Source: Prochlorococcus sp. scB241_528O2
Lineage (GTDB): Bacteria; Cyanobacteriota; Cyanobacteriia; PCC-6307; Cyanobiaceae
NCBI GenBank assembly: GCA_000634115.1
Contig: JFLJ01000130.1
Span: 25,702-89,701, forward strand
Reading direction: 5' to 3'
DNA length: 64,000 bases
Part shown: piece by piece, positions 1-64,000 of the stretch
Numbering within the stretch: position 1 is the first letter of the stretch
How the letters are laid out: every line of letters starts with the position of its first letter
Made by a program: the position numbers and the translations under genes
Notes under the pieces: model-generated
The model's database searches: none
What the model saw: only the letters and a program-made list of their open reading frames with translations
Told to the model about the DNA's origin: nothing

Positions 1-109
1 GCGACCACCAGATCACAAATGGAATTAAAACCTCTAAAAAAAGATATTTGTAAGAAGTAAATGCAGCCCCCGAGGAATATCCCGCAAGATTGAAAAAATT
101 AGGTTCCAT
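1..109 (-). CDS. partial small hydrophobic protein (MEPNFFNLAGYSSGAAFTSYKYLFLEVLIPFVIWWS...), truncated by window edge
   Basis: open frame on reverse strand from ATG at 109 to window edge. Confidence 0.5.
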   Translation of the reverse strand, partial: MEPNFFNLAGYSSGAAFTSYKYLFLEVLIPFVIWWS

Positions 110-260
110 AGTTCTTAGTAATCATCTAGTCGAAATATGCCTAAATTAATTAATATATAAAGCCTTCTAGTTGCAAATATACATACTTAAATAGTGCAAA
201 TTAAACAACAAAAAAGCTACTTTAAGCGGATTTAAGCAAATTTAGACTCATAACTGTATT

Positions 261-308
261 GATTGACAGTCGATTTAACATAGAGGGATAAAACCCTATT
301 TTTTAATG
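261..308 (+). promoter_or_regulatory. dispersed GATTGACAGTCGAT... promoter/leader cassette, copy a
   Basis: GATTGACAGTCGATTTAACATAGAGGGATAAAACCCTATTTTTTAATG; matches six other copies in the window. Confidence 0.6.
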
Positions 309-374
309 GATAAAAGATTTATTGCTGAAGAAATATTGACCTTAACTATTCCTTTATTTGGTTAAGTGACTCAT

Positions 375-467
375 ATGTATGAAATAGCTATTACTTATGG
401 TTTTGTTAATTTGTTATTGCTAGGTGGCTTTGCGTATTTAGCCATCAAAATGACCTCTAAGAGATAG
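375..467 (+). CDS. 30-aa single-TM peptide (MYEIAITYGFVNLLLLGGFAYLAIKMTSKR)
   Basis: short ORF with TM helix and basic C-terminus, typical of Prochlorococcus small proteins. Confidence 0.4.
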   Translation: MYEIAITYGFVNLLLLGGFAYLAIKMTSKR

Positions 468-524
468 ATCCAAATAGCTTTGTCTCTAATTACTTTCTAT
501 CAACTGTATAAATAACAGTAAAAA

Positions 525-710
525 CTAATCGTATACCAAGCAACGAGGATCGGATGGATTTAATTCACATTCTTTATCCCAGTATTCTGATAAATCTGTA
601 GAAATCCCTTGCTCCTCTACAAGTTCTTTAAGAGTTGAATAATCCTTTACATTATCAAGATCTCTTAAGTTTTTATCTTGAATTGCGAATGGTGATCTTT
701 TTAAATTCAT
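525..710 (-). CDS. 61-aa conserved small protein (MNLKRSPFAIQDKNLRDLDN...)
   Basis: ORF; degenerate paralog at 29000-29164 supports coding. Confidence 0.7.
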   Translation of the reverse strand: MNLKRSPFAIQDKNLRDLDNVKDYSTLKELVEEQGISTDLSEYWDKECELNPSDPRCLVYD

Positions 711-721
711 AATTAATTACC

Positions 722-907
722 TCAAAATTTTTGTTGGATTCTGGTTACAGAATTTGGATGGTCATGTACATAAGAATTAAATTCTCTTGCTATTATCAGG
801 CAGTCATATGCATCGCGAGCGTAGAACCCTAGTTGATGTGTACTGTTTGATGAATCTTTGTAACTTAGTACATATTTTTTACAAGATGTGATTGGTGTTG
901 AAGACAT
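722..907 (-). CDS. 61-aa conserved small protein (MSSTPITSCKKYVLSYKDSSN...)
   Basis: ORF; decayed paralog at ~28809-28990. Confidence 0.65.
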   Translation of the reverse strand: MSSTPITSCKKYVLSYKDSSNSTHQLGFYARDAYDCLIIAREFNSYVHDHPNSVTRIQQKF

Positions 908-964
908 TTAAATTTATGGCTGCTACTACTAAGTTCTAACTAGACTGACTCACCAACCGAGAAA

Positions 965-1005
965 AAAAAGATGTACGGTTTGAGGTACACACATATACGG
1001 ATATA
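965..1005 (-). promoter_or_regulatory. conserved leader with inverted repeat TGTAC-CTCAAACC-GTACA
   Basis: GTACCTCAAACCGTACATCT identical at 28735-28754 ahead of the paralogous locus. Confidence 0.5.
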
Positions 1006-1140
1006 GGATCAACAATTAGATTTTAGAATAGATAAAATAACTAGGAAAAAATAAGAGATAGGCTTTATAAAAAGAGTTAAGGAATTCATTTTTTACTTTC
1101 ATTGTGAGTCGTTCATACGCAGGATATTTATATACCGTAG

Positions 1141-1227
1141 ACTCTAAATAATTAAGGAGTTTTACTCTTTTTTAGAAATAACAATACTGCTAAGTTTGTA
1201 GTAGAGAAATAATTAAGGAGGTTAATT
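1141..1227 (+). promoter_or_regulatory. conserved 5' leader of 38-aa gene, bounded by two AATTAAGGAG motifs
   Basis: ~85 nt nearly identical to reverse strand of 18902-18990. Confidence 0.5.
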
Positions 1228-1344
1228 ATGGAAGTTTTTCAACTAACACTTACCTTCTCAGGTTTAATTGGAATCATATTGTTTTTATGTATTTCTTCAG
1301 ATAGTGCAAATACTAAGAATCTATATTTAAAAGAAAATCATTAA
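1228..1344 (+). CDS. 38-aa single-TM protein, copy 1 (MEVFQLTLTFSGLIGIILFLCISSDSANTKNLYLKENH)
   Basis: AAGGAGG upstream; paralogs at 18785-18901 and 33229-33348. Confidence 0.7.
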   Translation: MEVFQLTLTFSGLIGIILFLCISSDSANTKNLYLKENH

Positions 1345-1353
1345 AATAAATTT

Positions 1354-1400
1354 GATTGACAGTCGATCTAAAATTAAGGGTAATTAGTTCCTTCATTTTG
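1354..1400 (+). promoter_or_regulatory. dispersed cassette, copy b
   Basis: GATTGACAGTCGATCTAAAATTAAGGGTAATTAGTTCCTTCATTTTG. Confidence 0.6.
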
Positions 1401-1520
1401 CCTCCGAAAAGCTTTTTGATTCCATCAATACTACTCTATGCAATTTTCATTGCCTTCGGAAATACAAATTGTAATTCAAGTGACCCTGAAGATTGTAGAG
1501 ATGAGCGTATTTTTATTTGA
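1398..1520 (+). CDS. 40-aa small protein with TTG start (LPPKSFLIPSILLYAIFIAFGNTNCNSSDPEDC...)
   Basis: open frame after cassette b; stop overlaps next ATG (TGATG). Confidence 0.4.
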   Translation: MPPKSFLIPSILLYAIFIAFGNTNCNSSDPEDCRDERIFI

Positions 1521-1999
1521 TGGGGAAAGAAACTTATCGAATAGAAGAATATTGGCCTAACGAGGTAATCGCTTTTGCTACGGCTTTCGGTATTTTTGGC
1601 GAGAGAGAATATCCAAAAGAAGATTTTGCTGAATCAACTGACTTTAATAATCTAGAGAGTTCCTTACCACCAGATACCATTCAAGTCGCAACTTTTTTGT
1701 ACAAAGAATACTCCACAAAAAAAATATATTTTTATGTTTGCTCATTTACAGAAAAAACTAACCTAGCAAAGCATCAAGAAGTCTATTCTCTGTTCTCAAT
1801 AATGTGGAGTAGAGAGTCGAGTATAGATAGTCTCTGGGTATTAAATCCTTGGTACTCTTGTTCTGTACTATCTGAACAACCTCAAGAACCTTTACATAAA
1901 GAAGCAGCAAATTGGATGTTAAAAGAAATGACTACTAAAGGTTGTGCTATTGCTCCAGTAGACGTCTTCAAAAAAGGGACATTGGAGATATTAATTTGA
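1520..1999 (+). CDS. hypothetical protein, ~159 aa
   Basis: ORF track 1517-1999 (TTG start); ATG at 1520 overlaps upstream stop. Confidence 0.65.
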   Translation: MGKETYRIEEYWPNEVIAFATAFGIFGEREYPKEDFAESTDFNNLESSLPPDTIQVATFLYKEYSTKKIYFYVCSFTEKTNLAKHQEVYSLFSIMWSRESSIDSLWVLNPWYSCSVLSEQPQEPLHKEAANWMLKEMTTKGCAIAPVDVFKKGTLEILI

Positions 2000-2044
2000 A
2001 ACGATTACTACTTGCACCGCTATATTAAATAATAAAGATTTATT

Positions 2045-2179
2045 TTATTTTAAGATTAAAAATAATACTCCAAATATAAGAGTTGAAGCTAAAAAACCAA
2101 CTCCTACTAAAGTAGCAATAATTCCAGTATTCAAGTAGACCTTTACAGTAGCCAGTTCATTACCATCTTTATTTGCCAT
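2045..2179 (-). CDS. 44-aa single-TM small protein (MANKDGNELATVKVYLNTGIIATLVGVGFLASTLIFGVLFLILK)
   Basis: ORF preceded by GAGGAG on the reverse strand. Confidence 0.6.
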   Translation of the reverse strand: MANKDGNELATVKVYLNTGIIATLVGVGFLASTLIFGVLFLILK

Positions 2180-2458
2180 AAATTTCTCCTCAATTCAGAA
2201 CTTCTAAATTATCAAAAATACCAAAATAAATTCAAAGCCCTGACACAATTATTTAAGTTTGGGGAAGCAAAGACAATAAATAGGTACTGACTATGTATGA
2301 GTTAAGGGTAAATAAATTAAACGCTTAATACCGTCCCCGCTAGATGAATTTCTAGATGTCTAGTAAATAAATTTAATTCGTTAACTTATAAAAACTTCAC
2401 ATATTTTTTGTAGATTCTAAGTAAATATGCTATTAAATTATTCCTTACCTTAAAAGTC

Positions 2459-2650
2459 ATGATTAAAGAATCAACAAACTCATCTCAACGAAAAACTACT
2501 CTTAAGTGGAACATTAATGGAGAACTATCTTCTATTGATATGGCAAGAATAATTAACGCTCTTTCAGTCAAAGAGTTAAGCGAGTGTGAGCTTGCATGTA
2601 ATAGAATTAATAGAGATACAAAAAACTTAAATCTTGGTATGTGGTGGTAA
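2459..2650 (+). CDS. hypothetical small protein, 63 aa
   Basis: ORF track. Confidence 0.55.
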   Translation: MIKESTNSSQRKTTLKWNINGELSSIDMARIINALSVKELSECELACNRINRDTKNLNLGMWW

Positions 2651-2667
2651 ATAGAGATTAAGTATTA

Positions 2668-2787
2668 ATGGAATTTTTACAGGAGATTTGGCAGAATCAT
2701 CATGACCCAGCCCATGCAACTTATGGAATAGTTGGAGTAATAGTATTGTTGATAATTTATAATCGCTTACTCAATAAATATCAGTAA
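2668..2787 (+). CDS. 39-aa single-TM small protein (MEFLQEIWQNHHDPAHATYGIVGVIVLLIIYNRLLNKYQ)
   Basis: short ORF with TM helix. Confidence 0.55.
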   Translation: MEFLQEIWQNHHDPAHATYGIVGVIVLLIIYNRLLNKYQ

Positions 2788-2926
2788 CAAGAAACCCCTC
2801 CAGAAATTCCAACTACTGAAAGGGTTATTAAATCGACTCGCAACTATATTGAATCAATCTATGTCTTGCAGCAAACGTAGAGTGTGCTGACGAGGTTTTG
2901 CCTCAATTAATTTATAGCAAACATTT

Positions 2927-3142
2927 TTAAACTCCCGCTACTTTTTGTTCAGCGAGTCGTTTTTTTAGAATTGAATAAGTTTGTGTAGCCCATTTTCGAG
3001 GTATATCTAATTCAAAATCTAACTTCCCTCTAAGTGATTTGATTATTTTAAATACTTCTTCGAAGCCTAGATAAATTATTAAAAGCACCTTAGTTATGTT
3101 TATTGCAAAAGCCACTAACTTTTCAATTCTTTGATCTTGCAT
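2927..3142 (-). CDS. hypothetical small protein, 71 aa
   Basis: ORF track. Confidence 0.45.
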   Translation of the reverse strand: MQDQRIEKLVAFAINITKVLLIIYLGFEEVFKIIKSLRGKLDFELDIPRKWATQTYSILKKRLAEQKVAGV

Positions 3143-3208
3143 ATGAAATTATTGAAGCCAACTAAAGTTAACAGAGCTAAGAAATTATGCAATGCAATGG
3201 CCTAAAAA

Positions 3209-3457
3209 TTAAAAATAACTTCTAAAAATACTGGTTTTCTTCCAACCTTCTTTCAATAATTCTGCATATTCTTTTCTTGCTGCTTCAATAGTTTCTACTC
3301 TGCTACCTTTCATAACTGGCTTACTTGATCTCTTGTAAACGCAACCATAACTAATCATCATTGCATCAATAGATGAGGAAGGCTTGGAAACATCTTCAAA
3401 TGGTTCAAAGACTTTTATTCTTGATCTGTTCTTATTTATAAGAGTAAATTTCTCCAT
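3209..3457 (-). CDS. DUF1651-like small protein, intact copy
   Basis: 82 aa; two decayed neighbours at 3529-3612 and 3830-4075. Confidence 0.65.
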   Translation of the reverse strand: MEKFTLINKNRSRIKVFEPFEDVSKPSSSIDAMMISYGCVYKRSSKPVMKGSRVETIEAARKEYAELLKEGWKKTSIFRSYF

Positions 3458-3528
3458 AAATTAATAATAGACACAAACAGGGGGGCTCTAGGGGATCTAC
3501 CTTTACGTACTTTCTAAATACTTGTGCC

Positions 3529-3612
3529 TTAGAAGTAGCTATTGAATATAGAAGTTTTCTTCCAACTCTCCTCTAGTAACTTCTTATATTCTTCTCTTGC
3601 AGCTTCTATACT
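3529..3612 (-). pseudogene. C-terminal fragment of DUF1651-like gene
   Basis: encodes AREEYKKLLEESWKKTSIFNSYF* without N-terminus. Confidence 0.65.
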
Positions 3613-3829
3613 TATGAAAAAAAATTAAAAATTCTCTCATTTTTTGAAGTTAAAAGGTATTAATTTGCATTTAAAAGGTATTATTTTTAATACATAACAC
3701 TATTTAAAAAATGTTAAAACTTTCTATCGTTTTATTACCAATAATCGCTGCACTTATATGGGCTCTGTTTATAGGGTTAAGAATAAATAAAGTAGAAACT
3801 AGAGATGGAAAAAGAAAATTAATTAATTA

Positions 3830-4075
3830 CTAAAAATAAGATCTAAATATAGAAGTTTTCTTCCAACCTTCCTCCAGAAGTTGCTTATATTCCTTTCTTG
3901 CAGCTTCTGTAGTTTCAACTCTTGAACCTTTCATAACTGGCTTACTTGATCTCTTGTAAACGCAACCATAAATAATCATTGCATCAATAGATGGGGAAGT
4001 CTTGGAAACATCTTCAAATGGTTAAAAGACTTTTATTCTTGATCTTTCCTTATTTATAAGAGTAAATTTCTCCAT
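3830..4075 (-). pseudogene. DUF1651-like gene with nonsense mutation
   Basis: MEKFTLINKERSRIKVF*PFEDVSK... aligns to 3209-3457; GAA replaced by TAA at codon 18. Confidence 0.75.
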
Positions 4076-4226
4076 CAAATAAGCAATTAAATAAACTATT
4101 GCACCAATACTAAAAATCAAGCTACGCTCATGTGAGTTAATAGTCATTAAATTTAGCCCTTATCTAAAGAGTAAATAATTTTAAACTTATGCTATAAATG
4201 ACTTCTAAGATTTCTATCAAAAATTC

Positions 4227-4502
4227 ATGTCGATATTAGTTACTTCACCTTGTCCAGAAAGTACGATTGAGAAATTAGGAATTAATAATTGGCCGATATG
4301 GACTTGTGACACAAGTTCTTTTGATTGGACTTATGACGATAAAGAGACTTGTTTATTACTTGAAGGTGAAGTAACAGTAACTCCTGAAGGGGGTCAACCT
4401 GTAAAGTTTGGCGCAGGTGACTTAGTTATATTCCCAGCAGGGATGAACTGTAAATGGGATGTTCATCAAGCAGTTAGAAAACATTATCGATTTGGTGATT
4501 AA
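4227..4502 (+). CDS. cupin-domain protein
   Basis: small cupin with LLLEGEVTVTPEGGQPVKFGAGDLVIFPAG. Confidence 0.8.
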   Translation: MSILVTSPCPESTIEKLGINNWPIWTCDTSSFDWTYDDKETCLLLEGEVTVTPEGGQPVKFGAGDLVIFPAGMNCKWDVHQAVRKHYRFGD

Positions 4503-4909
4503 ACAGCAAGGCCAGGATAAATTCCACTCCTTTTAGCGGAATCAGGTGTCGGAACAATACACAGGAAAAGACCACATATTTTTCCTTGATCTACAGAAGC
4601 ATAAGCGACTCCAAGCAAATTAGACTTATCTCCTTGAGCCATGATAAGACAATCGGTATGGCCATAGGCTGGACAGACGCCCAATTCGGCATAAACAGAA
4701 CTCTTAGTTTTTTTTATTGTTTCAAGTTTTGGTCTGATATATTCAATGAATTCGTCTTTTGAGTTCATATCGGTTAAGACTTTTTGTGAGGAGTATGAGA
4801 AGTCTTCTGACAAAAACGATTCAAACTCAGAAGAATCAAGAGTGTGCAGCATTCTCGCATAGATACATAAAGCTTGCTTTTCTGTTAGTTGAGAAGTTTC
4901 TTTTTCCAT
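4499..4909 (-). CDS. NTF2/SnoaL-like protein
   Basis: 136-aa ORF, fold-level resemblance. Confidence 0.5.
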   Translation of the reverse strand: MEKETSQLTEKQALCIYARMLHTLDSSEFESFLSEDFSYSSQKVLTDMNSKDEFIEYIRPKLETIKKTKSSVYAELGVCPAYGHTDCLIMAQGDKSNLLGVAYASVDQGKICGLFLCIVPTPDSAKRSGIYPGLAV

Positions 4910-4984
4910 TAGTCAAAAAATAAAAATTAAAATATTTTTAAAATTTTTAAGGTATTTATTCAAATTACTAAATTGATTAAGATT

Positions 4985-5323
4985 CTAATCTTTTTCAAAT
5001 AATTCCAAATATTTAAAAAGTGTTTTAACTCTAAATTTAGCTGCAACTACAAGAGATAAAATCAAAACAACCGATAAAAATGGATTATCCAAAAAAAAGT
5101 CATAAGGTATGCCAAAGTTGAAATTACTATGCCGCGATGCAAACTCAGAATAGGCCAAGAGTCCAAAGAATATTGCGATATTGCAAGAAATACTTTCTTT
5201 TTTTCTTTTAAAATATTGATTTTGATAAATTAAATCCAAACAAAAAAGCGTGCTTAATAATGGCAATGGAAAAAAGAACAAAAATATTCTAGTAATTGCC
5301 TTTGACTTATTTTGTGAAAGCAT
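4985..5323 (-). CDS. small membrane protein, 112 aa
   Basis: ORF track, hydrophobic. Confidence 0.45.
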   Translation of the reverse strand: MLSQNKSKAITRIFLFFFPLPLLSTLFCLDLIYQNQYFKRKKESISCNIAIFFGLLAYSEFASRHSNFNFGIPYDFFLDNPFLSVVLILSLVVAAKFRVKTLFKYLELFEKD

Positions 5324-5562
5324 TTTTAAAAGTATCTTCCAGGGAATAAATATCTTTATTTTAAATCAATCTCTTAAAAATATTCTAGCTTTGAACTATT
5401 CACCAAGTAGTTAGGAGATCTGAAGGGGTCTCTAAGTTCTATAAATATCTTGTATAAACTTTAAAGATTATGCAATAAGCCGTCTCAAACTCGTTCCAAA
5501 ATCTATAGTTAGTCTAGGCTATAACTAAAGTCTCAGTACTTTCTTAAGAATAACGCCTAGTA

Positions 5563-5606
5563 ATTTGGGAGCACTAGGTCGCAGGTTCGAATCCTGTCAC
5601 CCCGAC
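5563..5606 (+). repeat. tRNA-Pro(UGG) 3'-half fragment 1
   Basis: tttgggagcactaggtcgcaggttcgaatcctgtcaccccgac; no D-arm or 5' acceptor strand upstream. Confidence 0.8.
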
Positions 5607-5663
5607 TTTAAAACAAAGAGTCATACTAGGAAGTCTCCAAACTCATTTTGTTATTGCTTTTAC

Positions 5664-5687
5664 TTGTTGGCGGCTTTGCGCCAACAA
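5664..5687 (+). repeat. perfect 9-bp hairpin TTGTTGGCG-GCTTTG-CGCCAACAA
   Basis: inverted repeat downstream of tRNA fragment 1. Confidence 0.6.
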
Positions 5688-5754
5688 ATCGCAAACAAAT
5701 GAATCTTCGTCTTATTGACACCCTAATTAAAATATTTAAAGAAAGATTAAATTT

Positions 5755-5949
5755 ATGCTCCCAGCAATTGTTTTATTGCTTTTCTGCATATTCATGCAAT
5801 TAGCCGTAATTACTTTAATTCTCTCAAAGAACATAAGTTCAGGTACGAGACCAGCAGTAATTTTCATTACAGTATTATTTGGAGTTTTAGCTGTATGGCA
5901 AACTATTGAAGTTTGGAATGCAGGAACGAGTAATTTATTTGGCTATTAA
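5755..5949 (+). CDS. small two-TM protein, 64 aa
   Basis: ORF track. Confidence 0.6.
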   Translation: MLPAIVLLLFCIFMQLAVITLILSKNISSGTRPAVIFITVLFGVLAVWQTIEVWNAGTSNLFGY

Positions 5950-6970
5950 ATAAAAATCTTTTTTTTGTATTAGCTGATGCCTTTCCCTTGAGCCAGCAAG
6001 ATAGAGGGGTCATAGTTATGTCTAGCTCATTCGCTAGGACTTTTAGTGCTTTCAAGTCTGCTCCATAACCTGCTCTTTCTATCCAACTAGCCATTAGTGC
6101 AATATCGTGCTCAATAAAATTCATAAGTTTGCGTGGGACCATTGAATAGCGGACTGAAGGAAATTCCTTAGGATTGATTTCTTGCCATAGAGCTGCCATT
6201 TCCTGCCCTGTCATCTCTTCCCCAGCAATATTCATTGATTCTCCACAAAACCTTTTGGGATGTTCAAAAACAGCCCTTGTCCATAGTCCAACATCATCAA
6301 CGGCGATGGTTTGCCAAGCTTTGTCTTTGTGGACAACTCCCGGAAAAATTGATTCGGAAATCTGAACGCCAGGAAGATCACTATCGAAATTCTCGAAGTA
6401 GCTAACAGGTCGAAGAATTGTTGAAAGTTTTTTCAACCCATTAATCAGGATGTATTCCTCAATATTCCACTTGCTTGTGAAATGTCCTGGTGCTGGCTCA
6501 TTCTTTAGAGGGTCCTTGGGTTTGCAAACCGAACTAAAAACAAAGTGCTTTAATGTACCTAAGTCAGCAAGTTGCTTTACAACGTCTACTAAGTTTCTAC
6601 CTTGCTCTATTTCATATTCACGAACCATGCTTCCACGGCCCAATATCCAACCTTTTGTGGGTGTAGTATTGCCAAATATTCCGTAAACCCCTGAAAAAAC
6701 TCTTTTTAAGCTTTCTGGTACAAGGAGATCTCCTTGTACAATTTCGACATTTGGCAAGTTGGCCAAAATCTTAGCCCGCTTACTATTGGGAGAACGAGTA
6801 ATTGCTCGAATCTGAAAAGCACCACTTTGGGACAAATGCCTTACGACTGAAGATCCTTGTCGACCGGAGGCCATTGTGACTGCAATGACAGGCCTAGAGC
6901 TTTTTTGATTAAGTTCCTCATAACTAGATAAATCGCCGTGAGAAAGGCCAGCACGAGAAGATGAGTCCAA
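5903..6970 (-). CDS. NmrA-like NAD(P)-binding protein
   Basis: VTMASGRQGSSVVRHL Rossmann motif; start may be downstream of the listed one. Confidence 0.7.
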   Translation of the reverse strand: MDSSSRAGLSHGDLSSYEELNQKSSRPVIAVTMASGRQGSSVVRHLSQSGAFQIRAITRSPNSKRAKILANLPNVEIVQGDLLVPESLKRVFSGVYGIFGNTTPTKGWILGRGSMVREYEIEQGRNLVDVVKQLADLGTLKHFVFSSVCKPKDPLKNEPAPGHFTSKWNIEEYILINGLKKLSTILRPVSYFENFDSDLPGVQISESIFPGVVHKDKAWQTIAVDDVGLWTRAVFEHPKRFCGESMNIAGEEMTGQEMAALWQEINPKEFPSVRYSMVPRKLMNFIEHDIALMASWIERAGYGADLKALKVLANELDITMTPLSCWLKGKASANTKKRFLFNSQINYSFLHSKLQ

Positions 6971-7036
6971 TTGTTAAGAAAAATTACATTTACTGTTACA
7001 AAATGTAAACCATTTTCTTCTCAATCGTGAGTATGT

Positions 7037-7077
7037 TTTTGGAGCACTAGGTCCTAGGTTAGAATCCTGTCGCCCCA
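7037..7077 (+). repeat. tRNA-Pro 3'-half fragment 2
   Basis: tttggagcactaggtcctaggttagaatcctgtcgcccca. Confidence 0.75.
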
Positions 7078-7157
7078 GTTATTTATAGCAGTAAGTCTCA
7101 GTCAATAATAATTTAGCCTGAAAAAAGCGTTCCCTCATATTTCCCTCAAGTGAGGTT

Positions 7158-7454
7158 TTATTTATTCTTTTCTTCTAAATAACCTCTTTCTCTTCCGTAT
7201 TCTATTGATCCAACAGTATCTCCAGAATTTCTAGTTCCCTTCCCTGTGACGTTGCCTGCGATAGGGTCAATTAATGACTTATTTGTTGGCCAAACTGCCC
7301 AAATAAAAGCTGCTAGCCAAGGCACTCCTGCTGCTATTGCAAATGTATTGATCCCCAAAATTACCCACTTATAGGTATGCCTTCTGTAGAAAGCAATGAA
7401 AGTAGGAATAAAATATATAGCTAATAGAAATAGACCAATTATTAAAAATTCCAT
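7158..7454 (-). CDS. superinfection immunity (Imm) family membrane protein
   Basis: YFIPTFIAFYRRHTYKWVILGINTFAIAAGVPWLAAFIWAVWP. Confidence 0.7.
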   Translation of the reverse strand: MEFLIIGLFLLAIYFIPTFIAFYRRHTYKWVILGINTFAIAAGVPWLAAFIWAVWPTNKSLIDPIAGNVTGKGTRNSGDTVGSIEYGRERGYLEEKNK

Positions 7455-7631
7455 ATTTTCAGAGTTTTTTAAATTCTACATAAGTGATTTAAAAAGGTAT
7501 AAGTTTATTTAATTAAAGAAAAATAAGATTCCCTCAAATGTCCCTCAAATAAAGAATGAATTATTTTTTTATCTTCTAATATTCAAATATTTTTAAATAT
7601 TTTCTTGCAAGATTTCTCATCAGAGATTTTT

Positions 7632-7724
7632 TCAATTCCAAGATTCACTAAAGATAATGCAACTAACTAGGCAATTAATAGGTAAAGATAGAGCGGCTAG
7701 TAAAGTTATTAATAATTTACGCAT
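7632..7724 (-). CDS. 30-aa signal-peptide-like ORF (MRKLLITLLAALSLPINCLVSCIIFSESWN), possibly truncated
   Basis: starts 43 nt after TTGACA of cassette c. Confidence 0.35.
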   Translation of the reverse strand: MRKLLITLLAALSLPINCLVSCIIFSESWN

Positions 7725-7769
7725 TAAAAAAGCGGTTTTTATCCCTCAATACTAGATCGACTGTCAATC
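7722..7769 (-). promoter_or_regulatory. dispersed cassette, copy c
   Basis: reverse: GATTGACAGTCGATCTAGTATTGAGGGATAAAAACCGCTTTTTTAATG. Confidence 0.6.
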
Positions 7770-7952
7770 AGTATTAGATTACATCATTACCAACTCAGCT
7801 TGAGTGGTTGAAGTTGTCAATAGATTACTTTATAAACTCTAGGAGTATTCTCTCAGTCATTTTTGCCCTATTCCTTGAACTGAACTGATTAATTTTTTAT
7901 CGTTTAAATTTATTGCATTGATGATTTCTTTAACCGAGAATTTATTTAACAA

Positions 7953-8351
7953 TTACCTTCCTATTTGTGAACCCACACCTTTGTTATTGAGTTCCTTTTG
8001 ATATGCCTCTTTGTTTGATAGTAGGATATCTTTAATCGAGAATTGATTTAACAATGACATACCGATTTGTGAACCCACACCTTTGTTATTGAGTTCCTTT
8101 TGATATGCCTCTTTGTTTGATAGTAGGATATTTTTAATCGAGAATTGATTTAACAATGTCATACCGATTTGTGAACCCACACGTTTGTTATTGAGTTCCT
8201 TTTGATATGCCTCTTTGCTTGATAGTAGGATATCTTTAATCGAGGCTTGATTTAACAATGACATACCGATTTGTGAACCCACACGTTTGTTATTGAGTTC
8301 CTTTTGATATGCCTCTTTGCTTGATAGTAGGATATCTTTAATCGAGGTCAT
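7953..8351 (-). CDS. tandem-repeat protein, four 34-aa units (SIKDILLSSKEAYQKELNNKRVGSQIGMSLLNQx)
   Basis: 102-bp DNA repeats; last unit ends at an in-frame TAA while repeat-like frame continues to ~7861. Confidence 0.75.
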   Translation of the reverse strand: MTSIKDILLSSKEAYQKELNNKRVGSQIGMSLLNQASIKDILLSSKEAYQKELNNKRVGSQIGMTLLNQFSIKNILLSNKEAYQKELNNKGVGSQIGMSLLNQFSIKDILLSNKEAYQKELNNKGVGSQIGR

Positions 8352-8471
8352 GTTAATTTATCTCATATTTATTTCAAATTTATAATAGTTTCTATATACA
8401 AATCACGCAAGAGTACGCAAGAAATTAGTTATAGCCTATAACACCAGTGCTAATCTAGGGGTGTCCAGAGT

Positions 8472-8514
8472 CTTGGGAGCACTAGGTCGCAGGTTCGAAT
8501 CCTGTCGCCCCGAC
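8472..8514 (+). repeat. tRNA-Pro 3'-half fragment 3
   Basis: cttgggagcactaggtcgcaggttcgaatcctgtcgccccgac, followed by aaggtttcccagcctgtcttttttattgc. Confidence 0.8.
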
Positions 8515-8710
8515 TATTAGAATCCAAGTTATAAAAAGGTTTCCCAGCCTGTCTTTTTTATTGCTTTCTTTTAGAATAATGAGACTGAGCGAGCTTTGAG
8601 CTAGGATTTGTTTACCTTGCCTAACCTCGCCATGAGGTATTGCTAAAGGCAATTATTACATCCACAAAATAATCCCAATAATTCCTATCATTAAAAAAAC
8701 TACAATTACG

Positions 8711-8881
8711 ATGAAATCATTATTTTCAAGTAACAGATCAAAAGCAATTTTAGCGATTGGTTTAATAGCTATTGGTATTGGCGCAATTTCAAAAAAGGTT
8801 ATTAGCTACCCAACTGGAAACTGTATGAAAGAGACTCAAGAATTGACTTTAAATCAAGGGATAAACAAGTTATTTATTTAA
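8711..8881 (+). CDS. 56-aa small membrane protein (MKSLFSSNRSKAILAIGLIAIGIGAISKK...)
   Basis: ORF not in supplied track. Confidence 0.55.
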   Translation: MKSLFSSNRSKAILAIGLIAIGIGAISKKVISYPTGNCMKETQELTLNQGINKLFI

Positions 8882-8981
8882 CAAGTAAGCGTTTCAATTA
8901 TTTTTCTGAGTTAAACCACTTATAAATCCAGCTTTTTTAAATGCATTAGTGGTTATTGACTCTCTATTTTTTAAAGTTTAT

Positions 8982-9497
8982 TTATATTGCCCAAGGGCAT
9001 TGATATGCGTACTTTGAATAAATTTTTGCGTAACCTTTCTCAACCATTAATTGCTGAATATTTATATCATTAATTGACAGTTCAGCGACTGTTCGGTCAT
9101 ATCTATCCTTTGTAATTCTCCTTATATCAAGATCTCTACCAGCGACTAAACTATTTAGATAATCCCTTGATTCTTTTGCTGGAACTGGATCAGCCTTCGT
9201 ACCTCTCAACTCAGGTGAATCAATACAAGCCAATCTTATTTTTTCCCCTTGTGTTGATGTACATGTATCACCGTCATAACAAGATTCAATGTTTATATTT
9301 TTAATATTATTTGAATTTAAATTTTCTTTTTTAATTGATCTATGACAGTGATAACTATCATTCTTTTTGTCATTATGACAACCCTCTCCATTTAAAATAC
9401 CTCCATGAACAATTAAATTTTTACCATTAATAGCAGTAGGTAAAGCAAGTATAACTAGTAGTGTTAATACTAAGCTTTTCATTATGTATTGCTGCAT
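8982..9497 (-). CDS. staphylococcal-nuclease-like (SNase) secreted nuclease
   Basis: YDGDTCTSTQGEKIRLACIDSPELRGTKADPVPAKESRDYL; signal peptide, likely start MKSLVLTLL. Confidence 0.8.
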   Translation of the reverse strand: MQQYIMKSLVLTLLVILALPTAINGKNLIVHGGILNGEGCHNDKKNDSYHCHRSIKKENLNSNNIKNINIESCYDGDTCTSTQGEKIRLACIDSPELRGTKADPVPAKESRDYLNSLVAGRDLDIRRITKDRYDRTVAELSINDINIQQLMVEKGYAKIYSKYAYQCPWAI

Positions 9498-9529
9498 TCA
9501 CACATTGGGACTTCTTAACCTCTAATGAT

Positions 9530-9957
9530 TAAAGTCTCGAATTTAGTAATTGGACTATATACATAATAAGCAATTTGTTTTGAAGCTGATAATTCTAAAA
9601 GAGGAAATTTTGTCTCTACATATTTTCTGTCATCCCAAATCAAAATTATGCAACAGCGAGATCCACAGGTTTTGCTAGTAACATTCCTAATTTCTTCGTT
9701 TAGGACTCCTGTGTTTACTAATAAAATTTGGTTGCACCCCCACTAACATTTTGAATCTTGCCTAAAGGTTCATAAACACCCTTATTGCAACCTGAGGGAT
9801 TCAGAATAGCGACTCAGCCTACAAAAATTCCGCCCAATATCAGAATAAGAAAAATTAGCCTGTATACTAGAATTTTTTAAAACCTTCTCTACAGAATCTC
9901 CTTTTTTTGTAGTACTTCAGCCTTCCTATAAAATTTTATATCTTTATCGTATTGCAT
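9530..9957 (-). pseudogene. decayed gene, frameshifts and stops
   Basis: coherent segments in different frames: NKGVYEPLGKIQNVSGGA and VNTGVLNEEIRNVTSKTCGSRCCIILIWDDRKYVETKFPLLELSASKQIAYYVYSP; start preceded by cassette d. Confidence 0.55.
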
Positions 9958-10001
9958 TAAAAAGTAAATAATTGCCATTTACTCTAGATCGTTTGTCAAT
10001 C
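9955..10001 (-). promoter_or_regulatory. dispersed cassette, copy d
   Basis: reverse: GATTGACAAACGATCTAGAGTAAATGGCAATTATTTACTTTTTAATG. Confidence 0.5.
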
Positions 10002-10179
10002 AATAATCACTTTAATACTTAATCGCCATTTGCCACTCAGGATTACATTGGAGAATATCTCACCCATTTTTATGATGAATATGCATCAATTAAATAATTT
10101 TTATATTCTTAGATTTCCTACATTATTTAATGTTTGATTAAAATTAGAAAAATGAATCTAAAACATTAATATCTAATTT

Positions 10180-10797
10180 TTGGACCTTGAAACTCTTACA
10201 CAAAAATTTCAATCCTACAGTGGATTAGTTTTATTTTTTTTTATTGCATTACACCTTGCAGGGGTTATCTTTGCAGGAATTAATCCTGATGCTTTTGAAA
10301 TATACGCCTCAAAATTACATTCAAGTTTATTTTTACCTTATTTTGAGATAGTACTTGCTATAACATTCATAATTCATATATTACTAACGTTAAAAAAGGT
10401 TTTAAAAAATAGATCAAGTGGTAATAAAGCAATATTAAAGACTAGGAGAAATGATTATCTAGGAGTATTTGCATCCAAATTTCAACCTTTTACAGGCGTA
10501 ATCTTGGCTTCCTTTTTAATAATTCATCTCTTGCAATTGAGATTCCCTAGGCCAACCGATAACTTGGAGTTAACTTCTCTAAAAAATAAATTAGGAGGTG
10601 TTCATATTTTAGTTCTTTATTCTTTAGCATCAATATCACTTTTTTTTCATATGGTACAAGGTATTGAATCAGGTCATAGAAGTTTAGGGATCTTAAGTCA
10701 AAGTAATTCGTTAAATATAAGATATATAAGTAGATTTATATCTATATTTTTTGGACTTTCTTATTTAATAATGACTTTTTACTTAAGATTTAAATAA
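10180..10797 (+). CDS. sdhC: succinate dehydrogenase cytochrome b subunit (b558-like)
   Basis: multi-TM, four TM histidines (ALHLAG, IIHIL, IIHLL, FFHMVQG); directly upstream of sdhA. Confidence 0.8.
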   Translation: MDLETLTQKFQSYSGLVLFFFIALHLAGVIFAGINPDAFEIYASKLHSSLFLPYFEIVLAITFIIHILLTLKKVLKNRSSGNKAILKTRRNDYLGVFASKFQPFTGVILASFLIIHLLQLRFPRPTDNLELTSLKNKLGGVHILVLYSLASISLFFHMVQGIESGHRSLGILSQSNSLNIRYISRFISIFFGLSYLIMTFYLRFK

Positions 10798-10801
10798 TAA
10801 A

Positions 10802-12727
10802 ATGAATAACTTGATTAATCCAAATTTACCAACTGGAGAATTAGAAGGAGGGTGGCAAAAAACAGTTAAAAACCTATCTAATCTTAATACCGAAAAGAAA
10901 AATAAATTTGAAATTATTATTGTAGGATGCGGCTTATCAGGTAGTTCGGCCGCAGCCACTCTTGCTGAGGAAGGATTTAAGATTAAACTTCTCACTTATC
11001 ATGATAGTCCAAGAAGAGCACACTCAGTATCAGCTCAAGGAGGTATTAATGCGGCAAGATCATCACCAGATGAAGAAAATAAAGTTGTTATAGATCAATT
11101 ATTTAAAGACACCGTACTCGGAGGTGATTTTAGAGCAAGAGAAGTAAGTTGCCAACGTCTTTCTGAATTAAGTAGTTCCATAATTGATCAGTGTGTCTCA
11201 CAAGGCGTACCTTTTGCTCGTGAATATAATGGAACTCTTGCTACTAGAAGATTTGGAGGTGCTGTAGTTAGTCGAACTTTTTATGCCCGTGGTCAAACAG
11301 GGCAACAGTTACTATATGGAGCTTACCAATCCTTATCGCGACAAGTGAATCTTGGAAATATTAAACTTTTTACAAAAAGAGATGTACTTGATTTGGTAAT
11401 TGTTAATGATGTTGCAAGAGGAGTAATTGCAAGAAATTTAATTAATGGAAATTTAGAGACTTATAAAGCACATTGTGTTGTTTTAGCAACTGGTGGATAT
11501 AGCAACGTCTATTACCTATCAACAAATTCATTAAAATCAAATGCTACTGCAATTTGGAGAGCCCACAAAAGGGGGGCAAATTTTGCAAATCCCTCTTTTA
11601 CACAAATACATCCAACATGTATACCTCCCGGAGATATTTATCAAAGCAAATTAACTTTAATGAGCGAAAGTTTAAGGAATGATGGAAGGATTTGGTTACC
11701 AAAAAAAATTAATTCCAAAGATGATCCTGAAAATATTCCAGAAGATGAAAGAGACTATTTTCTGGAAAGGCAATATCCTAAATATGGGAATTTAGTTCCC
11801 AGAGATGTCGCTTCTAGAAGATCAAAAGAGCTCTTTGAAAAAGGTTTTGGGATTGGCTTTGGTGGTAAAGGAGTATATCTTGACTTAAAAGACTCAATAA
11901 AAAAAGATGGATTAAAGGTAATAAAGGCTAAATATGGGAATTTATTAGAGATGTATGAACGAATTGTTGGTGAAGACCCAACAAAAGTACCTATGAAGAT
12001 TTATCCAGCCCCTCATTACACAATGGGTGGATTATGGGTTGATTACAATTTAATGAGCAATCTAGATGGCCTTTTCGTTTTAGGAGAGGCGAACTATTCT
12101 GTTCATGGTGCAAATCGGTTAGGAGCAAATGCTTTATTGCAATGCTTATGTGATGGATACTTTATATCACCAAAAACTATCACCTCTTGGTTAGCAAATA
12201 ATAAGGGAATAGATAACAGAAAAATTGATGAAGCTTGTAAAGAGGCTTTAAATTACGTCGATAAAAAAATAAAATCTTTACTAAAAATAAAAGGAGATAA
12301 ACCTGTTGACTATTTCCACAGAGCTCTAGGGGAAATAATGATCTCGAAATGCGGTATTAGTAGAAATAGAAATGACCTAAAATCTGCTCTTGAAGAAGTA
12401 GAAATTTTAAGTAAAAATTTTAATTCCAATTTAAAAATACCTCAAACAAATTCTGGTTTAAATGTAGAGCTTGAAAAAGCTTTAAGGCTAGAAGACTTTA
12501 TTGAACTCTCAATACTGATGATTAAAGATGCAATTGAAAGGGAGGAATCATGTGGAGCCCATTTCAGAGAAGAATATCAAACTAAAGAAGGAGAAGCTAA
12601 GAGGAATGATGACCTTTTCTCGCATATAGCAGTTTGGAAATTTAATGCTGACAATAATTCTCATATAAGATTTTCTGAAAACCTAAACTTCAAGAAGATT
12701 AGCTTAAATACTAGAAACTATAAATGA
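10802..12727 (+). CDS. sdhA: succinate dehydrogenase/fumarate reductase flavoprotein subunit
   Basis: GCGLSGSSAAATLAEEG, HSVSAQGGINAA, HGANRLGANALLQCL. Confidence 0.92.
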   Translation: MNNLINPNLPTGELEGGWQKTVKNLSNLNTEKKNKFEIIIVGCGLSGSSAAATLAEEGFKIKLLTYHDSPRRAHSVSAQGGINAARSSPDEENKVVIDQLFKDTVLGGDFRAREVSCQRLSELSSSIIDQCVSQGVPFAREYNGTLATRRFGGAVVSRTFYARGQTGQQLLYGAYQSLSRQVNLGNIKLFTKRDVLDLVIVNDVARGVIARNLINGNLETYKAHCVVLATGGYSNVYYLSTNSLKSNATAIWRAHKRGANFANPSFTQIHPTCIPPGDIYQSKLTLMSESLRNDGRIWLPKKINSKDDPENIPEDERDYFLERQYPKYGNLVPRDVASRRSKELFEKGFGIGFGGKGVYLDLKDSIKKDGLKVIKAKYGNLLEMYERIVGEDPTKVPMKIYPAPHYTMGGLWVDYNLMSNLDGLFVLGEANYSVHGANRLGANALLQCLCDGYFISPKTITSWLANNKGIDNRKIDEACKEALNYVDKKIKSLLKIKGDKPVDYFHRALGEIMISKCGISRNRNDLKSALEEVEILSKNFNSNLKIPQTNSGLNVELEKALRLEDFIELSILMIKDAIEREESCGAHFREEYQTKEGEAKRNDDLFSHIAVWKFNADNNSHIRFSENLNFKKISLNTRNYK

Positions 12728-13455
12728 AAGATTTTATTTCTATTAAATTTAAAGTTTGGAGGCAATTTAGTAATGAATCTAAAGGCTCATATGAAGAATT
12801 TAGTTTAGAAAAAGTATCTGTAAAAATATCTTTACTCGAAGCCTTAGATCAATTGAATGAAGAATTAATAACTAAAAATATAAGGCCCATTACCTTTGAT
12901 CATGATTGTAGAGAAGGGATATGTGGAAGTTGTGGTTTTTTAATAAATGGTCAACCTCATGGACCAAAAAGAGGAACAACTACTTGTCAGATTTACATGA
13001 GAAATTTTAAAGATAATGCTTTGATAATGCTTGAACCATGGCGAACAAAATCATTCCCAATTATCCAAGACTTGTCAGTAGATAGAAATGCACTGGATAA
13101 ATTAATTATTTCGGGTGGGTATTTATCTACTGAGACTGGTAACGCACCCGATGCCAATCTAATTCCAATAAGTCCTAAAAAAGCATTTTCTTCTTTTGAA
13201 ACTGCTACCTGTATAGGTTGTGGGGCGTGTGTTGCAGGATGTAAAAATGCATCATCAAGTCTTTTTGTAGCGGCAAAACTGGCTCATTTAGGACAACTCC
13301 CTCAAGGGATTAATGGTAAAAAAGAAAGGTCAATAAAAATGCGAAAACAAATGAATATTGAAGGTTTTGGTCAATGCAGTAATAATCTTGAATGTGAGGC
13401 AGTTTGTCCTAAAGAAATATCCGCCGATTGGATTAGCTGGATGAATAAAATTTGA
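12724..13455 (+). CDS. sdhB: succinate dehydrogenase iron-sulfur subunit
   Basis: CREGICGSCGFLING (2Fe-2S) and CIGCGACVAGCKNA (4Fe-4S); ATGA overlap with sdhA. Confidence 0.92.
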   Translation: MKDFISIKFKVWRQFSNESKGSYEEFSLEKVSVKISLLEALDQLNEELITKNIRPITFDHDCREGICGSCGFLINGQPHGPKRGTTTCQIYMRNFKDNALIMLEPWRTKSFPIIQDLSVDRNALDKLIISGGYLSTETGNAPDANLIPISPKKAFSSFETATCIGCGACVAGCKNASSSLFVAAKLAHLGQLPQGINGKKERSIKMRKQMNIEGFGQCSNNLECEAVCPKEISADWISWMNKI

Positions 13456-13650
13456 GAAAGTTTTTTATAATTAAATTTATAAAACCTTTTATAAATGGCA
13501 AGAGACAAACGGGCGAGGATTTGTATATTTTTGAATAATTTTGTATACCTTTTGTATATTTTTGAGACTGGTAATTTCTAATAGCTTGCGACTAACTTGC
13601 CATAACTTGAATTATTTATTTCGGCAATTGTCTCAAATTGAAGGCGGGTG

Positions 13651-13694
13651 AATTGGGATCACTAGCTCTCAGGTTCGAATCCTGTCGACCCTAC
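13651..13694 (+). repeat. tRNA-Pro 3'-half fragment 4
   Basis: aattgggatcactagctctcaggttcgaatcctgtcgaccctac. Confidence 0.78.
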
Positions 13695-13964
13695 TCAATC
13701 AAATTCAATTAATACTAGAGAGTAATCCAGAATTTCTTTTTTTATTGCCTACTATAAGAAATATATGACTTAGAGATTAAAGAGATTATCTCCTATACCT
13801 TACATAACCTTGCTGCCTTAATCACTAATTTTCACTAGGGAAGTACTATTTATGAATATTGAGTAAAACTATATAAATTCCCAACAATACAAATATTGCT
13901 GCACCTACTCCAATAAATTTAGTGGTTGATTATGCCAAATCTCCTTCAAAAATTCTATATTCAT

Positions 13965-14222
13965 TTAAAGGATTGGATATGCTATCCATCCAAATAAGGT
14001 GTAGTTAATAATGACAGCCATGAAGCCTATCATTGCCAGCCTTCCATTTGTTCTTTCCGCAATAAACCAATAGGTATTTGGCCATTCAAAAATTCCTTCC
14101 ATATTGGATATTTGATCTTCTGTAACTGGAGTCTCTTTAGGAGTATTGTCCTGATCAAGATAATAATTACTATCTGGGTAATAGCTTTCGCTTGACATAT
14201 TTTCTAATTTAAAGTCAACCAT
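13965..14222 (-). CDS. hli: high-light-inducible (Hli) chlorophyll-binding protein
   Basis: FIAERTNGRLAMIGFMAVIINYTLFGW. Confidence 0.9.
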   Translation of the reverse strand: MVDFKLENMSSESYYPDSNYYLDQDNTPKETPVTEDQISNMEGIFEWPNTYWFIAERTNGRLAMIGFMAVIINYTLFGWIAYPIL

Positions 14223-14350
14223 TTTTTTTAGAAATTTAATTTAAATATACTAAAAAGTTTTTTTTAATAATGTTATTTTTAGTTCCTAAAACCACACTAT
14301 TAATTTAATAACAATAGGAGGATAATATAGATGTAGATACAGGAGGTCTT

Positions 14351-14497
14351 ATGAAACTGATTACTCCTTTCACTATTCTCAATAAAAACTTCCACGAAAT
14401 AGATTTTATTAGAAAAGTAATCAAAAACAGAAAGTTAGCAACTGAAAGATTGCATGAAGATTATAGAAAAATGTACAAAACTAACCAATTTGCTTAA
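14351..14497 (+). CDS. 48-aa basic small protein
   Basis: MKLITPFTILNKNFHEIDFIRKVIKNRKLATERLHEDYRKMYKTNQFA; AGGAGG upstream. Confidence 0.6.
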   Translation: MKLITPFTILNKNFHEIDFIRKVIKNRKLATERLHEDYRKMYKTNQFA

Positions 14498-14635
14498 TTA
14501 ACTTGGAGGCTTGTTGTCAGGTCGATTATAGACTTTATTATTTTTCTTTCTTTTTGATTTCTTATAAACCGCAAAAAATCCTAAAAATACTAAAGGAATT
14601 AGTAAACCCTCTAGAAATAAAGGAAAATTAATCAT
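14498..14635 (-). CDS. 45-aa single-TM small protein (MINFPLFLEGLLIPLVFLGFFAVYKKSKRKK...)
   Basis: short ORF. Confidence 0.5.
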   Translation of the reverse strand: MINFPLFLEGLLIPLVFLGFFAVYKKSKRKKNNKVYNRPDNKPPS

Positions 14636-14771
14636 TGAGGAGAACTAATGGTAAAGCTCTTTTATTTTCAGCCTCCTTATAAAGGAAATAGAAAAAATAA
14701 CCTCTAGTAACTGTGATACAAGCGGTTAGAAATGCTACTGCGATACATATAGGGCAATGAGGGAATCCCAT
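14628..14771 (-). CDS. 47-aa small protein (MGFPHCPICIAVAFLTACITVTRGYFFY...)
   Basis: short ORF overlapping the next gene. Confidence 0.45.
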   Translation of the reverse strand: MGFPHCPICIAVAFLTACITVTRGYFFYFLYKEAENKRALPLVLLND

Positions 14772-15167
14772 ATTTAAAGTTTATTTCTGATTATATTGTC
14801 GAGAATCTAGAGATACAATGAGCAGAAATACTAAATAGCTTAATATAACTAGCATATATTCACAAATACATACATTGAAAACAGTGCAAAATAAATGCAA
14901 AAAGGCGAACTTAAGCTAATTTAGTCGCATAATTGAATTGTATTGAGTGATAACTGTGAAATATATAAAGTGCAATTAATAACTGATACTTAAATTTAGT
15001 CAAAAGGATTATATTTGAAAAAATACAATTATTAGACTAACTGTTTTTCAGATTTACTAATGGTGTCTTTTGGAATGAAACTTACATAGATTTGTTGATG
15101 AGGTTCTTCTGTATTAACTATTAAAAAGCAGTTTGAACTTTGATCCATTCCTAAGAACTTAATCCAG

Positions 15168-15485
15168 TTAATCCCTTGTCATATCTTTCTTTTTTTTCTT
15201 CTTCTTCTTATCTTTCTTTTTCTTTTTTACCTTTTCTTTAACCTCATCAGCCTTTTTTTCAATATTATCTAGCTTATTTGAGAGTTCCTTTATAGCTTCA
15301 GATTTTTCTTCTTTGACTACATTATCTATTAAATCAATAATTTTAACTGGCTCTTCTTTAACTACAGTATCTTTTACCTCTACCGTTTTCACACCAAACT
15401 TACCTTTAATAAAATTGGCTATAAAAATAATAAATGGAATATGGGCTAGACCACCAATTACTATTTTTGTTTCTGAATAAGCCAT
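15168..15485 (-). CDS. membrane-anchored protein with Lys-rich tail
   Basis: MAYSETKIVIGGLAHIPFIIFIANFIKGKFG shared with 19765-20130; KKKKKDKKKKKKKK tail. Confidence 0.7.
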   Translation of the reverse strand: MAYSETKIVIGGLAHIPFIIFIANFIKGKFGVKTVEVKDTVVKEEPVKIIDLIDNVVKEEKSEAIKELSNKLDNIEKKADEVKEKVKKKKKDKKKKKKKKDMTRD

Positions 15486-15675
15486 TTATTAGTTAAAAGA
15501 ACTGAGTTATTTAAGCATAAATTTATGAAATCATCTAAATTCTGATGCAAAGATATATTTGTGAAAGTAATATCTATGTTATTAATTAAATAAAACCGTT
15601 TCCATTTCTTTTTTGAGTAATTGTTTTGATTGCGATTCATAGTAAATATTGCTTTGATGTAAAAAATACTCTGCA

Positions 15676-16170
15676 ATGATTAAAGTCTTAATTACTCTTC
15701 TAACTTCATTTCTTATTTGGTTTGGCATTGTAAAAATATTTACCAAAGATAATGAGAATTCAATTAATGTTCTTTCAAGTAAATTGTTTAATGATTTTAC
15801 TTTAATCTCTCGAAATATAATTGATCTTATTGATTCTCTTTTTAAAAGCTTCATTCAAATCTATGAACTTTTAGGTACATTATTAAAAAATGTAGTTGTA
15901 ATATTTAAGTCATTGATGTCTGCTTTTATTCAATTTTTAAATCTAATTAAAATAATAGGGATTACTTGTTTATCTTTTATTTCTTTATGCAAAGGATTAT
16001 TCCAGGCATCCAGAAAAATTAATATGTTTAATACTTTTGAATTAATACTTAATGATACTGATTCTGCCAAAAATAATGTAATTAAATTGAATCAAGAAAA
16101 GGAAGAAAATAAAAATAAAGAGAGTTTTATACCCTCTTTTTTAGACCGACTTTCATTTATTAATAAGTAA
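15676..16170 (+). CDS. hypothetical membrane protein, 164 aa
   Basis: ORF track; C-terminus overlaps degenerate cassette. Confidence 0.55.
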   Translation: MIKVLITLLTSFLIWFGIVKIFTKDNENSINVLSSKLFNDFTLISRNIIDLIDSLFKSFIQIYELLGTLLKNVVVIFKSLMSAFIQFLNLIKIIGITCLSFISLCKGLFQASRKINMFNTFELILNDTDSAKNNVIKLNQEKEENKNKESFIPSFLDRLSFINK

Positions 16171-16261
16171 TTAGTACATTTTATTTTTTTTACTTTCATT
16201 AATAGAATTAGGAAGACTTTTTGCAGGCAGTATTGGGAGTAGTAATCGTTTCATTTAAATA

Positions 16262-16603
16262 TTAAAGTCCTAAATAATTTTTCTCATATTCAGAATATTT
16301 TTCTTTAAGGAAATTAGTAAAGTCTGATATGGTGTTTTTCAACTCAAGATACTCATTTACTTCAAAGATTTTTGAAGTGGAATTAGTTAAATACAAAGCT
16401 GTTAATGGGGAATATTTAGCTACTTTTATTGATGGGAAAAACTTTATCGCCTCAGGATAAGATTCGTGCAAGTCAGACACGTAAATATTCATATCTTTTT
16501 TAAATGCAAAATATTCAGTCGCCAAAAATATCACTGTTATAGGGATGGTTAACAAAGCTCCTGATATTGAAATTCTTAAAAGATTTTTAGTAAATGATTC
16601 CAT
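16262..16603 (-). CDS. hypothetical membrane protein, 113 aa
   Basis: ORF preceded by cassette e. Confidence 0.55.
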   Translation of the reverse strand: MESFTKNLLRISISGALLTIPITVIFLATEYFAFKKDMNIYVSDLHESYPEAIKFFPSIKVAKYSPLTALYLTNSTSKIFEVNEYLELKNTISDFTNFLKEKYSEYEKNYLGL

Positions 16604-16646
16604 AAAAAAAAACTAATTGCCCCTTATTTTAGATCGACTGTTAATC
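16601..16646 (-). promoter_or_regulatory. dispersed cassette, copy e
   Basis: reverse: GATTAACAGTCGATCTAAAATAAGGGGCAATTAGTTTTTTTTTATG. Confidence 0.6.
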
Positions 16647-16765
16647 AAAAGAATTATGTCATATAAATTTCATATGAGGGTTTCTTTGTAAGGAGAAAAT
16701 ACACAAAAATAAGCAATATAATATTCATAGCATAAAAACCTTGAGCGGCACTAGGGATATCCAGT

Positions 16766-16809
16766 GTTTTGGGGCACTACGTCGCAAGTTCAAATCCTGT
16801 AGCCCCGAC
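16766..16809 (+). repeat. tRNA-Pro 3'-half fragment 5
   Basis: gttttggggcactacgtcgcaagttcaaatcctgtagccccgac, followed by aaggtttcccagtctgtctttttttattg. Confidence 0.8.
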
Positions 16810-16983
16810 TCTAATAATCTAATTAATAGAAAGGTTTCCCAGTCTGTCTTTTTTTATTGTTCAAAATCTTCGGCAACGATAGCCGTCTAATTGCCGTAAA
16901 TAATTAATTTGTCTGAATTTATAAATATTAGATTTTAAATTCTGAGTATAAAGATTAATTTTAAATTAATTATTTCTTAATTC

Positions 16984-17358
16984 ATGAACGGATCCACTGC
17001 AGCATGGTTTGCTCTAATAGGATTCTTATCTCTAATAGTTTGTGGATTTATTCATCCAGAAATAAAACCAGACATAAAAAAAGGATCTATACAATCTAAA
17101 GCTCTGTTATTGATATCAATTATTGGCGCGTTTTCTTGCTTAGTAATGGTTTTACAAGGCTTTCATCTTTGGGGTTCTTGGGAACCTCCAACATTTGATT
17201 CCAGCGAAGTATCAAGAATTTCATCAAAGGCGAGAGGAAGAGGGGGAATTATTTTATTGATAATTCGTATATTTCCTCAATTCCTTGTATTTGGTTTTGG
17301 TTTTTGGGGTTGGCAGTTTAATCAATATATTCGTTTGGGGCTTTCTTTATGGAGATAA
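16984..17358 (+). CDS. hypothetical membrane protein, 124 aa
   Basis: ORF track. Confidence 0.6.
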   Translation: MNGSTAAWFALIGFLSLIVCGFIHPEIKPDIKKGSIQSKALLLISIIGAFSCLVMVLQGFHLWGSWEPPTFDSSEVSRISSKARGRGGIILLIIRIFPQFLVFGFGFWGWQFNQYIRLGLSLWR

Positions 17359-17714
17359 ATCTGTATTTATTAGAATTGAATTTTTAGAAATCTATCCTCT
17401 TTATACTTCGCAATAAAGAAATTTATAAATAGATCTTTTTGCAATTTGTCTCAACCTACTTTCCTCCTCCCATTCTTCAAGTCAAGATGACATTAATTCT
17501 TTAACGCCTCATGGTTTCTCTTTCGATCTTTCTAATAGCTCTTGGCATTTATGGAACACTGGGACGAAGGATTTATTCCATGTTTTATCGAAAATGGTAA
17601 CGCAAAATTTTCTAAAATCTTCAAATAATTTGTCATAACATATATTTCAAGATTTAATTTTTAGACCTTTGAAAGGGAATAAAAATATATAGTAGAATAC
17701 TTTTTAAATTAATT

Positions 17715-17927
17715 TTGAAGAAATTTATTTCTCTTATTCCTTTTCTTTCGATAACAATTCTTACATTCGGATGTTCAAATAAACCATTAGAAAAAGAGCT
17801 AAAAATGCCAATGTTATATGATTCGAAAGAACAGGCAGAAAAAGAAGCCTATAAATTTGGTTGTAAAGGCGCTCATCAAATGGGTGATAAATGGATGCCA
17901 TGCAGTATGCACAAACATAAGCATTAA
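17715..17927 (+). CDS. DUF3721-like small lipoprotein-type protein
   Basis: lipobox-like LTFGC; AYKFGCKGAHQMGDKWMPC. Confidence 0.7.
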   Translation: MKKFISLIPFLSITILTFGCSNKPLEKELKMPMLYDSKEQAEKEAYKFGCKGAHQMGDKWMPCSMHKHKH

Positions 17928-17970
17928 AAAAGAGGGTTTAATCCCCTCTAATTTAGATCGACTATCAATC
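17922..17970 (-). promoter_or_regulatory. dispersed cassette, copy g (also overlaps the 3' end of 17715-17927)
   Basis: reverse: GATTGATAGTCGATCTAAATTAGAGGGGATTAAACCCTCTTTTTTAATG. Confidence 0.55.
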
Positions 17971-18003
17971 GTTTTTAATGTAGAGATTCAAGTAATAGGC
18001 TTT

Positions 18004-18183
18004 TCATTTATTTTCCTCTTGTTTTTTCTTTAGTCTTTCGTATTCAACGTGCAGAATACCTAAACGCCAAGCATCTTTGAATCCTTTTACACCGCCCATT
18101 AAAAGTTTTGCATCTAAAGGAGAATGTGACTTCATGTTCAAGAAATCTTTCTGCCAAGAATTGTCGTCCCATTTAGTACTCAT
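18004..18183 (-). CDS. 59-aa small protein (MSTKWDDNSWQKDFLNMKSHSPLDAKLLMGGVKGFKDAWRLG...)
   Basis: ORF not in supplied track; adjacent to DUF1330 gene. Confidence 0.6.
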   Translation of the reverse strand: MSTKWDDNSWQKDFLNMKSHSPLDAKLLMGGVKGFKDAWRLGILHVEYERLKKKQEENK

Positions 18184-18479
18184 TAATGAGTTACACTCCC
18201 TTCCATAATTGTGATATTTGTATCGATTGAATTAGCCCATCGTATCTTGCTTAGTTCCTGATATTCAGAACTATTGTATGCATCAATTGCAGCTTTCTTT
18301 GATTTGAACTCAATAATTACCGATAACTTTCCACCTTTCCCTTCAACAGTTTTACCATCTAGATCCTTTGCAAATACAGAACCACCTACTGACTCGATCC
18401 AAGGTTGAAATGCTTCAACATATTCAGCAAAAGCTGGGTTTGTAACTGTGGTAGTAACTAGCCAAAATCCTTTAGACAT
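18183..18479 (-). CDS. DUF1330-like protein
   Basis: GFWLVTTTVTNPAFAEYVEAFQPWIESVGGSVFAKD...IIEFKSKKAAIDAYNSSEYQELSKIR. Confidence 0.75.
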   Translation of the reverse strand: MSKGFWLVTTTVTNPAFAEYVEAFQPWIESVGGSVFAKDLDGKTVEGKGGKLSVIIEFKSKKAAIDAYNSSEYQELSKIRWANSIDTNITIMEGSVTH

Positions 18480-18547
18480 TAAATTAAAAATAAATTTTTA
18501 GAACTTTAACATGAAATATTAGTGGAAGAAGTAAGCATTTCATTTTT

Positions 18548-18730
18548 TTATCTTTTAGCTAAGTAAATTATTACTGTCATCGTTCCCATAACGACAATCC
18601 CAAAGTTCCAAATAGTTGAACTATTTCTATTAAATTGTTGAACCCAAGTTGGAATACCATCTGACATGAAAAGTAGTGTTAATCCAACTAATAAAACTAT
18701 TGGTAATCCTAAAGCTATAAATAATTCCAT
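18548..18730 (-). CDS. 60-aa two-TM protein
   Basis: ORF preceded by cassette h. Confidence 0.6.
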   Translation of the reverse strand: MELFIALGLPIVLLVGLTLLFMSDGIPTWVQQFNRNSSTIWNFGIVVMGTMTVIIYLAKR

Positions 18731-18776
18731 TAAAAGAAAGGGTTTTATCTCTTAATTTTAGATCTACTGTCAATAA
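18728..18776 (-). promoter_or_regulatory. dispersed cassette, copy h
   Basis: reverse: TATTGACAGTAGATCTAAAATTAAGAGATAAAACCCTTTCTTTTAATG. Confidence 0.6.
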
Positions 18777-18784
18777 GATTTATT

Positions 18785-18901
18785 TTAATAATTTTCTTTT
18801 AAATACATATTCTTAGTATTTGCACTATCTGAGGAAAAAAATAGAAATAATATGACTCCAATTAAACCTAAGAAGACAAGTATTATTTGAAAAACATCCA
18901 T
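18785..18901 (-). CDS. 38-aa single-TM protein, copy 2 (MDVFQIILVFLGLIGVILFLFFSSDSANTKNMYLKENY)
   Basis: paralog of 1228-1344 with conserved leader. Confidence 0.7.
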   Translation of the reverse strand: MDVFQIILVFLGLIGVILFLFFSSDSANTKNMYLKENY

Positions 18902-18998
18902 AATTAAATTCCTTAATTATGTTTCTACTACAAACTTAGCAGTATTCTTATTTTTCAAAAAGAGTAAATCTCCTTAATTATTTATGGAATAGTTACTT

Positions 18999-19109
18999 TT
19001 AAAAATAAGGAGTATAAGGTACTTCTTCTGTTTTCATTGATTCACCATAGTAACTTTGCGCAATTTTCATCAATAACCAGTAGAAGAAATTAGCCAATGT
19101 TTTCTGCAT
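18999..19109 (-). CDS. 36-aa small protein (MQKTLANFFYWLLMKIAQSYYGESMKTEEVPYTPYF)
   Basis: short ORF. Confidence 0.4.
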   Translation of the reverse strand: MQKTLANFFYWLLMKIAQSYYGESMKTEEVPYTPYF

Positions 19110-19185
19110 AAGAATCTCTATAGCTATTACTATTCAAATCAGAATATCTAAATAAAACAACGTAGAAAATACTTATTTAAAGTTA

Positions 19186-19362
19186 TCAATCTATTTTGGG
19201 AGCCTCATTAATATCTTTTTCCCAAACCCTAGCGAGTTCTCTTAGTAGAGTTTTTACTTCCATATCTGTAGCACCAGTTTCATCTTGGAATTTAGTGCAA
19301 ATGACTTTAATTTTGTCAAAAGCTTGCTCAAGTAATATTGTTTTTTGATCTGGATTCGCCAT
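19186..19362 (-). CDS. 58-aa small acidic protein
   Basis: MANPDQKTILLEQAFDKIKVICTKFQDETGATDMEVKTLLRELARVWEKDINEAPKID. Confidence 0.55.
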   Translation of the reverse strand: MANPDQKTILLEQAFDKIKVICTKFQDETGATDMEVKTLLRELARVWEKDINEAPKID

Positions 19363-19548
19363 TTAATTTTTATCTACTACTTCTCCGCCATACTCTCTTG
19401 CTATTACATCTAAACACATAAGAATATCTTTATTTTTTAATAAATCTGTCTCACTCAAATACCTAAGAAGGGTTCTTATTTGCTCAATAGTGTTTTCTTG
19501 TAATTCCTTCATTAATACTTTGTTGCTATCTGCCAATAAGGATAGCAA
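19363..19548 (-). CDS. hypothetical small protein, 61 aa
   Basis: ORF track. Confidence 0.5.
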   Translation of the reverse strand: MLSLLADSNKVLMKELQENTIEQIRTLLRYLSETDLLKNKDILMCLDVIAREYGGEVVDKN

Positions 19549-19764
19549 CTAAATATTTTTCTATAAATAACTGTAATTTTCTAGAGTTTATATTTATGTA
19601 AATAGATTCGCACAGTTCTTCTTCAACAAATACGACTAATTCCTCTTTACCATGGAAAGAAGAGGAATTCTTTTAGGTAAACTTCTAATCTTTCCAGCTA
19701 AAGGTTCATAGACCTTATGATGAAACAGAAAACTCAAAAAAAGAGGAATTAACTATTTTTACTT

Positions 19765-20130
19765 TTATTCTGCTTCCTCTTTAACCTCACTTTCTTTTTT
19801 CTCTTCCTCTTTAACCTCACTTTCTTTTGTCTCTTCCGCTTTTACTTCCTCTTTAACCTCACTTTCTTTTATCTCTTCCTCTTTAACCTCACTTTCTTTT
19901 GTCTCTTCCGCTTTTACTTCCTCTTTAACCTCACTTTCTTTTGTCTCTTCCGCTTTTACTTCCTCTTTAACCTCACTTTCTTTTGCCTTTGGCTCTTTCG
20001 TTTTAACTTCAACTACTTTTACTTTTTCTGCCATAGCGGCAAACTTACCTTTAATTAAATTTACTATGAAGATTAATATTGGTACATGGGCTAGGCCACC
20101 CATTATTACTTTAGTTTCTGAATAATACAT
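19765..20130 (-). CDS. membrane-anchored protein with (ESEVKEEVKAEETK)n tail
   Basis: same N-terminal anchor as 15168-15485; ~42-bp tandem repeats in DNA. Confidence 0.7.
   Translation of the reverse strand: MYYSETKVIMGGLAHVPILIFIVNLIKGKFAAMAEKVKVVEVKTKEPKAKESEVKEEVKAEETKESEVKEEVKAEETKESEVKEEEIKESEVKEEVKAEETKESEVKEEEKKESEVKEEAE
19781..19985 (-). repeat. tandem ~42-bp repeat array encoding KE-rich tail
   Basis: repeated ctctttaacctcactttcttttgtctcttccgcttttacttc. Confidence 0.8.
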
Positions 20131-20347
20131 TTTAAGTTAATTAGAACTGGAATATTTAAGCATAAATTTAATTTAATAAGTCCTTACATTAAGTTGATAT
20201 TAATAGAAAATAATTAATCGCTAGAACGAGTACTTTTGCACTACTTCATCTAGGTAAGGTTTAATCATTTATGTATTATCTAAGTTAAAGATGATCCTTG
20301 TAAAAATTACTAATTAAGTTAACTATGTAATAGCCGATACTTTTTTT

Positions 20348-20743
20348 ATGAACTTTAATAGATTTTTTTCTTTAAATTTTCTTGCTAAATTACTTTTAAG
20401 TGCGATTTTTGTAAATGCCATACCGAGTAAGATTACTGACTTTGGAAGTCAAGCACAATATATAACAACCAAAGGATTTCCAGAGCCTCTTTCTAATCTT
20501 TTGTTAATTGGAGCAATAGCACTCTTAATTAGCGGTTCAATTCTTTTAATTTTTTCAAATAAAACCAAACTTGCGTGTTCTCTGCTACTAATTTTCTTAG
20601 TCCCGACAACGATTATTTTTCATTTAGTGCCTCTTCAATTTATGGCAATTACTCGAAATCTATCATTAATAGGAGGATTACTAATAGCTATTGATAAAAC
20701 GAAGGTTAATTCTTTAAATCAAGATAAAAAAACAAGCATCTAA
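20348..20743 (+). CDS. DoxX-like membrane protein
   Basis: 131 aa, four-TM DoxX-like pattern. Confidence 0.65.
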   Translation: MNFNRFFSLNFLAKLLLSAIFVNAIPSKITDFGSQAQYITTKGFPEPLSNLLLIGAIALLISGSILLIFSNKTKLACSLLLIFLVPTTIIFHLVPLQFMAITRNLSLIGGLLIAIDKTKVNSLNQDKKTSI

Positions 20744-20766
20744 AGAAATTAAATATTCTGATTTAA

Positions 20767-21041
20767 ATGAAGATAATTAGTCTTCCTGTATTATTTCGAG
20801 ATAAATTTATTAATTTCTAGGCTGATCTAGTGTGGGACCAAACATTTAGACACAATTTATTTGAAGATTGTTTGGTTATTAATTTAGTTGGAGAGAAATC
20901 CGACAAAAAAAACTTTTATTAATCCCACAATGTGCTGCTCTTAGTTTACCTCTGCTTTTAATACCGAAAAATATTGATGTTTTATATGTTGGGCAAACTA
21001 CAAGAGCAATGAATGATCTTTTAAAAAATAACAATGATTAG
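20767..21041 (+). pseudogene. decayed gene (MKIISLPVLFRDKFINF*ADLVWDQTFRHNLFEDCLVINLVGEKSDKKN / LLLIPQCAALSLPLLLIPKNIDVLYVGQTTRAMNDLLKNNND)
   Basis: nonsense codon plus frameshift at a poly-A tract; overlapping ATGATTAG to next remnant. Confidence 0.6.
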
Positions 21042-21165
21042 TAACGACGATTTGATAGCTTTTGCATTTGCTTTCGGTGTTATGAGAAAGATTCTAAAAC
21101 AGAAAATGTGTCTTCAAATGACTTATTATTTAATTAAGATCTAGGCATACCTGTATAATCTATTA

Positions 21166-21636
21166 TTGTATAAATTATCTTTTCCAATGAAAAAAATTAT
21201 ATATATATTTGCATCCTTATCTTTTTTATTCAACATATCAAACGAACCTATTTTTGCAGGACCTTTTGGTGATGAGATGGCTAGATGCTTGGTTACATCG
21301 ACTAACAAAAGAGATAAAGCTAAATTGGTAAAGTGGGTTTTAAAAGTTTATGGAGAGCATCCAGAAGTTTCTAATATGGTTAATTTATCAGAAAGAGAAA
21401 AAAATGTTATTGATAAAGATGTAGCACAAATATTTACTCGTTTATTATCTGAAGATTGTGCCGATGAAACTAAAAAGGCTTTAGATTATGAAGGGGATAA
21501 AGTTATGTACACAGCTTTTTCAGTCTTAGGTCAAGTAGCAGCAAAAGGTTTTAATGAGCATCCTAATGTTGCAAATTCGATGAATAAATTTATTGAACTT
21601 ATTGATACTGAAAAATTAGATTATTTAAATAAATAA
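21166..21636 (+). CDS. hypothetical secreted protein, 156 aa
   Basis: signal peptide, conserved-looking ORF. Confidence 0.6.
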   Translation: MYKLSFPMKKIIYIFASLSFLFNISNEPIFAGPFGDEMARCLVTSTNKRDKAKLVKWVLKVYGEHPEVSNMVNLSEREKNVIDKDVAQIFTRLLSEDCADETKKALDYEGDKVMYTAFSVLGQVAAKGFNEHPNVANSMNKFIELIDTEKLDYLNK

Positions 21637-21747
21637 AAAATTAAGGCCGACAAATGTTGGCTTAATTTGTCATAAGAAGCTCCGATCAATAAGACTTAAA
21701 AATAGCAATAGCAGAAAAATGATTTGCTGCAAATAGGTTGTCTAGTA

Positions 21748-21788
21748 TTTTGAACACTTATTATAAGGTTCTAATCCTTTAGACCCGA
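21748..21788 (+). repeat. degenerate tRNA-Pro 3'-half fragment 6
   Basis: attttgaacacttattataaggttctaatcctttagacccga. Confidence 0.5.
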
Positions 21789-22293
21789 ATTGGAGTAACA
21801 TTTGCAAGTTTTATTTTTCTCACTTATGGATTAAGTAGTTCAATAACAACTATAAGTTAAATGGAATCTATATATGTAATTGTTTTTATTACTTGCTTTG
21901 TTTATTTAATTTTTGACTCATTCAAAAATATAAATATTAGATAGATTACTAATGCTTTTTACCAACAAATAAGAATTTCCTTCTTATATAAAAGAATACT
22001 AATGTGGTTATTATCATTACAGGCGGATGAAAGGATATTGAATTTAGATATTCGAAGAAATCAAAGGGTTCCAAAATTTTTGCTCATAATTTTTTAAAAC
22101 TATATCCCAGCTTTCAATTTTTGATTGATTTAAATAGATCAATATCTTGTATAAAATGTTAGTTAAATTTTTCTTATCTATATATTACCTACAAATATTG
22201 CTGAATTTATAAAAGATTCCCAAATATGGGGATCAAGTTTTGCAGAGCATCAGCTATTATTTTGATTAAGAAAAAACCAATTTATTAAAGAAA

Positions 22294-22932
22294 ATGAAAA
22301 TATTTTCGTTCTTTTCAAAATTTAAATTTAAATGGTGGAGCTGGGAAATCGATTTAGTAAAGCTTTTAAACTATTTATTTATTATTTTAGCTTTCTTTCC
22401 TGTTCTTCCTCATGAGAAGAGAGATGGGAAATTAATTTCTGTAATGGGTTTTGAAGCTAGAGAAAATAATTTCTATATTCGATTAAGTGATTTCTCAATT
22501 ACAGAAACAATTTCCGCAAAAAGTTTGAAAGAAGATGTTAAAAAAACAAATAAACGGAAAGAAAATAATATAAGTATTTTGGCAGAAATCGGACAATACT
22601 TAGAAGAGAATGGAAATATAAATAATGAAAAGTACAAGAACTATTTGCAGTCAAAAAATTACAGTGAAGAATTAAAGACATGTCTTATTTTAAGAAACAT
22701 GCTTATGAGTGAAATGGTTACTGACTCTAAGATAAGAAAGATATTCCATGATTATGTACCATCTCCAGTTCCTATTATCTGGGTATTAAGAATATTTATT
22801 CATTATATTTTGGATTATTTAAGTACTCCTTACTTCACCTCAGAGATGCTTAAAACAGGTGCCAAGAGATGTAGTGAATTTGATTATTTATGGCCATCTC
22901 TGAAATATCTTGATCTTACCTTTCAAGAATAA
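22294..22932 (+). CDS. hypothetical protein, 212 aa
   Basis: ORF track. Confidence 0.65.
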   Translation: MKIFSFFSKFKFKWWSWEIDLVKLLNYLFIILAFFPVLPHEKRDGKLISVMGFEARENNFYIRLSDFSITETISAKSLKEDVKKTNKRKENNISILAEIGQYLEENGNINNEKYKNYLQSKNYSEELKTCLILRNMLMSEMVTDSKIRKIFHDYVPSPVPIIWVLRIFIHYILDYLSTPYFTSEMLKTGAKRCSEFDYLWPSLKYLDLTFQE

Positions 22933-23012
22933 AGTGTGATAATTGCCCAAAGTTCAACAAGAATGTCCATATGGATTTAAATTTTGTTAAGCAAAAAAAA
23001 GGGGTCTTTTGA

Positions 23013-23735
23013 TTAATCATATGTTTTTGAAGAGTTTTCTAATAATTCATTCAATTTTAAGAGTTCATCTTTGGTAAATTCGCGATATTTTCCTGTTGGC
23101 AGGTCTAACTTAATATTCATAACTCTTACACGCTTTAATGATTGAACTCTATAGCCTAAGGACTCACACATTCTCCTAATCTGACGGTTAAGTCCTTGAG
23201 TAAGTATGATTTTAAATTTTTTTGGTCCCAATTGTTTAACGAAACAATTCTTAGTTATGGTATCTAATATTTCAACTCCATTACTCATGGTTTGGATAAA
23301 TTGTCTATTTATCGGTCGATTAACACTAACGATGTATTCTTTTTCATGATTATTTCTTGCTCTGAGTATTTTATTTACGATGTCTCCATCGTTCGTTAAA
23401 AAAATCAATCCTTCACTTGGCTTATCCAATCTTCCAATAGGGAAGATTCTTTTAGGATACTTAATGAAATCTATAATATTGTCTGGTTCTACTCCCCTAT
23501 CAGTTGTGCACACAATACCAACAGGTTTATTAAAGGCTAAATATATTTTTTTTTGTTTCGTTGATTTTTCTATTCTTTGACCTTCAACTTCTACTTGATC
23601 ATCTTCTTCTACCTTATTACCTAATTCAGAGATTTTACCATTAATGGTTACTTTCCCTTTTTCAATTAGTCGATCTGCTCTTCTTCTAGAACAGAAACCT
23701 ACTTCACTTAAATATTTATTTATTCTGGTAGCCAT
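23013..23735 (-). CDS. RsuA/RluB-type 23S/16S rRNA pseudouridine synthase
   Basis: S4 domain RINKYLSEVGFCSRRRADRLIEKGKV and GRLDKPSEGLIFLTNDG. Confidence 0.9.
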   Translation of the reverse strand: MATRINKYLSEVGFCSRRRADRLIEKGKVTINGKISELGNKVEEDDQVEVEGQRIEKSTKQKKIYLAFNKPVGIVCTTDRGVEPDNIIDFIKYPKRIFPIGRLDKPSEGLIFLTNDGDIVNKILRARNNHEKEYIVSVNRPINRQFIQTMSNGVEILDTITKNCFVKQLGPKKFKIILTQGLNRQIRRMCESLGYRVQSLKRVRVMNIKLDLPTGKYREFTKDELLKLNELLENSSKTYD

Positions 23736-23806
23736 CTTGTAAAAGGTACCTTTTTTTTATTTTAAATATATGGACAGATAGTAGACAATTTCGTCAAAAA
23801 TTTAAA

Positions 23807-24067
23807 CTACAAATCCTCAATAATTACATAAGTAACAAAATCATTAATTTCATTAACGTCAACAATATTTCTTGATGTCACTATTTGAGGAATAAAAACA
23901 AAGTAAATAATCAATGAGGCAAAAGTTAATCCAAAAACGTTTTTCTTAAAAATTAATTCTGTAAGCCTTTTATGAAAGGAATTTGATTTGAGTGTTTTTA
24001 ATTCTTGTTTATAAGAAAGTGCATTCTCAATCATTTGATTAAGACGTTCCTTGTTTAATTTAGACAT
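23807..24067 (-). CDS. single-TM protein, candidate anti-sigma factor
   Basis: ATG at 24067 overlaps end of ECF sigma ORF; one TM helix. Confidence 0.5.
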   Translation of the reverse strand: MSKLNKERLNQMIENALSYKQELKTLKSNSFHKRLTELIFKKNVFGLTFASLIIYFVFIPQIVTSRNIVDVNEINDFVTYVIIEDL

Positions 24068-24614
24068 GCAAAAAATCCTCCACAATATCCTTTGGCAAAA
24101 TAGTTTTTAACTTTTTGCGCGCACGAATAATAAGGCTTTCAGTAGCCTTGTCACTTTTTTTTAAGATATTAGAAACTTCCCTTTGTTTATAACCAGAAAA
24201 ATAATGCAGCAAAATAGCTTCTTCCTGATCTTTAGGCAGTTTTTGAATATTTTTTAAAAGCATTTTTCTTAATTCATAAGTACTGTATTTGTTATTTATA
24301 AATTCTAAGCTTAAATAATTTTCTTTAAATTCTATAGAACTTTTATATCTTCTAAGAAAGTCCATAGAAGTTGAAAAAACGATCTTATAAATATATCCTT
24401 CGACACTTCCTTTATTTACCCATCGAGGAGCTGATTGCCATAGTTTAATTAAAGAAATTTGGACTACATCATCCGCATCTTCAAAATGCGATGGACCTAA
24501 AATATTAATTGCTGTTGCATGCATTTTGTATCCCAAAGCATTTGCAATAAATCGGAAAGATTCTTTATCACCCTTTGCTGTTTTGATCATATGAAAACTG
24601 AGGTCTTCAGACAT
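24060..24614 (-). CDS. ECF-family RNA polymerase sigma factor
   Basis: FEDADDVVQISLIKLWQSAPRW (region 2) and LPKDQEEAILLHYFSGYKQREVSNILKKS (region 4). Confidence 0.88.
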   Translation of the reverse strand: MSEDLSFHMIKTAKGDKESFRFIANALGYKMHATAINILGPSHFEDADDVVQISLIKLWQSAPRWVNKGSVEGYIYKIVFSTSMDFLRRYKSSIEFKENYLSLEFINNKYSTYELRKMLLKNIQKLPKDQEEAILLHYFSGYKQREVSNILKKSDKATESLIIRARKKLKTILPKDIVEDFLHV

Positions 24615-24617
24615 TCT

Positions 24618-24920
24618 TTAAACACCTTCATTACTAACTTTATTTATCCTTTTTTTCATTTCTTGCCTAACTGAGCCTAATTCTTTTTTTGATAACTTAT
24701 TATCACCGTTCTTATCAAAATTCAAAAATATTTTATCTATGCGATCGCGATGAGCTTCGATCATCTCGCCTTTAGAAATAAGTCCATCTCCATTCTTATC
24801 AATCTTTTGAAATCGCTTGTTAATCTTATTAAAATTAATTTTCTCATTTTTTTGATTAGAATAAGAAGGTAGTGTGATAAAAAAGGCTAATGTCAAAATT
24901 AAAAATGAAAAGTTTTTCAT
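24618..24920 (-). CDS. secreted EF-hand Ca-binding protein
   Basis: signal peptide plus DKNGDGLISKGE and DKNGDNKLSKKE. Confidence 0.85.
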   Translation of the reverse strand: MKNFSFLILTLAFFITLPSYSNQKNEKINFNKINKRFQKIDKNGDGLISKGEMIEAHRDRIDKIFLNFDKNGDNKLSKKELGSVRQEMKKRINKVSNEGV

Positions 24921-25097
24921 AAATTCATTGGGTATCTATAAATTATTAACGCAGAAATTGATAAAAATCCTTCGCAAGAATATAAAAATAGGGAAACAAT
25001 GAAAAATGTTGCTCGATTAAACTCGACATACATTTAAATACAAGGCAAAAAATTACTAAGAGCTTACAAACCTAGCGAAACCAATATTTTTGAAGTG

Positions 25098-25140
25098 TTT
25101 TGGGAGAGTTAGATAGGATAATCGAATCATGTCGTCCAAA
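25098..25140 (+). repeat. degenerate tRNA-Pro 3'-half fragment 7
   Basis: ttttgggagagttagataggataatcgaatcatgtcgtcca. Confidence 0.5.
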
Positions 25141-25273
25141 TAAGTTATTGGAGTAATTCTCAAATAATAATAAATTAAACCCAAAAATCTTGCATCATAA
25201 TTTTAATCTAACCAATTTAAATATCTTTTAATTGAAATAAATTAATGAAGAATAAAAGAGATTTAATTAGTAT

Positions 25274-25984
25274 GTGAAAAATATTTTTACTTTAATGAAA
25301 AAAAAATCTGGTTTTTTTGCTTTTATACTTTTATTTGCTTCATTGTTAGAAATATCATCAGTGTATGCTGGAACTTATCAATCAACTTGTCCAGCTAAGA
25401 AATTTGCCAAAATAGAAGCCGAAATAAGAAAGAACTTCAAGCCAAGAAAAAAATTCTCACAAAATGGTCCTCCTGATACTGTTGAACGAAGAATAAAAAA
25501 AGCTTTTAAAAAATGTAGAGTTCCAATTGAAATAACAGGAGAAGAAATAAGTTCCCCTGAGGTAACGATACCAATTACAAGAGTGACATCTTGGGTAAAA
25601 AGTGGTTATTCAAATAGGAGAATAAATACAGGAGTTACAACAACAATACTTTTTGGACCTTTAGGAGCATTAGGATTTCTAAGTAAAAAACATAGATACA
25701 GTTTCATTATTAAGGGGTTTGATGCAGAAGGTAAACAAGCAACAATACAAATTGATCTTTTTAGAAAGCCAGATATTGAGAGACTAACTCAAGAATTACT
25801 CTTGACTACAGATCTAACTATGGGTGAAAAGAGAAGTATTGAAAAAATAAGAAAACTAGAAAAAGAAGGATTTGATTCTTCGTTAAAAGAAGATGAAGAA
25901 GAAGAAAATATAAGGATGGAACCATTAAGGAAATCAGATGAAATGCGTTTAGATTTAGAAAAGAAGCAAAATTATGCGCCTTAG
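25274..25984 (+). CDS. hypothetical secreted protein, 236 aa
   Basis: signal peptide; ORF track. Confidence 0.65.
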   Translation: MKNIFTLMKKKSGFFAFILLFASLLEISSVYAGTYQSTCPAKKFAKIEAEIRKNFKPRKKFSQNGPPDTVERRIKKAFKKCRVPIEITGEEISSPEVTIPITRVTSWVKSGYSNRRINTGVTTTILFGPLGALGFLSKKHRYSFIIKGFDAEGKQATIQIDLFRKPDIERLTQELLLTTDLTMGEKRSIEKIRKLEKEGFDSSLKEDEEEENIRMEPLRKSDEMRLDLEKKQNYAP

Positions 25985-26367
25985 AAATTTAAACCTCACA
26001 TTGTACCCAAAATATTTAAATACCAGCCCTAATTAAGCTACATTTTTCTCTAAAAGTCTTTAGCGATAACTTTTCTGATAATCTTGTTTTTAGGGTTTCT
26101 TCAAGCAGTAGGTGGGAATTTCTAATCCTATGGAAAAATCTACTTATAATTATTATCAATATTACATTTAACGAAAAATATCTATTATTTTTTTAGGTTT
26201 GATAAATCCCAAAGTTTTATTAGATTATCAAAATTAAGTTTATAAAACTAATAGTTTTTAAACCAATTAAAAAAGTAGTTTTTAATAAACTTATTTTTAA
26301 TTAATAAGAGATACTTTGATTTTTTTATAGTGTTATATTAAAGATCAATTTTATAAAGCTTTTAAAA

Positions 26368-27081
26368 GTGCTTGGGTTATACCCTCAAAATTTTAAATTT
26401 AGCAAATTTGGATTTGCTAAGATTTCACCTGAGATGGGAAATAAGAGAGATTTTTTTAAGAAGCTATCCTTCAAAAAAAATAAAGATTTGCTTGTGAAAG
26501 ATAAAAAGGATGCTGGAGCTTTAAAAGTTAAAAAAGAAAATCTTCAAAAAAATTATAACTTATATGCTGATTTACTTTTGAGGTACGGATATATAAAAAT
26601 TGCTGAGGAACTTGTTAAAGATAAAATCTATCCATATGTTGTAATGCATATCATAAATGATAAAAATACTAAGGAACTAATATGGCATAGAGACCAATAT
26701 TTTCATGGTAAAGATTTTATAGGACCAAAATTTAAACTTTACAAGTTAGCAATTTATTTTCAGGATACAAATAAAAATAATGGAGTTACTGGATTCATAC
26801 CAAAATTCATTTCTCCAAGATTTAAAAATAGATATATAGATACTATTTTCGCTTACTTATCATCATTTTTATCTATTCATCCAAGATTATCTATTGGAGA
26901 AGCTGTAATTTTTAGTGGTAAAGTTATGCATCATCGACCTAGACAAAAAACTAATAATTTCAGAGAGGTTATAATTTTTTCCTGTACAAACAACCCAAAT
27001 AATCTTCCAAATCTTAAAAATAATAAAAATGAATTTTTAAATATTTTTATAAAGAGTAAGATTGATAATGGAATCAAATAA
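26368..27081 (+). CDS. phytanoyl-CoA-dioxygenase-like 2OG-Fe(II) oxygenase
   Basis: HxD in IWHRDQYFHG, distal H/R in MHHRPRQKTNNFREVIIFSC. Confidence 0.65.
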   Translation: MLGLYPQNFKFSKFGFAKISPEMGNKRDFFKKLSFKKNKDLLVKDKKDAGALKVKKENLQKNYNLYADLLLRYGYIKIAEELVKDKIYPYVVMHIINDKNTKELIWHRDQYFHGKDFIGPKFKLYKLAIYFQDTNKNNGVTGFIPKFISPRFKNRYIDTIFAYLSSFLSIHPRLSIGEAVIFSGKVMHHRPRQKTNNFREVIIFSCTNNPNNLPNLKNNKNEFLNIFIKSKIDNGIK

Positions 27082-27494
27082 CAAATAAATTTAATTACCT
27101 TTGTTTTAATTCTGCTTGTAATTACAGCATATACAAATTTATATTTAACACTAAAAAGGAGAGAGAAAGCAATATTTAAAAGTAATGGGTAGTAATTTAA
27201 CTGTTAATTTTATATCTAATTTCAATCATATATACCTTTAGCATATTACTTAGATTCATATATCTACTAAAAATCTAAAATAATAAGCTATGGCCTCACT
27301 AATTTATTGAAACTATTTACTTGAATTGGAGCTTTGGGGAATTAATTAGGATATAGGTTCCAAAACTGCACACCTTTAGTAATAGCATTAAATCTCAGCA
27401 AATAATACTTTTCCCAAAAAGCCTTCAATCAAAAGTCCTTCAAATAATTTTTCTTAGGCTTGTTTTAAGAATACTAAAAATAAAAAGTAAATTT

Positions 27495-28112
27495 TTAGTA
27501 TTCTTCATAGCTAAATTTTTGACCTCCTATACTTGCTTCGTACATAAGACCTCCTTTTGAAAATGTAAGAACTGCAACTCCATCACTATAATCAGCAGAA
27601 GCATTAGCTCCCTCTGAGATTAACGCCGCACTCGCTGATGCTCCAAATTCAAAATTACCTTGAGTAAACCTTTCAAGGGATTTCTTATCTTTAAAAAAGA
27701 TAATCTGGCTAAATGCTTGTCCGCCTAATTGAAAACCGATAGATAACTGAGTCAAGGTGGTTGATCCAATAACATTACCTTTTTCAAATACCTCACCCTT
27801 CCCTCTCGCGCCTCCAATACCAATGCCTCCTTTCCCTACATTTGGGAAAACAGCATAACCTTGAGCTTTTTTAAAGTAAGGTTTCAAAGAGGATTTTTTT
27901 TTGAACTTATTTAATGCCTTTATCGTCTTATCACTAGCTTTTTTAACTTTACTATTTTTATCTAATGATGGTTTCCAACCAGAAATTAATAGTTGATCTG
28001 AAAATTTATTAAATTGAGATTGATTAAAATGGGATGATTTAACTGAAGCTAAATATTGTGGAAAAATTAATAGTGTAATCAAAAAAGATTTCCTAATGAC
28101 TCGCAAATACAT
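27495..28112 (-). CDS. SYLF/Ysc84-domain lipid-binding protein
   Basis: GYAVFPNVGKGGIGIGGARGKGEVFEKG...SIGFQLGGQAFSQIIFFKD. Confidence 0.85.
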   Translation of the reverse strand: MYLRVIRKSFLITLLIFPQYLASVKSSHFNQSQFNKFSDQLLISGWKPSLDKNSKVKKASDKTIKALNKFKKKSSLKPYFKKAQGYAVFPNVGKGGIGIGGARGKGEVFEKGNVIGSTTLTQLSIGFQLGGQAFSQIIFFKDKKSLERFTQGNFEFGASASAALISEGANASADYSDGVAVLTFSKGGLMYEASIGGQKFSYEEY

Positions 28113-28187
28113 GATTTCTATTTTTAAAAGTCCTTAATATAACCTATTATAAATTTCACAAAAAATCATCCTAAAATTGATTTTTTT

Positions 28188-28231
28188 TTATCAGACCACT
28201 AAGTCGTAAGTTCAAATCCTGTCTACCAAAT
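28188..28231 (+). repeat. tRNA-Pro 3'-half fragment 8
   Basis: ttatcagaccactaagtcgtaagttcaaatcctgtctacca; followed by aattagttatagcagttatagccataacacta. Confidence 0.65.
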
Positions 28232-28724
28232 TAGTTATAGCAGTTATAGCCATAACACTAAGCTGATTTAAAATTCACGAAATCACTTCTTCAAGGGAAA
28301 ACTCAAGTTAAAGCTAAGTTGGTGTAAATGAATTTCTGTAATAGGTTAAAAGCAAACCTCTTTCTCTAATTTTGGATAAATTATCAATCATAGAGATATT
28401 ATTTTTGTTTTATATGCCATCAAAAAAGAGTATCTTAGAATTTGAAGAATTTTAAAAAACAGTTTTAAATTTTACTCAGGGTATTTCTTCCTTTTACAGG
28501 CAATAACTTTACCTGCAAACTAAATTTTAAGTTTTATTATTTACATAACTAATTATGAAAATAATGTTTGCTAATAATTTGAAAGTTGGATTCGCTAAAA
28601 AGTATAAATCGCGCTCAGAGAAAAAATTTTCAGAGGTTCATGGATAACTAATTTACTAGCTTGCTTTATCAAAATCAATTTATGCATTTTATCCATTTTT
28701 AAATTTAATTGTTGGTGCTCTATC

Positions 28725-28990
28725 CGTATACTTTTGTACCTCAAACCGTACATCTCATTTAGTCGAACCACTGATGTGATTAGTTAGAACATAGTTATAA
28801 GTTCAGATGCCTTCAAAACAGATCAAAACTTGTAATAAATATTTTAAGTTACAAAGATTGTTCAAATAATACAATTCAAGTCGGCTTCTATACTACTGAT
28901 GCATAAGATCACATGATGCACTAGAGAAGTTAACTCTTACTTCAATGAGCATCCTAAATCTGTAATCAGAATCCCACAAAAATTTTAAGG
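28725..28990 (+). pseudogene. decayed paralog of 722-907 gene with conserved leader
   Basis: leader identical around GTACCTCAAACCGTACATCT; coding part has frameshift and stops but ends HPKSVIRIPQKF. Confidence 0.7.
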
Positions 28991-28999
28991 TTATTTTTC

Positions 29000-29164
29000 A
29001 TGAATCTAAAAAGAACACCATTATCAATTCAAGATAAAAATTCAAGAGATCTTGATAATGCAAGTGATTATCCAACTATTGCTGATTTAATGAGAGAACA
29101 GAAAGGCTCGAATGATGATGTAAATACAGTTCACCATAGAAGAGATTTAGATTCTCTTGGTTAG
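29000..29164 (+). CDS. 54-aa paralog of 525-710 gene (MNLKRTPLSIQDKNSRDLDNASDYPTIADLMREQKG...)
   Basis: intact ORF missed by supplied track; inverted relative to 525-710. Confidence 0.65.
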   Translation: MNLKRTPLSIQDKNSRDLDNASDYPTIADLMREQKGSNDDVNTVHHRRDLDSLG

Positions 29165-29684
29165 TTGATGACTAATAGTTAGTAATTAATTCTAAATAAT
29201 TACCTTTCTAAACCTTCACTAAAGAAAGAAGAGAGACGAAAGATATCAAGTGAACTTATAAGAGAAAAGTACATCTGCAATTGAGTCTTATAAACATTCT
29301 AAAAATGAAGATATGAGAGATATAATTTAAGCTTAAGATCTATTAATGCTGGATAAAACTCAATTTAGTGAAAGTTTAATGATAAGCACTGAATTATTCT
29401 TACATATTTATTGAAAAGAGATTTATTTACTAATCCAATTAGATTTATTTCTAATTAAATTGTTTAATTTTAATATCATTATTTTTCAAAAAGAGATAAA
29501 CTAAGTCAATCTAGAAATCTATATAAATCAATTCTTAAACAATAGGAATGTTAATTTAAATATTTTTTAGTTACTTAATTACCTTATTTTTTAATCATGG
29601 GGAAATGTTTATTAAATAATTAAGAGAACGTATAGATATTCAAAAGCTTAATCAAATTTAACTGAAATGTTTCATAATGGATTT

Positions 29685-29834
29685 ATGACAGACCCAATTC
29701 TTTATATATCTATGATTTTGGGATTTGGAGGGGTTTATATATTAATCTCTTCTTTCCATGATGACGATGATGATAGTAATGATGATGGAGAAAGATATAT
29801 TTATAATCTTGAATACACTAACTTAGTAAAGTAG
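29685..29834 (+). CDS. 49-aa single-TM protein with Asp-rich stretch (FHDDDDDSNDDGE)
   Basis: short ORF. Confidence 0.45.
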   Translation: MTDPILYISMILGFGGVYILISSFHDDDDDSNDDGERYIYNLEYTNLVK

Positions 29835-29898
29835 TTGATGTGTTGTAGGTCAATCAAAAAGTTGGCATTGGTCGGGGCAAGAGTAGGTAATGCTTAAT

Positions 29899-30537
29899 TT
29901 AAAACAAACTCATTTGATCAGTTTGTTTTTCATTGATTAATTCTGATACCCATCCTTCTGTTGACCATCCCTTCATTATTGGAACTAAATCTTTTAACTC
30001 ATTAGAATCTTTTACCCATCCTGTCCATTGTTCCTCATATCCATTTGGAACTACTACAGGCATACGGTGATGAAAAGGTTTAATCAGATCATTTGGTGCT
30101 GTTGTCAAAATACAGCAACTTTCTATTTCAACTCCATCAGACGAAGTCCAATTGCTCCAAATTCCTCCTAACCAAAAAGTCTCGTAATTTTCCTTACGTA
30201 TTCGGTATTTCTTCTCCAAAAAACCACTTGCAGGTAATAAGCATCTTTTATATTTCCAACTTTCACTAAATATTTTTTTTTCTTCTAGGGTTTCTGATCT
30301 TGCATTGAATGGTCTTGGTATTTTTTTATCCAATGGGTCTTTAACCCAAGGGCAAATAAAACCCCAAGTCATGAAGGTGGTTTTCATTTTACCCTCATTC
30401 TTAAGCACCAGAACTGGATTTGTTGGTCTAATTAAACTTTGGGTTTCGTATTTTGTATCAAGTCCACTTGGATAGTCTTGTTTTAAAACTTTAGGCAACT
30501 TATCAAATTTAGTAATAAGTTCAAATCTTCCACACAT
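29899..30537 (-). CDS. SOS response-associated peptidase (SRAP/YedK/HMCES family)
   Basis: MCGRFELI start with catalytic Cys2; NARSETLEEKKIF; HHRMPVV. Confidence 0.92.
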   Translation of the reverse strand: MCGRFELITKFDKLPKVLKQDYPSGLDTKYETQSLIRPTNPVLVLKNEGKMKTTFMTWGFICPWVKDPLDKKIPRPFNARSETLEEKKIFSESWKYKRCLLPASGFLEKKYRIRKENYETFWLGGIWSNWTSSDGVEIESCCILTTAPNDLIKPFHHRMPVVVPNGYEEQWTGWVKDSNELKDLVPIMKGWSTEGWVSELINEKQTDQMSLF

Positions 30538-30633
30538 TTATTTTCTCAAAGTTTATTTAAAATACATTAAAAAAATATGAGCTTATTTCTTCGTATTTTA
30601 GCTAGACTTTTAATCATTTATAGAAAACATCTG

Positions 30634-30945
30634 CTAATTCGAGAGTGTTTCAATTTCTTTATGTACAGAAAGAAATTCTTGATCTGTTAAAACTGGTGTA
30701 ACTTCAATTTCTACGCCAAAATTATCTACCCAAATATTACTCCACCTCCAAATATTCTGATGGTTTGAAGACTCAACAATTGCCCAACCATTAGCTCCCT
30801 GAGGATTTACTACTCGATTCAAAACTTTAAACCCATCAAACTCGTCACCTTCGCATCCGCCTTCAACAAAACCAGCAAAAGCTTCTGCACCCTGCATATG
30901 ACTTTCTTGATCTGGGAATTGCCAATGTACAATGTATGTTTGCAT
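30634..30945 (-). CDS. DUF3303-like protein
   Basis: MQTYIVHWQFPDQESHMQGAEAFAGFVEGG. Confidence 0.6.
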   Translation of the reverse strand: MQTYIVHWQFPDQESHMQGAEAFAGFVEGGCEGDEFDGFKVLNRVVNPQGANGWAIVESSNHQNIWRWSNIWVDNFGVEIEVTPVLTDQEFLSVHKEIETLSN

Positions 30946-31299
30946 GACTAAAACAATTTTTTTTAATAATAATTATCAAACTTAAAAATTAAATAAAAAA
31001 TCTTTAAACACTAATTAAAAAAAAATAATTAGTAAAAGCTCTGGTTAATAAAAATCATCATTTCATCAACCTAATCGTATAGAACAAGATCATTTGTTCG
31101 AAGGTTTGAATTCTATTGCAGATATAATTAAGGTAATCAAGTCTCAGAGAATATAAAATTAAACCACTCAAGAAAAAAGGGTTTAAGTAAAAAATTACTC
31201 ATTAAATGGGTTTCTAGATATTAGGCAACTTTATCCTAGATAACTTTTAATTTTGGTGGAAGATAAATATATCATCTATCCGATTAAAATTAGACAAAA

Positions 31300-31460
31300 A
31301 AAAAGACTCTTGCGAGCCTAGGTGATGGGGATCCCTATAATGACAAATTAAACAAAAACTAACAACCCCATCAATAGGAATTTCTTATGACTCACAAACA
31401 CCATATGTAGTGCTAGTATTATTGAAAGGCTGGGTGATGGGGATTATCCCGCTTTTTGGT
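31300..31460 (+). ncRNA. candidate structured RNA with repeated GGTGATGGGGAT
   Basis: 12-mer at 31321 and 31433; GATGGGG (31324) pairs CCCCATC (31366); GGGATTATCCC + GCTTTTT terminator-like end; no ORF. Confidence 0.4.
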
Positions 31461-31857
31461 TAGGAATGATCAAAAATTATTTGGCTACAAAAATATATAT
31501 AACCTTATTATTAATGTTGAGATTGAAAGTTAAGTACGCAAAAACTACCAATTAATACATTGCAAATCAAACTATAATGAATCACTATGATTAAAGTATG
31601 AATCACTTCTTCTTATTCCTAATTTGATATTGCAGAATAGCTTTTAGATGTTGCACTTCTTTTTATAAATTCTCAATTTTTTTTCTAATTCCTTATTTGT
31701 AGACATTTTTACTATCAAATTATTAAACTCCAGCGTTTGTTGAATTAAATAGGGAATTTCCTTAGTTTTTCGTTTTTAGACCAATAAGTATAAGCGCTTA
31801 TTGATAAGGGGAATTTCTATCGATAAATTAGGCAGAATATTATTTTAGGGGAAATTC

Positions 31858-32001
31858 ATGAGTGGAGATTATGAGACATTAGAAATCAATCAACCAAAAA
31901 TATCATATTTTCAGAAAAGACCAGAAAATAATAAAGAATATTTAGATGAATTAATCAACAAAATTGAAGATATAAAAAACAACATCTCCAAAGCATCTTA
32001 A
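31858..32001 (+). CDS. 47-aa small protein (MSGDYETLEINQPKISYFQKRPENNKEYLDEL...)
   Basis: short ORF. Confidence 0.5.
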   Translation: MSGDYETLEINQPKISYFQKRPENNKEYLDELINKIEDIKNNISKAS

Positions 32002-32122
32002 TGAAAGGAAAAGTGCAAAAAAATTTGACGAACTTGTAAAATAAAATGTCTACAAAGACCAGCTAGCTAATATATATATGTATTTATTGAAAAGAAGTTT
32101 TATGACAAAATAAAGTACACTA

Positions 32123-32353
32123 ATGAGCTCAAATTTCCTATCAAACATTCTAATCGCCACAAACATTATTCTAGTTATTGGTTCTTTTGCAATTGTTTTA
32201 AAGCTCTCACCAATAACAAATTTACTTCAATTGAAAAATCTATTTATTAAATATTTAAAACATCAAATTGATCGAGAAACACTTATCAAAAAGCTAAAAT
32301 TAATTAAAAGAGCAAATCCATATATTATTTGCGATTCTATTCTTAAAAGTTAA
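32123..32353 (+). CDS. small membrane protein, 76 aa
   Basis: ORF track. Confidence 0.5.
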   Translation: MSSNFLSNILIATNIILVIGSFAIVLKLSPITNLLQLKNLFIKYLKHQIDRETLIKKLKLIKRANPYIICDSILKS

Positions 32354-32384
32354 AAAGGAGGAAAGAAAAATATTTAAAAAATTC

Positions 32385-32636
32385 ATGCCTAATACATATA
32401 CCAAATTTGAAGGAATACATATTCTTCTTGGAAAGTTAAAAATTTTAATTTTTTTCTTTTTCTTATCCCAAAATATAAATTATTATTCATATGCACATAT
32501 GAGAGGAACATTTTCTTCAGAACAAAATGCTGTTAAAAGATCTTTAGAACTTGGTTGCGAAGGAATACATAAGAACAAAGATAAATGGCTTCCATGCGAA
32601 AACGAAAAAGAATTACATAAGTACTTAAGGAAATAG
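32385..32636 (+). CDS. DUF3721-like small protein
   Basis: LELGCEGIHKNKDKWLPC, paralog of 17715-17927. Confidence 0.65.
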   Translation: MPNTYTKFEGIHILLGKLKILIFFFFLSQNINYYSYAHMRGTFSSEQNAVKRSLELGCEGIHKNKDKWLPCENEKELHKYLRK

Positions 32637-32897
32637 ATGAAAAAAATTAAAACAAAAAAAAGGAACCTACACAGAACAACTGCAGTAATTTCTTCAATAC
32701 CTTTGCTTATTACTATTATATCAGGGACTATCTATAGTTTTCTTCAACCATTAGAAGTAGATGCTTTTTGGTTGATCAAATGGCATACAGGTGATTTTGG
32801 CATTATTAATTTGCAACCTTTTTATTCTATATTTCTTGGTATTACTTCTATAATTTCCGTAATATCTGGCATTAGATTATTAAGAGAAAATTATTAA
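32637..32897 (+). CDS. PepSY-associated-TM-like protein
   Basis: NLHRTTAVISSIPLLITIISGTIYSF...WLIKWHTGDFG. Confidence 0.6.
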   Translation: MKKIKTKKRNLHRTTAVISSIPLLITIISGTIYSFLQPLEVDAFWLIKWHTGDFGIINLQPFYSIFLGITSIISVISGIRLLRENY

Positions 32898-33228
32898 ATT
32901 TTGCAAACTATAGATTAAAGTCTAATTAATAAGTAGCATTTCTTAGCCGCTCACTAAGAAAACATTCTTACCAGTAACATTGTCGCAATACCTATATAAG
33001 GATATTTTTTAATTCTTAATTTAGTATTTGAAATCCATGAAAAGTATCTATGGGATTTATTAAGTGGAACTTCTTTCTTCTAGGTAGTAAGCCCAAATCC
33101 TCCAATCTTTTAGCTTCGCCCATAATTTTTTAAATTGATTTATGTATAAATATAAAAAATTAAGTGCTAATAATTAGAGTGAATATTAAAAAAGTCCCCC
33201 TTTACGACTAAAGGTAATTATTTTCAAT

Positions 33229-33348
33229 TTATTTAGCCTTCTTTAAATATAGATTTTTTGTATTTGCCTGATCTGATGTAAATAACAAAATTAATATAGT
33301 CCCAACCAAAAATGAGAAAATCATTGTTAAACCAATAATCTCAACCAT
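33229..33348 (-). CDS. 39-aa single-TM protein, copy 3 (MVEIIGLTMIFSFLVGTILILLFTSDQANTKNLYLKKAK)
   Basis: SD-ANTKN-YLK signature shared with copies 1 and 2. Confidence 0.6.
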   Translation of the reverse strand: MVEIIGLTMIFSFLVGTILILLFTSDQANTKNLYLKKAK

Positions 33349-33532
33349 TTTACCAGGCAAATAATTTATAAACATAATTAATAGATCTGTTATTTTAAAG
33401 CTAGCAAGTGTATTTATTATGTAAAGTAAGTATTCTTCCTTAAATTTAAAAAAGAAGTTATTAAGTGTTCCTAACCTTTATCAAATTTTTATCAGACTGG
33501 AATAAGTCTTGTTCTAGCCGGTCAAAAATTCG

Positions 33533-33835
33533 TTACTTAGCTACTCCTATTTTCTTAAGTAATTTTAGGTAAGGTAATGCCCAATTACCAAAGGTAAAAG
33601 ATATTTTCGTATTTGTTGCATTTGGAATTAATGATTTAGAACGTAGAGATGCTAACTTTAAAAATTGTTTGATAGTTTCTGATTCGAGAGTATCTATATA
33701 TAATTTTTTTTGAATAGCTCCATCTTTCTTCTGGGGCAAATAATTTTCTATAAACCATAAAATTTGATCTAACTTTGATTTATTGGTTGAGGCTTTTAAT
33801 TGTTTAGATTTATTTTTAAACATCCTTATCTCCAT
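33533..33835 (-). CDS. hypothetical protein, 100 aa
   Basis: ORF track. Confidence 0.55.
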   Translation of the reverse strand: MEIRMFKNKSKQLKASTNKSKLDQILWFIENYLPQKKDGAIQKKLYIDTLESETIKQFLKLASLRSKSLIPNATNTKISFTFGNWALPYLKLLKKIGVAK

Positions 33836-34017
33836 AAAATTTTCTTAACTAAATTTGCCATTTATATATTTCAAAGCAATAGTTTAAACATTAATTTTAG
33901 GTTCCTTTAATAATCAAGCATAGGATGAATGATCATTTAAAAATTATATAATTTATATATTTTTTCACAAAAAAAGAGGTTTCAAATACCTCTCTTTTTG
34001 ATCAATTGGAAAAAAAA

Positions 34018-34188
34018 TTAATTTTTAGATTCTTTCAATCTAAGTTCTTCTTGTACTTGTCTTATTCTTTCTTCAAATACTGATCTTCTATATGGAGTAA
34101 CTTCTCCATTTTTAGTTGCCAAAAGTTGGGCCTCATAAAGCCTATTGGCTTTGTTGATTTTTTCTCTTATTCTTAAGAGGTTATTCAT
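34018..34188 (-). CDS. 56-aa coiled-coil-like small protein
   Basis: MNNLLRIREKINKANRLYEAQLLATKNGEVTPYRRSVFEERIRQVQEELRLKESKN. Confidence 0.6.
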   Translation of the reverse strand: MNNLLRIREKINKANRLYEAQLLATKNGEVTPYRRSVFEERIRQVQEELRLKESKN

Positions 34189-34471
34189 GATCTTATGCAG
34201 TTAATGAGAATCCCGTTCCATATTCTCATGTCATGCGTCCATAGATATAAACTTGGATGAACGTATATTGAGAATAACACTTCCATAAAAATTACATGAG
34301 AGTAATTTTTACTATTTTTTTCGTAATCAATAAATAATGAATAAATGCAAAAAATAATCTCTGAATTTAAGCTATTTCTTTAAAAAATCCTTAATTTTAA
34401 TTTTAGAAAATTAAAGATTTCATAAAAATACAGAGCGACTTTCCTAATAGAGTCTATTGATATTGAGTAGA

Positions 34472-34747
34472 TTATGATAAGAAAATGGTCTGCGATCCAT
34501 CGTTGTTATCCTGTATCAATATTTTTTTATCTGGAAAAAATTCTGATAATATTCTTTTCAAATTAGAATTATCAGAAGGAATTATATTATTAGTAATCTT
34601 TGAATTAATTTTCCAATTTTCATCTACAAATAGCTCTTTATTGTCATTATTTTGTGTTTCAATAGAAGTCTTATTTAGAATCTTAAGTAACAATTCGGAA
34701 TTATGATCTCTAATTTTTTCATGGTTATCTTTGAAATTTTCAATCAT
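34472..34747 (-). CDS. hypothetical protein, 91 aa
   Basis: ORF track; preferred over antisense 34485-34706. Confidence 0.5.
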   Translation of the reverse strand: MIENFKDNHEKIRDHNSELLLKILNKTSIETQNNDNKELFVDENWKINSKITNNIIPSDNSNLKRILSEFFPDKKILIQDNNDGSQTIFLS

Positions 34748-34971
34748 TATTTGGAAATCTTATGCTTCTAAATATTGCTTGAAAAATTTTGATAATACAA
34801 GGTATTAATTACCTAAAAAATTTTTCTCTAAAAAATCAGAATAAAATTAAAATATTTTTTGTAAAAAATTTAAAATTAGAAATTTCTAGAAACTAATATT
34901 AATTAAAGATGAATTAATTATTTACATCTCTTTTTAACTTGTTAAGTTTCATATAAAAGGAATCGGAAACA

Positions 34972-35103
34972 ATGCCAAGAGTAATTAACAAAAAAATAAG
35001 ATTTTTAAGATGGTTAAACTCAGGAATGATTTTACCATTTGTTTTTATGGCTGCTACTTCCTCAATTATTCTTTATGGACTTTTATTTATTCTAATAAAA
35101 TAG
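34972..35103 (+). CDS. 43-aa small membrane protein
   Basis: MPRVINKKIRFLRWLNSGMILPFVFMAATSSIILYGLLFILIK. Confidence 0.5.
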   Translation: MPRVINKKIRFLRWLNSGMILPFVFMAATSSIILYGLLFILIK

Positions 35104-35112
35104 CTTTATAAT

Positions 35113-35247
35113 TTAAGCAGCTAAGTTTTCCTCAGATTTTGACATAATCATTGATGCTTTTTTTAGTAAACTAACCACTTCTTTTCTTCCAACTGCATTA
35201 TCAACTTGACGCATTATTTCAGAATATTTTTTATTTATTTTTTTCAT
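35113..35247 (-). CDS. 44-aa small protein
   Basis: MKKINKKYSEIMRQVDNAVGRKEVVSLLKKASMIMSKSEENLAA. Confidence 0.5.
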   Translation of the reverse strand: MKKINKKYSEIMRQVDNAVGRKEVVSLLKKASMIMSKSEENLAA

Positions 35248-35456
35248 AAAAAATTTTAATTTATTCCAAAATTACAACAAGATTAGATAAAGTCAATCGT
35301 AAATAATTCTCATATTTTATTTTTGTTAATCTTTTAATGAAAACATTTTTTGATCCTTTTATTATCCATTAAAGATTTTTTAATTCATGCTTACAAAGAG
35401 GCATAAATAAACCAATGCCATAGATAAATGAATATTAAACATACGAATCCTTGTAA

Positions 35457-35672
35457 TTAAGCCAAATTCAATGATTTAAAAACATAAAATAAAACTCCGA
35501 TTAAGACTACTATTACAGCTACATAAAAAAGAAAAGGGATAATTGGATATTTATATATTGTGGACCTAACTTTTTGCTGTATAGCTTTTTTATCGAGTTC
35601 AGGCAAATTTATATCTTTATTTTTTTCTCTAGGCGGAATTCCTAAATTTTTTCTTCTCTTTGCTTCTCCCAT
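35457..35672 (-). CDS. DUF2839-like protein
   Basis: MGEAKRRKNLGIPPREK plus C-terminal TM; start corrected from 35699. Confidence 0.75.
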   Translation of the reverse strand: MGEAKRRKNLGIPPREKNKDINLPELDKKAIQQKVRSTIYKYPIIPFLFYVAVIVVLIGVLFYVFKSLNLA

Positions 35673-35674
35673 AA

Positions 35675-35911
35675 TTAATACTGAGGTATACCCATACATT
35701 TTAAATAATTATTATCAGCTAAATCTAAAATTTGATTCCATTCTTCACGAGATGCTTCTAATGGGTCTTTAAAATCTTTTTCAAACTTAAGGATACATCT
35801 TTTTTCTATATTTTCTGGGGAATTATAATTCCTTAAAAAATTTATACTCAAATAAGATAATGATGAAAAAACTATAATTATATTAGCAATACTAAAACGA
35901 TTCATATCCAA
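35675..35911 (-). CDS. hypothetical protein, 78 aa
   Basis: ORF track. Confidence 0.45.
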   Translation of the reverse strand: MDMNRFSIANIIIVFSSLSYLSINFLRNYNSPENIEKRCILKFEKDFKDPLEASREEWNQILDLADNNYLKCMGIPQY

Positions 35912-36177
35912 AATGATTCTTCCATAGTTGAGAAATCAACTTTGTGACTTTTAATCCATTCACTATTTGCTTGAACAAACTTTTGAATATTTCCCTCAGG
36001 AGCCTGATGGATGCAAATAACTTTTTTGGGATCATTTTTACTGAAACCTCTAAAAAGTGGCTTAATATCAAATTCAGAATGTCTTCTATCTGCTTCTTTA
36101 CTGTCAAAAATTTTTACCCATTCTTTAAATTCACTTTTAATCTTAAAAGAAATTACAGTTGTTATTGTTCTAGACAT
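35902..36177 (-). CDS. DUF3764-like protein
   Basis: FKEWVKIFDSKEADRRHSEFDIKPLFRGFSKNDPKKVICIHQAPEGNIQKFVQANSEW. Confidence 0.6.
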   Translation of the reverse strand: MSRTITTVISFKIKSEFKEWVKIFDSKEADRRHSEFDIKPLFRGFSKNDPKKVICIHQAPEGNIQKFVQANSEWIKSHKVDFSTMEESFWI

Positions 36178-36617
36178 AAATAATAAGTAAATTTAATTTT
36201 ATTATAAAAGGAGTTTGAAAAATTATTTCCAAAATTTATGAACCATTATTAGTAATAAATTATGCATTTGTGTATATACTAAATCTTAGATTTTTGAGTT
36301 GCTTAAACCTAGAAACTTGGAATTATGCAAATCAATAAATCTGCTTCAAAAAAAGATAATAAAAAATCTACTTTTGAGTTTTTAACTTTGAAGAATATTT
36401 TAGATTTACAATGTATGTTGCTAATATAGATAATATCAAAAAAAACAATAAGCTTTCTAAGGTGGATTGTGGCATGATCATAATTAGTAAAAAATAATAT
36501 TATATTTCTAGAAAAACGAATTCTGAAAAAAAATCAACCCTCTAATTATTTTTTATTTTCAAATTAATAATTAATATTAAAAAATCTTTTAGATAAAAGT
36601 TTTTTTATTTTTTATAA

Positions 36618-37937
36618 TTAACCAATTCCAAAAAATGAATTTGCAATAAACAACAAACTAAATAAAGTTAAGAAAATTAATCCTATCCAACATATTATCT
36701 TTAGAAACAATCCATATCTATGTTTAATTGGCACCAGTTTACTATTTATAGTATCCATTGCCATCCATGCGAATAACGGTGCCGTAAGGAAACTTCCAGT
36801 CATTGCAGCAAATACAAAATCCTTTACTCCTATACCACCAGACCTTGCAATCAGCAGAGCTATTAATGATGAAAAGATATGCACAATCATCCAAAGTTGA
36901 AATCTATTTCTCTCAGTCTTGGAATCCATGTGCCCAAAGTCAGTGCCACTCAATAATCCTTGAATAGCAGAAATACTTCTCGGATATGCATCTAGGCAAG
37001 TAATTGTAGTGCTAAACATTGCAGAAAATGCGGCAGGTATAATGATCCATTTGGACCAATCACCAATGGATTTGGTGTAGAGGAGTATTAACTTTTGAGC
37101 AAATGAGACTCCACTCCCAGAAAGCATTCCATCTCCAGTGCCATACATAGTTATTGCTCCAAGAGTAAGAAAAAAAACAGCTGTAACAACAGTGATTGTA
37201 TAACCGAGATTAAAATCAAATTCTGCTTCACTGATATTTGGTGTATATTTTGAATCTTTTGCTCTTGAAAACATCCATAAAGAAGGCCAAACACATAACT
37301 CTACTGGGCAAGGCATCCATCCCATTAGAGGTATCAAAAAAGCTAAATTTGTTAACTTCCATGGGCTGATTTCTGGTTCAAAAAAACTCGTACTTAGAGA
37401 CTCATTTATTGAACCTTTTAATAAGAGTGATAGCACTGCAAATAATGTTAAAAAAGTTAGTAGAGATACTAAAATTTTTGAAATTCTATCAAGGGCTTTA
37501 TATTTGCCAAGAATTAATATTATTCCAGAGACAACAAGGATTCCTATAGACAAATCCATAGGAGGGAAAGAAGAGAAAAAGGGAATATTAGTTAATAGAA
37601 CACCAGAAACAAAACTTACAGCAGCAATCGTAAAAGTTCCTGTAATTAGACTAACTATTAGAAATAAAGGAAGATAATAAGAATTCCTCTCTTTGAAACC
37701 TTCTAATAATGATTTACCAGTAGATGCAGTAAATCTAGTCCCTACCAACAAGAATGGGTATTTCAATAGATTAGTAAGAAGGATTAGGCCTACTAGAGAA
37801 AATCCAAACCTCGCACCAGCCGTCGTTGATGACAACAAATGTGAACCGCCAATAGCCGCTCCTGCAAGTAAAATTCCTGGACCCAAACTTTTTTGTATTC
37901 GTTTTGTTAAATTCATGTTTTTAATCAAATAATTCAA
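36618..37937 (-). CDS. Nramp-related (APC fold) transporter lacking canonical metal motifs
   Basis: LGPGILLAGAAIGGSHLLSSTTAGARFGF; TM6 has GWMPCPVEL rather than MPH. Confidence 0.75.
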   Translation of the reverse strand: MNYLIKNMNLTKRIQKSLGPGILLAGAAIGGSHLLSSTTAGARFGFSLVGLILLTNLLKYPFLLVGTRFTASTGKSLLEGFKERNSYYLPLFLIVSLITGTFTIAAVSFVSGVLLTNIPFFSSFPPMDLSIGILVVSGIILILGKYKALDRISKILVSLLTFLTLFAVLSLLLKGSINESLSTSFFEPEISPWKLTNLAFLIPLMGWMPCPVELCVWPSLWMFSRAKDSKYTPNISEAEFDFNLGYTITVVTAVFFLTLGAITMYGTGDGMLSGSGVSFAQKLILLYTKSIGDWSKWIIIPAAFSAMFSTTITCLDAYPRSISAIQGLLSGTDFGHMDSKTERNRFQLWMIVHIFSSLIALLIARSGGIGVKDFVFAAMTGSFLTAPLFAWMAMDTINSKLVPIKHRYGLFLKIICWIGLIFLTLFSLLFIANSFFGIG

Positions 37938-38295
37938 TTTACTTTTTTAGCCCTTCTAAATTTATTTTTTAATACTCTTTTCTTTACTGCGATATCAGAT
38001 AATGAGTGAGAAATAAAAAGTATAATTAGTAATCCTATTTGAAATTTCATAAAATATCTTATTACAAATATGCTTTTATCAGATATTTATTTTGTATTCA
38101 ACCTCTTTTCTCCATAAGATCCTCAAAAACCGATCTAAAATATTTAATTTCTTTTTATCAACCTTTTGGAGTTTCTTATTAATTTGTTTTTCCATAAATT
38201 ATTACTTAATTATTTTAAATTTAAACTGAGTTAAAAAAAACACAATAAGCAAAACTTCTTAAAATCTTTAAAATTAATTTTGATTTAGGTTGTTG

Positions 38296-38652
38296 TTAAT
38301 TTGATAAATATTTTTCTGCCCTTCTTAGAGCCTTTATTGCCCCTTTATAGTCTAGATTTTTTAATTTTTCCCTACTTTTATGTTCCAAAATTTTTACTAT
38401 TTCATTTCTCTTTATTTCATCAATTTTCAGCTTATGATCGAATATAAGATCGAATTTTGAGGAATACAAACTAGATAGTTCTTCTCTATATTTCTCAATA
38501 ATTTTTTCATCACAAGATTGAGATTTCAATATTGCATTAGCCTTCATTTTATCGTCAATAGCACCTTTGAAATTTCCTAGTTTAAATTTCTTTTCACTTG
38601 ATCTAGTAAGCTTAATAAGATTTGCCAATAGAAATCCACCAGAATGGTTCAT
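38296..38652 (-). CDS. hypothetical protein, 118 aa, helical
   Basis: ORF track. Confidence 0.55.
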   Translation of the reverse strand: MNHSGGFLLANLIKLTRSSEKKFKLGNFKGAIDDKMKANAILKSQSCDEKIIEKYREELSSLYSSKFDLIFDHKLKIDEIKRNEIVKILEHKSREKLKNLDYKGAIKALRRAEKYLSN

Positions 38653-38723
38653 TTTTTATGTGACCTTAAATCAATCCTATCAGCATAAAGAAAAAATAAC
38701 TCATTTTTTAATACTCAAAAAAA

Positions 38724-39041
38724 TTAACCAATAACGATTCCTTTTTCAAGAAGTAAATCAAACACCTCTACACTTTTTGTTTTCCCCATTTTGGGTGGGT
38801 TATGTAAATCTAATATTTCAGCAAGACACATAATCCAATAAGTATTTTTTTTTAAATTAAGCCCTTCACAAATATGTGCGGGGGCCGATTTAAAACAGCC
38901 AAATTCTGTTGATATATTAATGTTCATGATTTGAGTTTCAAGTTCAAGATTTAAGAGTTCTATTTCTTGCTGAGAAAGAGCTATTCCAAAAGAATATGAT
39001 TCAATTAAAAGTTGATAATTCATAAAAAAGTTATTTTTCAA
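38724..39041 (-). CDS. hypothetical protein, 105 aa
   Basis: ORF track. Confidence 0.55.
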   Translation of the reverse strand: MKNNFFMNYQLLIESYSFGIALSQQEIELLNLELETQIMNINISTEFGCFKSAPAHICEGLNLKKNTYWIMCLAEILDLHNPPKMGKTKSVEVFDLLLEKGIVIG

Positions 39042-39317
39042 AAATCCAGCGAGTTATTTTTGTGCCATCATAAATATGTCCTGAAGCCTCAAAAATGGGT
39101 TGTGTTTCAGAATTCATAAAATTTTATATAAAACATTTTGTGGACCTTTGAAAATTACAGTTACCCTTTGAGGATTTTCTAATGATTTACCAATATAAAA
39201 TGTTTTAACCACTATTTCTTTAAATAACGTTTGCTGTTACTTAGCATTCATATGTGATTCATACTCATCGAAGGTATTACTTAATTGCAATTCTAGAATA
39301 GACGTTTCAATATTCAT
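39031..39317 (-). pseudogene. DUF3764-like gene, nonsense plus frameshift
   Basis: MNIETSILELQLSNTFDEYESHMNAK*QQTLFKEIVVKTFYIGKSLENPQRVTVIFKGPQNVLYKI then +1 frame MNSETQPIFEASGHIYDGTKITRWIFEK*. Confidence 0.75.
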
Positions 39318-39450
39318 AAGAATTATAAAATTTTTTGATTCTATATATTTTTTAAAAAAATAAACCTAAAAAAATTAGTTTTTATTAAGCAAGGTATTAA
39401 CTAATTTTTATTTATGAGTTATAAATCAACTATAAAAATCTAATTTAATT

Positions 39451-40794
39451 TTGGAATCAAGAATTTCTCAAAGAGAACAATGGACTAGTAAGCTAGGATT
39501 CATTCTCGCAGCTGCTGGTAGTGCAGTAGGCCTAGGCAACCTTTGGGGTTTTGCTTACAGAGCATCTCAAGGCGGAGGTGCGGCTTTTGTACTTTTATAT
39601 ATATTGATCGTTTTAATTGTATGTCTTCCGGTATTTGTTGCCGAAATGGCTTTAGGAAGAAATGCAATGGCAAGTACATTACTTGCTCCTGTGAAGCTGG
39701 CTGGAAAAAATTGGTATCCATTAGGGATCTTGTTCTTTATAGCCCCTTTGGGTATAGCATCATATTATTCAGTGATAATGGGATGGACAGCAGATACCTT
39801 GTTCCATTCTTTATTTTTTGGATTACCAAAGAATTTAACTGAAGCAGAAACCTTCTTTGGCTCGATTAGTAGTGGGAGCAGTGTTTTATTGGGGCACCTA
39901 TTAAGTCTTGTACTTACAGCCGTTATAGTTTCATCAGGTATAAAAAAGGGTATAGAAAAGGTAACTAGATATTTCATGCCAATCCTTTTCATAATTATTG
40001 TGATTCTTGCTATTTGGGCTACTTCACTTTCAGGGGCATGGGAAGGATATAAAACATTTCTACTTAAGTTTGATTTTAATGAATTAAGAAATCCTCAAAC
40101 GATAAGAAACGCTTTTACACAAGCATTCTTTTCATTGAGCTTGGGGATTGGAATTATGGTCACCTACGCCTCTTATTTAAATAAAAAAAGTAATCTTCCA
40201 AAACTAAGTGTTGGAGTCGCATCATTAGATACTTTGGTTGGACTAATGGCTGGATTTATAACTTTCCCAATAGTTCTAACATTTGGTTTAAGTGATGCTA
40301 TTTCTGAATCCACTGTTGGTGCTTTATTCATATCAATTCCAACAGGCCTAGGTTCATATGGTGCAGCAGGAAGAATTGTAGCTGTTGCATTTTTTGCATT
40401 AGCTTATATTGCAGCTATAACTTCATCTGTTTCATTATTAGAAGTTCCAGTTTCTTCTTTAATGGATAAATTTGGTTTTAAAAGAGAAAAATCAGTTTGG
40501 CTTATAACTCTATTCCTATTCTTAGCTGGCATTCCTTCTGCTTTGAACTTAAAAATTCTTGGAACAGTTGATTCGATTTTTGGAGGAGTATTACTTATCT
40601 TTGGTGGATTCTTAGTAACTTTCTTTATGGGATGGGTAGTTCCAGGAAAATTCAATGAAGAACTCAGTGATTCAAAAGTTGGAATCAAAACAACCCGTTA
40701 TTTAAAATTTATGACAAGATGGGTTGCTCCCCCAATTATTGGTTTTGGACTGTACATTAGTGTGTTTGACTTACTGAAAGGCTGGATAAGTTAG
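39451..40794 (+). CDS. sodium:neurotransmitter symporter (SNF/NSS) family transporter
   Basis: WTSKLGFILAAAGSAVGLGNLWGFAYRASQGGGAAFVLLYI. Confidence 0.92.
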   Translation: MESRISQREQWTSKLGFILAAAGSAVGLGNLWGFAYRASQGGGAAFVLLYILIVLIVCLPVFVAEMALGRNAMASTLLAPVKLAGKNWYPLGILFFIAPLGIASYYSVIMGWTADTLFHSLFFGLPKNLTEAETFFGSISSGSSVLLGHLLSLVLTAVIVSSGIKKGIEKVTRYFMPILFIIIVILAIWATSLSGAWEGYKTFLLKFDFNELRNPQTIRNAFTQAFFSLSLGIGIMVTYASYLNKKSNLPKLSVGVASLDTLVGLMAGFITFPIVLTFGLSDAISESTVGALFISIPTGLGSYGAAGRIVAVAFFALAYIAAITSSVSLLEVPVSSLMDKFGFKREKSVWLITLFLFLAGIPSALNLKILGTVDSIFGGVLLIFGGFLVTFFMGWVVPGKFNEELSDSKVGIKTTRYLKFMTRWVAPPIIGFGLYISVFDLLKGWIS

Positions 40795-41164
40795 AAAAAT
40801 CTTACAGTAATATAGTTTGAAAATAAGGGGGGTATCTAAGTCGATAAAAAAATTAAATTGTTGAACTTTCTCACCTTAGATTTAAGTAAACTTAAAAAAC
40901 AATAGTAAATAAATAAGTATTTGCAATGGTTTATGGTTGAAGAATTGATATACTTAGACAGTTATTTTTTGATTTTTAAAAGCCTAAGAATTTTTTCCAA
41001 AATAATTTTTTACTTCGGAACCCTGTTTTTTAAGTAAACATTAAATTTAACTTCTACTTAATCTGAAAAGTATCGGCAAAAACCATCCTAATAGAATCTA
41101 TATAAAATACATTTAGGTATTTAATTTAAAGAAATTACAACTCCATCAAGAATAGATAACAAAT

Positions 41165-42871
41165 TTGATGTCAAACAAATCTGATTCATTAAAAGGAAAG
41201 CTTACGGAAAATTTCTCTGAATTTTCTAAACTATCTGACTATTCTTTTATGAATTCTCTTAAAGCAGATCCTCAATCAACAAAAGATGGAAATGATCATA
41301 AGCCTCGTTCAGTATATTCAGGTCATTACGTACCAGTTGTTCCAAAGGCGATTCCAGATCCAGAATATATTTCCCATAGCAAGAAACTTTTTAAAGAACT
41401 AGGACTATGCCCAGATCTTACAAAAGACAAGAATTTTTGTCGTTTTTTCTCAGGTGATATGTCTGTTGCTTATTATCCAATGAGTCCTGTTGGTTGGGCA
41501 ACAGGTTATGCACTATCAATTTACGGGACTGAATATACCCAACAATGTCCCTTTGGCACTGGAGATGGTTATGGCGATGGAAGAGCAATCTCTGTTTTTG
41601 AAGGTTTATTCAATGGGAAAAGAATGGAGATGCAACTTAAAGGAGGAGGTCCAACTCCTTACTGTCGTGGAGCAGATGGTAGGGCTGTCTTAAGGTCTAG
41701 TGTACGAGAATTTCTTGCACAGGAATTAATGGATGCATTGGGAATTCCTACCTCAAGATCTTTAACACTTTATGTTTCTCGATCAGAAATAGTGAGAAGG
41801 CCATGGTACTCCAAAGGCTCAAGATATTTTGAACCTGACATAATGATTGATAATCAAGCTGCAATAACTACTAGAGTCGCTCCATCTTTTTTAAGAGTTG
41901 GGCAACTTGAACTTTTTGCACGTAGAGTCCGTAAGAATGCACATAAGGATGCTTTTAATGAGCTAAAAATGATTGTTCAACATCTTATAGATAGAAACTA
42001 TAAAGATGAGATTGAATATGAGATTTCACTTGAAAGTAAGATAATAAAACTGTCTTATTTATATAGATCGAGACTTATTTCTCTTGTAGCTAATTGGATG
42101 CGCGTTGGTTATTGCCAGGGCAATTTCAATAGTGATAATTGTGCTGCTGGAGGCTACACCTTGGACTATGGCCCCTTTGGATTCTGTGAATTATTTGATC
42201 CAAGATTCCAACCATGGACAGGTGGAGGTGAGCATTTCTCATTTTTTAACCAACCTTCTGCTGCGGAAATCAACTTTAAAACATTCTGTTCTTCTCTCAG
42301 TCCGTTACTTTCAGAAAGCAAACAAGATCAAGAAAAGTTAGATCAAATCGAAAAGGATTTTTCAGAATTAATGAACAAAGAGTTGAAGAAAATTTGGGCA
42401 AACAAGCTTGGTTTAGAACATTACTACGAAACTCTTATTAATGAATTTTTTAATCTTATGGTCATTTCAAAAGCAGACTATACAATTTTGTTCCGTAAAC
42501 TATCTGAGATACCTAATAACTTAGATTCTCTAAAAGCGAGTTTCTATTTACCAATTAATGATGAGCTTATTAATAGGTGGAAAGTATGGCTTGAAAACTG
42601 GCAATCAATCTTGAAGAAAGAGGCAAATATCAATGCAAAATCAGAATCAATGAAATCTCTTAACCCAATTTATACCTGGCGCGAATGGATGGTCGTAAAT
42701 GCATATGAAGAGGCTGAAAAAGGTAATTACAGCAAAATAAAAGAATTACAGTCTGTTTTTAGCAATCCATACAAAGAACAACCCTCAGACATAGATAAAA
42801 AATATAATCGACTTAAACCAAGCAAATTTTTTAACTATGGAGGAATATCTCATTACAGCTGCTCATCGTAA
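41165..42871 (+). CDS. selO: SelO/YdiU (UPF0061) pseudokinase AMPylase
   Basis: QLKGGGPTPYCRGADGRAVLRSSVREFLAQELMDALGIPTSRSL. Confidence 0.92.
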   Translation: MMSNKSDSLKGKLTENFSEFSKLSDYSFMNSLKADPQSTKDGNDHKPRSVYSGHYVPVVPKAIPDPEYISHSKKLFKELGLCPDLTKDKNFCRFFSGDMSVAYYPMSPVGWATGYALSIYGTEYTQQCPFGTGDGYGDGRAISVFEGLFNGKRMEMQLKGGGPTPYCRGADGRAVLRSSVREFLAQELMDALGIPTSRSLTLYVSRSEIVRRPWYSKGSRYFEPDIMIDNQAAITTRVAPSFLRVGQLELFARRVRKNAHKDAFNELKMIVQHLIDRNYKDEIEYEISLESKIIKLSYLYRSRLISLVANWMRVGYCQGNFNSDNCAAGGYTLDYGPFGFCELFDPRFQPWTGGGEHFSFFNQPSAAEINFKTFCSSLSPLLSESKQDQEKLDQIEKDFSELMNKELKKIWANKLGLEHYYETLINEFFNLMVISKADYTILFRKLSEIPNNLDSLKASFYLPINDELINRWKVWLENWQSILKKEANINAKSESMKSLNPIYTWREWMVVNAYEEAEKGNYSKIKELQSVFSNPYKEQPSDIDKKYNRLKPSKFFNYGGISHYSCSS

Positions 42872-42977
42872 AATTGAACCCCAAATAACAAATAATTAAT
42901 CATAAATTTGATTTTAATATGATATTTTGATTTCACTAGAAAATTGATATTTTGCGAAAACAAAAGAAAAATCTAAT

Positions 42978-43139
42978 TTATTTTTTATAAAGTTTTTCTA
43001 AATGCTTAATTTCCTTTCTTAAATCATTACCTCTTTTATTTAATTTGATATTTTTGTTAATTATTGGGATAATCCACCATGCTTGAAGACCTACAAAAAT
43101 AAAAACTAGAATTAATAAATCAAAAGTTCCAGGACGCAT
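42978..43139 (-). CDS. 53-aa single-TM small protein (MRPGTFDLLILVFIFVGLQAWWIIPIINK...)
   Basis: short ORF. Confidence 0.55.
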   Translation of the reverse strand: MRPGTFDLLILVFIFVGLQAWWIIPIINKNIKLNKRGNDLRKEIKHLEKLYKK

Positions 43140-43205
43140 TTGATAAAAAATTTTTTATAACGTTATTCTAAAAGTTATTAGATGTACATGAGTTATTAAT
43201 AATTT

Positions 43206-43424
43206 CTAGGCTGCTTCTAATTCAATCTTAAGTTCAATTCCTTTTGAAATAATTGCTTCTTTAAAATCAATAAGTTGGGAAATTATTCTTTGTTTCTCCT
43301 GATCAGTTATGTATATATCCTCTACAACCTCCTGCATTGCAAGTGTTACTTTCTGAAGTTTGATCTCTAAATCTTCCCTATAATTCATAAAATTAATCAA
43401 ATTATCTTTTTTATTAAAAGACAA
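43206..43424 (-). CDS. hypothetical protein, 72 aa
   Basis: ORF track. Confidence 0.5.
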   Translation of the reverse strand: MSFNKKDNLINFMNYREDLEIKLQKVTLAMQEVVEDIYITDQEKQRIISQLIDFKEAIISKGIELKIELEAA

Positions 43425-43551
43425 AATAATTATTAGTAAATAAGTACTTTATCTTAAAATGATTGGCCGTAAAAATATGGCTATTAATGCAAATGTATTC
43501 TAAGAATACGTCCAGAAAAGTGGGACTTGAGAATTAATTTTTCTTTTGGCT

Positions 43552-43584
43552 TTAGCGCAATAAAGCCCTACGGTTCCGTCCTTA
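43552..43584 (+). repeat. two adjacent hairpins GGCTTTA-GCGCAA-TAAAGCC and ACGG-TT-CCGT
   Basis: perfect inverted repeats in non-coding DNA upstream of hli operon. Confidence 0.5.
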
Positions 43585-43916
43585 ATCCCAAAGGTTGCAA
43601 GTTGATATTCTTTAAGGAATGAAAAAATAATCCAAAACTAAACTAAAGATTCATACTTACATTTTCTAAACAAATCATCTTGGAGAACCTGCAGTGTTTA
43701 AATCCTCTAAAAGATTAAGCATTGATATTGCATGGGCGAATTGAAAACAACTTAACCAAATAAGGTTGGACAGAGCTCTATAAGACTAAGGACAAGGATT
43801 CCTCTTAAGAAAAAGCTCAAAATCAAATAATTTACTTTATGCAACATAATTAATACATATATGTAATGTATATGTAATGGATATGTGCTAAGTATCTTGA
43901 AAATAATTTAATATCA

Positions 43917-44183
43917 GTGAAATACTTTACATTTGTTAATAGAAGTGTTACATTAATTAACAATTACAAAGTATCAATGGCTAATTCGAACATTACTACT
44001 GAATCAGGTGGCAGGCAGAATATGTTTCCTACCGAGACACGTCCTTACATAGATGAATCTGTTTCATACGAAAGCTACCCACAAAATGCAGAAAAAGTTA
44101 ATGGCCGTTGGGCAATGCTAGGTCTTGTTGCATTAGTAGGTGCTTACGTTTCTACTGGCCAAATTATTCCTGGCATCTTTTAA
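43917..44183 (+). CDS. hli: high-light-inducible protein
   Basis: AEKVNGRWAMLGLVALVGAYVSTGQIIPGIF; true start may be at 43977 (MANSNITTES). Confidence 0.9.
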   Translation: MKYFTFVNRSVTLINNYKVSMANSNITTESGGRQNMFPTETRPYIDESVSYESYPQNAEKVNGRWAMLGLVALVGAYVSTGQIIPGIF

Positions 44184-44437
44184 TGAGTCCTCTTTTAGTT
44201 TTTTTAGCAGTAATTGTACTTTTTACTGCCATCCTCATAGCTTATCTAACTAAGCAATTTCAAAAAGAAAATTTAAACTATTCATCTTCTAATCCAATGA
44301 AAAAAACACAAGTAAAAAAAATCGAAAAAGAAAAAGTTGTAGCTGAAACAGTCAATGGCAGATTCGCAATGATAGGACTTATTGCTGCTATTGGAGCATA
44401 TTTAACAACAGGTCAAATAATTCCTGGTTTCGTTTAG
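44183..44437 (+). CDS. hli: high-light-inducible protein with N-terminal extra TM
   Basis: VAETVNGRFAMIGLIAAIGAYLTTGQIIPGFV; start corrected to ATG overlapping upstream TAA. Confidence 0.88.
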   Translation: MSPLLVFLAVIVLFTAILIAYLTKQFQKENLNYSSSNPMKKTQVKKIEKEKVVAETVNGRFAMIGLIAAIGAYLTTGQIIPGFV

Positions 44438-44464
44438 AACTTACAAATAATCAACCAAACAAAA

Positions 44465-44593
44465 ATGGAAAAATCAAAATCAAATTACTGGCAAAACGCC
44501 GAGATAACTAATGGAAGAATGGCTATGATGGGTTTATTTGCATTAGTTGTAAATTATGGATTATTCGGATGGATAATCCCTGGAATTTTTTAA
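44465..44593 (+). CDS. hli: 42-aa high-light-inducible protein
   Basis: MEKSKSNYWQNAEITNGRMAMMGLFALVVNYGLFGWIIPGIF; missed by ORF track. Confidence 0.88.
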   Translation: MEKSKSNYWQNAEITNGRMAMMGLFALVVNYGLFGWIIPGIF

Positions 44594-44595
44594 AA

Positions 44596-44775
44596 ATGGA
44601 TTTAGGACTACTATTTCTCAAAGTAAATATTCTGGGTGTAATAACTCTATCAGAACTTGATTGGATAACCAATCATCAATCAGAATTTACAAGGCTCGAC
44701 ATGGCTTTAGTCATTAAGTTAGGCCGTCTTATGGATTCTGGTGTTATAGAAATTGATAATAAACTTCCTGTTTGA
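44596..44775 (+). CDS. 59-aa conserved hypothetical after hli cluster
   Basis: MDLGLLFLKVNILGVITLSELDWITNHQSEFTRLDMALVIKLGRLMDSG; start corrected from 44569. Confidence 0.65.
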   Translation: MDLGLLFLKVNILGVITLSELDWITNHQSEFTRLDMALVIKLGRLMDSGVIEIDNKLPV

Positions 44776-44902
44776 TTTTTTTAGATAAATCGTCATGAGT
44801 GTTTGCCATTAGGGATACTGGCAAGCATTTTTTTTTGGAAATCATAAGTAATAAAAAAGAGATTGATTTTTTATATTAAATATTTAATAATGGTCTGTTT
44901 GA

Positions 44903-45118
44903 TTACCTTTTTAAACCACCTCTTTTTATCCATAGAAACCATGTAATCCAAATAGGAGGAAGAAATCTAATTAAAAAAGATATTTTATAAATATAAAATG
45001 GGGCATTTTCAATTTCAAATAAATTTATCAAAAAGGTGAATATAGCTATCCAAAGTAAAATTATAAATATATTCGCTCCAAGCAATGCGAACTTATTTTG
45101 TTTGAATATTTTTGGCAT
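44903..45118 (-). CDS. small membrane protein, 71 aa
   Basis: ORF track. Confidence 0.5.
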   Translation of the reverse strand: MPKIFKQNKFALLGANIFIILLWIAIFTFLINLFEIENAPFYIYKISFLIRFLPPIWITWFLWIKRGGLKR

Positions 45119-45174
45119 AAGATAAATTATTTATTTTCTTAATTTTAAATAATAAAGAAAATTAAATATACTTT

Positions 45175-45426
45175 TTAAAAAAACTTCAAATTTAAAATCC
45201 ATATCCAAATAAAAAAAATACTGAATTTTAATCCTTCTCCAAAAAAAATTCCAAAAGCAATAGGAGGTAAAAATATAAATAAAAGCATAGAGAGTAAACT
45301 AAATAAAAGAAAAATTCCTCTAACTAAATAATTCTTTCTTTTTTTTCTTCTTAATTTTTTTAAGGTGTTCCAATCCCATTCGATAAACCTATAAAACTTT
45401 TCTGATAATAAAAATAAATACTTCAT
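45175..45426 (-). CDS. small membrane protein, 83 aa
   Basis: ORF track. Confidence 0.5.
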   Translation of the reverse strand: MKYLFLLSEKFYRFIEWDWNTLKKLRRKKRKNYLVRGIFLLFSLLSMLLFIFLPPIAFGIFFGEGLKFSIFFIWIWILNLKFF

Positions 45427-45478
45427 TAAGATTATTAGTTTCTATCTATTTTCCTATTTATAAAATTAATTTCTTTTG

Positions 45479-45778
45479 TTAGCAATAAACTTTAGTACCT
45501 TTTTCAGAAAGATAATATATTCTATTTTCTGAACTCACAAAAAAAGTTAATCCCTTATATTGTGATCTTCCAAATTTATCTAATCTAAGTTTGTGTAAAT
45601 CCCAATTATCTGTACTTATATCTGGATTAAATTCTTGTTTCTTTAACAAAGAGAGAAAAGACGGATTAATTAGTATTTTTTTTGCTGATCTTTTGTTTCT
45701 TTTGGAATAAAAAAATAGGAGAAATAAAAATACTAAAAAAACAACAAGAAAAAGAAGAATTAATAAGAGATTTGTCAT
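45479..45778 (-). CDS. single-TM hypothetical protein, 99 aa
   Basis: ORF track. Confidence 0.5.
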   Translation of the reverse strand: MTNLLLILLFLVVFLVFLFLLFFYSKRNKRSAKKILINPSFLSLLKKQEFNPDISTDNWDLHKLRLDKFGRSQYKGLTFFVSSENRIYYLSEKGTKVYC

Positions 45779-45941
45779 TGTCGCTTCCTATAATTTGAAA
45801 AAACTTTATCTTGAAGAATCAAAAACTTTTCAAAATAATTTCTTTAAGTAAGTAAAAAATCCTATTTTTATATTCTTGTATTTTTGAATACTTATCAAGG
45901 GTGTATTTAAATCAGATTATAAAGTTAGTAGCATTTTCTTT

Positions 45942-46085
45942 ATGACCCAAAATTCAATGAATACTCCATATGCAAAAAGAGTAGCTGAAAAATTTAAAGA
46001 GGCTCAAAACTATTTAAAAACTAACGGTTTTAGTAGATCAACTAAACATTTACTAGAAGATATTGAAAATACAGTTGAAAAATAA
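45942..46085 (+). CDS. 47-aa small protein (MTQNSMNTPYAKRVAEKFKEAQNYLKTNGFSRSTKHLLEDIENTVEK)
   Basis: short ORF. Confidence 0.55.
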   Translation: MTQNSMNTPYAKRVAEKFKEAQNYLKTNGFSRSTKHLLEDIENTVEK

Positions 46086-46201
46086 TCTCTAGAGTTTTCT
46101 TGTTAAAAAGATATAATAATAATCATATATAAATATTCTTTGAAGTTATTTTAGGAATCAAAAAACAAATTTTTAATCTAAGAATAAATACATTTATTGC
46201 A

Positions 46202-46408
46202 ATGATGTTTTTATTAATTATTTCTGGTTGCTATTTTTTTGTAGATAAAGATCAAACAAAAAAACTAAATAATAACCACAATATAGAAATCATAAATAAT
46301 TATTCTATGGCAATAAAAAGAGATCCTCATAATTTTTTATTTTATTTAGAGAGAGGAAGAGCAAATCATGATTATGGAGATCATTTAACCAAAAAAGATT
46401 TTGCATGA
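46202..46408 (+). pseudogene. truncated TPR lipoprotein-like gene
   Basis: MAIKRDPHNFLFYLERGRANHDYGD breaks off mid-TPR. Confidence 0.5.
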
Positions 46409-46562
46409 TTATATTCATCTTTAGCATGCATAAAAAACCAAATGCTTGTTTTGGTGAATCAGTTCCCTTGCATGCCGCAATCATTTCTAAAGCAGAAGCA
46501 AGCTCTGCAAGTGCCGTTTCATAAAAAATAGGAAGTTCTAACTGAATCTTTTTAATCTTGTT

Positions 46563-47654
46563 CTAAACATTAAATAAAAACTCCATTACATCCCCTTCTT
46601 TTACTATATATTCTTTACCTTCACTTCTAAGTAAACCTTTAGTTTTTGCATTTAAAATAGAACCTGAATCTATTAAATTTTGATAAGAAATGGTTTGAGC
46701 TCTAATAAATCCTTTTTCAAAATCAGTATGAATTACTCCTGCTGCTTGTGGCGCAGTCATCCCATCTTTTATAGTCCATGCTTTTGTCTCCTTTTCTCCT
46801 GTAGTGAAATAAGTTTTTAATCCAAGTAATTTATAGGTTGATCTAATTAAGGAACTTAATCCACCTTCCTCTACACCTAAACCCATAAGATAATCTTTTT
46901 TATCTTCTGGTTCTAAATCTATTAATTCAGATTCGACTTGAGCTGATATTTTTATACATTCTGTATTTTCATTTCTTGCAAAATTCTGAACTTTTGATGA
47001 GAAATCATTACCTTCAGCTAAATCATTTTCATTCAAATTTGTTGCGTAGATAATTGGTTTCGCAGTAAGAAAGCCTAGTTGCTTAATTATTAAATTTTCT
47101 TCTTCGCTCAGAGATATTGATCTAACTGCAAGTCCTTTCTGTAGATCTTCCTCAATTTTTTCTAGTAAGGAATCTTCTTTTGCTGCCTCTTTACTAGTTT
47201 TAACCTGTTTTTTAATTCTTTCTCTTCTTTTTTGGAGTTGAGATAAATCAGCTAAATTCAATTCCAGATTAATTATCTCAATGTCATCTAACGGTTCTAC
47301 CTTTCCAGAAACATGGATTACTTCACTATCTTCAAAGCACCTTACAACATGAACTATTGCATCAACCTCCCTAATATTTGATAAAAATTTATTACCCAAA
47401 CCTTCGCCTTTACTAGCTCCTTTAACAAGACCTGCGATATCTACAAATTCAATTTTTGTTGGGATAATATTTTTACTAGAACTTAAATTACCTAGCTCTT
47501 TCAACCTTTCATCTGGAACTGAGACTGTGCCTTTATTAGGTTCTATAGTACAAAAGGGGAAGTTAGCCGCTTGAGCTTTAGCATTTTCTACAAGTGCATT
47601 AAATAAAGTAGATTTCCCAACATTTGGTAATCCAATAATACCGGCTTTTAACAT
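46563..47654 (-). CDS. ychF: redox-regulated ATPase YchF
   Basis: MLKAGIIGLPNVGKSTLFNALV; FVDIAGLVKGASKGEGLGNKFL. Confidence 0.97.
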   Translation of the reverse strand: MLKAGIIGLPNVGKSTLFNALVENAKAQAANFPFCTIEPNKGTVSVPDERLKELGNLSSSKNIIPTKIEFVDIAGLVKGASKGEGLGNKFLSNIREVDAIVHVVRCFEDSEVIHVSGKVEPLDDIEIINLELNLADLSQLQKRRERIKKQVKTSKEAAKEDSLLEKIEEDLQKGLAVRSISLSEEENLIIKQLGFLTAKPIIYATNLNENDLAEGNDFSSKVQNFARNENTECIKISAQVESELIDLEPEDKKDYLMGLGVEEGGLSSLIRSTYKLLGLKTYFTTGEKETKAWTIKDGMTAPQAAGVIHTDFEKGFIRAQTISYQNLIDSGSILNAKTKGLLRSEGKEYIVKEGDVMEFLFNV

Positions 47655-47798
47655 TTGAAAAAATTTATGGAAAAATTATCAAGAAAACATGTTCTAGTAA
47701 TATAGTATTTACTTAACCAATCTTGGATAAGTTAATTATAATCGTCTTGATTATTTATTTAGTTCCTAAATATTTCCTATCGCTGTTTTTCAAAAGAA

Positions 47799-48860
47799 AT
47801 GCTTGATTTAATAAAAAAAAATATAAATCTAAGGAGTGGGATTATATTGCTTTCTCTAGCTATATTTTTTGTTTTTATAACCAATTCCTTCAAGAGAAAT
47901 AAATCAAAAGATATCTCTGATTTTGTAGTTCAAGTTGAAAAAGGAATCCTCTCAGATTCAATTAATACTAGTGGTGAAGTAAAAGCTATTAGAACAAGCA
48001 ATATTGGGCCTAGGAAGCAAGGTATAATAAAAGAAATTAAAGTAGAAGAGGGAGATCTTGTAAAAAAAGATCAGGTTTTAGCTTCCCTTGATGATGCAGA
48101 CTTTATCTATAAAATTGAAGAACTTGAATTAAATTTTGAAAAACAAAAATCTGAATTTTTAAGAAGGGAATACTTATATCAGGAAGGTGCAGTAAGTAAA
48201 GAAGATTATGAAAGTTATAAAAATAACTACAACATTAGTAGTGCCAAACTTAATGATGCAAAAGCTGAAAAGAGTTTCTATTTAATTAAAGCTCCTTATG
48301 GAGGTAAAATAACTGCAAAATATGCGGAAATAGGATCTTATGTCACCCCAAGTACAAATTTAAATTCAGAATCTAAAACCAAAAACTTTATTTTTGAATT
48401 GTCAGAGGGGCTCGAAATTGTCGCCAAAGTTCCTGAAAGTGACATTGGTAGAATAAAAATAGGTCAAGAAGCTTCTGTAAGAATTGAGGCTTATCCCTCA
48501 AAAAAATATAGTGCCATAGTTAAAAAAATAGCTACAAGAGCTGTAAAAGATAATAATGTAACTTCATTTGAAGTAACTTTAAATTTTAAAGATATTTCTG
48601 AAGAAATAAAAATTGGAATGACTGCTGATCTTGAATTTAGAGTAGAAGGTAATGAAGAAAAAATTCTAGTACCAACAGTTTCTATTGTCACTGAAAAAGG
48701 TGAAAAGGGAATTTTGAAAGTTGATAAAAACAATTCTCCCAAATTTGAAAAAATTGAAATTGGTATTAGTAGTGGAAATAAAACTTCAGTAATTAATGGA
48801 TTAGAACCTGGAGAGCAAATTTTTATTGATATTCCACCTTGGGCTAAGAAGAGAAAATGA
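47799..48860 (+). CDS. HlyD/MFP family efflux periplasmic adaptor
   Basis: biotinyl-lipoyl-like IKEIKVEEGDLVKKDQVLASLDDADF. Confidence 0.88.
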   Translation: MLDLIKKNINLRSGIILLSLAIFFVFITNSFKRNKSKDISDFVVQVEKGILSDSINTSGEVKAIRTSNIGPRKQGIIKEIKVEEGDLVKKDQVLASLDDADFIYKIEELELNFEKQKSEFLRREYLYQEGAVSKEDYESYKNNYNISSAKLNDAKAEKSFYLIKAPYGGKITAKYAEIGSYVTPSTNLNSESKTKNFIFELSEGLEIVAKVPESDIGRIKIGQEASVRIEAYPSKKYSAIVKKIATRAVKDNNVTSFEVTLNFKDISEEIKIGMTADLEFRVEGNEEKILVPTVSIVTEKGEKGILKVDKNNSPKFEKIEIGISSGNKTSVINGLEPGEQIFIDIPPWAKKRK

Positions 48861-51787
48861 GTTTAAAATCAGAAAACTCTAAAAAACCAATTTTACTTTT
48901 AGTCGATGGCCATTCACTTGCTTTTAGAAGCTTCTATGCATTTAGCAAAGGGATTGATGGAGGGTTAACAACCAAAGAGGGATTCCCAACAAGTGTGACT
49001 TATGGATTTCTAAAAAGCCTTCTTGATAATTGCAAAAATATTAGTCCTGAGGGTGTTTGTATTACTTTTGATACCGAAAAACCTACTTTCAGACATGAAT
49101 TAGATCCAAATTATAAGGCCAATAGAGATGTAGCACCAGATGTTTTTTTTCAGGATATTGAACAACTAGAAATCATTTTAGAAGAAAGCCTTAATTTACC
49201 AATTTTTAAATCTCCTGGTTACGAAGCAGATGATCTCCTAGGCACTATTGCAAATGATGCTTCTTCTAAAGGATGGTGCGTGAATATTCTTTCTGGGGAT
49301 CGGGACTTATTTCAATTAGTAGATGATCAAAAAGATATTTATGTACTTTATATGGGTGGTGGTCCATATGCAAAAAGTGGCAATCCAACTCTTATGAATG
49401 AAAAAGGAGTAAAAGAAAAATTAGGTGTTTTGCCAGAAAGAGTAGTTGATCTTAAAGCACTAACTGGTGATAGTTCTGATAATATTCCTGGTATTAAAGG
49501 GGTAGGTCCAAAAACTGCAATTAATCTACTAAAAGAAAACGATACACTTGATGGGATTTATCAGGCTTTGGACAAGATTCAGCAGAACAATGATAAAAAA
49601 TATAAAGGATTCATCAAAGGTTCGGTTATAGAAAAGCTCAGAAACGATAAGCATAATGCTTTTCTTTCCAGGGATTTAGCAAAAATAAATACTGAAGTGC
49701 CTTTGATATTAAGTGATGGTTATGAATTAAAAAATATAAATCAAGAACTTCTCTCAGAGTCACTGCAAAAACTTGAGTTATCAACACTACTTCGGCAAAT
49801 TGATATTTTCAATTCAACTTTTAGTAAAGGTGGTTTTGATAAAAATAACGTAGCTAAAGAGGAGGAGAAATATCCAAAGGTCTCTAGTAAAAGTGAATTA
49901 GAAAATAGTGAAAATAAAATCCCTAAAATCAAAGTAACTGTCGTAAATGATTTTGAATTACTTGATAAATTAATTCAAAGATTAGAAAAGACAAATGAAA
50001 TAGTTTCGTTAGATACAGAGACTAATAGTTTAAATCCAATCGATGCGGAACTTGTTGGGATAGGACTATGTCTTGGAGAAGAAACTGATGATTTATTTTA
50101 TATACCTCTTGGTCATCAAACAACAAAAGAGACCCCCAATCAATTATCGATTGAAGATGTTTTCTCAAAACTAAGAACTTGGATAGAAGATCCAAAAAAA
50201 GAAAAGGCACTCCAAAATTCTAAATTTGACAGGCAAATATTTTTTAATCACGGACTTGATCTTAAAGGGGTAACCTTTGACACCTTGTTAGCAGACTATC
50301 TTCTAAATAATCAGGAGAAGCATGGGTTAAGTGAAATTAGTTTTAGATTATTTGGATTTAAGCCTCCATCATTTAAGGAAACAGTTGGAAAAAATAAAGA
50401 CTTTTCATTTGTTGATATTGATGAAGCAAGTATTTACTGCGGTTATGATGTATTTCTAACTTTTAAGATTGTCAAAATTTTTAAAGAAAGATTTTCAACA
50501 GAAAAAAATGAATTAATCAAATTGTTTGAAGAAATCGAGCTACCCTTAGAGCCGGTATTGTCTCAAATGGAAATGAATGGGATAACAATCGACATCCCTT
50601 ATTTAGATAAACTCTCAAAAGAACTTAAAAGTACCTTAGAAGATATTGAAAGTAAAGTTTATGAATTAGCAGAGGAGACTTTTAATCTTTCTTCACCAAA
50701 ACAACTTGGTGAGATCTTGTTTGAAAAATTAAATTTGGATAAGAAAAAATCACGGAAAACAAAAACAGGATGGAGTACAGATGCAGTAGTTCTTGAAAGA
50801 TTAGTCGACGAACATGAAATAATCCAACATTTAATAAAACACAGAACTCTTAGCAAATTACTTAGCACCTATATTGATGCTCTTCCAAATCTTATAAACG
50901 AAAAGACAGGAAGAGTTCATACAAACTTTAATCAAGCTGCCACAGCGACTGGGAGACTAAGTAGTAGCAATCCTAATCTTCAAAATATCCCGGTTAGGAC
51001 TGAATTTAGTAGGAGAATCAGAAAAGCATTCTTGCCTGAAAAAAATTGGAAACTTTTATCAGCTGATTATTCTCAGATCGAATTAAGAATACTTGCTCAC
51101 TTGGCGGATGAAGAAATACTAATAAATGCGTTTCATAAAAATGATGACATTCATTCTTTGACTGCAAGATTAATTTTCGAGAAAGAAGAAATATCATCCG
51201 ACGAAAGGAGAGTTGGGAAAACTATAAATTTTGGAGTTATCTATGGTATGGGTATAAAAAAGTTTGCCCGTTCAACAGGAGTAAGTACTCCAGAGGCAAA
51301 AGAATTCCTAATAAAATACAAAGAAAGATATTCAAAAATTTTCAAATTTCTTGAACTCCAAGAAAGGCTTGCCTTATCAAAAGGTTATGTAAAAACAATC
51401 TTTGGTCGAAAAAGAGAATTTAAGTTTGATAAAAATGGACTTGGAAGATTAATAGGGAAAGATCCTTACGAAATTGACCTTCAATCCGCAAGAAGGGCTG
51501 GCATGGAAGCACAGTCATTAAGAGCCGCAGCTAATGCACCAATTCAGGGGTCAAGTGCAGACATTATTAAAATTGCAATGGTTCAACTAAATAAGAAATT
51601 CATAGAAATGAATGTTCCCGCAAAAATGCTTTTACAAGTACATGATGAATTATTGTTTGAAGTTGAACCAGATTCGTTGGAAATTACGACGAAATTAGTA
51701 AAGAAGACTATGGAAGATTGTGTAAAATTAAATGTGCCTCTTTTAGTTGATATTGGTATTGGAGACAATTGGATGGAGACAAAATAA
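48857..51787 (+). CDS. polA: DNA polymerase I
   Basis: 5'-3' exo, 3'-5' exo-like and polymerase motifs (DYSQIELRILAHL, LQVHDELLFEV). Confidence 0.98.
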   Translation: MSLKSENSKKPILLLVDGHSLAFRSFYAFSKGIDGGLTTKEGFPTSVTYGFLKSLLDNCKNISPEGVCITFDTEKPTFRHELDPNYKANRDVAPDVFFQDIEQLEIILEESLNLPIFKSPGYEADDLLGTIANDASSKGWCVNILSGDRDLFQLVDDQKDIYVLYMGGGPYAKSGNPTLMNEKGVKEKLGVLPERVVDLKALTGDSSDNIPGIKGVGPKTAINLLKENDTLDGIYQALDKIQQNNDKKYKGFIKGSVIEKLRNDKHNAFLSRDLAKINTEVPLILSDGYELKNINQELLSESLQKLELSTLLRQIDIFNSTFSKGGFDKNNVAKEEEKYPKVSSKSELENSENKIPKIKVTVVNDFELLDKLIQRLEKTNEIVSLDTETNSLNPIDAELVGIGLCLGEETDDLFYIPLGHQTTKETPNQLSIEDVFSKLRTWIEDPKKEKALQNSKFDRQIFFNHGLDLKGVTFDTLLADYLLNNQEKHGLSEISFRLFGFKPPSFKETVGKNKDFSFVDIDEASIYCGYDVFLTFKIVKIFKERFSTEKNELIKLFEEIELPLEPVLSQMEMNGITIDIPYLDKLSKELKSTLEDIESKVYELAEETFNLSSPKQLGEILFEKLNLDKKKSRKTKTGWSTDAVVLERLVDEHEIIQHLIKHRTLSKLLSTYIDALPNLINEKTGRVHTNFNQAATATGRLSSSNPNLQNIPVRTEFSRRIRKAFLPEKNWKLLSADYSQIELRILAHLADEEILINAFHKNDDIHSLTARLIFEKEEISSDERRVGKTINFGVIYGMGIKKFARSTGVSTPEAKEFLIKYKERYSKIFKFLELQERLALSKGYVKTIFGRKREFKFDKNGLGRLIGKDPYEIDLQSARRAGMEAQSLRAAANAPIQGSSADIIKIAMVQLNKKFIEMNVPAKMLLQVHDELLFEVEPDSLEITTKLVKKTMEDCVKLNVPLLVDIGIGDNWMETK

Positions 51788-51811
51788 ACCTTATGAAATA
51801 CTTAATTTAAG

Positions 51812-53281
51812 ATGATCAAACTTTTTAATACTTTAAGCAAAAGAGTTGAGGTTTTTAAGCCTATTGATGATGTAGTAAAAATCTATTGTTGTGGAGTAAC
51901 TGTTTATGATTTATGTCATCTTGGTCATGCCAGAAGTTATATAGCTTGGGATGTATTGAGAAGATTTTTAATTTACAGTGATTTCAAAGTGAAGTATGTT
52001 CAAAATTTTACAGATATTGATGACAAGATCTTAAAAAGAGCTAAAGAAGAAAGCAGTTCAATGAAGGAAGTATCTGAAAAAAATATTATTGAATTTCATA
52101 AAGATATGGATTCTTTAGGAATAATGCGTCCGGATAGTATGCCAAGAGCAACTAATCATATATGCAATATCTGCTCCTTCATAACAATCCTTGAGGACAA
52201 AGGTTATGCATACTCTAGGGATGGAGATGTTTATTATTCTGTTTTTAAAAATAAAAATTATGGAAAGCTAAGTAATCAAAATATACAAGAACAAAATATC
52301 AATCAGCAAGGAAGAATGGCTAATGATGAAAATAGTAAAAAACTTAATCCGCAAGATTTTGCACTATGGAAAAAAGCCAAAGATGATGAACCATTTTTTG
52401 ATTCGCCATGGGGTAAAGGTAGGCCAGGATGGCATATTGAATGTTCGGCAATGGTTAAAGATGAATTAGGAGATACTATTGATATCCATTTGGGTGGTTC
52501 TGATTTGATTTTTCCACATCATGAGAATGAAATCGCCCAATCAGAAGCAGCCAATGGCAAAAAGCTAGCGAACTATTGGTTACACAATGGGATGGTCAAT
52601 GTAAATGGACAAAAGATGAGTAAATCCCTTAAAAATTTTAAAACTATCAGAGAGCTAATTAAGTCAGGTATAAGCCCTATGACTTTGCGATATTTTGTTA
52701 TGACTGTGAATTATAGAAAACCACTTGATTTTACTGAAGAAGCTTTAAGGAGTGCTTCAGAAACTTGGAAAAACATTAATGTAGCCCTTTCTTTTAGGGA
52801 GCTTACAAAAGGTGCTTTTAGATCTATTGATAAAAATGAATCTATCGAAGAAGAATATAAAGAGAAAATAAGCTTTGAATTATCTCAAAAAAAGCTTAAA
52901 TTTTCTGAAGCTCTTGGGAATGACCTTAATACAGCAGGTGCTATTGCAATTATTTACGATTTAGCAAAACCATTAAAAAACTTTTTAAACCAATTTCAAA
53001 GGGTCGAAGGTTTTGAAATAGACCTAAATGAAAAATTCTTTCTACTTGAGAATTTTAAAACTCTTGAAAAGTTGACTGAGGTACTTGGTCTTAAAAAAGA
53101 GGTTTTAGTAAAAGAAAGTAAAATAACAGAAGAAGAAATATCAACGCTTATTAATGAAAGATTGAAAGCAAAAAAGGAAAAGAATTATGCGAAGGCCGAT
53201 GAAATTAGGAATTTGTTAAAAGGAAAAGATATTGAACTTATTGATCAATCAAAGGAAATAACAACATGGATAAGGATCTAA
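51812..53281 (+). CDS. cysS: cysteinyl-tRNA synthetase
   Basis: CCGVTVYDLCHLGHARSY; KMSKS motif. Confidence 0.98.
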   Translation: MIKLFNTLSKRVEVFKPIDDVVKIYCCGVTVYDLCHLGHARSYIAWDVLRRFLIYSDFKVKYVQNFTDIDDKILKRAKEESSSMKEVSEKNIIEFHKDMDSLGIMRPDSMPRATNHICNICSFITILEDKGYAYSRDGDVYYSVFKNKNYGKLSNQNIQEQNINQQGRMANDENSKKLNPQDFALWKKAKDDEPFFDSPWGKGRPGWHIECSAMVKDELGDTIDIHLGGSDLIFPHHENEIAQSEAANGKKLANYWLHNGMVNVNGQKMSKSLKNFKTIRELIKSGISPMTLRYFVMTVNYRKPLDFTEEALRSASETWKNINVALSFRELTKGAFRSIDKNESIEEEYKEKISFELSQKKLKFSEALGNDLNTAGAIAIIYDLAKPLKNFLNQFQRVEGFEIDLNEKFFLLENFKTLEKLTEVLGLKKEVLVKESKITEEEISTLINERLKAKKEKNYAKADEIRNLLKGKDIELIDQSKEITTWIRI

Positions 53282-53363
53282 ATTTTAAGAAAAAAACCAA
53301 TTTGAAATTTTTGTTTTTTATATACACCTTTAAATGAGAAGATATTAGAAATATCAGAGAAAA

Positions 53364-54593
53364 TTGAAATACATTACTGTGCTAGGATCTACTGGTTCAA
53401 TTGGGACTCAAACTCTCGAAATAGCTAGTGAGCAGCCTGATAAGTTTAAAGCCGTAGCTCTTTCGGCAGGAAGAAATATTAATTTATTAACCGAACAAGT
53501 TAAAACACATAAACCAGAAGTAGTTGCGATTGAGGATGAAAATCTTATAGAAGATCTAAAAGATAATATTAATAACTTAGATTTGGATAGTGCTCCCTTG
53601 GTTTTGAGTGGGAAGGAGGGGATTAACGCAGTTGCAGCATGGGATAAGGCAGATACTGTGGTTACAGGGATAGTAGGATGTGCAGGCTTAATTCCAACAA
53701 TGTCAGCAATTAATGCGGGGAAAAATATTGCACTTGCTAACAAAGAAACTTTAATTGCGGCAGGGTCAATTGTTATTCCTGCATTAAAGAAAAATAATAG
53801 TAGGCTTTTACCTGCTGATTCAGAACACTCTGCTATCTTTCAATGTTTACAAGGATTACCCAATTATGAAAATGCAGATTTTTCAACAGGAGAGATACCT
53901 AAAGGTTTAAAAGCCATACATTTAACAGCTTCTGGTGGTGCTTTCAGAGATTGGGCCGTTGAGGATTTAAAGCATGTCACAGTGGAAGATGCAACTTCAC
54001 ATCCTAATTGGGATATGGGAAAAAAAATAACTGTAGATTCTGCAACTCTTATGAATAAAGGATTAGAAGTTATAGAAGCTCATTATTTATTTGGGACCTC
54101 TTACGAAAATATCGAAATAGTTATCCACCCTCAGAGTATTATTCATTCAATGATTGAGATGGAAGATTCTTCAGTATTAGCTCAATTAGGTTGGCCAGAT
54201 ATGAAACTACCTATTTTATATGCGATGAGTTGGCCAGAAAGATTTCAAACAAATTGGAAAAGATTAAACCTAAGTGAAATTGGAAAATTAACTTTTAAAG
54301 AGCCAGACGAGTTTAAATATCCATGCATGGGACTTGCCTATGCCGCAGGCAAATCTTCTGGGACTATGCCTGCAGTCTTAAATGCTGCTAATGAAATGGC
54401 TGTTGAACAATTCCTTAAAGAAAAAATCTCTTTTCAAGAAATTCCAACATTTATAAGTAAAGCTTGTGAATCACATATGGAGAATTTGAATTTGAGTCCC
54501 GAATTGGAGGATATTCTTGAAGTAGACAAATGGGCCAGAATTTTTGTTGAGCAAGAAATTAAAAAAGGAAAAACATACGTAAGTATTGGATAA
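53364..54593 (+). CDS. dxr: 1-deoxy-D-xylulose 5-phosphate reductoisomerase
   Basis: [36 protein letters not shown]. Confidence 0.98.
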
Positions 54594-54595
54594 AA

Positions 54596-54940
54596 GTGAA
54601 TATTAAAAAGCATCTTCTACTATGCGCAACACCCACAAAACAGAAATGCTTTAAAGGCAATGAAGGTCAAAAAACATGGGAATGTCTGAAAAAGACTTTA
54701 AAAAAATTTGAGAATGATACCTCTACAAAAAACGTTCATATATTAAGATCAAAAGCTGACTGTTTAAGGATATGTAAGAATGGCCCAATTCTTCTTGTTT
54801 GGCCAGATGGTATTTGGTACGAGAAAGTTTCTCCAGAAAAAATTTCAGAAATTTTTACCTCACATATTATTAACGACAAGCCAATAGAAAAATGGATTTT
54901 AAAAAAAACACCATTTTTAAATAGTCCTAGATACTTATAA
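54596..54940 (+). CDS. (2Fe-2S) thioredoxin-like ferredoxin
   Basis: KHLLLCATPTKQKC...SKADCLRICKNGPILLVWPDGIWY. Confidence 0.88.
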   Translation: MNIKKHLLLCATPTKQKCFKGNEGQKTWECLKKTLKKFENDTSTKNVHILRSKADCLRICKNGPILLVWPDGIWYEKVSPEKISEIFTSHIINDKPIEKWILKKTPFLNSPRYL

Positions 54941-56012
54941 ACCAGTTCTTTACGACTTCGTCTGACCAGCAGCCATTAATCGAGTGGAACCCATTATGAC
55001 CTCCTTTTTCAGTTATAAGAATAGTAAATTTATCAATAAGTTCTTTTCTTAAATTCAAAGTATCCTTATATGGAACCCAAGGATCATCCTTGGCATGAAT
55101 AAAAAGCATTTTAGGTAATTTTTTTATTGAGTTTCGGACTCTAAATATTGGAGAAGCTTTAATATAATAATCTTCTAAAGAATTAAATCCCCAACTAGGA
55201 GCTGTAAATTTCTGATCAAATTCCCTTATACTTTTTAAACTTCTAATTTTTTTTCTTAATTTCTCGTTATTAAGAAGTTTTCCTTCATCATTAAATCCGT
55301 CCCATAACTGATTTTTTAAGCGGTGAAGTAACCATTTTTGGTAGATATAATTTCTAGATTTTTCAATACAGAGACTGCATGATGATAAATCTAAAGGGCT
55401 ACTCACACAGGCTAAGCCATCTAAAAGTTTTTCTCCTTTGTTTTCATCGTAATCTAAGCAGGCATTTAAAAGAATTGTTCCCCCTAAAGATAATCCAACT
55501 CCATAAATTGGAAGATTATTCATCTTAGTGAGATCTTTAAACTCTAAATTAATCAATTTTTTAAAATAATTAATTACTGAAATAACATCACTGGAGCATC
55601 TAGCACAATAATTTCCTTTAGCCAAATATCTTGCAGAACCAGATCCTCTTAGATTTAATTTGAGAACTCCAAAACCATTATTTGCTAATTTCCTAGAGAT
55701 TCTTCTTAAACCAAACCGTTTAGTTGATCCCCCTAACCCATGGGTAACTATGACAAAACCCCTAATAGAGCTTAATTTTTTTGGTAATTCTAAAAATCCT
55801 AGAAGATAATCATATTCAAATTTTTCAGAAATAATTTTATTAATCGGAAAGAATATTTTTTTATTTGTTATTGATTTACCAAAATCAATAACAAAAGTAT
55901 CTCTCAAAGTTTGTAAGTCGCCACCTATCCAAGGTAATACTTCTCGAAATGGCTTATTTCTTAAGTAATCTGAAAAACTTGAAGATTTACTATTATTTCT
56001 CTCCAACTCCAA
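54927..56012 (-). CDS. YheT-type alpha/beta hydrolase
   Basis: GFVIVTHGLGGSTKRFG; GVGLSLGGTILLNACLDY. Confidence 0.85.
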   Translation of the reverse strand: MELERNNSKSSSFSDYLRNKPFREVLPWIGGDLQTLRDTFVIDFGKSITNKKIFFPINKIISEKFEYDYLLGFLELPKKLSSIRGFVIVTHGLGGSTKRFGLRRISRKLANNGFGVLKLNLRGSGSARYLAKGNYCARCSSDVISVINYFKKLINLEFKDLTKMNNLPIYGVGLSLGGTILLNACLDYDENKGEKLLDGLACVSSPLDLSSCSLCIEKSRNYIYQKWLLHRLKNQLWDGFNDEGKLLNNEKLRKKIRSLKSIREFDQKFTAPSWGFNSLEDYYIKASPIFRVRNSIKKLPKMLFIHAKDDPWVPYKDTLNLRKELIDKFTILITEKGGHNGFHSINGCWSDEVVKNWFISI

Positions 56013-57432
56013 GATCCTTTAATTCTCCAATTAGATCATTTAATACCTTCTTTGCATCGCCAAAGACCATAGAAGTATTAGGCAGATCAAATAAATCATT
56101 TTTTATTCCGGAGTAACCTGCACTCATACCTCTTTTAATTACAAACACAGTTCTTGCTTCCTGCACATCAAGAACAGGCATGCCATATAGAGGAGAAGAG
56201 CTGTCATTTTTAGCTTGAGGATTAACCACATCATTTGCTCCTAAAACTAAAACAACATCCGTTGCTGGAAAATCAGGATTTACAACGTCCATCTCTTTAA
56301 GTTGTTCGTAAGGAACATCTGCTTCTGCTAAAAGTACATTCATATGTCCAGGCATCCTCCCTGCTACAGGATGTATTGCATAAACAACTTCAATACCATT
56401 TTGTTCTAGTTTTTTTGTCACTTCCCGTAAAGTATGTTGAGCCTGAGCTACCGCGAGACCATAACCAGGAACAATTATTACCTTGTTTGCTGCTTCTAAA
56501 GTCAAGGCACATTCCTCAACACTGCAAGAAGTTATATTTGTATATTCTCCTGAACCAGAAGAGGCTGTACTTTGTGCAGATAAGGATCCTCCAAAAAGAA
56601 CTGAGACCAATGATCTATTCATACCCTTGCACATTACTTGAGTAAGTATTAGACCTGCCGCTCCAACCATTGCCCCTGCTACTATCAAAAGCTGACTATC
56701 TACAACGAAACCTGCCGCTGCTGCTGCAATCCCTGAATAACTATTTAATAAAGATATAACGACTGGCATATCAGCTCCACCAATTGGCAAAGTAACTCCA
56801 ATACCTAATAAAGAAGAAACTATAACTAAAAGCCAAATAGAACTTGTATTACCGTTTATCAAATCAAAAAAAGCTATTAAGGAAGCAACTGCAAAAACAA
56901 TATTTACAAAATGTCTAACTTTGCTCTGAGTCCATCCTGGAGTTGACAACCAACCCTGCAACTTTGCCATTGCCACAATCGAACCTGTAAAAGTTATTGC
57001 ACCAACAAATATAGAAACAGATATTGAAACTTCGTTAATCAGTGACTTAAAAATATCAAAATTTTCTTGGCCACCAGATATAGGAAAAATAGCTACTCCT
57101 AAGGCCACTAAAAGTGATGACATTCCTCCACAACCATTGAACAATGCCACTGTCTCAGGCATGGAGGTCATAGGTACTTTTTTTGCAAGTATTGCTCCGA
57201 ATAAACTACCTATGATTGATCCAATTATTATCCAGATCCAAGACTGAATAGCAATTCCAGAAGTGCCCAAATAATATGAAAGTAATCCTACTACTGATAG
57301 CGACATTGCAAATGCAGCTAATCTATTGGCATCCCTTGCTGATTTTACTTTTGACAATCCTTTTATTCCCAAAGCCAGTAAAAGTACAGCTAGAAGGTCA
57401 ATAACGAATTTAATGATTACAGGTAGATTCAT
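55993..57432 (-). CDS. pntB: NAD(P) transhydrogenase subunit beta
   Basis: IVPGYGLAVAQAQHTLREV; AIHPVAGRMPGHMNVLLAEA. Confidence 0.97.
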   Translation of the reverse strand: MNLPVIIKFVIDLLAVLLLALGIKGLSKVKSARDANRLAAFAMSLSVVGLLSYYLGTSGIAIQSWIWIIIGSIIGSLFGAILAKKVPMTSMPETVALFNGCGGMSSLLVALGVAIFPISGGQENFDIFKSLINEVSISVSIFVGAITFTGSIVAMAKLQGWLSTPGWTQSKVRHFVNIVFAVASLIAFFDLINGNTSSIWLLVIVSSLLGIGVTLPIGGADMPVVISLLNSYSGIAAAAAGFVVDSQLLIVAGAMVGAAGLILTQVMCKGMNRSLVSVLFGGSLSAQSTASSGSGEYTNITSCSVEECALTLEAANKVIIVPGYGLAVAQAQHTLREVTKKLEQNGIEVVYAIHPVAGRMPGHMNVLLAEADVPYEQLKEMDVVNPDFPATDVVLVLGANDVVNPQAKNDSSSPLYGMPVLDVQEARTVFVIKRGMSAGYSGIKNDLFDLPNTSMVFGDAKKVLNDLIGELKDLGVGEK

Positions 57433-57440
57433 ACTGATAA

Positions 57441-57734
57441 TTACTTTTTATTTGATGGTTTACGACTAAACATCGCGAGCATTCGATCAGTTACAAAGAA
57501 ACCCCCTACAACGTTGAAAAGAGCAAATCCTAGAGAAACTGAACCAATGATTAAAAGTGGTACGTTACCCTCTGCTTTTACAATTAAAGTCAATGCTGCC
57601 AGCATTGTTATGCCTGAAATTGCATTTGCTCCACTCATTAGAGGTGTGTGAAGAGTAGGAGGAACTTTTCCAATTAACTCGAGGCCTAATAAACTACCTA
57701 GTAAAAGAACCCAAAGAAGACTTATAAAAGACAT
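57441..57734 (-). CDS. pntA2: NAD(P) transhydrogenase subunit alpha, part 2
   Basis: HTPLMSGANAISGI...GGFFVTDRML. Confidence 0.93.
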   Translation of the reverse strand: MSFISLLWVLLLGSLLGLELIGKVPPTLHTPLMSGANAISGITMLAALTLIVKAEGNVPLLIIGSVSLGFALFNVVGGFFVTDRMLAMFSRKPSNKK

Positions 57735-57746
57735 AATTTTAAAACC

Positions 57747-58877
57747 TCAATTTTCAAAAACTTTATTTTGAAGAACAACTCCTTCATCGCTTAATAAACA
57801 TCCAGAAATGAGCTCATCCTCTTTATCTAATTTAATTAGACCATCTTTTATAAAAGGTGTAATCAAAGATGTTAAGTTCTTAGCATAAAGTGAACTTGCA
57901 TCATAAGGAACTGATGATGGTAATTCGCCTGCTCCTATAAGTTTTACCCCATCTTTAATAATAGTTTCATTTGATTTTGTTCCTTCACAATTACCTCCCT
58001 GAGAAACTGCCAGATCAATTACTACTGCACCAGGCCTCATTTTTTCAATCATGGGAGAGTCTATTAAAACAGGAGCTTTTTTACCTAAAACTTGCGCAGT
58101 ACATATGGCAACATCAGCTTCAGATAAATATTTAGTTAAAGTAGCCTTCTGTTTTGAAAGGAATTCGGGTGTTACAGCTTTTGCATAACCTCCTGACTCG
58201 CCTGGTTTTTCGTCCACTTCAGGAAGTTCTATAAATCTTGCTCCGAGGGACTCTACTTGTTCTTTAACAGCAGGTCTGATATCAGATACAAATACTATTG
58301 CACCAAGTCTTTTTGCTGTCGCAACTGCCTGCAAACCTGCAACTCCTCCACCAAGAACAACTACTTTGGCAGGTTGGACTGTACCTGCTGCAGTCATAAG
58401 CATTGGGAAATATCTATCTAACTCACTTGCAGCTAAAAGCACTGCTTTATATCCGGCGATATTGGCCTGTGAAGAAAGAACATCAGAAGATTGAGCTCTA
58501 CTAATCCTGGGAAGCAACTCTAGGGATAAAGCCGAAATCTTATTACTATTAATAATCCTTAGAAGCTCCTTATTACCGTATGGGTTAAGAAGGCCAAGAA
58601 GAACAGCTCCTTTTTTTAATTTAGTTAAATTATCCTCTGATGGAGTTTGAACACAAAATATTAAATCCGCTTCACCCCAAATTTTTTGATCTAGGCTAGT
58701 TATTATTGTTCCGCCCGACTGCTCATAAGATAAGTCACTAAATCCTGATAATTTTCCCGCTGAACTTTCAATATAAACATCACATCCAAGGCTTTTTAAT
58801 TTCTTTACCGCTTCTGGTGTAGCTGAAACTCTCCTTTCACCAGAGCTTGTTTCGGAAGGGATCAGTATCTTTGTCAA
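57747..58877 (-). CDS. pntA1: NAD(P) transhydrogenase subunit alpha, part 1
   Basis: ETSSGERRVSATPEAVKKL; VLGGGVAGLQAVATAKRLGAIV. Confidence 0.95.
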   Translation of the reverse strand: MTKILIPSETSSGERRVSATPEAVKKLKSLGCDVYIESSAGKLSGFSDLSYEQSGGTIITSLDQKIWGEADLIFCVQTPSEDNLTKLKKGAVLLGLLNPYGNKELLRIINSNKISALSLELLPRISRAQSSDVLSSQANIAGYKAVLLAASELDRYFPMLMTAAGTVQPAKVVVLGGGVAGLQAVATAKRLGAIVFVSDIRPAVKEQVESLGARFIELPEVDEKPGESGGYAKAVTPEFLSKQKATLTKYLSEADVAICTAQVLGKKAPVLIDSPMIEKMRPGAVVIDLAVSQGGNCEGTKSNETIIKDGVKLIGAGELPSSVPYDASSLYAKNLTSLITPFIKDGLIKLDKEDELISGCLLSDEGVVLQNKVFEN

Positions 58878-59004
58878 TTTATTTATTTTTTTAACATACT
58901 AAATATAAATTGAAGAAAGTCAAAAGTCTTGGACTTTTGTTAAAAATATATTTTCTTTTCTATAAAAAATAGCTATCTAGAATATATAGATACTAAATAA
59001 TCCA

Positions 59005-59583
59005 ATGAGTATAAAAGCAATCGAGTGTCCTGATGGAGTATGTCACAGCCATCATGGTGGTCATGCTGTTCCAAGGCAAGCTATGCAGAAAAATCTAGAA
59101 AAGCATGGTAAAGACTGGTGCGAGAAATTAGCAGAGAGAATTTATGAAATGTCAGTTGATACTTATTCACAGACAGTCATGCCCAGTCTCCACTCGGCAG
59201 GTTGGCAAAGAAGACATTTAGATTGGGAATTTAAGCTTGCAGAAAATGATTCTGAACCTGATGAAGCTCTTGTTGAAGGAATTATCAATGCAACAGAAAG
59301 CTTTCTAAGGAGTAGTGAGGTGCATCGATTATTTATTCAGGAATTAGTCCAAGGAACATTTGAGGAAGCAAATGACAAAAAAATAATTTCTAAGGCAATA
59401 AAATCTATTATTGAAGAAGAAATTGTTAGTTCACTTAGAGAAAGAAAAGAAACTCTTCTAAAGAAAATTTCCGCAAAATTAATATCAGAAGAAAAAGTTA
59501 GTAAGGAACTTGCAATAAATTCAGCTAAAGAGGGTTTTGAGGAAGTTGAAAGGCTACTTGCAAATCATAGCGAGGCAGTTTAA
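59005..59583 (+). CDS. conserved hypothetical with Cys/His-rich N-terminus
   Basis: MSIKAIECPDGVCHSHHGGHAVPR. Confidence 0.75.
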   Translation: MSIKAIECPDGVCHSHHGGHAVPRQAMQKNLEKHGKDWCEKLAERIYEMSVDTYSQTVMPSLHSAGWQRRHLDWEFKLAENDSEPDEALVEGIINATESFLRSSEVHRLFIQELVQGTFEEANDKKIISKAIKSIIEEEIVSSLRERKETLLKKISAKLISEEKVSKELAINSAKEGFEEVERLLANHSEAV

Positions 59584-59748
59584 CCCTATTTCTTTATATT
59601 TTCTTTATATTTTGGTTGTAATTAGTTCTAAAATCGGCTCAAATATAAACTAAAGATTAAATTATTGTTTGAAAGTACAAAGTTGTAACTTATTAGACAT
59701 TACATCTATTCTCTGATGTGTTTATCTATATACAACTTTTAAGTTTCA

Positions 59749-59973
59749 ATGGACAATTTCATTAGAAAAAGAATTGATATTGCGACCTGTTGGGCTACCA
59801 ACAGAATATCAGTTATGGATACTCTAGAAAGATATGAAGACAGCTATGCAATAGCAGAAGAATTTAGAGAATGGATATTGCATATTGGACAAAAGAACGA
59901 AAATTTAAGAGATTCAGTTTTAAATTTTCCAAAGGAATTAAAAGAATTATTAGACCAAAAAGTCAACGATTAA
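59749..59973 (+). CDS. conserved hypothetical, 74 aa
   Basis: ORF track. Confidence 0.65.
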   Translation: MDNFIRKRIDIATCWATNRISVMDTLERYEDSYAIAEEFREWILHIGQKNENLRDSVLNFPKELKELLDQKVND

Positions 59974-60052
59974 TTAATAAATTGATTGTTTGAAACCCGA
60001 GCTTCATTAGTTTAGTTTATTTATTATTATTAATAGTGAAATTAGCAAATAA

Positions 60053-61429
60053 ATGGAAAATAAAGAGACAAATTCAAACGTAGAGAATGTAGTAATTATT
60101 GGTTCAGGCCCTGCAGGCTATACAGCGGCAATTTATGCGGCAAGAGCAAATCTTCAACCTTTGCTTATAACAGGATTTAATTCCGGAGGAATTCCAGGTG
60201 GCCAATTAATGACTACAACATTTGTTGAGAACTATCCAGGATTTCCTGATGGAGTACTGGGGCCTGAATTGATGGACCTCATGAAAGCTCAAGCAGAAAG
60301 ATGGGGTACAAATTTATACGAAAGTGATGTTGTTTCAATAAATACTGATTCTCATCCTTTTGAACTAAAAACTTTAGAAGGAACTATAAAAGCTAACTCA
60401 ATTATTATTGCAACTGGAGCAAGTGCAAATAGATTAGGCGTGATAAATGAAGATAAATTCTGGAGTAAAGGGATAAGTGCTTGTGCAATATGTGATGGAG
60501 CGACCCCACAATTCAGAGATGAAGAATTAGCTGTTATAGGAGGAGGAGACTCTGCATGCGAAGAAGCAGCATACCTCACTAAGTATGGCAGCAAAGTGCA
60601 TTTGATTGTTAGATCAGAAAAATTAAGGGCTAGCGCAGCAATGGTTGATAGAGTAAAAGCTAATCCAAAGATAGAAATCCATTGGAACACAAAAGTTGAT
60701 AAAGCTGATGGTTCTGAATGGCTTGAGAGAATAGAAACTATTCACTCTCAAGAAGGTAAAGGTGTAATCAATATAAAGGGTCTTTTTTACGCGATAGGGC
60801 ACACACCAAATACTAAGTTCTTAGGCAACAAAATTGATTTAGATAATAAGGGATATATTGCTTGCAAATCAGGAAGACCAGAAACATCTATTGAAGGTAT
60901 TTTCGCAGCAGGTGACGTTGTTGATTCAGAGTGGAGACAAGGAGTTACCGCTGCAGGAACAGGATGCATGGCAGCATTAGCTACCGAAAGGTGGCTAGCC
61001 GAGAAAAACTTAGCAAAAACTATAGTCAGAGAAACACCCGAACCAGAAAAAAAACTTAATTCATCAGATTTTAATGAAGACGAAGTTAATGAAGATACTT
61101 TCGATTCAAACTCTGAATGGCAAAAAGGCAGTTATGCATTAAGGAAACTTTATCACGAGAGTAAAAAACCTATATTAGTAATTTTTAGTTCCCCAAGCTG
61201 CGGCCCATGTCATGTATTGAAACCTCAGTTAAAAAGGGTAATTAAAGAACTTGATGGTGCAGTGCTGGGAGTTGAAATAGATATTGATAAAGATCAAGAT
61301 ATTGCGAAACAAGCTGGTATTAACGGCACACCAACAGTTCAACTTTTTAAAGAAAAATTATTAAAGAAACAATGGCAAGGTGTTAAACAAAGAAGTGAAT
61401 TTAAAGAAGCGATAAAAAATATTATCTAA
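60053..61429 (+). CDS. trxB: NTRC-type thioredoxin reductase/thioredoxin fusion
   Basis: CAIC redox site and C-terminal Trx with SCGPCHVLKPQ. Confidence 0.95.
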   Translation: MENKETNSNVENVVIIGSGPAGYTAAIYAARANLQPLLITGFNSGGIPGGQLMTTTFVENYPGFPDGVLGPELMDLMKAQAERWGTNLYESDVVSINTDSHPFELKTLEGTIKANSIIIATGASANRLGVINEDKFWSKGISACAICDGATPQFRDEELAVIGGGDSACEEAAYLTKYGSKVHLIVRSEKLRASAAMVDRVKANPKIEIHWNTKVDKADGSEWLERIETIHSQEGKGVINIKGLFYAIGHTPNTKFLGNKIDLDNKGYIACKSGRPETSIEGIFAAGDVVDSEWRQGVTAAGTGCMAALATERWLAEKNLAKTIVRETPEPEKKLNSSDFNEDEVNEDTFDSNSEWQKGSYALRKLYHESKKPILVIFSSPSCGPCHVLKPQLKRVIKELDGAVLGVEIDIDKDQDIAKQAGINGTPTVQLFKEKLLKKQWQGVKQRSEFKEAIKNII

Positions 61430-61438
61430 ACTAATTGT

Positions 61439-61705
61439 TTACTTGTTATTCCTCTTAGGATTATTTTTATTGGTTGTGGGTCTGCCTCCACCAGCATTCC
61501 TCTCACGATAAGTTATCCTCCCTCTAGAAAGATCATAAGGACTTATCTCAACTAAGACTTTGTCTCCAGCTAATAATTTAATTCTAAATTTAGTCAATTT
61601 ACCTGCGGCCCTGCATAAACATTGATGTCCTTCAGGCTGCTCTAAGGTAACCAAATAAAATCCATTTCCTTGCTCTTTTTCTATAACACCTGAAGTTTCA
61701 ATCAT
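61439..61705 (-). CDS. infA: translation initiation factor IF-1-like protein
   Basis: S1-like [32 protein letters not shown]...[26 protein letters not shown]. Confidence 0.85.
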   Translation of the reverse strand: [88 protein letters not shown]

Positions 61706-61798
61706 TAAATAATTATTTTTCTAGGTTTATATTATCAGAAAAAGATTGGCCAAAATTGATTTAAGAAAAATTACCTAAGTAAAAATATAGAATTTAAT

Positions 61799-62011
61799 TT
61801 AAACGGAAAATTTGATTTCATTAATTATTTGAAGTTGACCATAGTAGAAATTAGCCTTAGCAATTTTCTCAGGATCTTCTAATTGATCAAAAAAAACAAA
61901 TCCAAGGCTTTCCCATAATGAAGATCCGCAAACATTATTCAATTCATTTTTTGCTTCTTTTGCAAAATTATCAAGTTTTCGTTCAAGATTTTTAGATTTG
62001 GAAACGGACAT
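61799..62011 (-). CDS. conserved small protein
   Basis: likely start MSVSKSKNLERKL within ORF 61799-62062. Confidence 0.55.
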   Translation of the reverse strand: MSVSKSKNLERKLDNFAKEAKNELNNVCGSSLWESLGFVFFDQLEDPEKIAKANFYYGQLQIINEIKFSV

Positions 62012-62064
62012 AACATTTATGAGAATATAGTACAAAGTTACTATATAATTTCTGAAATGCAATA

Positions 62065-63027
62065 TTAAAAAGGTAATCTCTTTTTTTCTTCAATATTTAG
62101 ATCTGCTTCCATTTCCCTTAATCTTTTAAGAATTTGCTGATAGTACTCTTTAATATAGCTCTCTAAAGATGTCATATCTTCTTTTTTTAGATCCAATATT
62201 TCATAGGTTTTACTCATATCAGCATCTAATGATTCTCCACTACTGGTTACTTCAGCGAAAGCCAATCTTTCAGCAACATTTAAGGAATCTTGAAAAAAAG
62301 AAACTACTTTTTGGGTGACAATTATTAAAAATGGGGAAACTCTAAAAATTTTAGCTTTTTTTTCGCTAAATTTTTCACATAGGGATACAACTTCATTTGA
62401 ATCCCATGCTTTGGGGCCAACTAATGGCAATGATGTTCTATAAGTCTTTGGATTATTTACAGCTGCGACAATAATTTTTGCCATGTCTTGAGTATTCATA
62501 TAAGCAATTTTCGTTGGAGTTCCACTTATCCAAACCGCTTGACTATCTAAGACTGGGATAGCAAATTGACCTATAAGTCCTTGCATAAATGCTGCACATT
62601 TGAAAATTGTATACTCTAGTTCAGACTTCTCAAGAAGTTTTTCTGTACAATATTTAACGTCCATTAATGGAACATTTCTAAATCTTTCTGTTAGGAGTAT
62701 TGAAAGGAATATTACTCTTTTTACATTTAGAGATTCACAAGCATTGAATAAATTAAGTTTCCCATCCCAGTCTATTTCATAAATACTTTTAGGATCATCT
62801 GGTCTACTAGTTGCTGCATCAATTACAACTTCAATATCTTGCAATGCATACTCAATATCGGAAGAATTTAATAAATTACCTTTTGTAAGTTCACAACCCC
62901 ACTCTTGTAAAAAAGAAGCTTTTTTGGGATTCCTGACAAAGCATCTCACTTCATGTCCTTCCTCTATAGATTGCTTTGCTATTTGCCTTCCAAGAGTACC
63001 TGTTGCTCCTACTAAAAGAATCTTCAT
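62065..63027 (-). CDS. ycf39: Ycf39/HCF244-like NAD(P)-binding protein
   Basis: MKILLVGATGTLGRQIAKQSIEEGHEVRCFVRNPKKASFLQEWGCELTKGNL. Confidence 0.92.
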   Translation of the reverse strand: MKILLVGATGTLGRQIAKQSIEEGHEVRCFVRNPKKASFLQEWGCELTKGNLLNSSDIEYALQDIEVVIDAATSRPDDPKSIYEIDWDGKLNLFNACESLNVKRVIFLSILLTERFRNVPLMDVKYCTEKLLEKSELEYTIFKCAAFMQGLIGQFAIPVLDSQAVWISGTPTKIAYMNTQDMAKIIVAAVNNPKTYRTSLPLVGPKAWDSNEVVSLCEKFSEKKAKIFRVSPFLIIVTQKVVSFFQDSLNVAERLAFAEVTSSGESLDADMSKTYEILDLKKEDMTSLESYIKEYYQQILKRLREMEADLNIEEKKRLPF

Positions 63028-63084
63028 ATTTAAGATTTACTTAACCTGTAGACCATAACTCACTTTGTTGTGTATTCGTGAGAA

Positions 63085-63183
63085 TCAATCTCCCTGAAAC
63101 TTCAATAATAATGCACCACCAACCAATCCTATTGGTATCAGTATCCAAAAAACTGCAGCAATACTAAAAATTTCTTTAGCCAT
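63085..63183 (-). CDS. petM: cytochrome b6f subunit PetM
   Basis: [32 protein letters not shown]; missed by ORF track. Confidence 0.92.
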
Positions 63184-63276
63184 AGTAAAATTTATTCATT
63201 AATATAATTTACATTCAATATACATTTATTTGTAAAAAAAATAGATAATGCAAATATCTTGAAAATTTTTGAATAT

Positions 63277-64000
63277 ATGAATTCCAATTTTAATGAAAAA
63301 AATATTAACTATCCTAATTACTGGAATTGGAATGGTTTTAAAATTTGTTGGAGTGTTACAGGCGAAGATAATAAAATTCCAATTATCTTTCTACACGGAT
63401 TTGGTGCTAGTCGAAAACACTGGAGAAACAATTTAGAATATTTCGCAAAAAGAAATTGTGCCTCCTATTCTTTGGATTTAATTGGATTTGGCGATTCAGA
63501 TCAACCTGGGTTAGGAGAAATTGGAAAATTAAACAATGAGATCTGGTGTAAACAAGTTGAAGACTTTATTGAAAAGGTAATAAGACCAAAGAATTCTCGG
63601 AAAGTAATTCTTATTGGCAATTCCCTTGGAGCATTAGTAGCGTTAACTTGCGCTGTTAAATTAGAGGATCAAATCGCGACAGTTATTGCATCGCCTCTAC
63701 CAGATCAATTTCAGAACAATAAAAATAAAATAATAAATAAACCATTATTTAAAAAATTAAAAGATAGATTCATAAAAATATTCTTTTTATTTTTCCCTTT
63801 AGAGATTATTTTGTTTTTAATAACCAAATTAGGTATTATTAGTCTAGGCCTTAATTCTGCATATTTCAAAAAAGATAATATTGACCGCGAACTGATAGAT
63901 TTAGTAACAAAACCAGTTCTAAGGAGAACTTCAGCTAGAGCATTAAGAGCAATGTGTATTGGCATGTCTTCAAGGGATGAAAAATTGAAAGCCCCTTACC
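63277..64000 (+). CDS. alpha/beta hydrolase, partial at window edge
   Basis: IPIIFLHGFGASRKHWRNNLEYF; LIGNSLGALVAL; open to end of window. Confidence 0.88.
   Translation, partial: MNSNFNEKNINYPNYWNWNGFKICWSVTGEDNKIPIIFLHGFGASRKHWRNNLEYFAKRNCASYSLDLIGFGDSDQPGLGEIGKLNNEIWCKQVEDFIEKVIRPKNSRKVILIGNSLGALVALTCAVKLEDQIATVIASPLPDQFQNNKNKIINKPLFKKLKDRFIKIFFLFFPLEIILFLITKLGIISLGLNSAYFKKDNIDRELIDLVTKPVLRRTSARALRAMCIGMSSRDEKLKAPY

Follow-up and report, generated by a model that had tools for sequence, protein, structure and literature searches.

A succinate dehydrogenase operon as likely cargo of a non-autonomous integrative cassette in a tRNA-Pro island of Prochlorococcus

Recombinase-less, att-flanked derivatives that accrete in tandem beside autonomous elements are known as CIMEs, IMEs and pseudo-SCC elements. 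Tn916 (DR2) and lambda carry tandem arm-type sites of about 10–11 bp near both element ends, which are bound by the N-terminal domain of the recombinase. In Prochlorococcus itself, tycheposons are reportedly tRNA-integrated cargo elements with a tyrosine recombinase that form arrays in genomic islands. PMC10872708 describes tycheposons second-hand and also covers additive flexible genomic islands at the tRNA genes of Methylophilaceae, in which variable cassettes are separated by direct repeats of the end of the tRNA gene. An N-terminal arm-binding domain is also present in Tn1549 Int (PMC5871717).

The locus considered here lies in a 64,000-nt window (the whole stretch of DNA analysed) and centers on a succinate dehydrogenase (SDH) operon. 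As in tycheposons, there is tRNA integration with tRNA fragment repeats, and neighbors on the contig have recombinases of that kind; the SDH cassette differs in being ~3.7 kb long, in having no recombinase or other mobility gene and, perhaps, in its matched arm words at both ends. It resembles CIMEs, IMEs and pseudo-SCC elements in being att-flanked and recombinase-less in a tandem array, but the unit retains inner arm words of its own at either end, suggesting action on it in trans and not just co-excision with a neighbor. Direct repeats of the tRNA end between cassettes are shared with the Methylophilaceae islands (PMC10872708), whereas the present units have defined ends, arm words and cognate recombinases. 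Tandem ~10–11 bp repeats near both ends also recall the Tn916 and lambda sites, but at this tRNA many different words coexist, and the layout extends to cassettes that lack a recombinase. What is new is this anatomy of the array units, with matched direct-repeat words just inside both ends. Our main reading, with a probability of about 0.72, is that the SDH operon is cargo of a ~3.7 kb non-autonomous integrative cassette in a tRNA-Pro(TGG) island, moved by the recombinase of a related element.

Extent of the SDH cassette in the tRNA-Pro array

The operon sits in an array of tRNA-Pro(TGG) 3' fragments downstream of an intact tRNA. The intact gene, not found inside the window, lies upstream on the same contig (C129:2270–2344), along which there are more fragments; a 24-nt tRNA core gave 4 matches, versus 0 expected from 100 shuffles. 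The features of this part of the window are:

5564–5607, + strand: tRNA-Pro fragment, boundary of an array unit
7034–7076, + strand: degraded tRNA-Pro fragment, boundary of an array unit
8473–8515, + strand: tRNA-Pro(TGG) 3' fragment, 100% identical to nt 33–75 of the intact tRNA-Pro; left att site of the neighboring SNase cassette
8587–8614, + strand: left arm of the SNase cassette, GAGCGAGCTTTGAGCTAGGATTTGTTTA, with a word that differs from the SDH right arm
8982–9497, − strand: staphylococcal-nuclease-like (SNase) gene with a YHYH motif (PF00565, E = 5e-13), cargo of the neighboring cassette
10040–10179, + strand: surviving part of the SDH cassette left end, a promoter-side leader, from alignment with other cassettes
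10180–10797, + strand: sdhC, diheme b558-type cytochrome b membrane anchor, TTG start
10802–12727, + strand: sdhA, flavoprotein subunit (PRK07573, 990 bits; TIGR01811, 841 bits; both above cut-off)
12724–13455, + strand: sdhB, iron-sulfur subunit (PRK07570, 363 bits, above cut-off)
13500–13527, + strand: SDH cassette right arm, a degraded iteron pair, AAGAGACAAACGGGCGAGGATTTGTATA
13644–13695, + strand: fragment of tRNA-Pro nt 24–75, 87% identical to the intact gene; right attachment site of the SDH cassette
13965–14222, − strand: short Hli/CAB-like gene, named from sequence reading, in the unit to the right of SDH
16764–16810, + strand: tRNA-Pro fragment marking the right end of the Hli-bearing unit that comes after the SDH cassette

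The name of the Hli/CAB-like gene is a reading of its sequence, since profile searches gave no family match; related sequence sits left of SDH in G101.

Both cassette ends are intact in six other genomes (G203, G116, G061, G020, G101 and G222), where the SDH unit is ~3.7 kb long and bounded core to core, the two tRNA-Pro cores lying at near-constant spacing; in G116 the cassette directly follows the intact tRNA. Partial ends are kept in G192 and G238 (left) and in G000 (right). Between pairs of cassettes, the left limit of homology is mostly tRNA nt 28 and the right limit mostly lies close to the tRNA 3' end; in a few pairs homology continues to +139, where the neighbors are related. The cassette contains sdhCAB only, with no tyrosine recombinase and no replication, packaging or defense genes, and where both ends remain it is a unit with two att sites and no recombinase gene of its own.

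The present genome retains only the right end. Homology with the other SDH cassettes begins at 10040–10067, and because the left att site and left arm have been lost, the cassette proper starts near 10040. A sequence-only reading had placed sdhC-sdhA-sdhB (10180–13455) between two tRNA-Pro fragments, both of which are real, and had taken the bracket 8472–13694 as one element including the SNase gene and a decayed gene. These two genes (8516 to ~10040) belong to a neighboring cassette fused to the SDH cassette, so the bracket is a composite of two units; a similar SNase ORF occurs in L218, inside another cassette that ends in a right arm with a GGGCGA word. Having lost its left end and become fused, the present copy is probably immobile by itself.

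Arm words, recombinases and viral attachment sites

Immediately inward of each end, array units carry direct repeats with a 10–12 bp period, and the same word recurs at the two ends. Beside att sites, period-11 repeats score at least 8 at 21 of 46 sites versus at most 1 in shuffles, and the word match between unit ends averages 12.5 (permuted mean 8.9, permuted maximum 10.4 in 2000). The complete SDH form, in G116, consists of a tRNA-Pro core, a left arm of two GGGCGAGGA copies 11 bp apart, the operon with a ~90 bp leader, a right arm with the GGGCGAGGA word, and a tRNA-Pro 3' fragment. In the present genome the right arm differs at 4 positions from GGGCGACAAACGGGCGAGGAATTGTATA, the form found without change in G116 and G020. 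The SDH word is found in 36 of the 267 genomes of the genus, also with other cargo, and adjoins tRNA-Pro cores in 19 of 20 loci fetched; at the 20th (L222) a right arm is present, with no core found after it. We regard the arms as putative recombinase binding sites.

Where a recombinase gene adjoins a tRNA-Pro core, words of this kind lie between its start codon and the core. The more alike two recombinases are, the more alike their words (Mantel r 0.71, 0/300 permutations), a value partly driven by 84 pairs more than 80% identical, as related elements can inflate word similarity; for pairs below 80% identity r is 0.47. Other elements of the same contig hold tyrosine recombinases (C129:4400–5638 and 19188–20384). 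Over ~150 bp, the right end of the SDH cassette matches that of a recombinase element from G029 (L367; z 9.6 vs. 4.7 for the next element), and L367 also has the closest recombinase word to GGGCGAGGA, GAGCGAG. Searches with four recombinase queries (over 120, 120, 260 and 260 genomes) and with the word itself (267 genomes) returned no recombinase with the exact GGGCGAGGA word. As partners for the SDH word, the L215 recombinase was rejected since its element ends at tRNA-Thr, and that of L318 (G105) since a tRNA-Pro core separates it from the SDH-word arm.

Matched words also flank single cores on viral contigs (mean 14.8 vs. a null maximum of 12.2), recombinase relatives are present in 17 of the 20 tRNA-Pro viral loci, and free viral attP sites share the arm-core-arm layout of the cassettes. 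Neither a pattern scan of viral contigs nor the 20 tRNA-Pro viral loci yielded SDH, the SDH word was absent from the viral contigs, and all SDH matches in INPHARED were less than 60% identical and non-cyanophage.

Enzyme type and distribution

All three ORFs are intact, and sdhB overlaps sdhA by ATGA, as had been read from the letters. SdhC matches TIGR02046 (E = 1.4e-17) with 64 bits, below the curated cut-off of 96, and Sdh_cyt above cut-off; sequence comparison with the PDB gave no real match. Exactly four of its seven histidines (H25, H66, H116 and H157) are invariant in 67/67 homologues, which agrees with the four transmembrane histidines first proposed and is, at the sequence level, the pattern of a diheme anchor with axial histidines in a single subunit. 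The SdhA motifs HYTMGG, HGANRLG and RAHS align with solved SDH/FRD chains, cysteine motifs for the 2Fe-2S, 4Fe-4S and 3Fe-4S clusters of SdhB are visible in alignment to 9lay_B, and the median dN/dS of sdhA is 0.11. Subunits, conserved histidines and Fe-S cysteines are thus like those of diheme b558 SDH/fumarate reductase (TIGR02046, TIGR01811; solved relative 9lay), the difference being carriage on a putatively mobile cassette in a cyanobacterium. The operon is predicted to encode a picocyanobacterial diheme b558-type SDH that would pass electrons from succinate to the quinone pool. No second SdhA was found in this genome, 87.9% complete as assembled; its other PF02910 match, a 559-aa frame of a length typical of almost every genome, is read as NadB.

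Presence in the genus is sporadic, with close SdhA homologues in 12 of 267 genomes, so SdhABC is not a vertical fixture of this position in all Prochlorococcus. Nine of the 12 copies sit within tRNA-Pro arrays, retain one or both cassette ends and have differing neighbors; the other three (G136, G205 and G207) are not in cassettes. The SdhA tree places the cassette copies within picocyanobacterial SdhA (100% support), closest to those of other Prochlorococcus-like genera, and as the cassette copies form one clade, capture into the cassette appears to have been single. The SDH tree and a core-gene tree based on one 4.4 kb locus (polA-cysS) reject each other (AU p 2e-7 and 7e-12). Together with the core-to-core bounds, these results favor the original proposal of attachment-flanked mobile cargo. 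An empty site was only partly recovered: G106 has the neighboring units without SDH, but differs over the 600–800 bp before the core, and a base-exact site was not found.

The homologous SdhC is common in the host's family (126 of 401 genomes), and the cassette is more likely to give back an enzyme of that family, missing from most high-light strains, than to alter electron flow as something alien, as had been supposed. In Dore et al. (2023, PMC10119275), an SdhABC cluster, Pro-eCAG_014, is accessory in Prochlorococcus and anti-correlated with iron-poor HNLC waters; these are likewise accessory SDH genes, which may or may not be of the b558 form.

Proposed mobilization in trans and its alternatives

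Under the cassette reading, a tyrosine recombinase encoded by a related element whose arm word matches would bind the cassette arms and join the two tRNA-Pro cores. Excision would release a circle whose attP reads right arm-core-left arm, and the circle could integrate into any tRNA-Pro core of the array or into the intact tRNA. With matching end tags and no integrase, a gene set absent from most close relatives could thus move via a tRNA gene.

Units might instead be moved between cells or array positions by homologous recombination at repeated tRNA-Pro sequences and shared neighbor cassettes. The arrays offer many 43–52 bp repeats for this, an exact cognate recombinase is missing from our searches, and between G061 and G020 the left neighbor is 98–100% identical up to the core, the cassette 92–98%, and the right neighbors unrelated, as an allelic swap would give. 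We nevertheless consider it unlikely, since arm words matched per unit and paired with recombinases would not be expected, the same layout surrounds single cores of viral contigs, and breakpoints fall at core edges in most pairs.

Much less probable is a passive relic, in which one old insertion descended vertically, with the fragments as old scars and differential loss behind the sporadic presence. The family-wide spread of SDH homologues suits this, as do the non-cassette copies adjoining SRAP in G136 and G205 and an 87-bp sdhC relic in G146, by which SDH loss does happen; differing neighbors in nearly every genome, the tree conflict, homology edges that run core to core and a unit order changed between G101 and the present genome all speak against it. 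A foreign, Bacteroidetes-like complex brought in on the island, also raised by the sequence-only reading, is scarcely credible: Bacteroidota, among other phyla, commonly have the b558 family taken as a whole, but all picocyanobacterial SdhA, cassette copies included, fall on one side of the tree with 100% support, by which this origin is rejected for SdhA, and SdhC is at home in the family.

The SDH cassette is therefore most likely a non-autonomous relative of tycheposons, mobilized in trans. By a narrower balance, we favor the broader view that tRNA-Pro islands of high-light Prochlorococcus act as an address system, in which each element has at both ends a private word of 10–12 bp period, read by a matching recombinase, so that recombinase-less metabolic cassettes such as the SDH complex and phages would share one tRNA site and be selectively mobilized in trans. 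Matched arm words provide a sequence rule for delimiting cassettes in these islands, one that predicts which recombinase moves which cargo and makes trans-mobilization directly testable, and the shared attP layout connects metabolic cassettes with tRNA-Pro-integrating viral contigs. For the organism, gene-sized cassettes with built-in ends, and not large elements, suggest how a streamlined phototroph could regain a costly, iron-rich respiratory complex.

The SDH operon within a tRNA-Pro array

The succinate dehydrogenase (SDH) genes sdhC, sdhA and sdhB lie where the sequence-only reading had placed them; all three are intact, and family profile matches assign them to the b558 type. The window (bases 25702-89701 of an 89.7-kb contig, in a 1.53-Mb genome of 231 contigs) contains no intact tRNA. 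The two tRNA fragments reported to bracket the operon are members of a run of tRNA-Pro 3' fragments on the contig, listed here in contig coordinates.

2270-2344, tRNA-Pro(TGG), intact
4400-5638, tyrosine recombinase of an element near the intact tRNA-Pro
5751, tRNA-Pro 3' fragment, same strand as the intact tRNA
19188-20384, tyrosine recombinase of a second element near the intact tRNA-Pro
20532, tRNA-Pro 3' fragment, same strand
23648, tRNA-Pro 3' fragment, same strand
31265, tRNA-Pro 3' fragment, same strand
32735, tRNA-Pro 3' fragment, same strand
34174, tRNA-Pro 3' fragment, same strand
39345, tRNA-Pro 3' fragment, same strand
42465, tRNA-Pro 3' fragment, same strand

A neighbouring 14.8-kb element (contig 5796-20576, repeated word TGTGTGTG) encodes a recombinase without a Pfam match, an AAA ATPase, a 1172-aa RNase H/helicase protein and nuclease-like genes. 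Within the array, window 7158-7454 encodes a small membrane protein that matches PF14373, the superinfection immunity family. Tandem 102-bp repeats at 7821-8432 encode a protein of 34-aa repeats (SIKDILLS.KEAYQKELNNKRVGSQIG), and a small gene (MEKFTLINK...) occurs in three diverged copies at 3203-4082; its relatives are cargo in other cassettes, e.g., loci L225 and L228.

Repeat words at unit ends and their recombinases

Alignment of 47 tRNA-Pro attachment sequences (cores) revealed short direct repeats, or arms, just downstream of the tRNA end. An 11-bp period scored at least 8 at 21 of 46 sites, compared with at most 1 in 20 shuffles, and no other period came close. The repeated word varies from unit to unit, and both ends of one unit share it in the same orientation (mean end-to-end match 12.5 vs. 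a permuted mean of 8.9 and maximum of 10.4 of 2000). For SDH the word is GGGCGAGGA, with left arm GGGCGAGGAATGGGCGAGGATTTGTATA and right arm GGGCGACAAACGGGCGAGGAATTGTATA. It is present in 36 of 267 genus genomes. Of the 20 non-SDH loci fetched, 19 have the word beside a tRNA-Pro core, the exception (L222) having a right arm alone with no core found after it. Most units in these loci carry other cargo, namely 900-1900 aa repeat proteins, small Hli-like genes and an SNase, and none showed its own recombinase. The very large repeat proteins (~900-1900 aa) occur in cassettes L215, L216, L221, L223 and L224. The arm layout may extend beyond tRNA-Pro: in genome G011 (L215:11702-11866), the end of a different recombinase element is at tRNA-Thr and carries the repeat TGGATATATC, spaced 10 bp apart.

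The arms are putative recombinase binding sites. In most recombinase loci, gathered by searches with four recombinase queries, the stretch from the recombinase start codon to the core contains a word of 10-12 bp period, at class-specific distances of about -113 to -124, -156, -168, -193 to -200 and -263; the -193 to -200 class includes the SDH right arm. Word similarity rises with recombinase identity, with a Mantel r of 0.71 that is inflated by near-identical recombinase pairs (reached in 0 of 300 permutations) and of 0.47 among pairs below 80% recombinase identity. Among these loci, no recombinase was found whose word matches that of SDH exactly. Over ~150 bp, the SDH right end resembles that of a G029 recombinase element (word GAGCGAG) with a z of 9.6, the next being 4.7.

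Twenty viral contigs (L195-L214, IMG/VR) contain the tRNA-Pro core once each, and 17 of them encode related tyrosine recombinases. Their words before and after the core match (mean 14.8 vs. a null maximum of 12.2), which is an attP layout of right arm, core and left arm. A circularised SDH cassette would show the same layout. We infer that the cassette is mobilised in trans. The arm repeats or SDH cargo may already have been reported in tycheposons.

Distribution, probable movement and fusion of the SDH cassette

A close SdhA homologue (at least 82% identity) occurs in 12 of the 267 genomes. Weaker matches are NadB-length frames in nearly all genomes and, in a minority, an unlinked 30%-identical SdhA/FrdA-like flavoprotein (~582 aa), e.g., L030:1477-3225 in G031, where it adjoins a LexA-like gene with no sdhB beside it. 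When the surroundings of all 12 SDH copies were compared, six genomes (G203, G116, G061, G020, G101 and G222) had cores on both sides, ~200-250 bp from the operon at each end; in G116, the SDH unit comes immediately after the intact tRNA. G192 (contig end) and G238 retain the left side and the present genome the right. In G136 and G205 the operon lies outside a cassette and adjoins an SRAP gene, which in this window is 16 kb further right; in G207 the context is different again. The cassette and the G136 copy are homologous only over the operon plus ~93 bp before it and 10 bp after it. Capture of the operon between cassette ends, presumably from a chromosomal copy, would leave this pattern. 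An 87-bp sdhC relic in G146 (L294:4046-4132), near an Hli-bearing unit, is an SDH cassette lost by decay.

Pairwise, cassette homology mostly runs from tRNA nt 28 to near the tRNA 3' end; in some pairs it extends into a related next unit. The SDH cassette has different neighbours in different genomes. Between G061 and G020, the left neighbour is 98-100% identical up to the core and the cassette 92-98%, and the right neighbours are unrelated. An Hli-bearing unit follows SDH in the present genome, and related sequence precedes it in G101. The two neighbours that flank the G101 cassette also occur in G106, without SDH; 600-800 bp before the core differ, so G106 is not a base-exact empty site. AU tests reject the polA-cysS tree on the SDH data, with p of 2e-7 (nine genomes) and 7e-12 (six cassette genomes), and the SDH tree on the core data, with p of 6e-5 and 0.037.

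The sequence-only reading took 8472-13694 as one element. In the present genome, the SDH cassette has lost its left arm and left core and keeps a degraded right arm, and the upstream SNase part opens with GAGCGAGC, a word unlike that of SDH; the interval is therefore a fusion of two cassettes. This SDH copy is probably immobile by itself, and in other strains the cassette is likely still mobile today.

Origin and physiology of the enzyme

A Bacteroidetes-like enzyme, raised earlier as a comparison, is not what the SdhA tree recovers: all copies nest within picocyanobacteria (100% support), closest to other Prochlorococcus-like genera, which places the origin of SdhA there. The cassette copies group as a single clade (98) that excludes the non-cassette copies. 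SdhC has homologues in 126 of 401 family genomes, and the four histidines proposed for a di-heme anchor are invariant in 67 homologues. Median dN/dS for sdhA is 0.11.

Judged by its family, the complex would contain 9 Fe in its clusters and 2 hemes. MED4 lacks SDH (PMC5111396). Another study reports that SdhABC is anti-correlated with HNLC regions (PMC10119275), in keeping with this iron content. We infer both the direction of the SDH reaction and a physiological benefit of the cassette.
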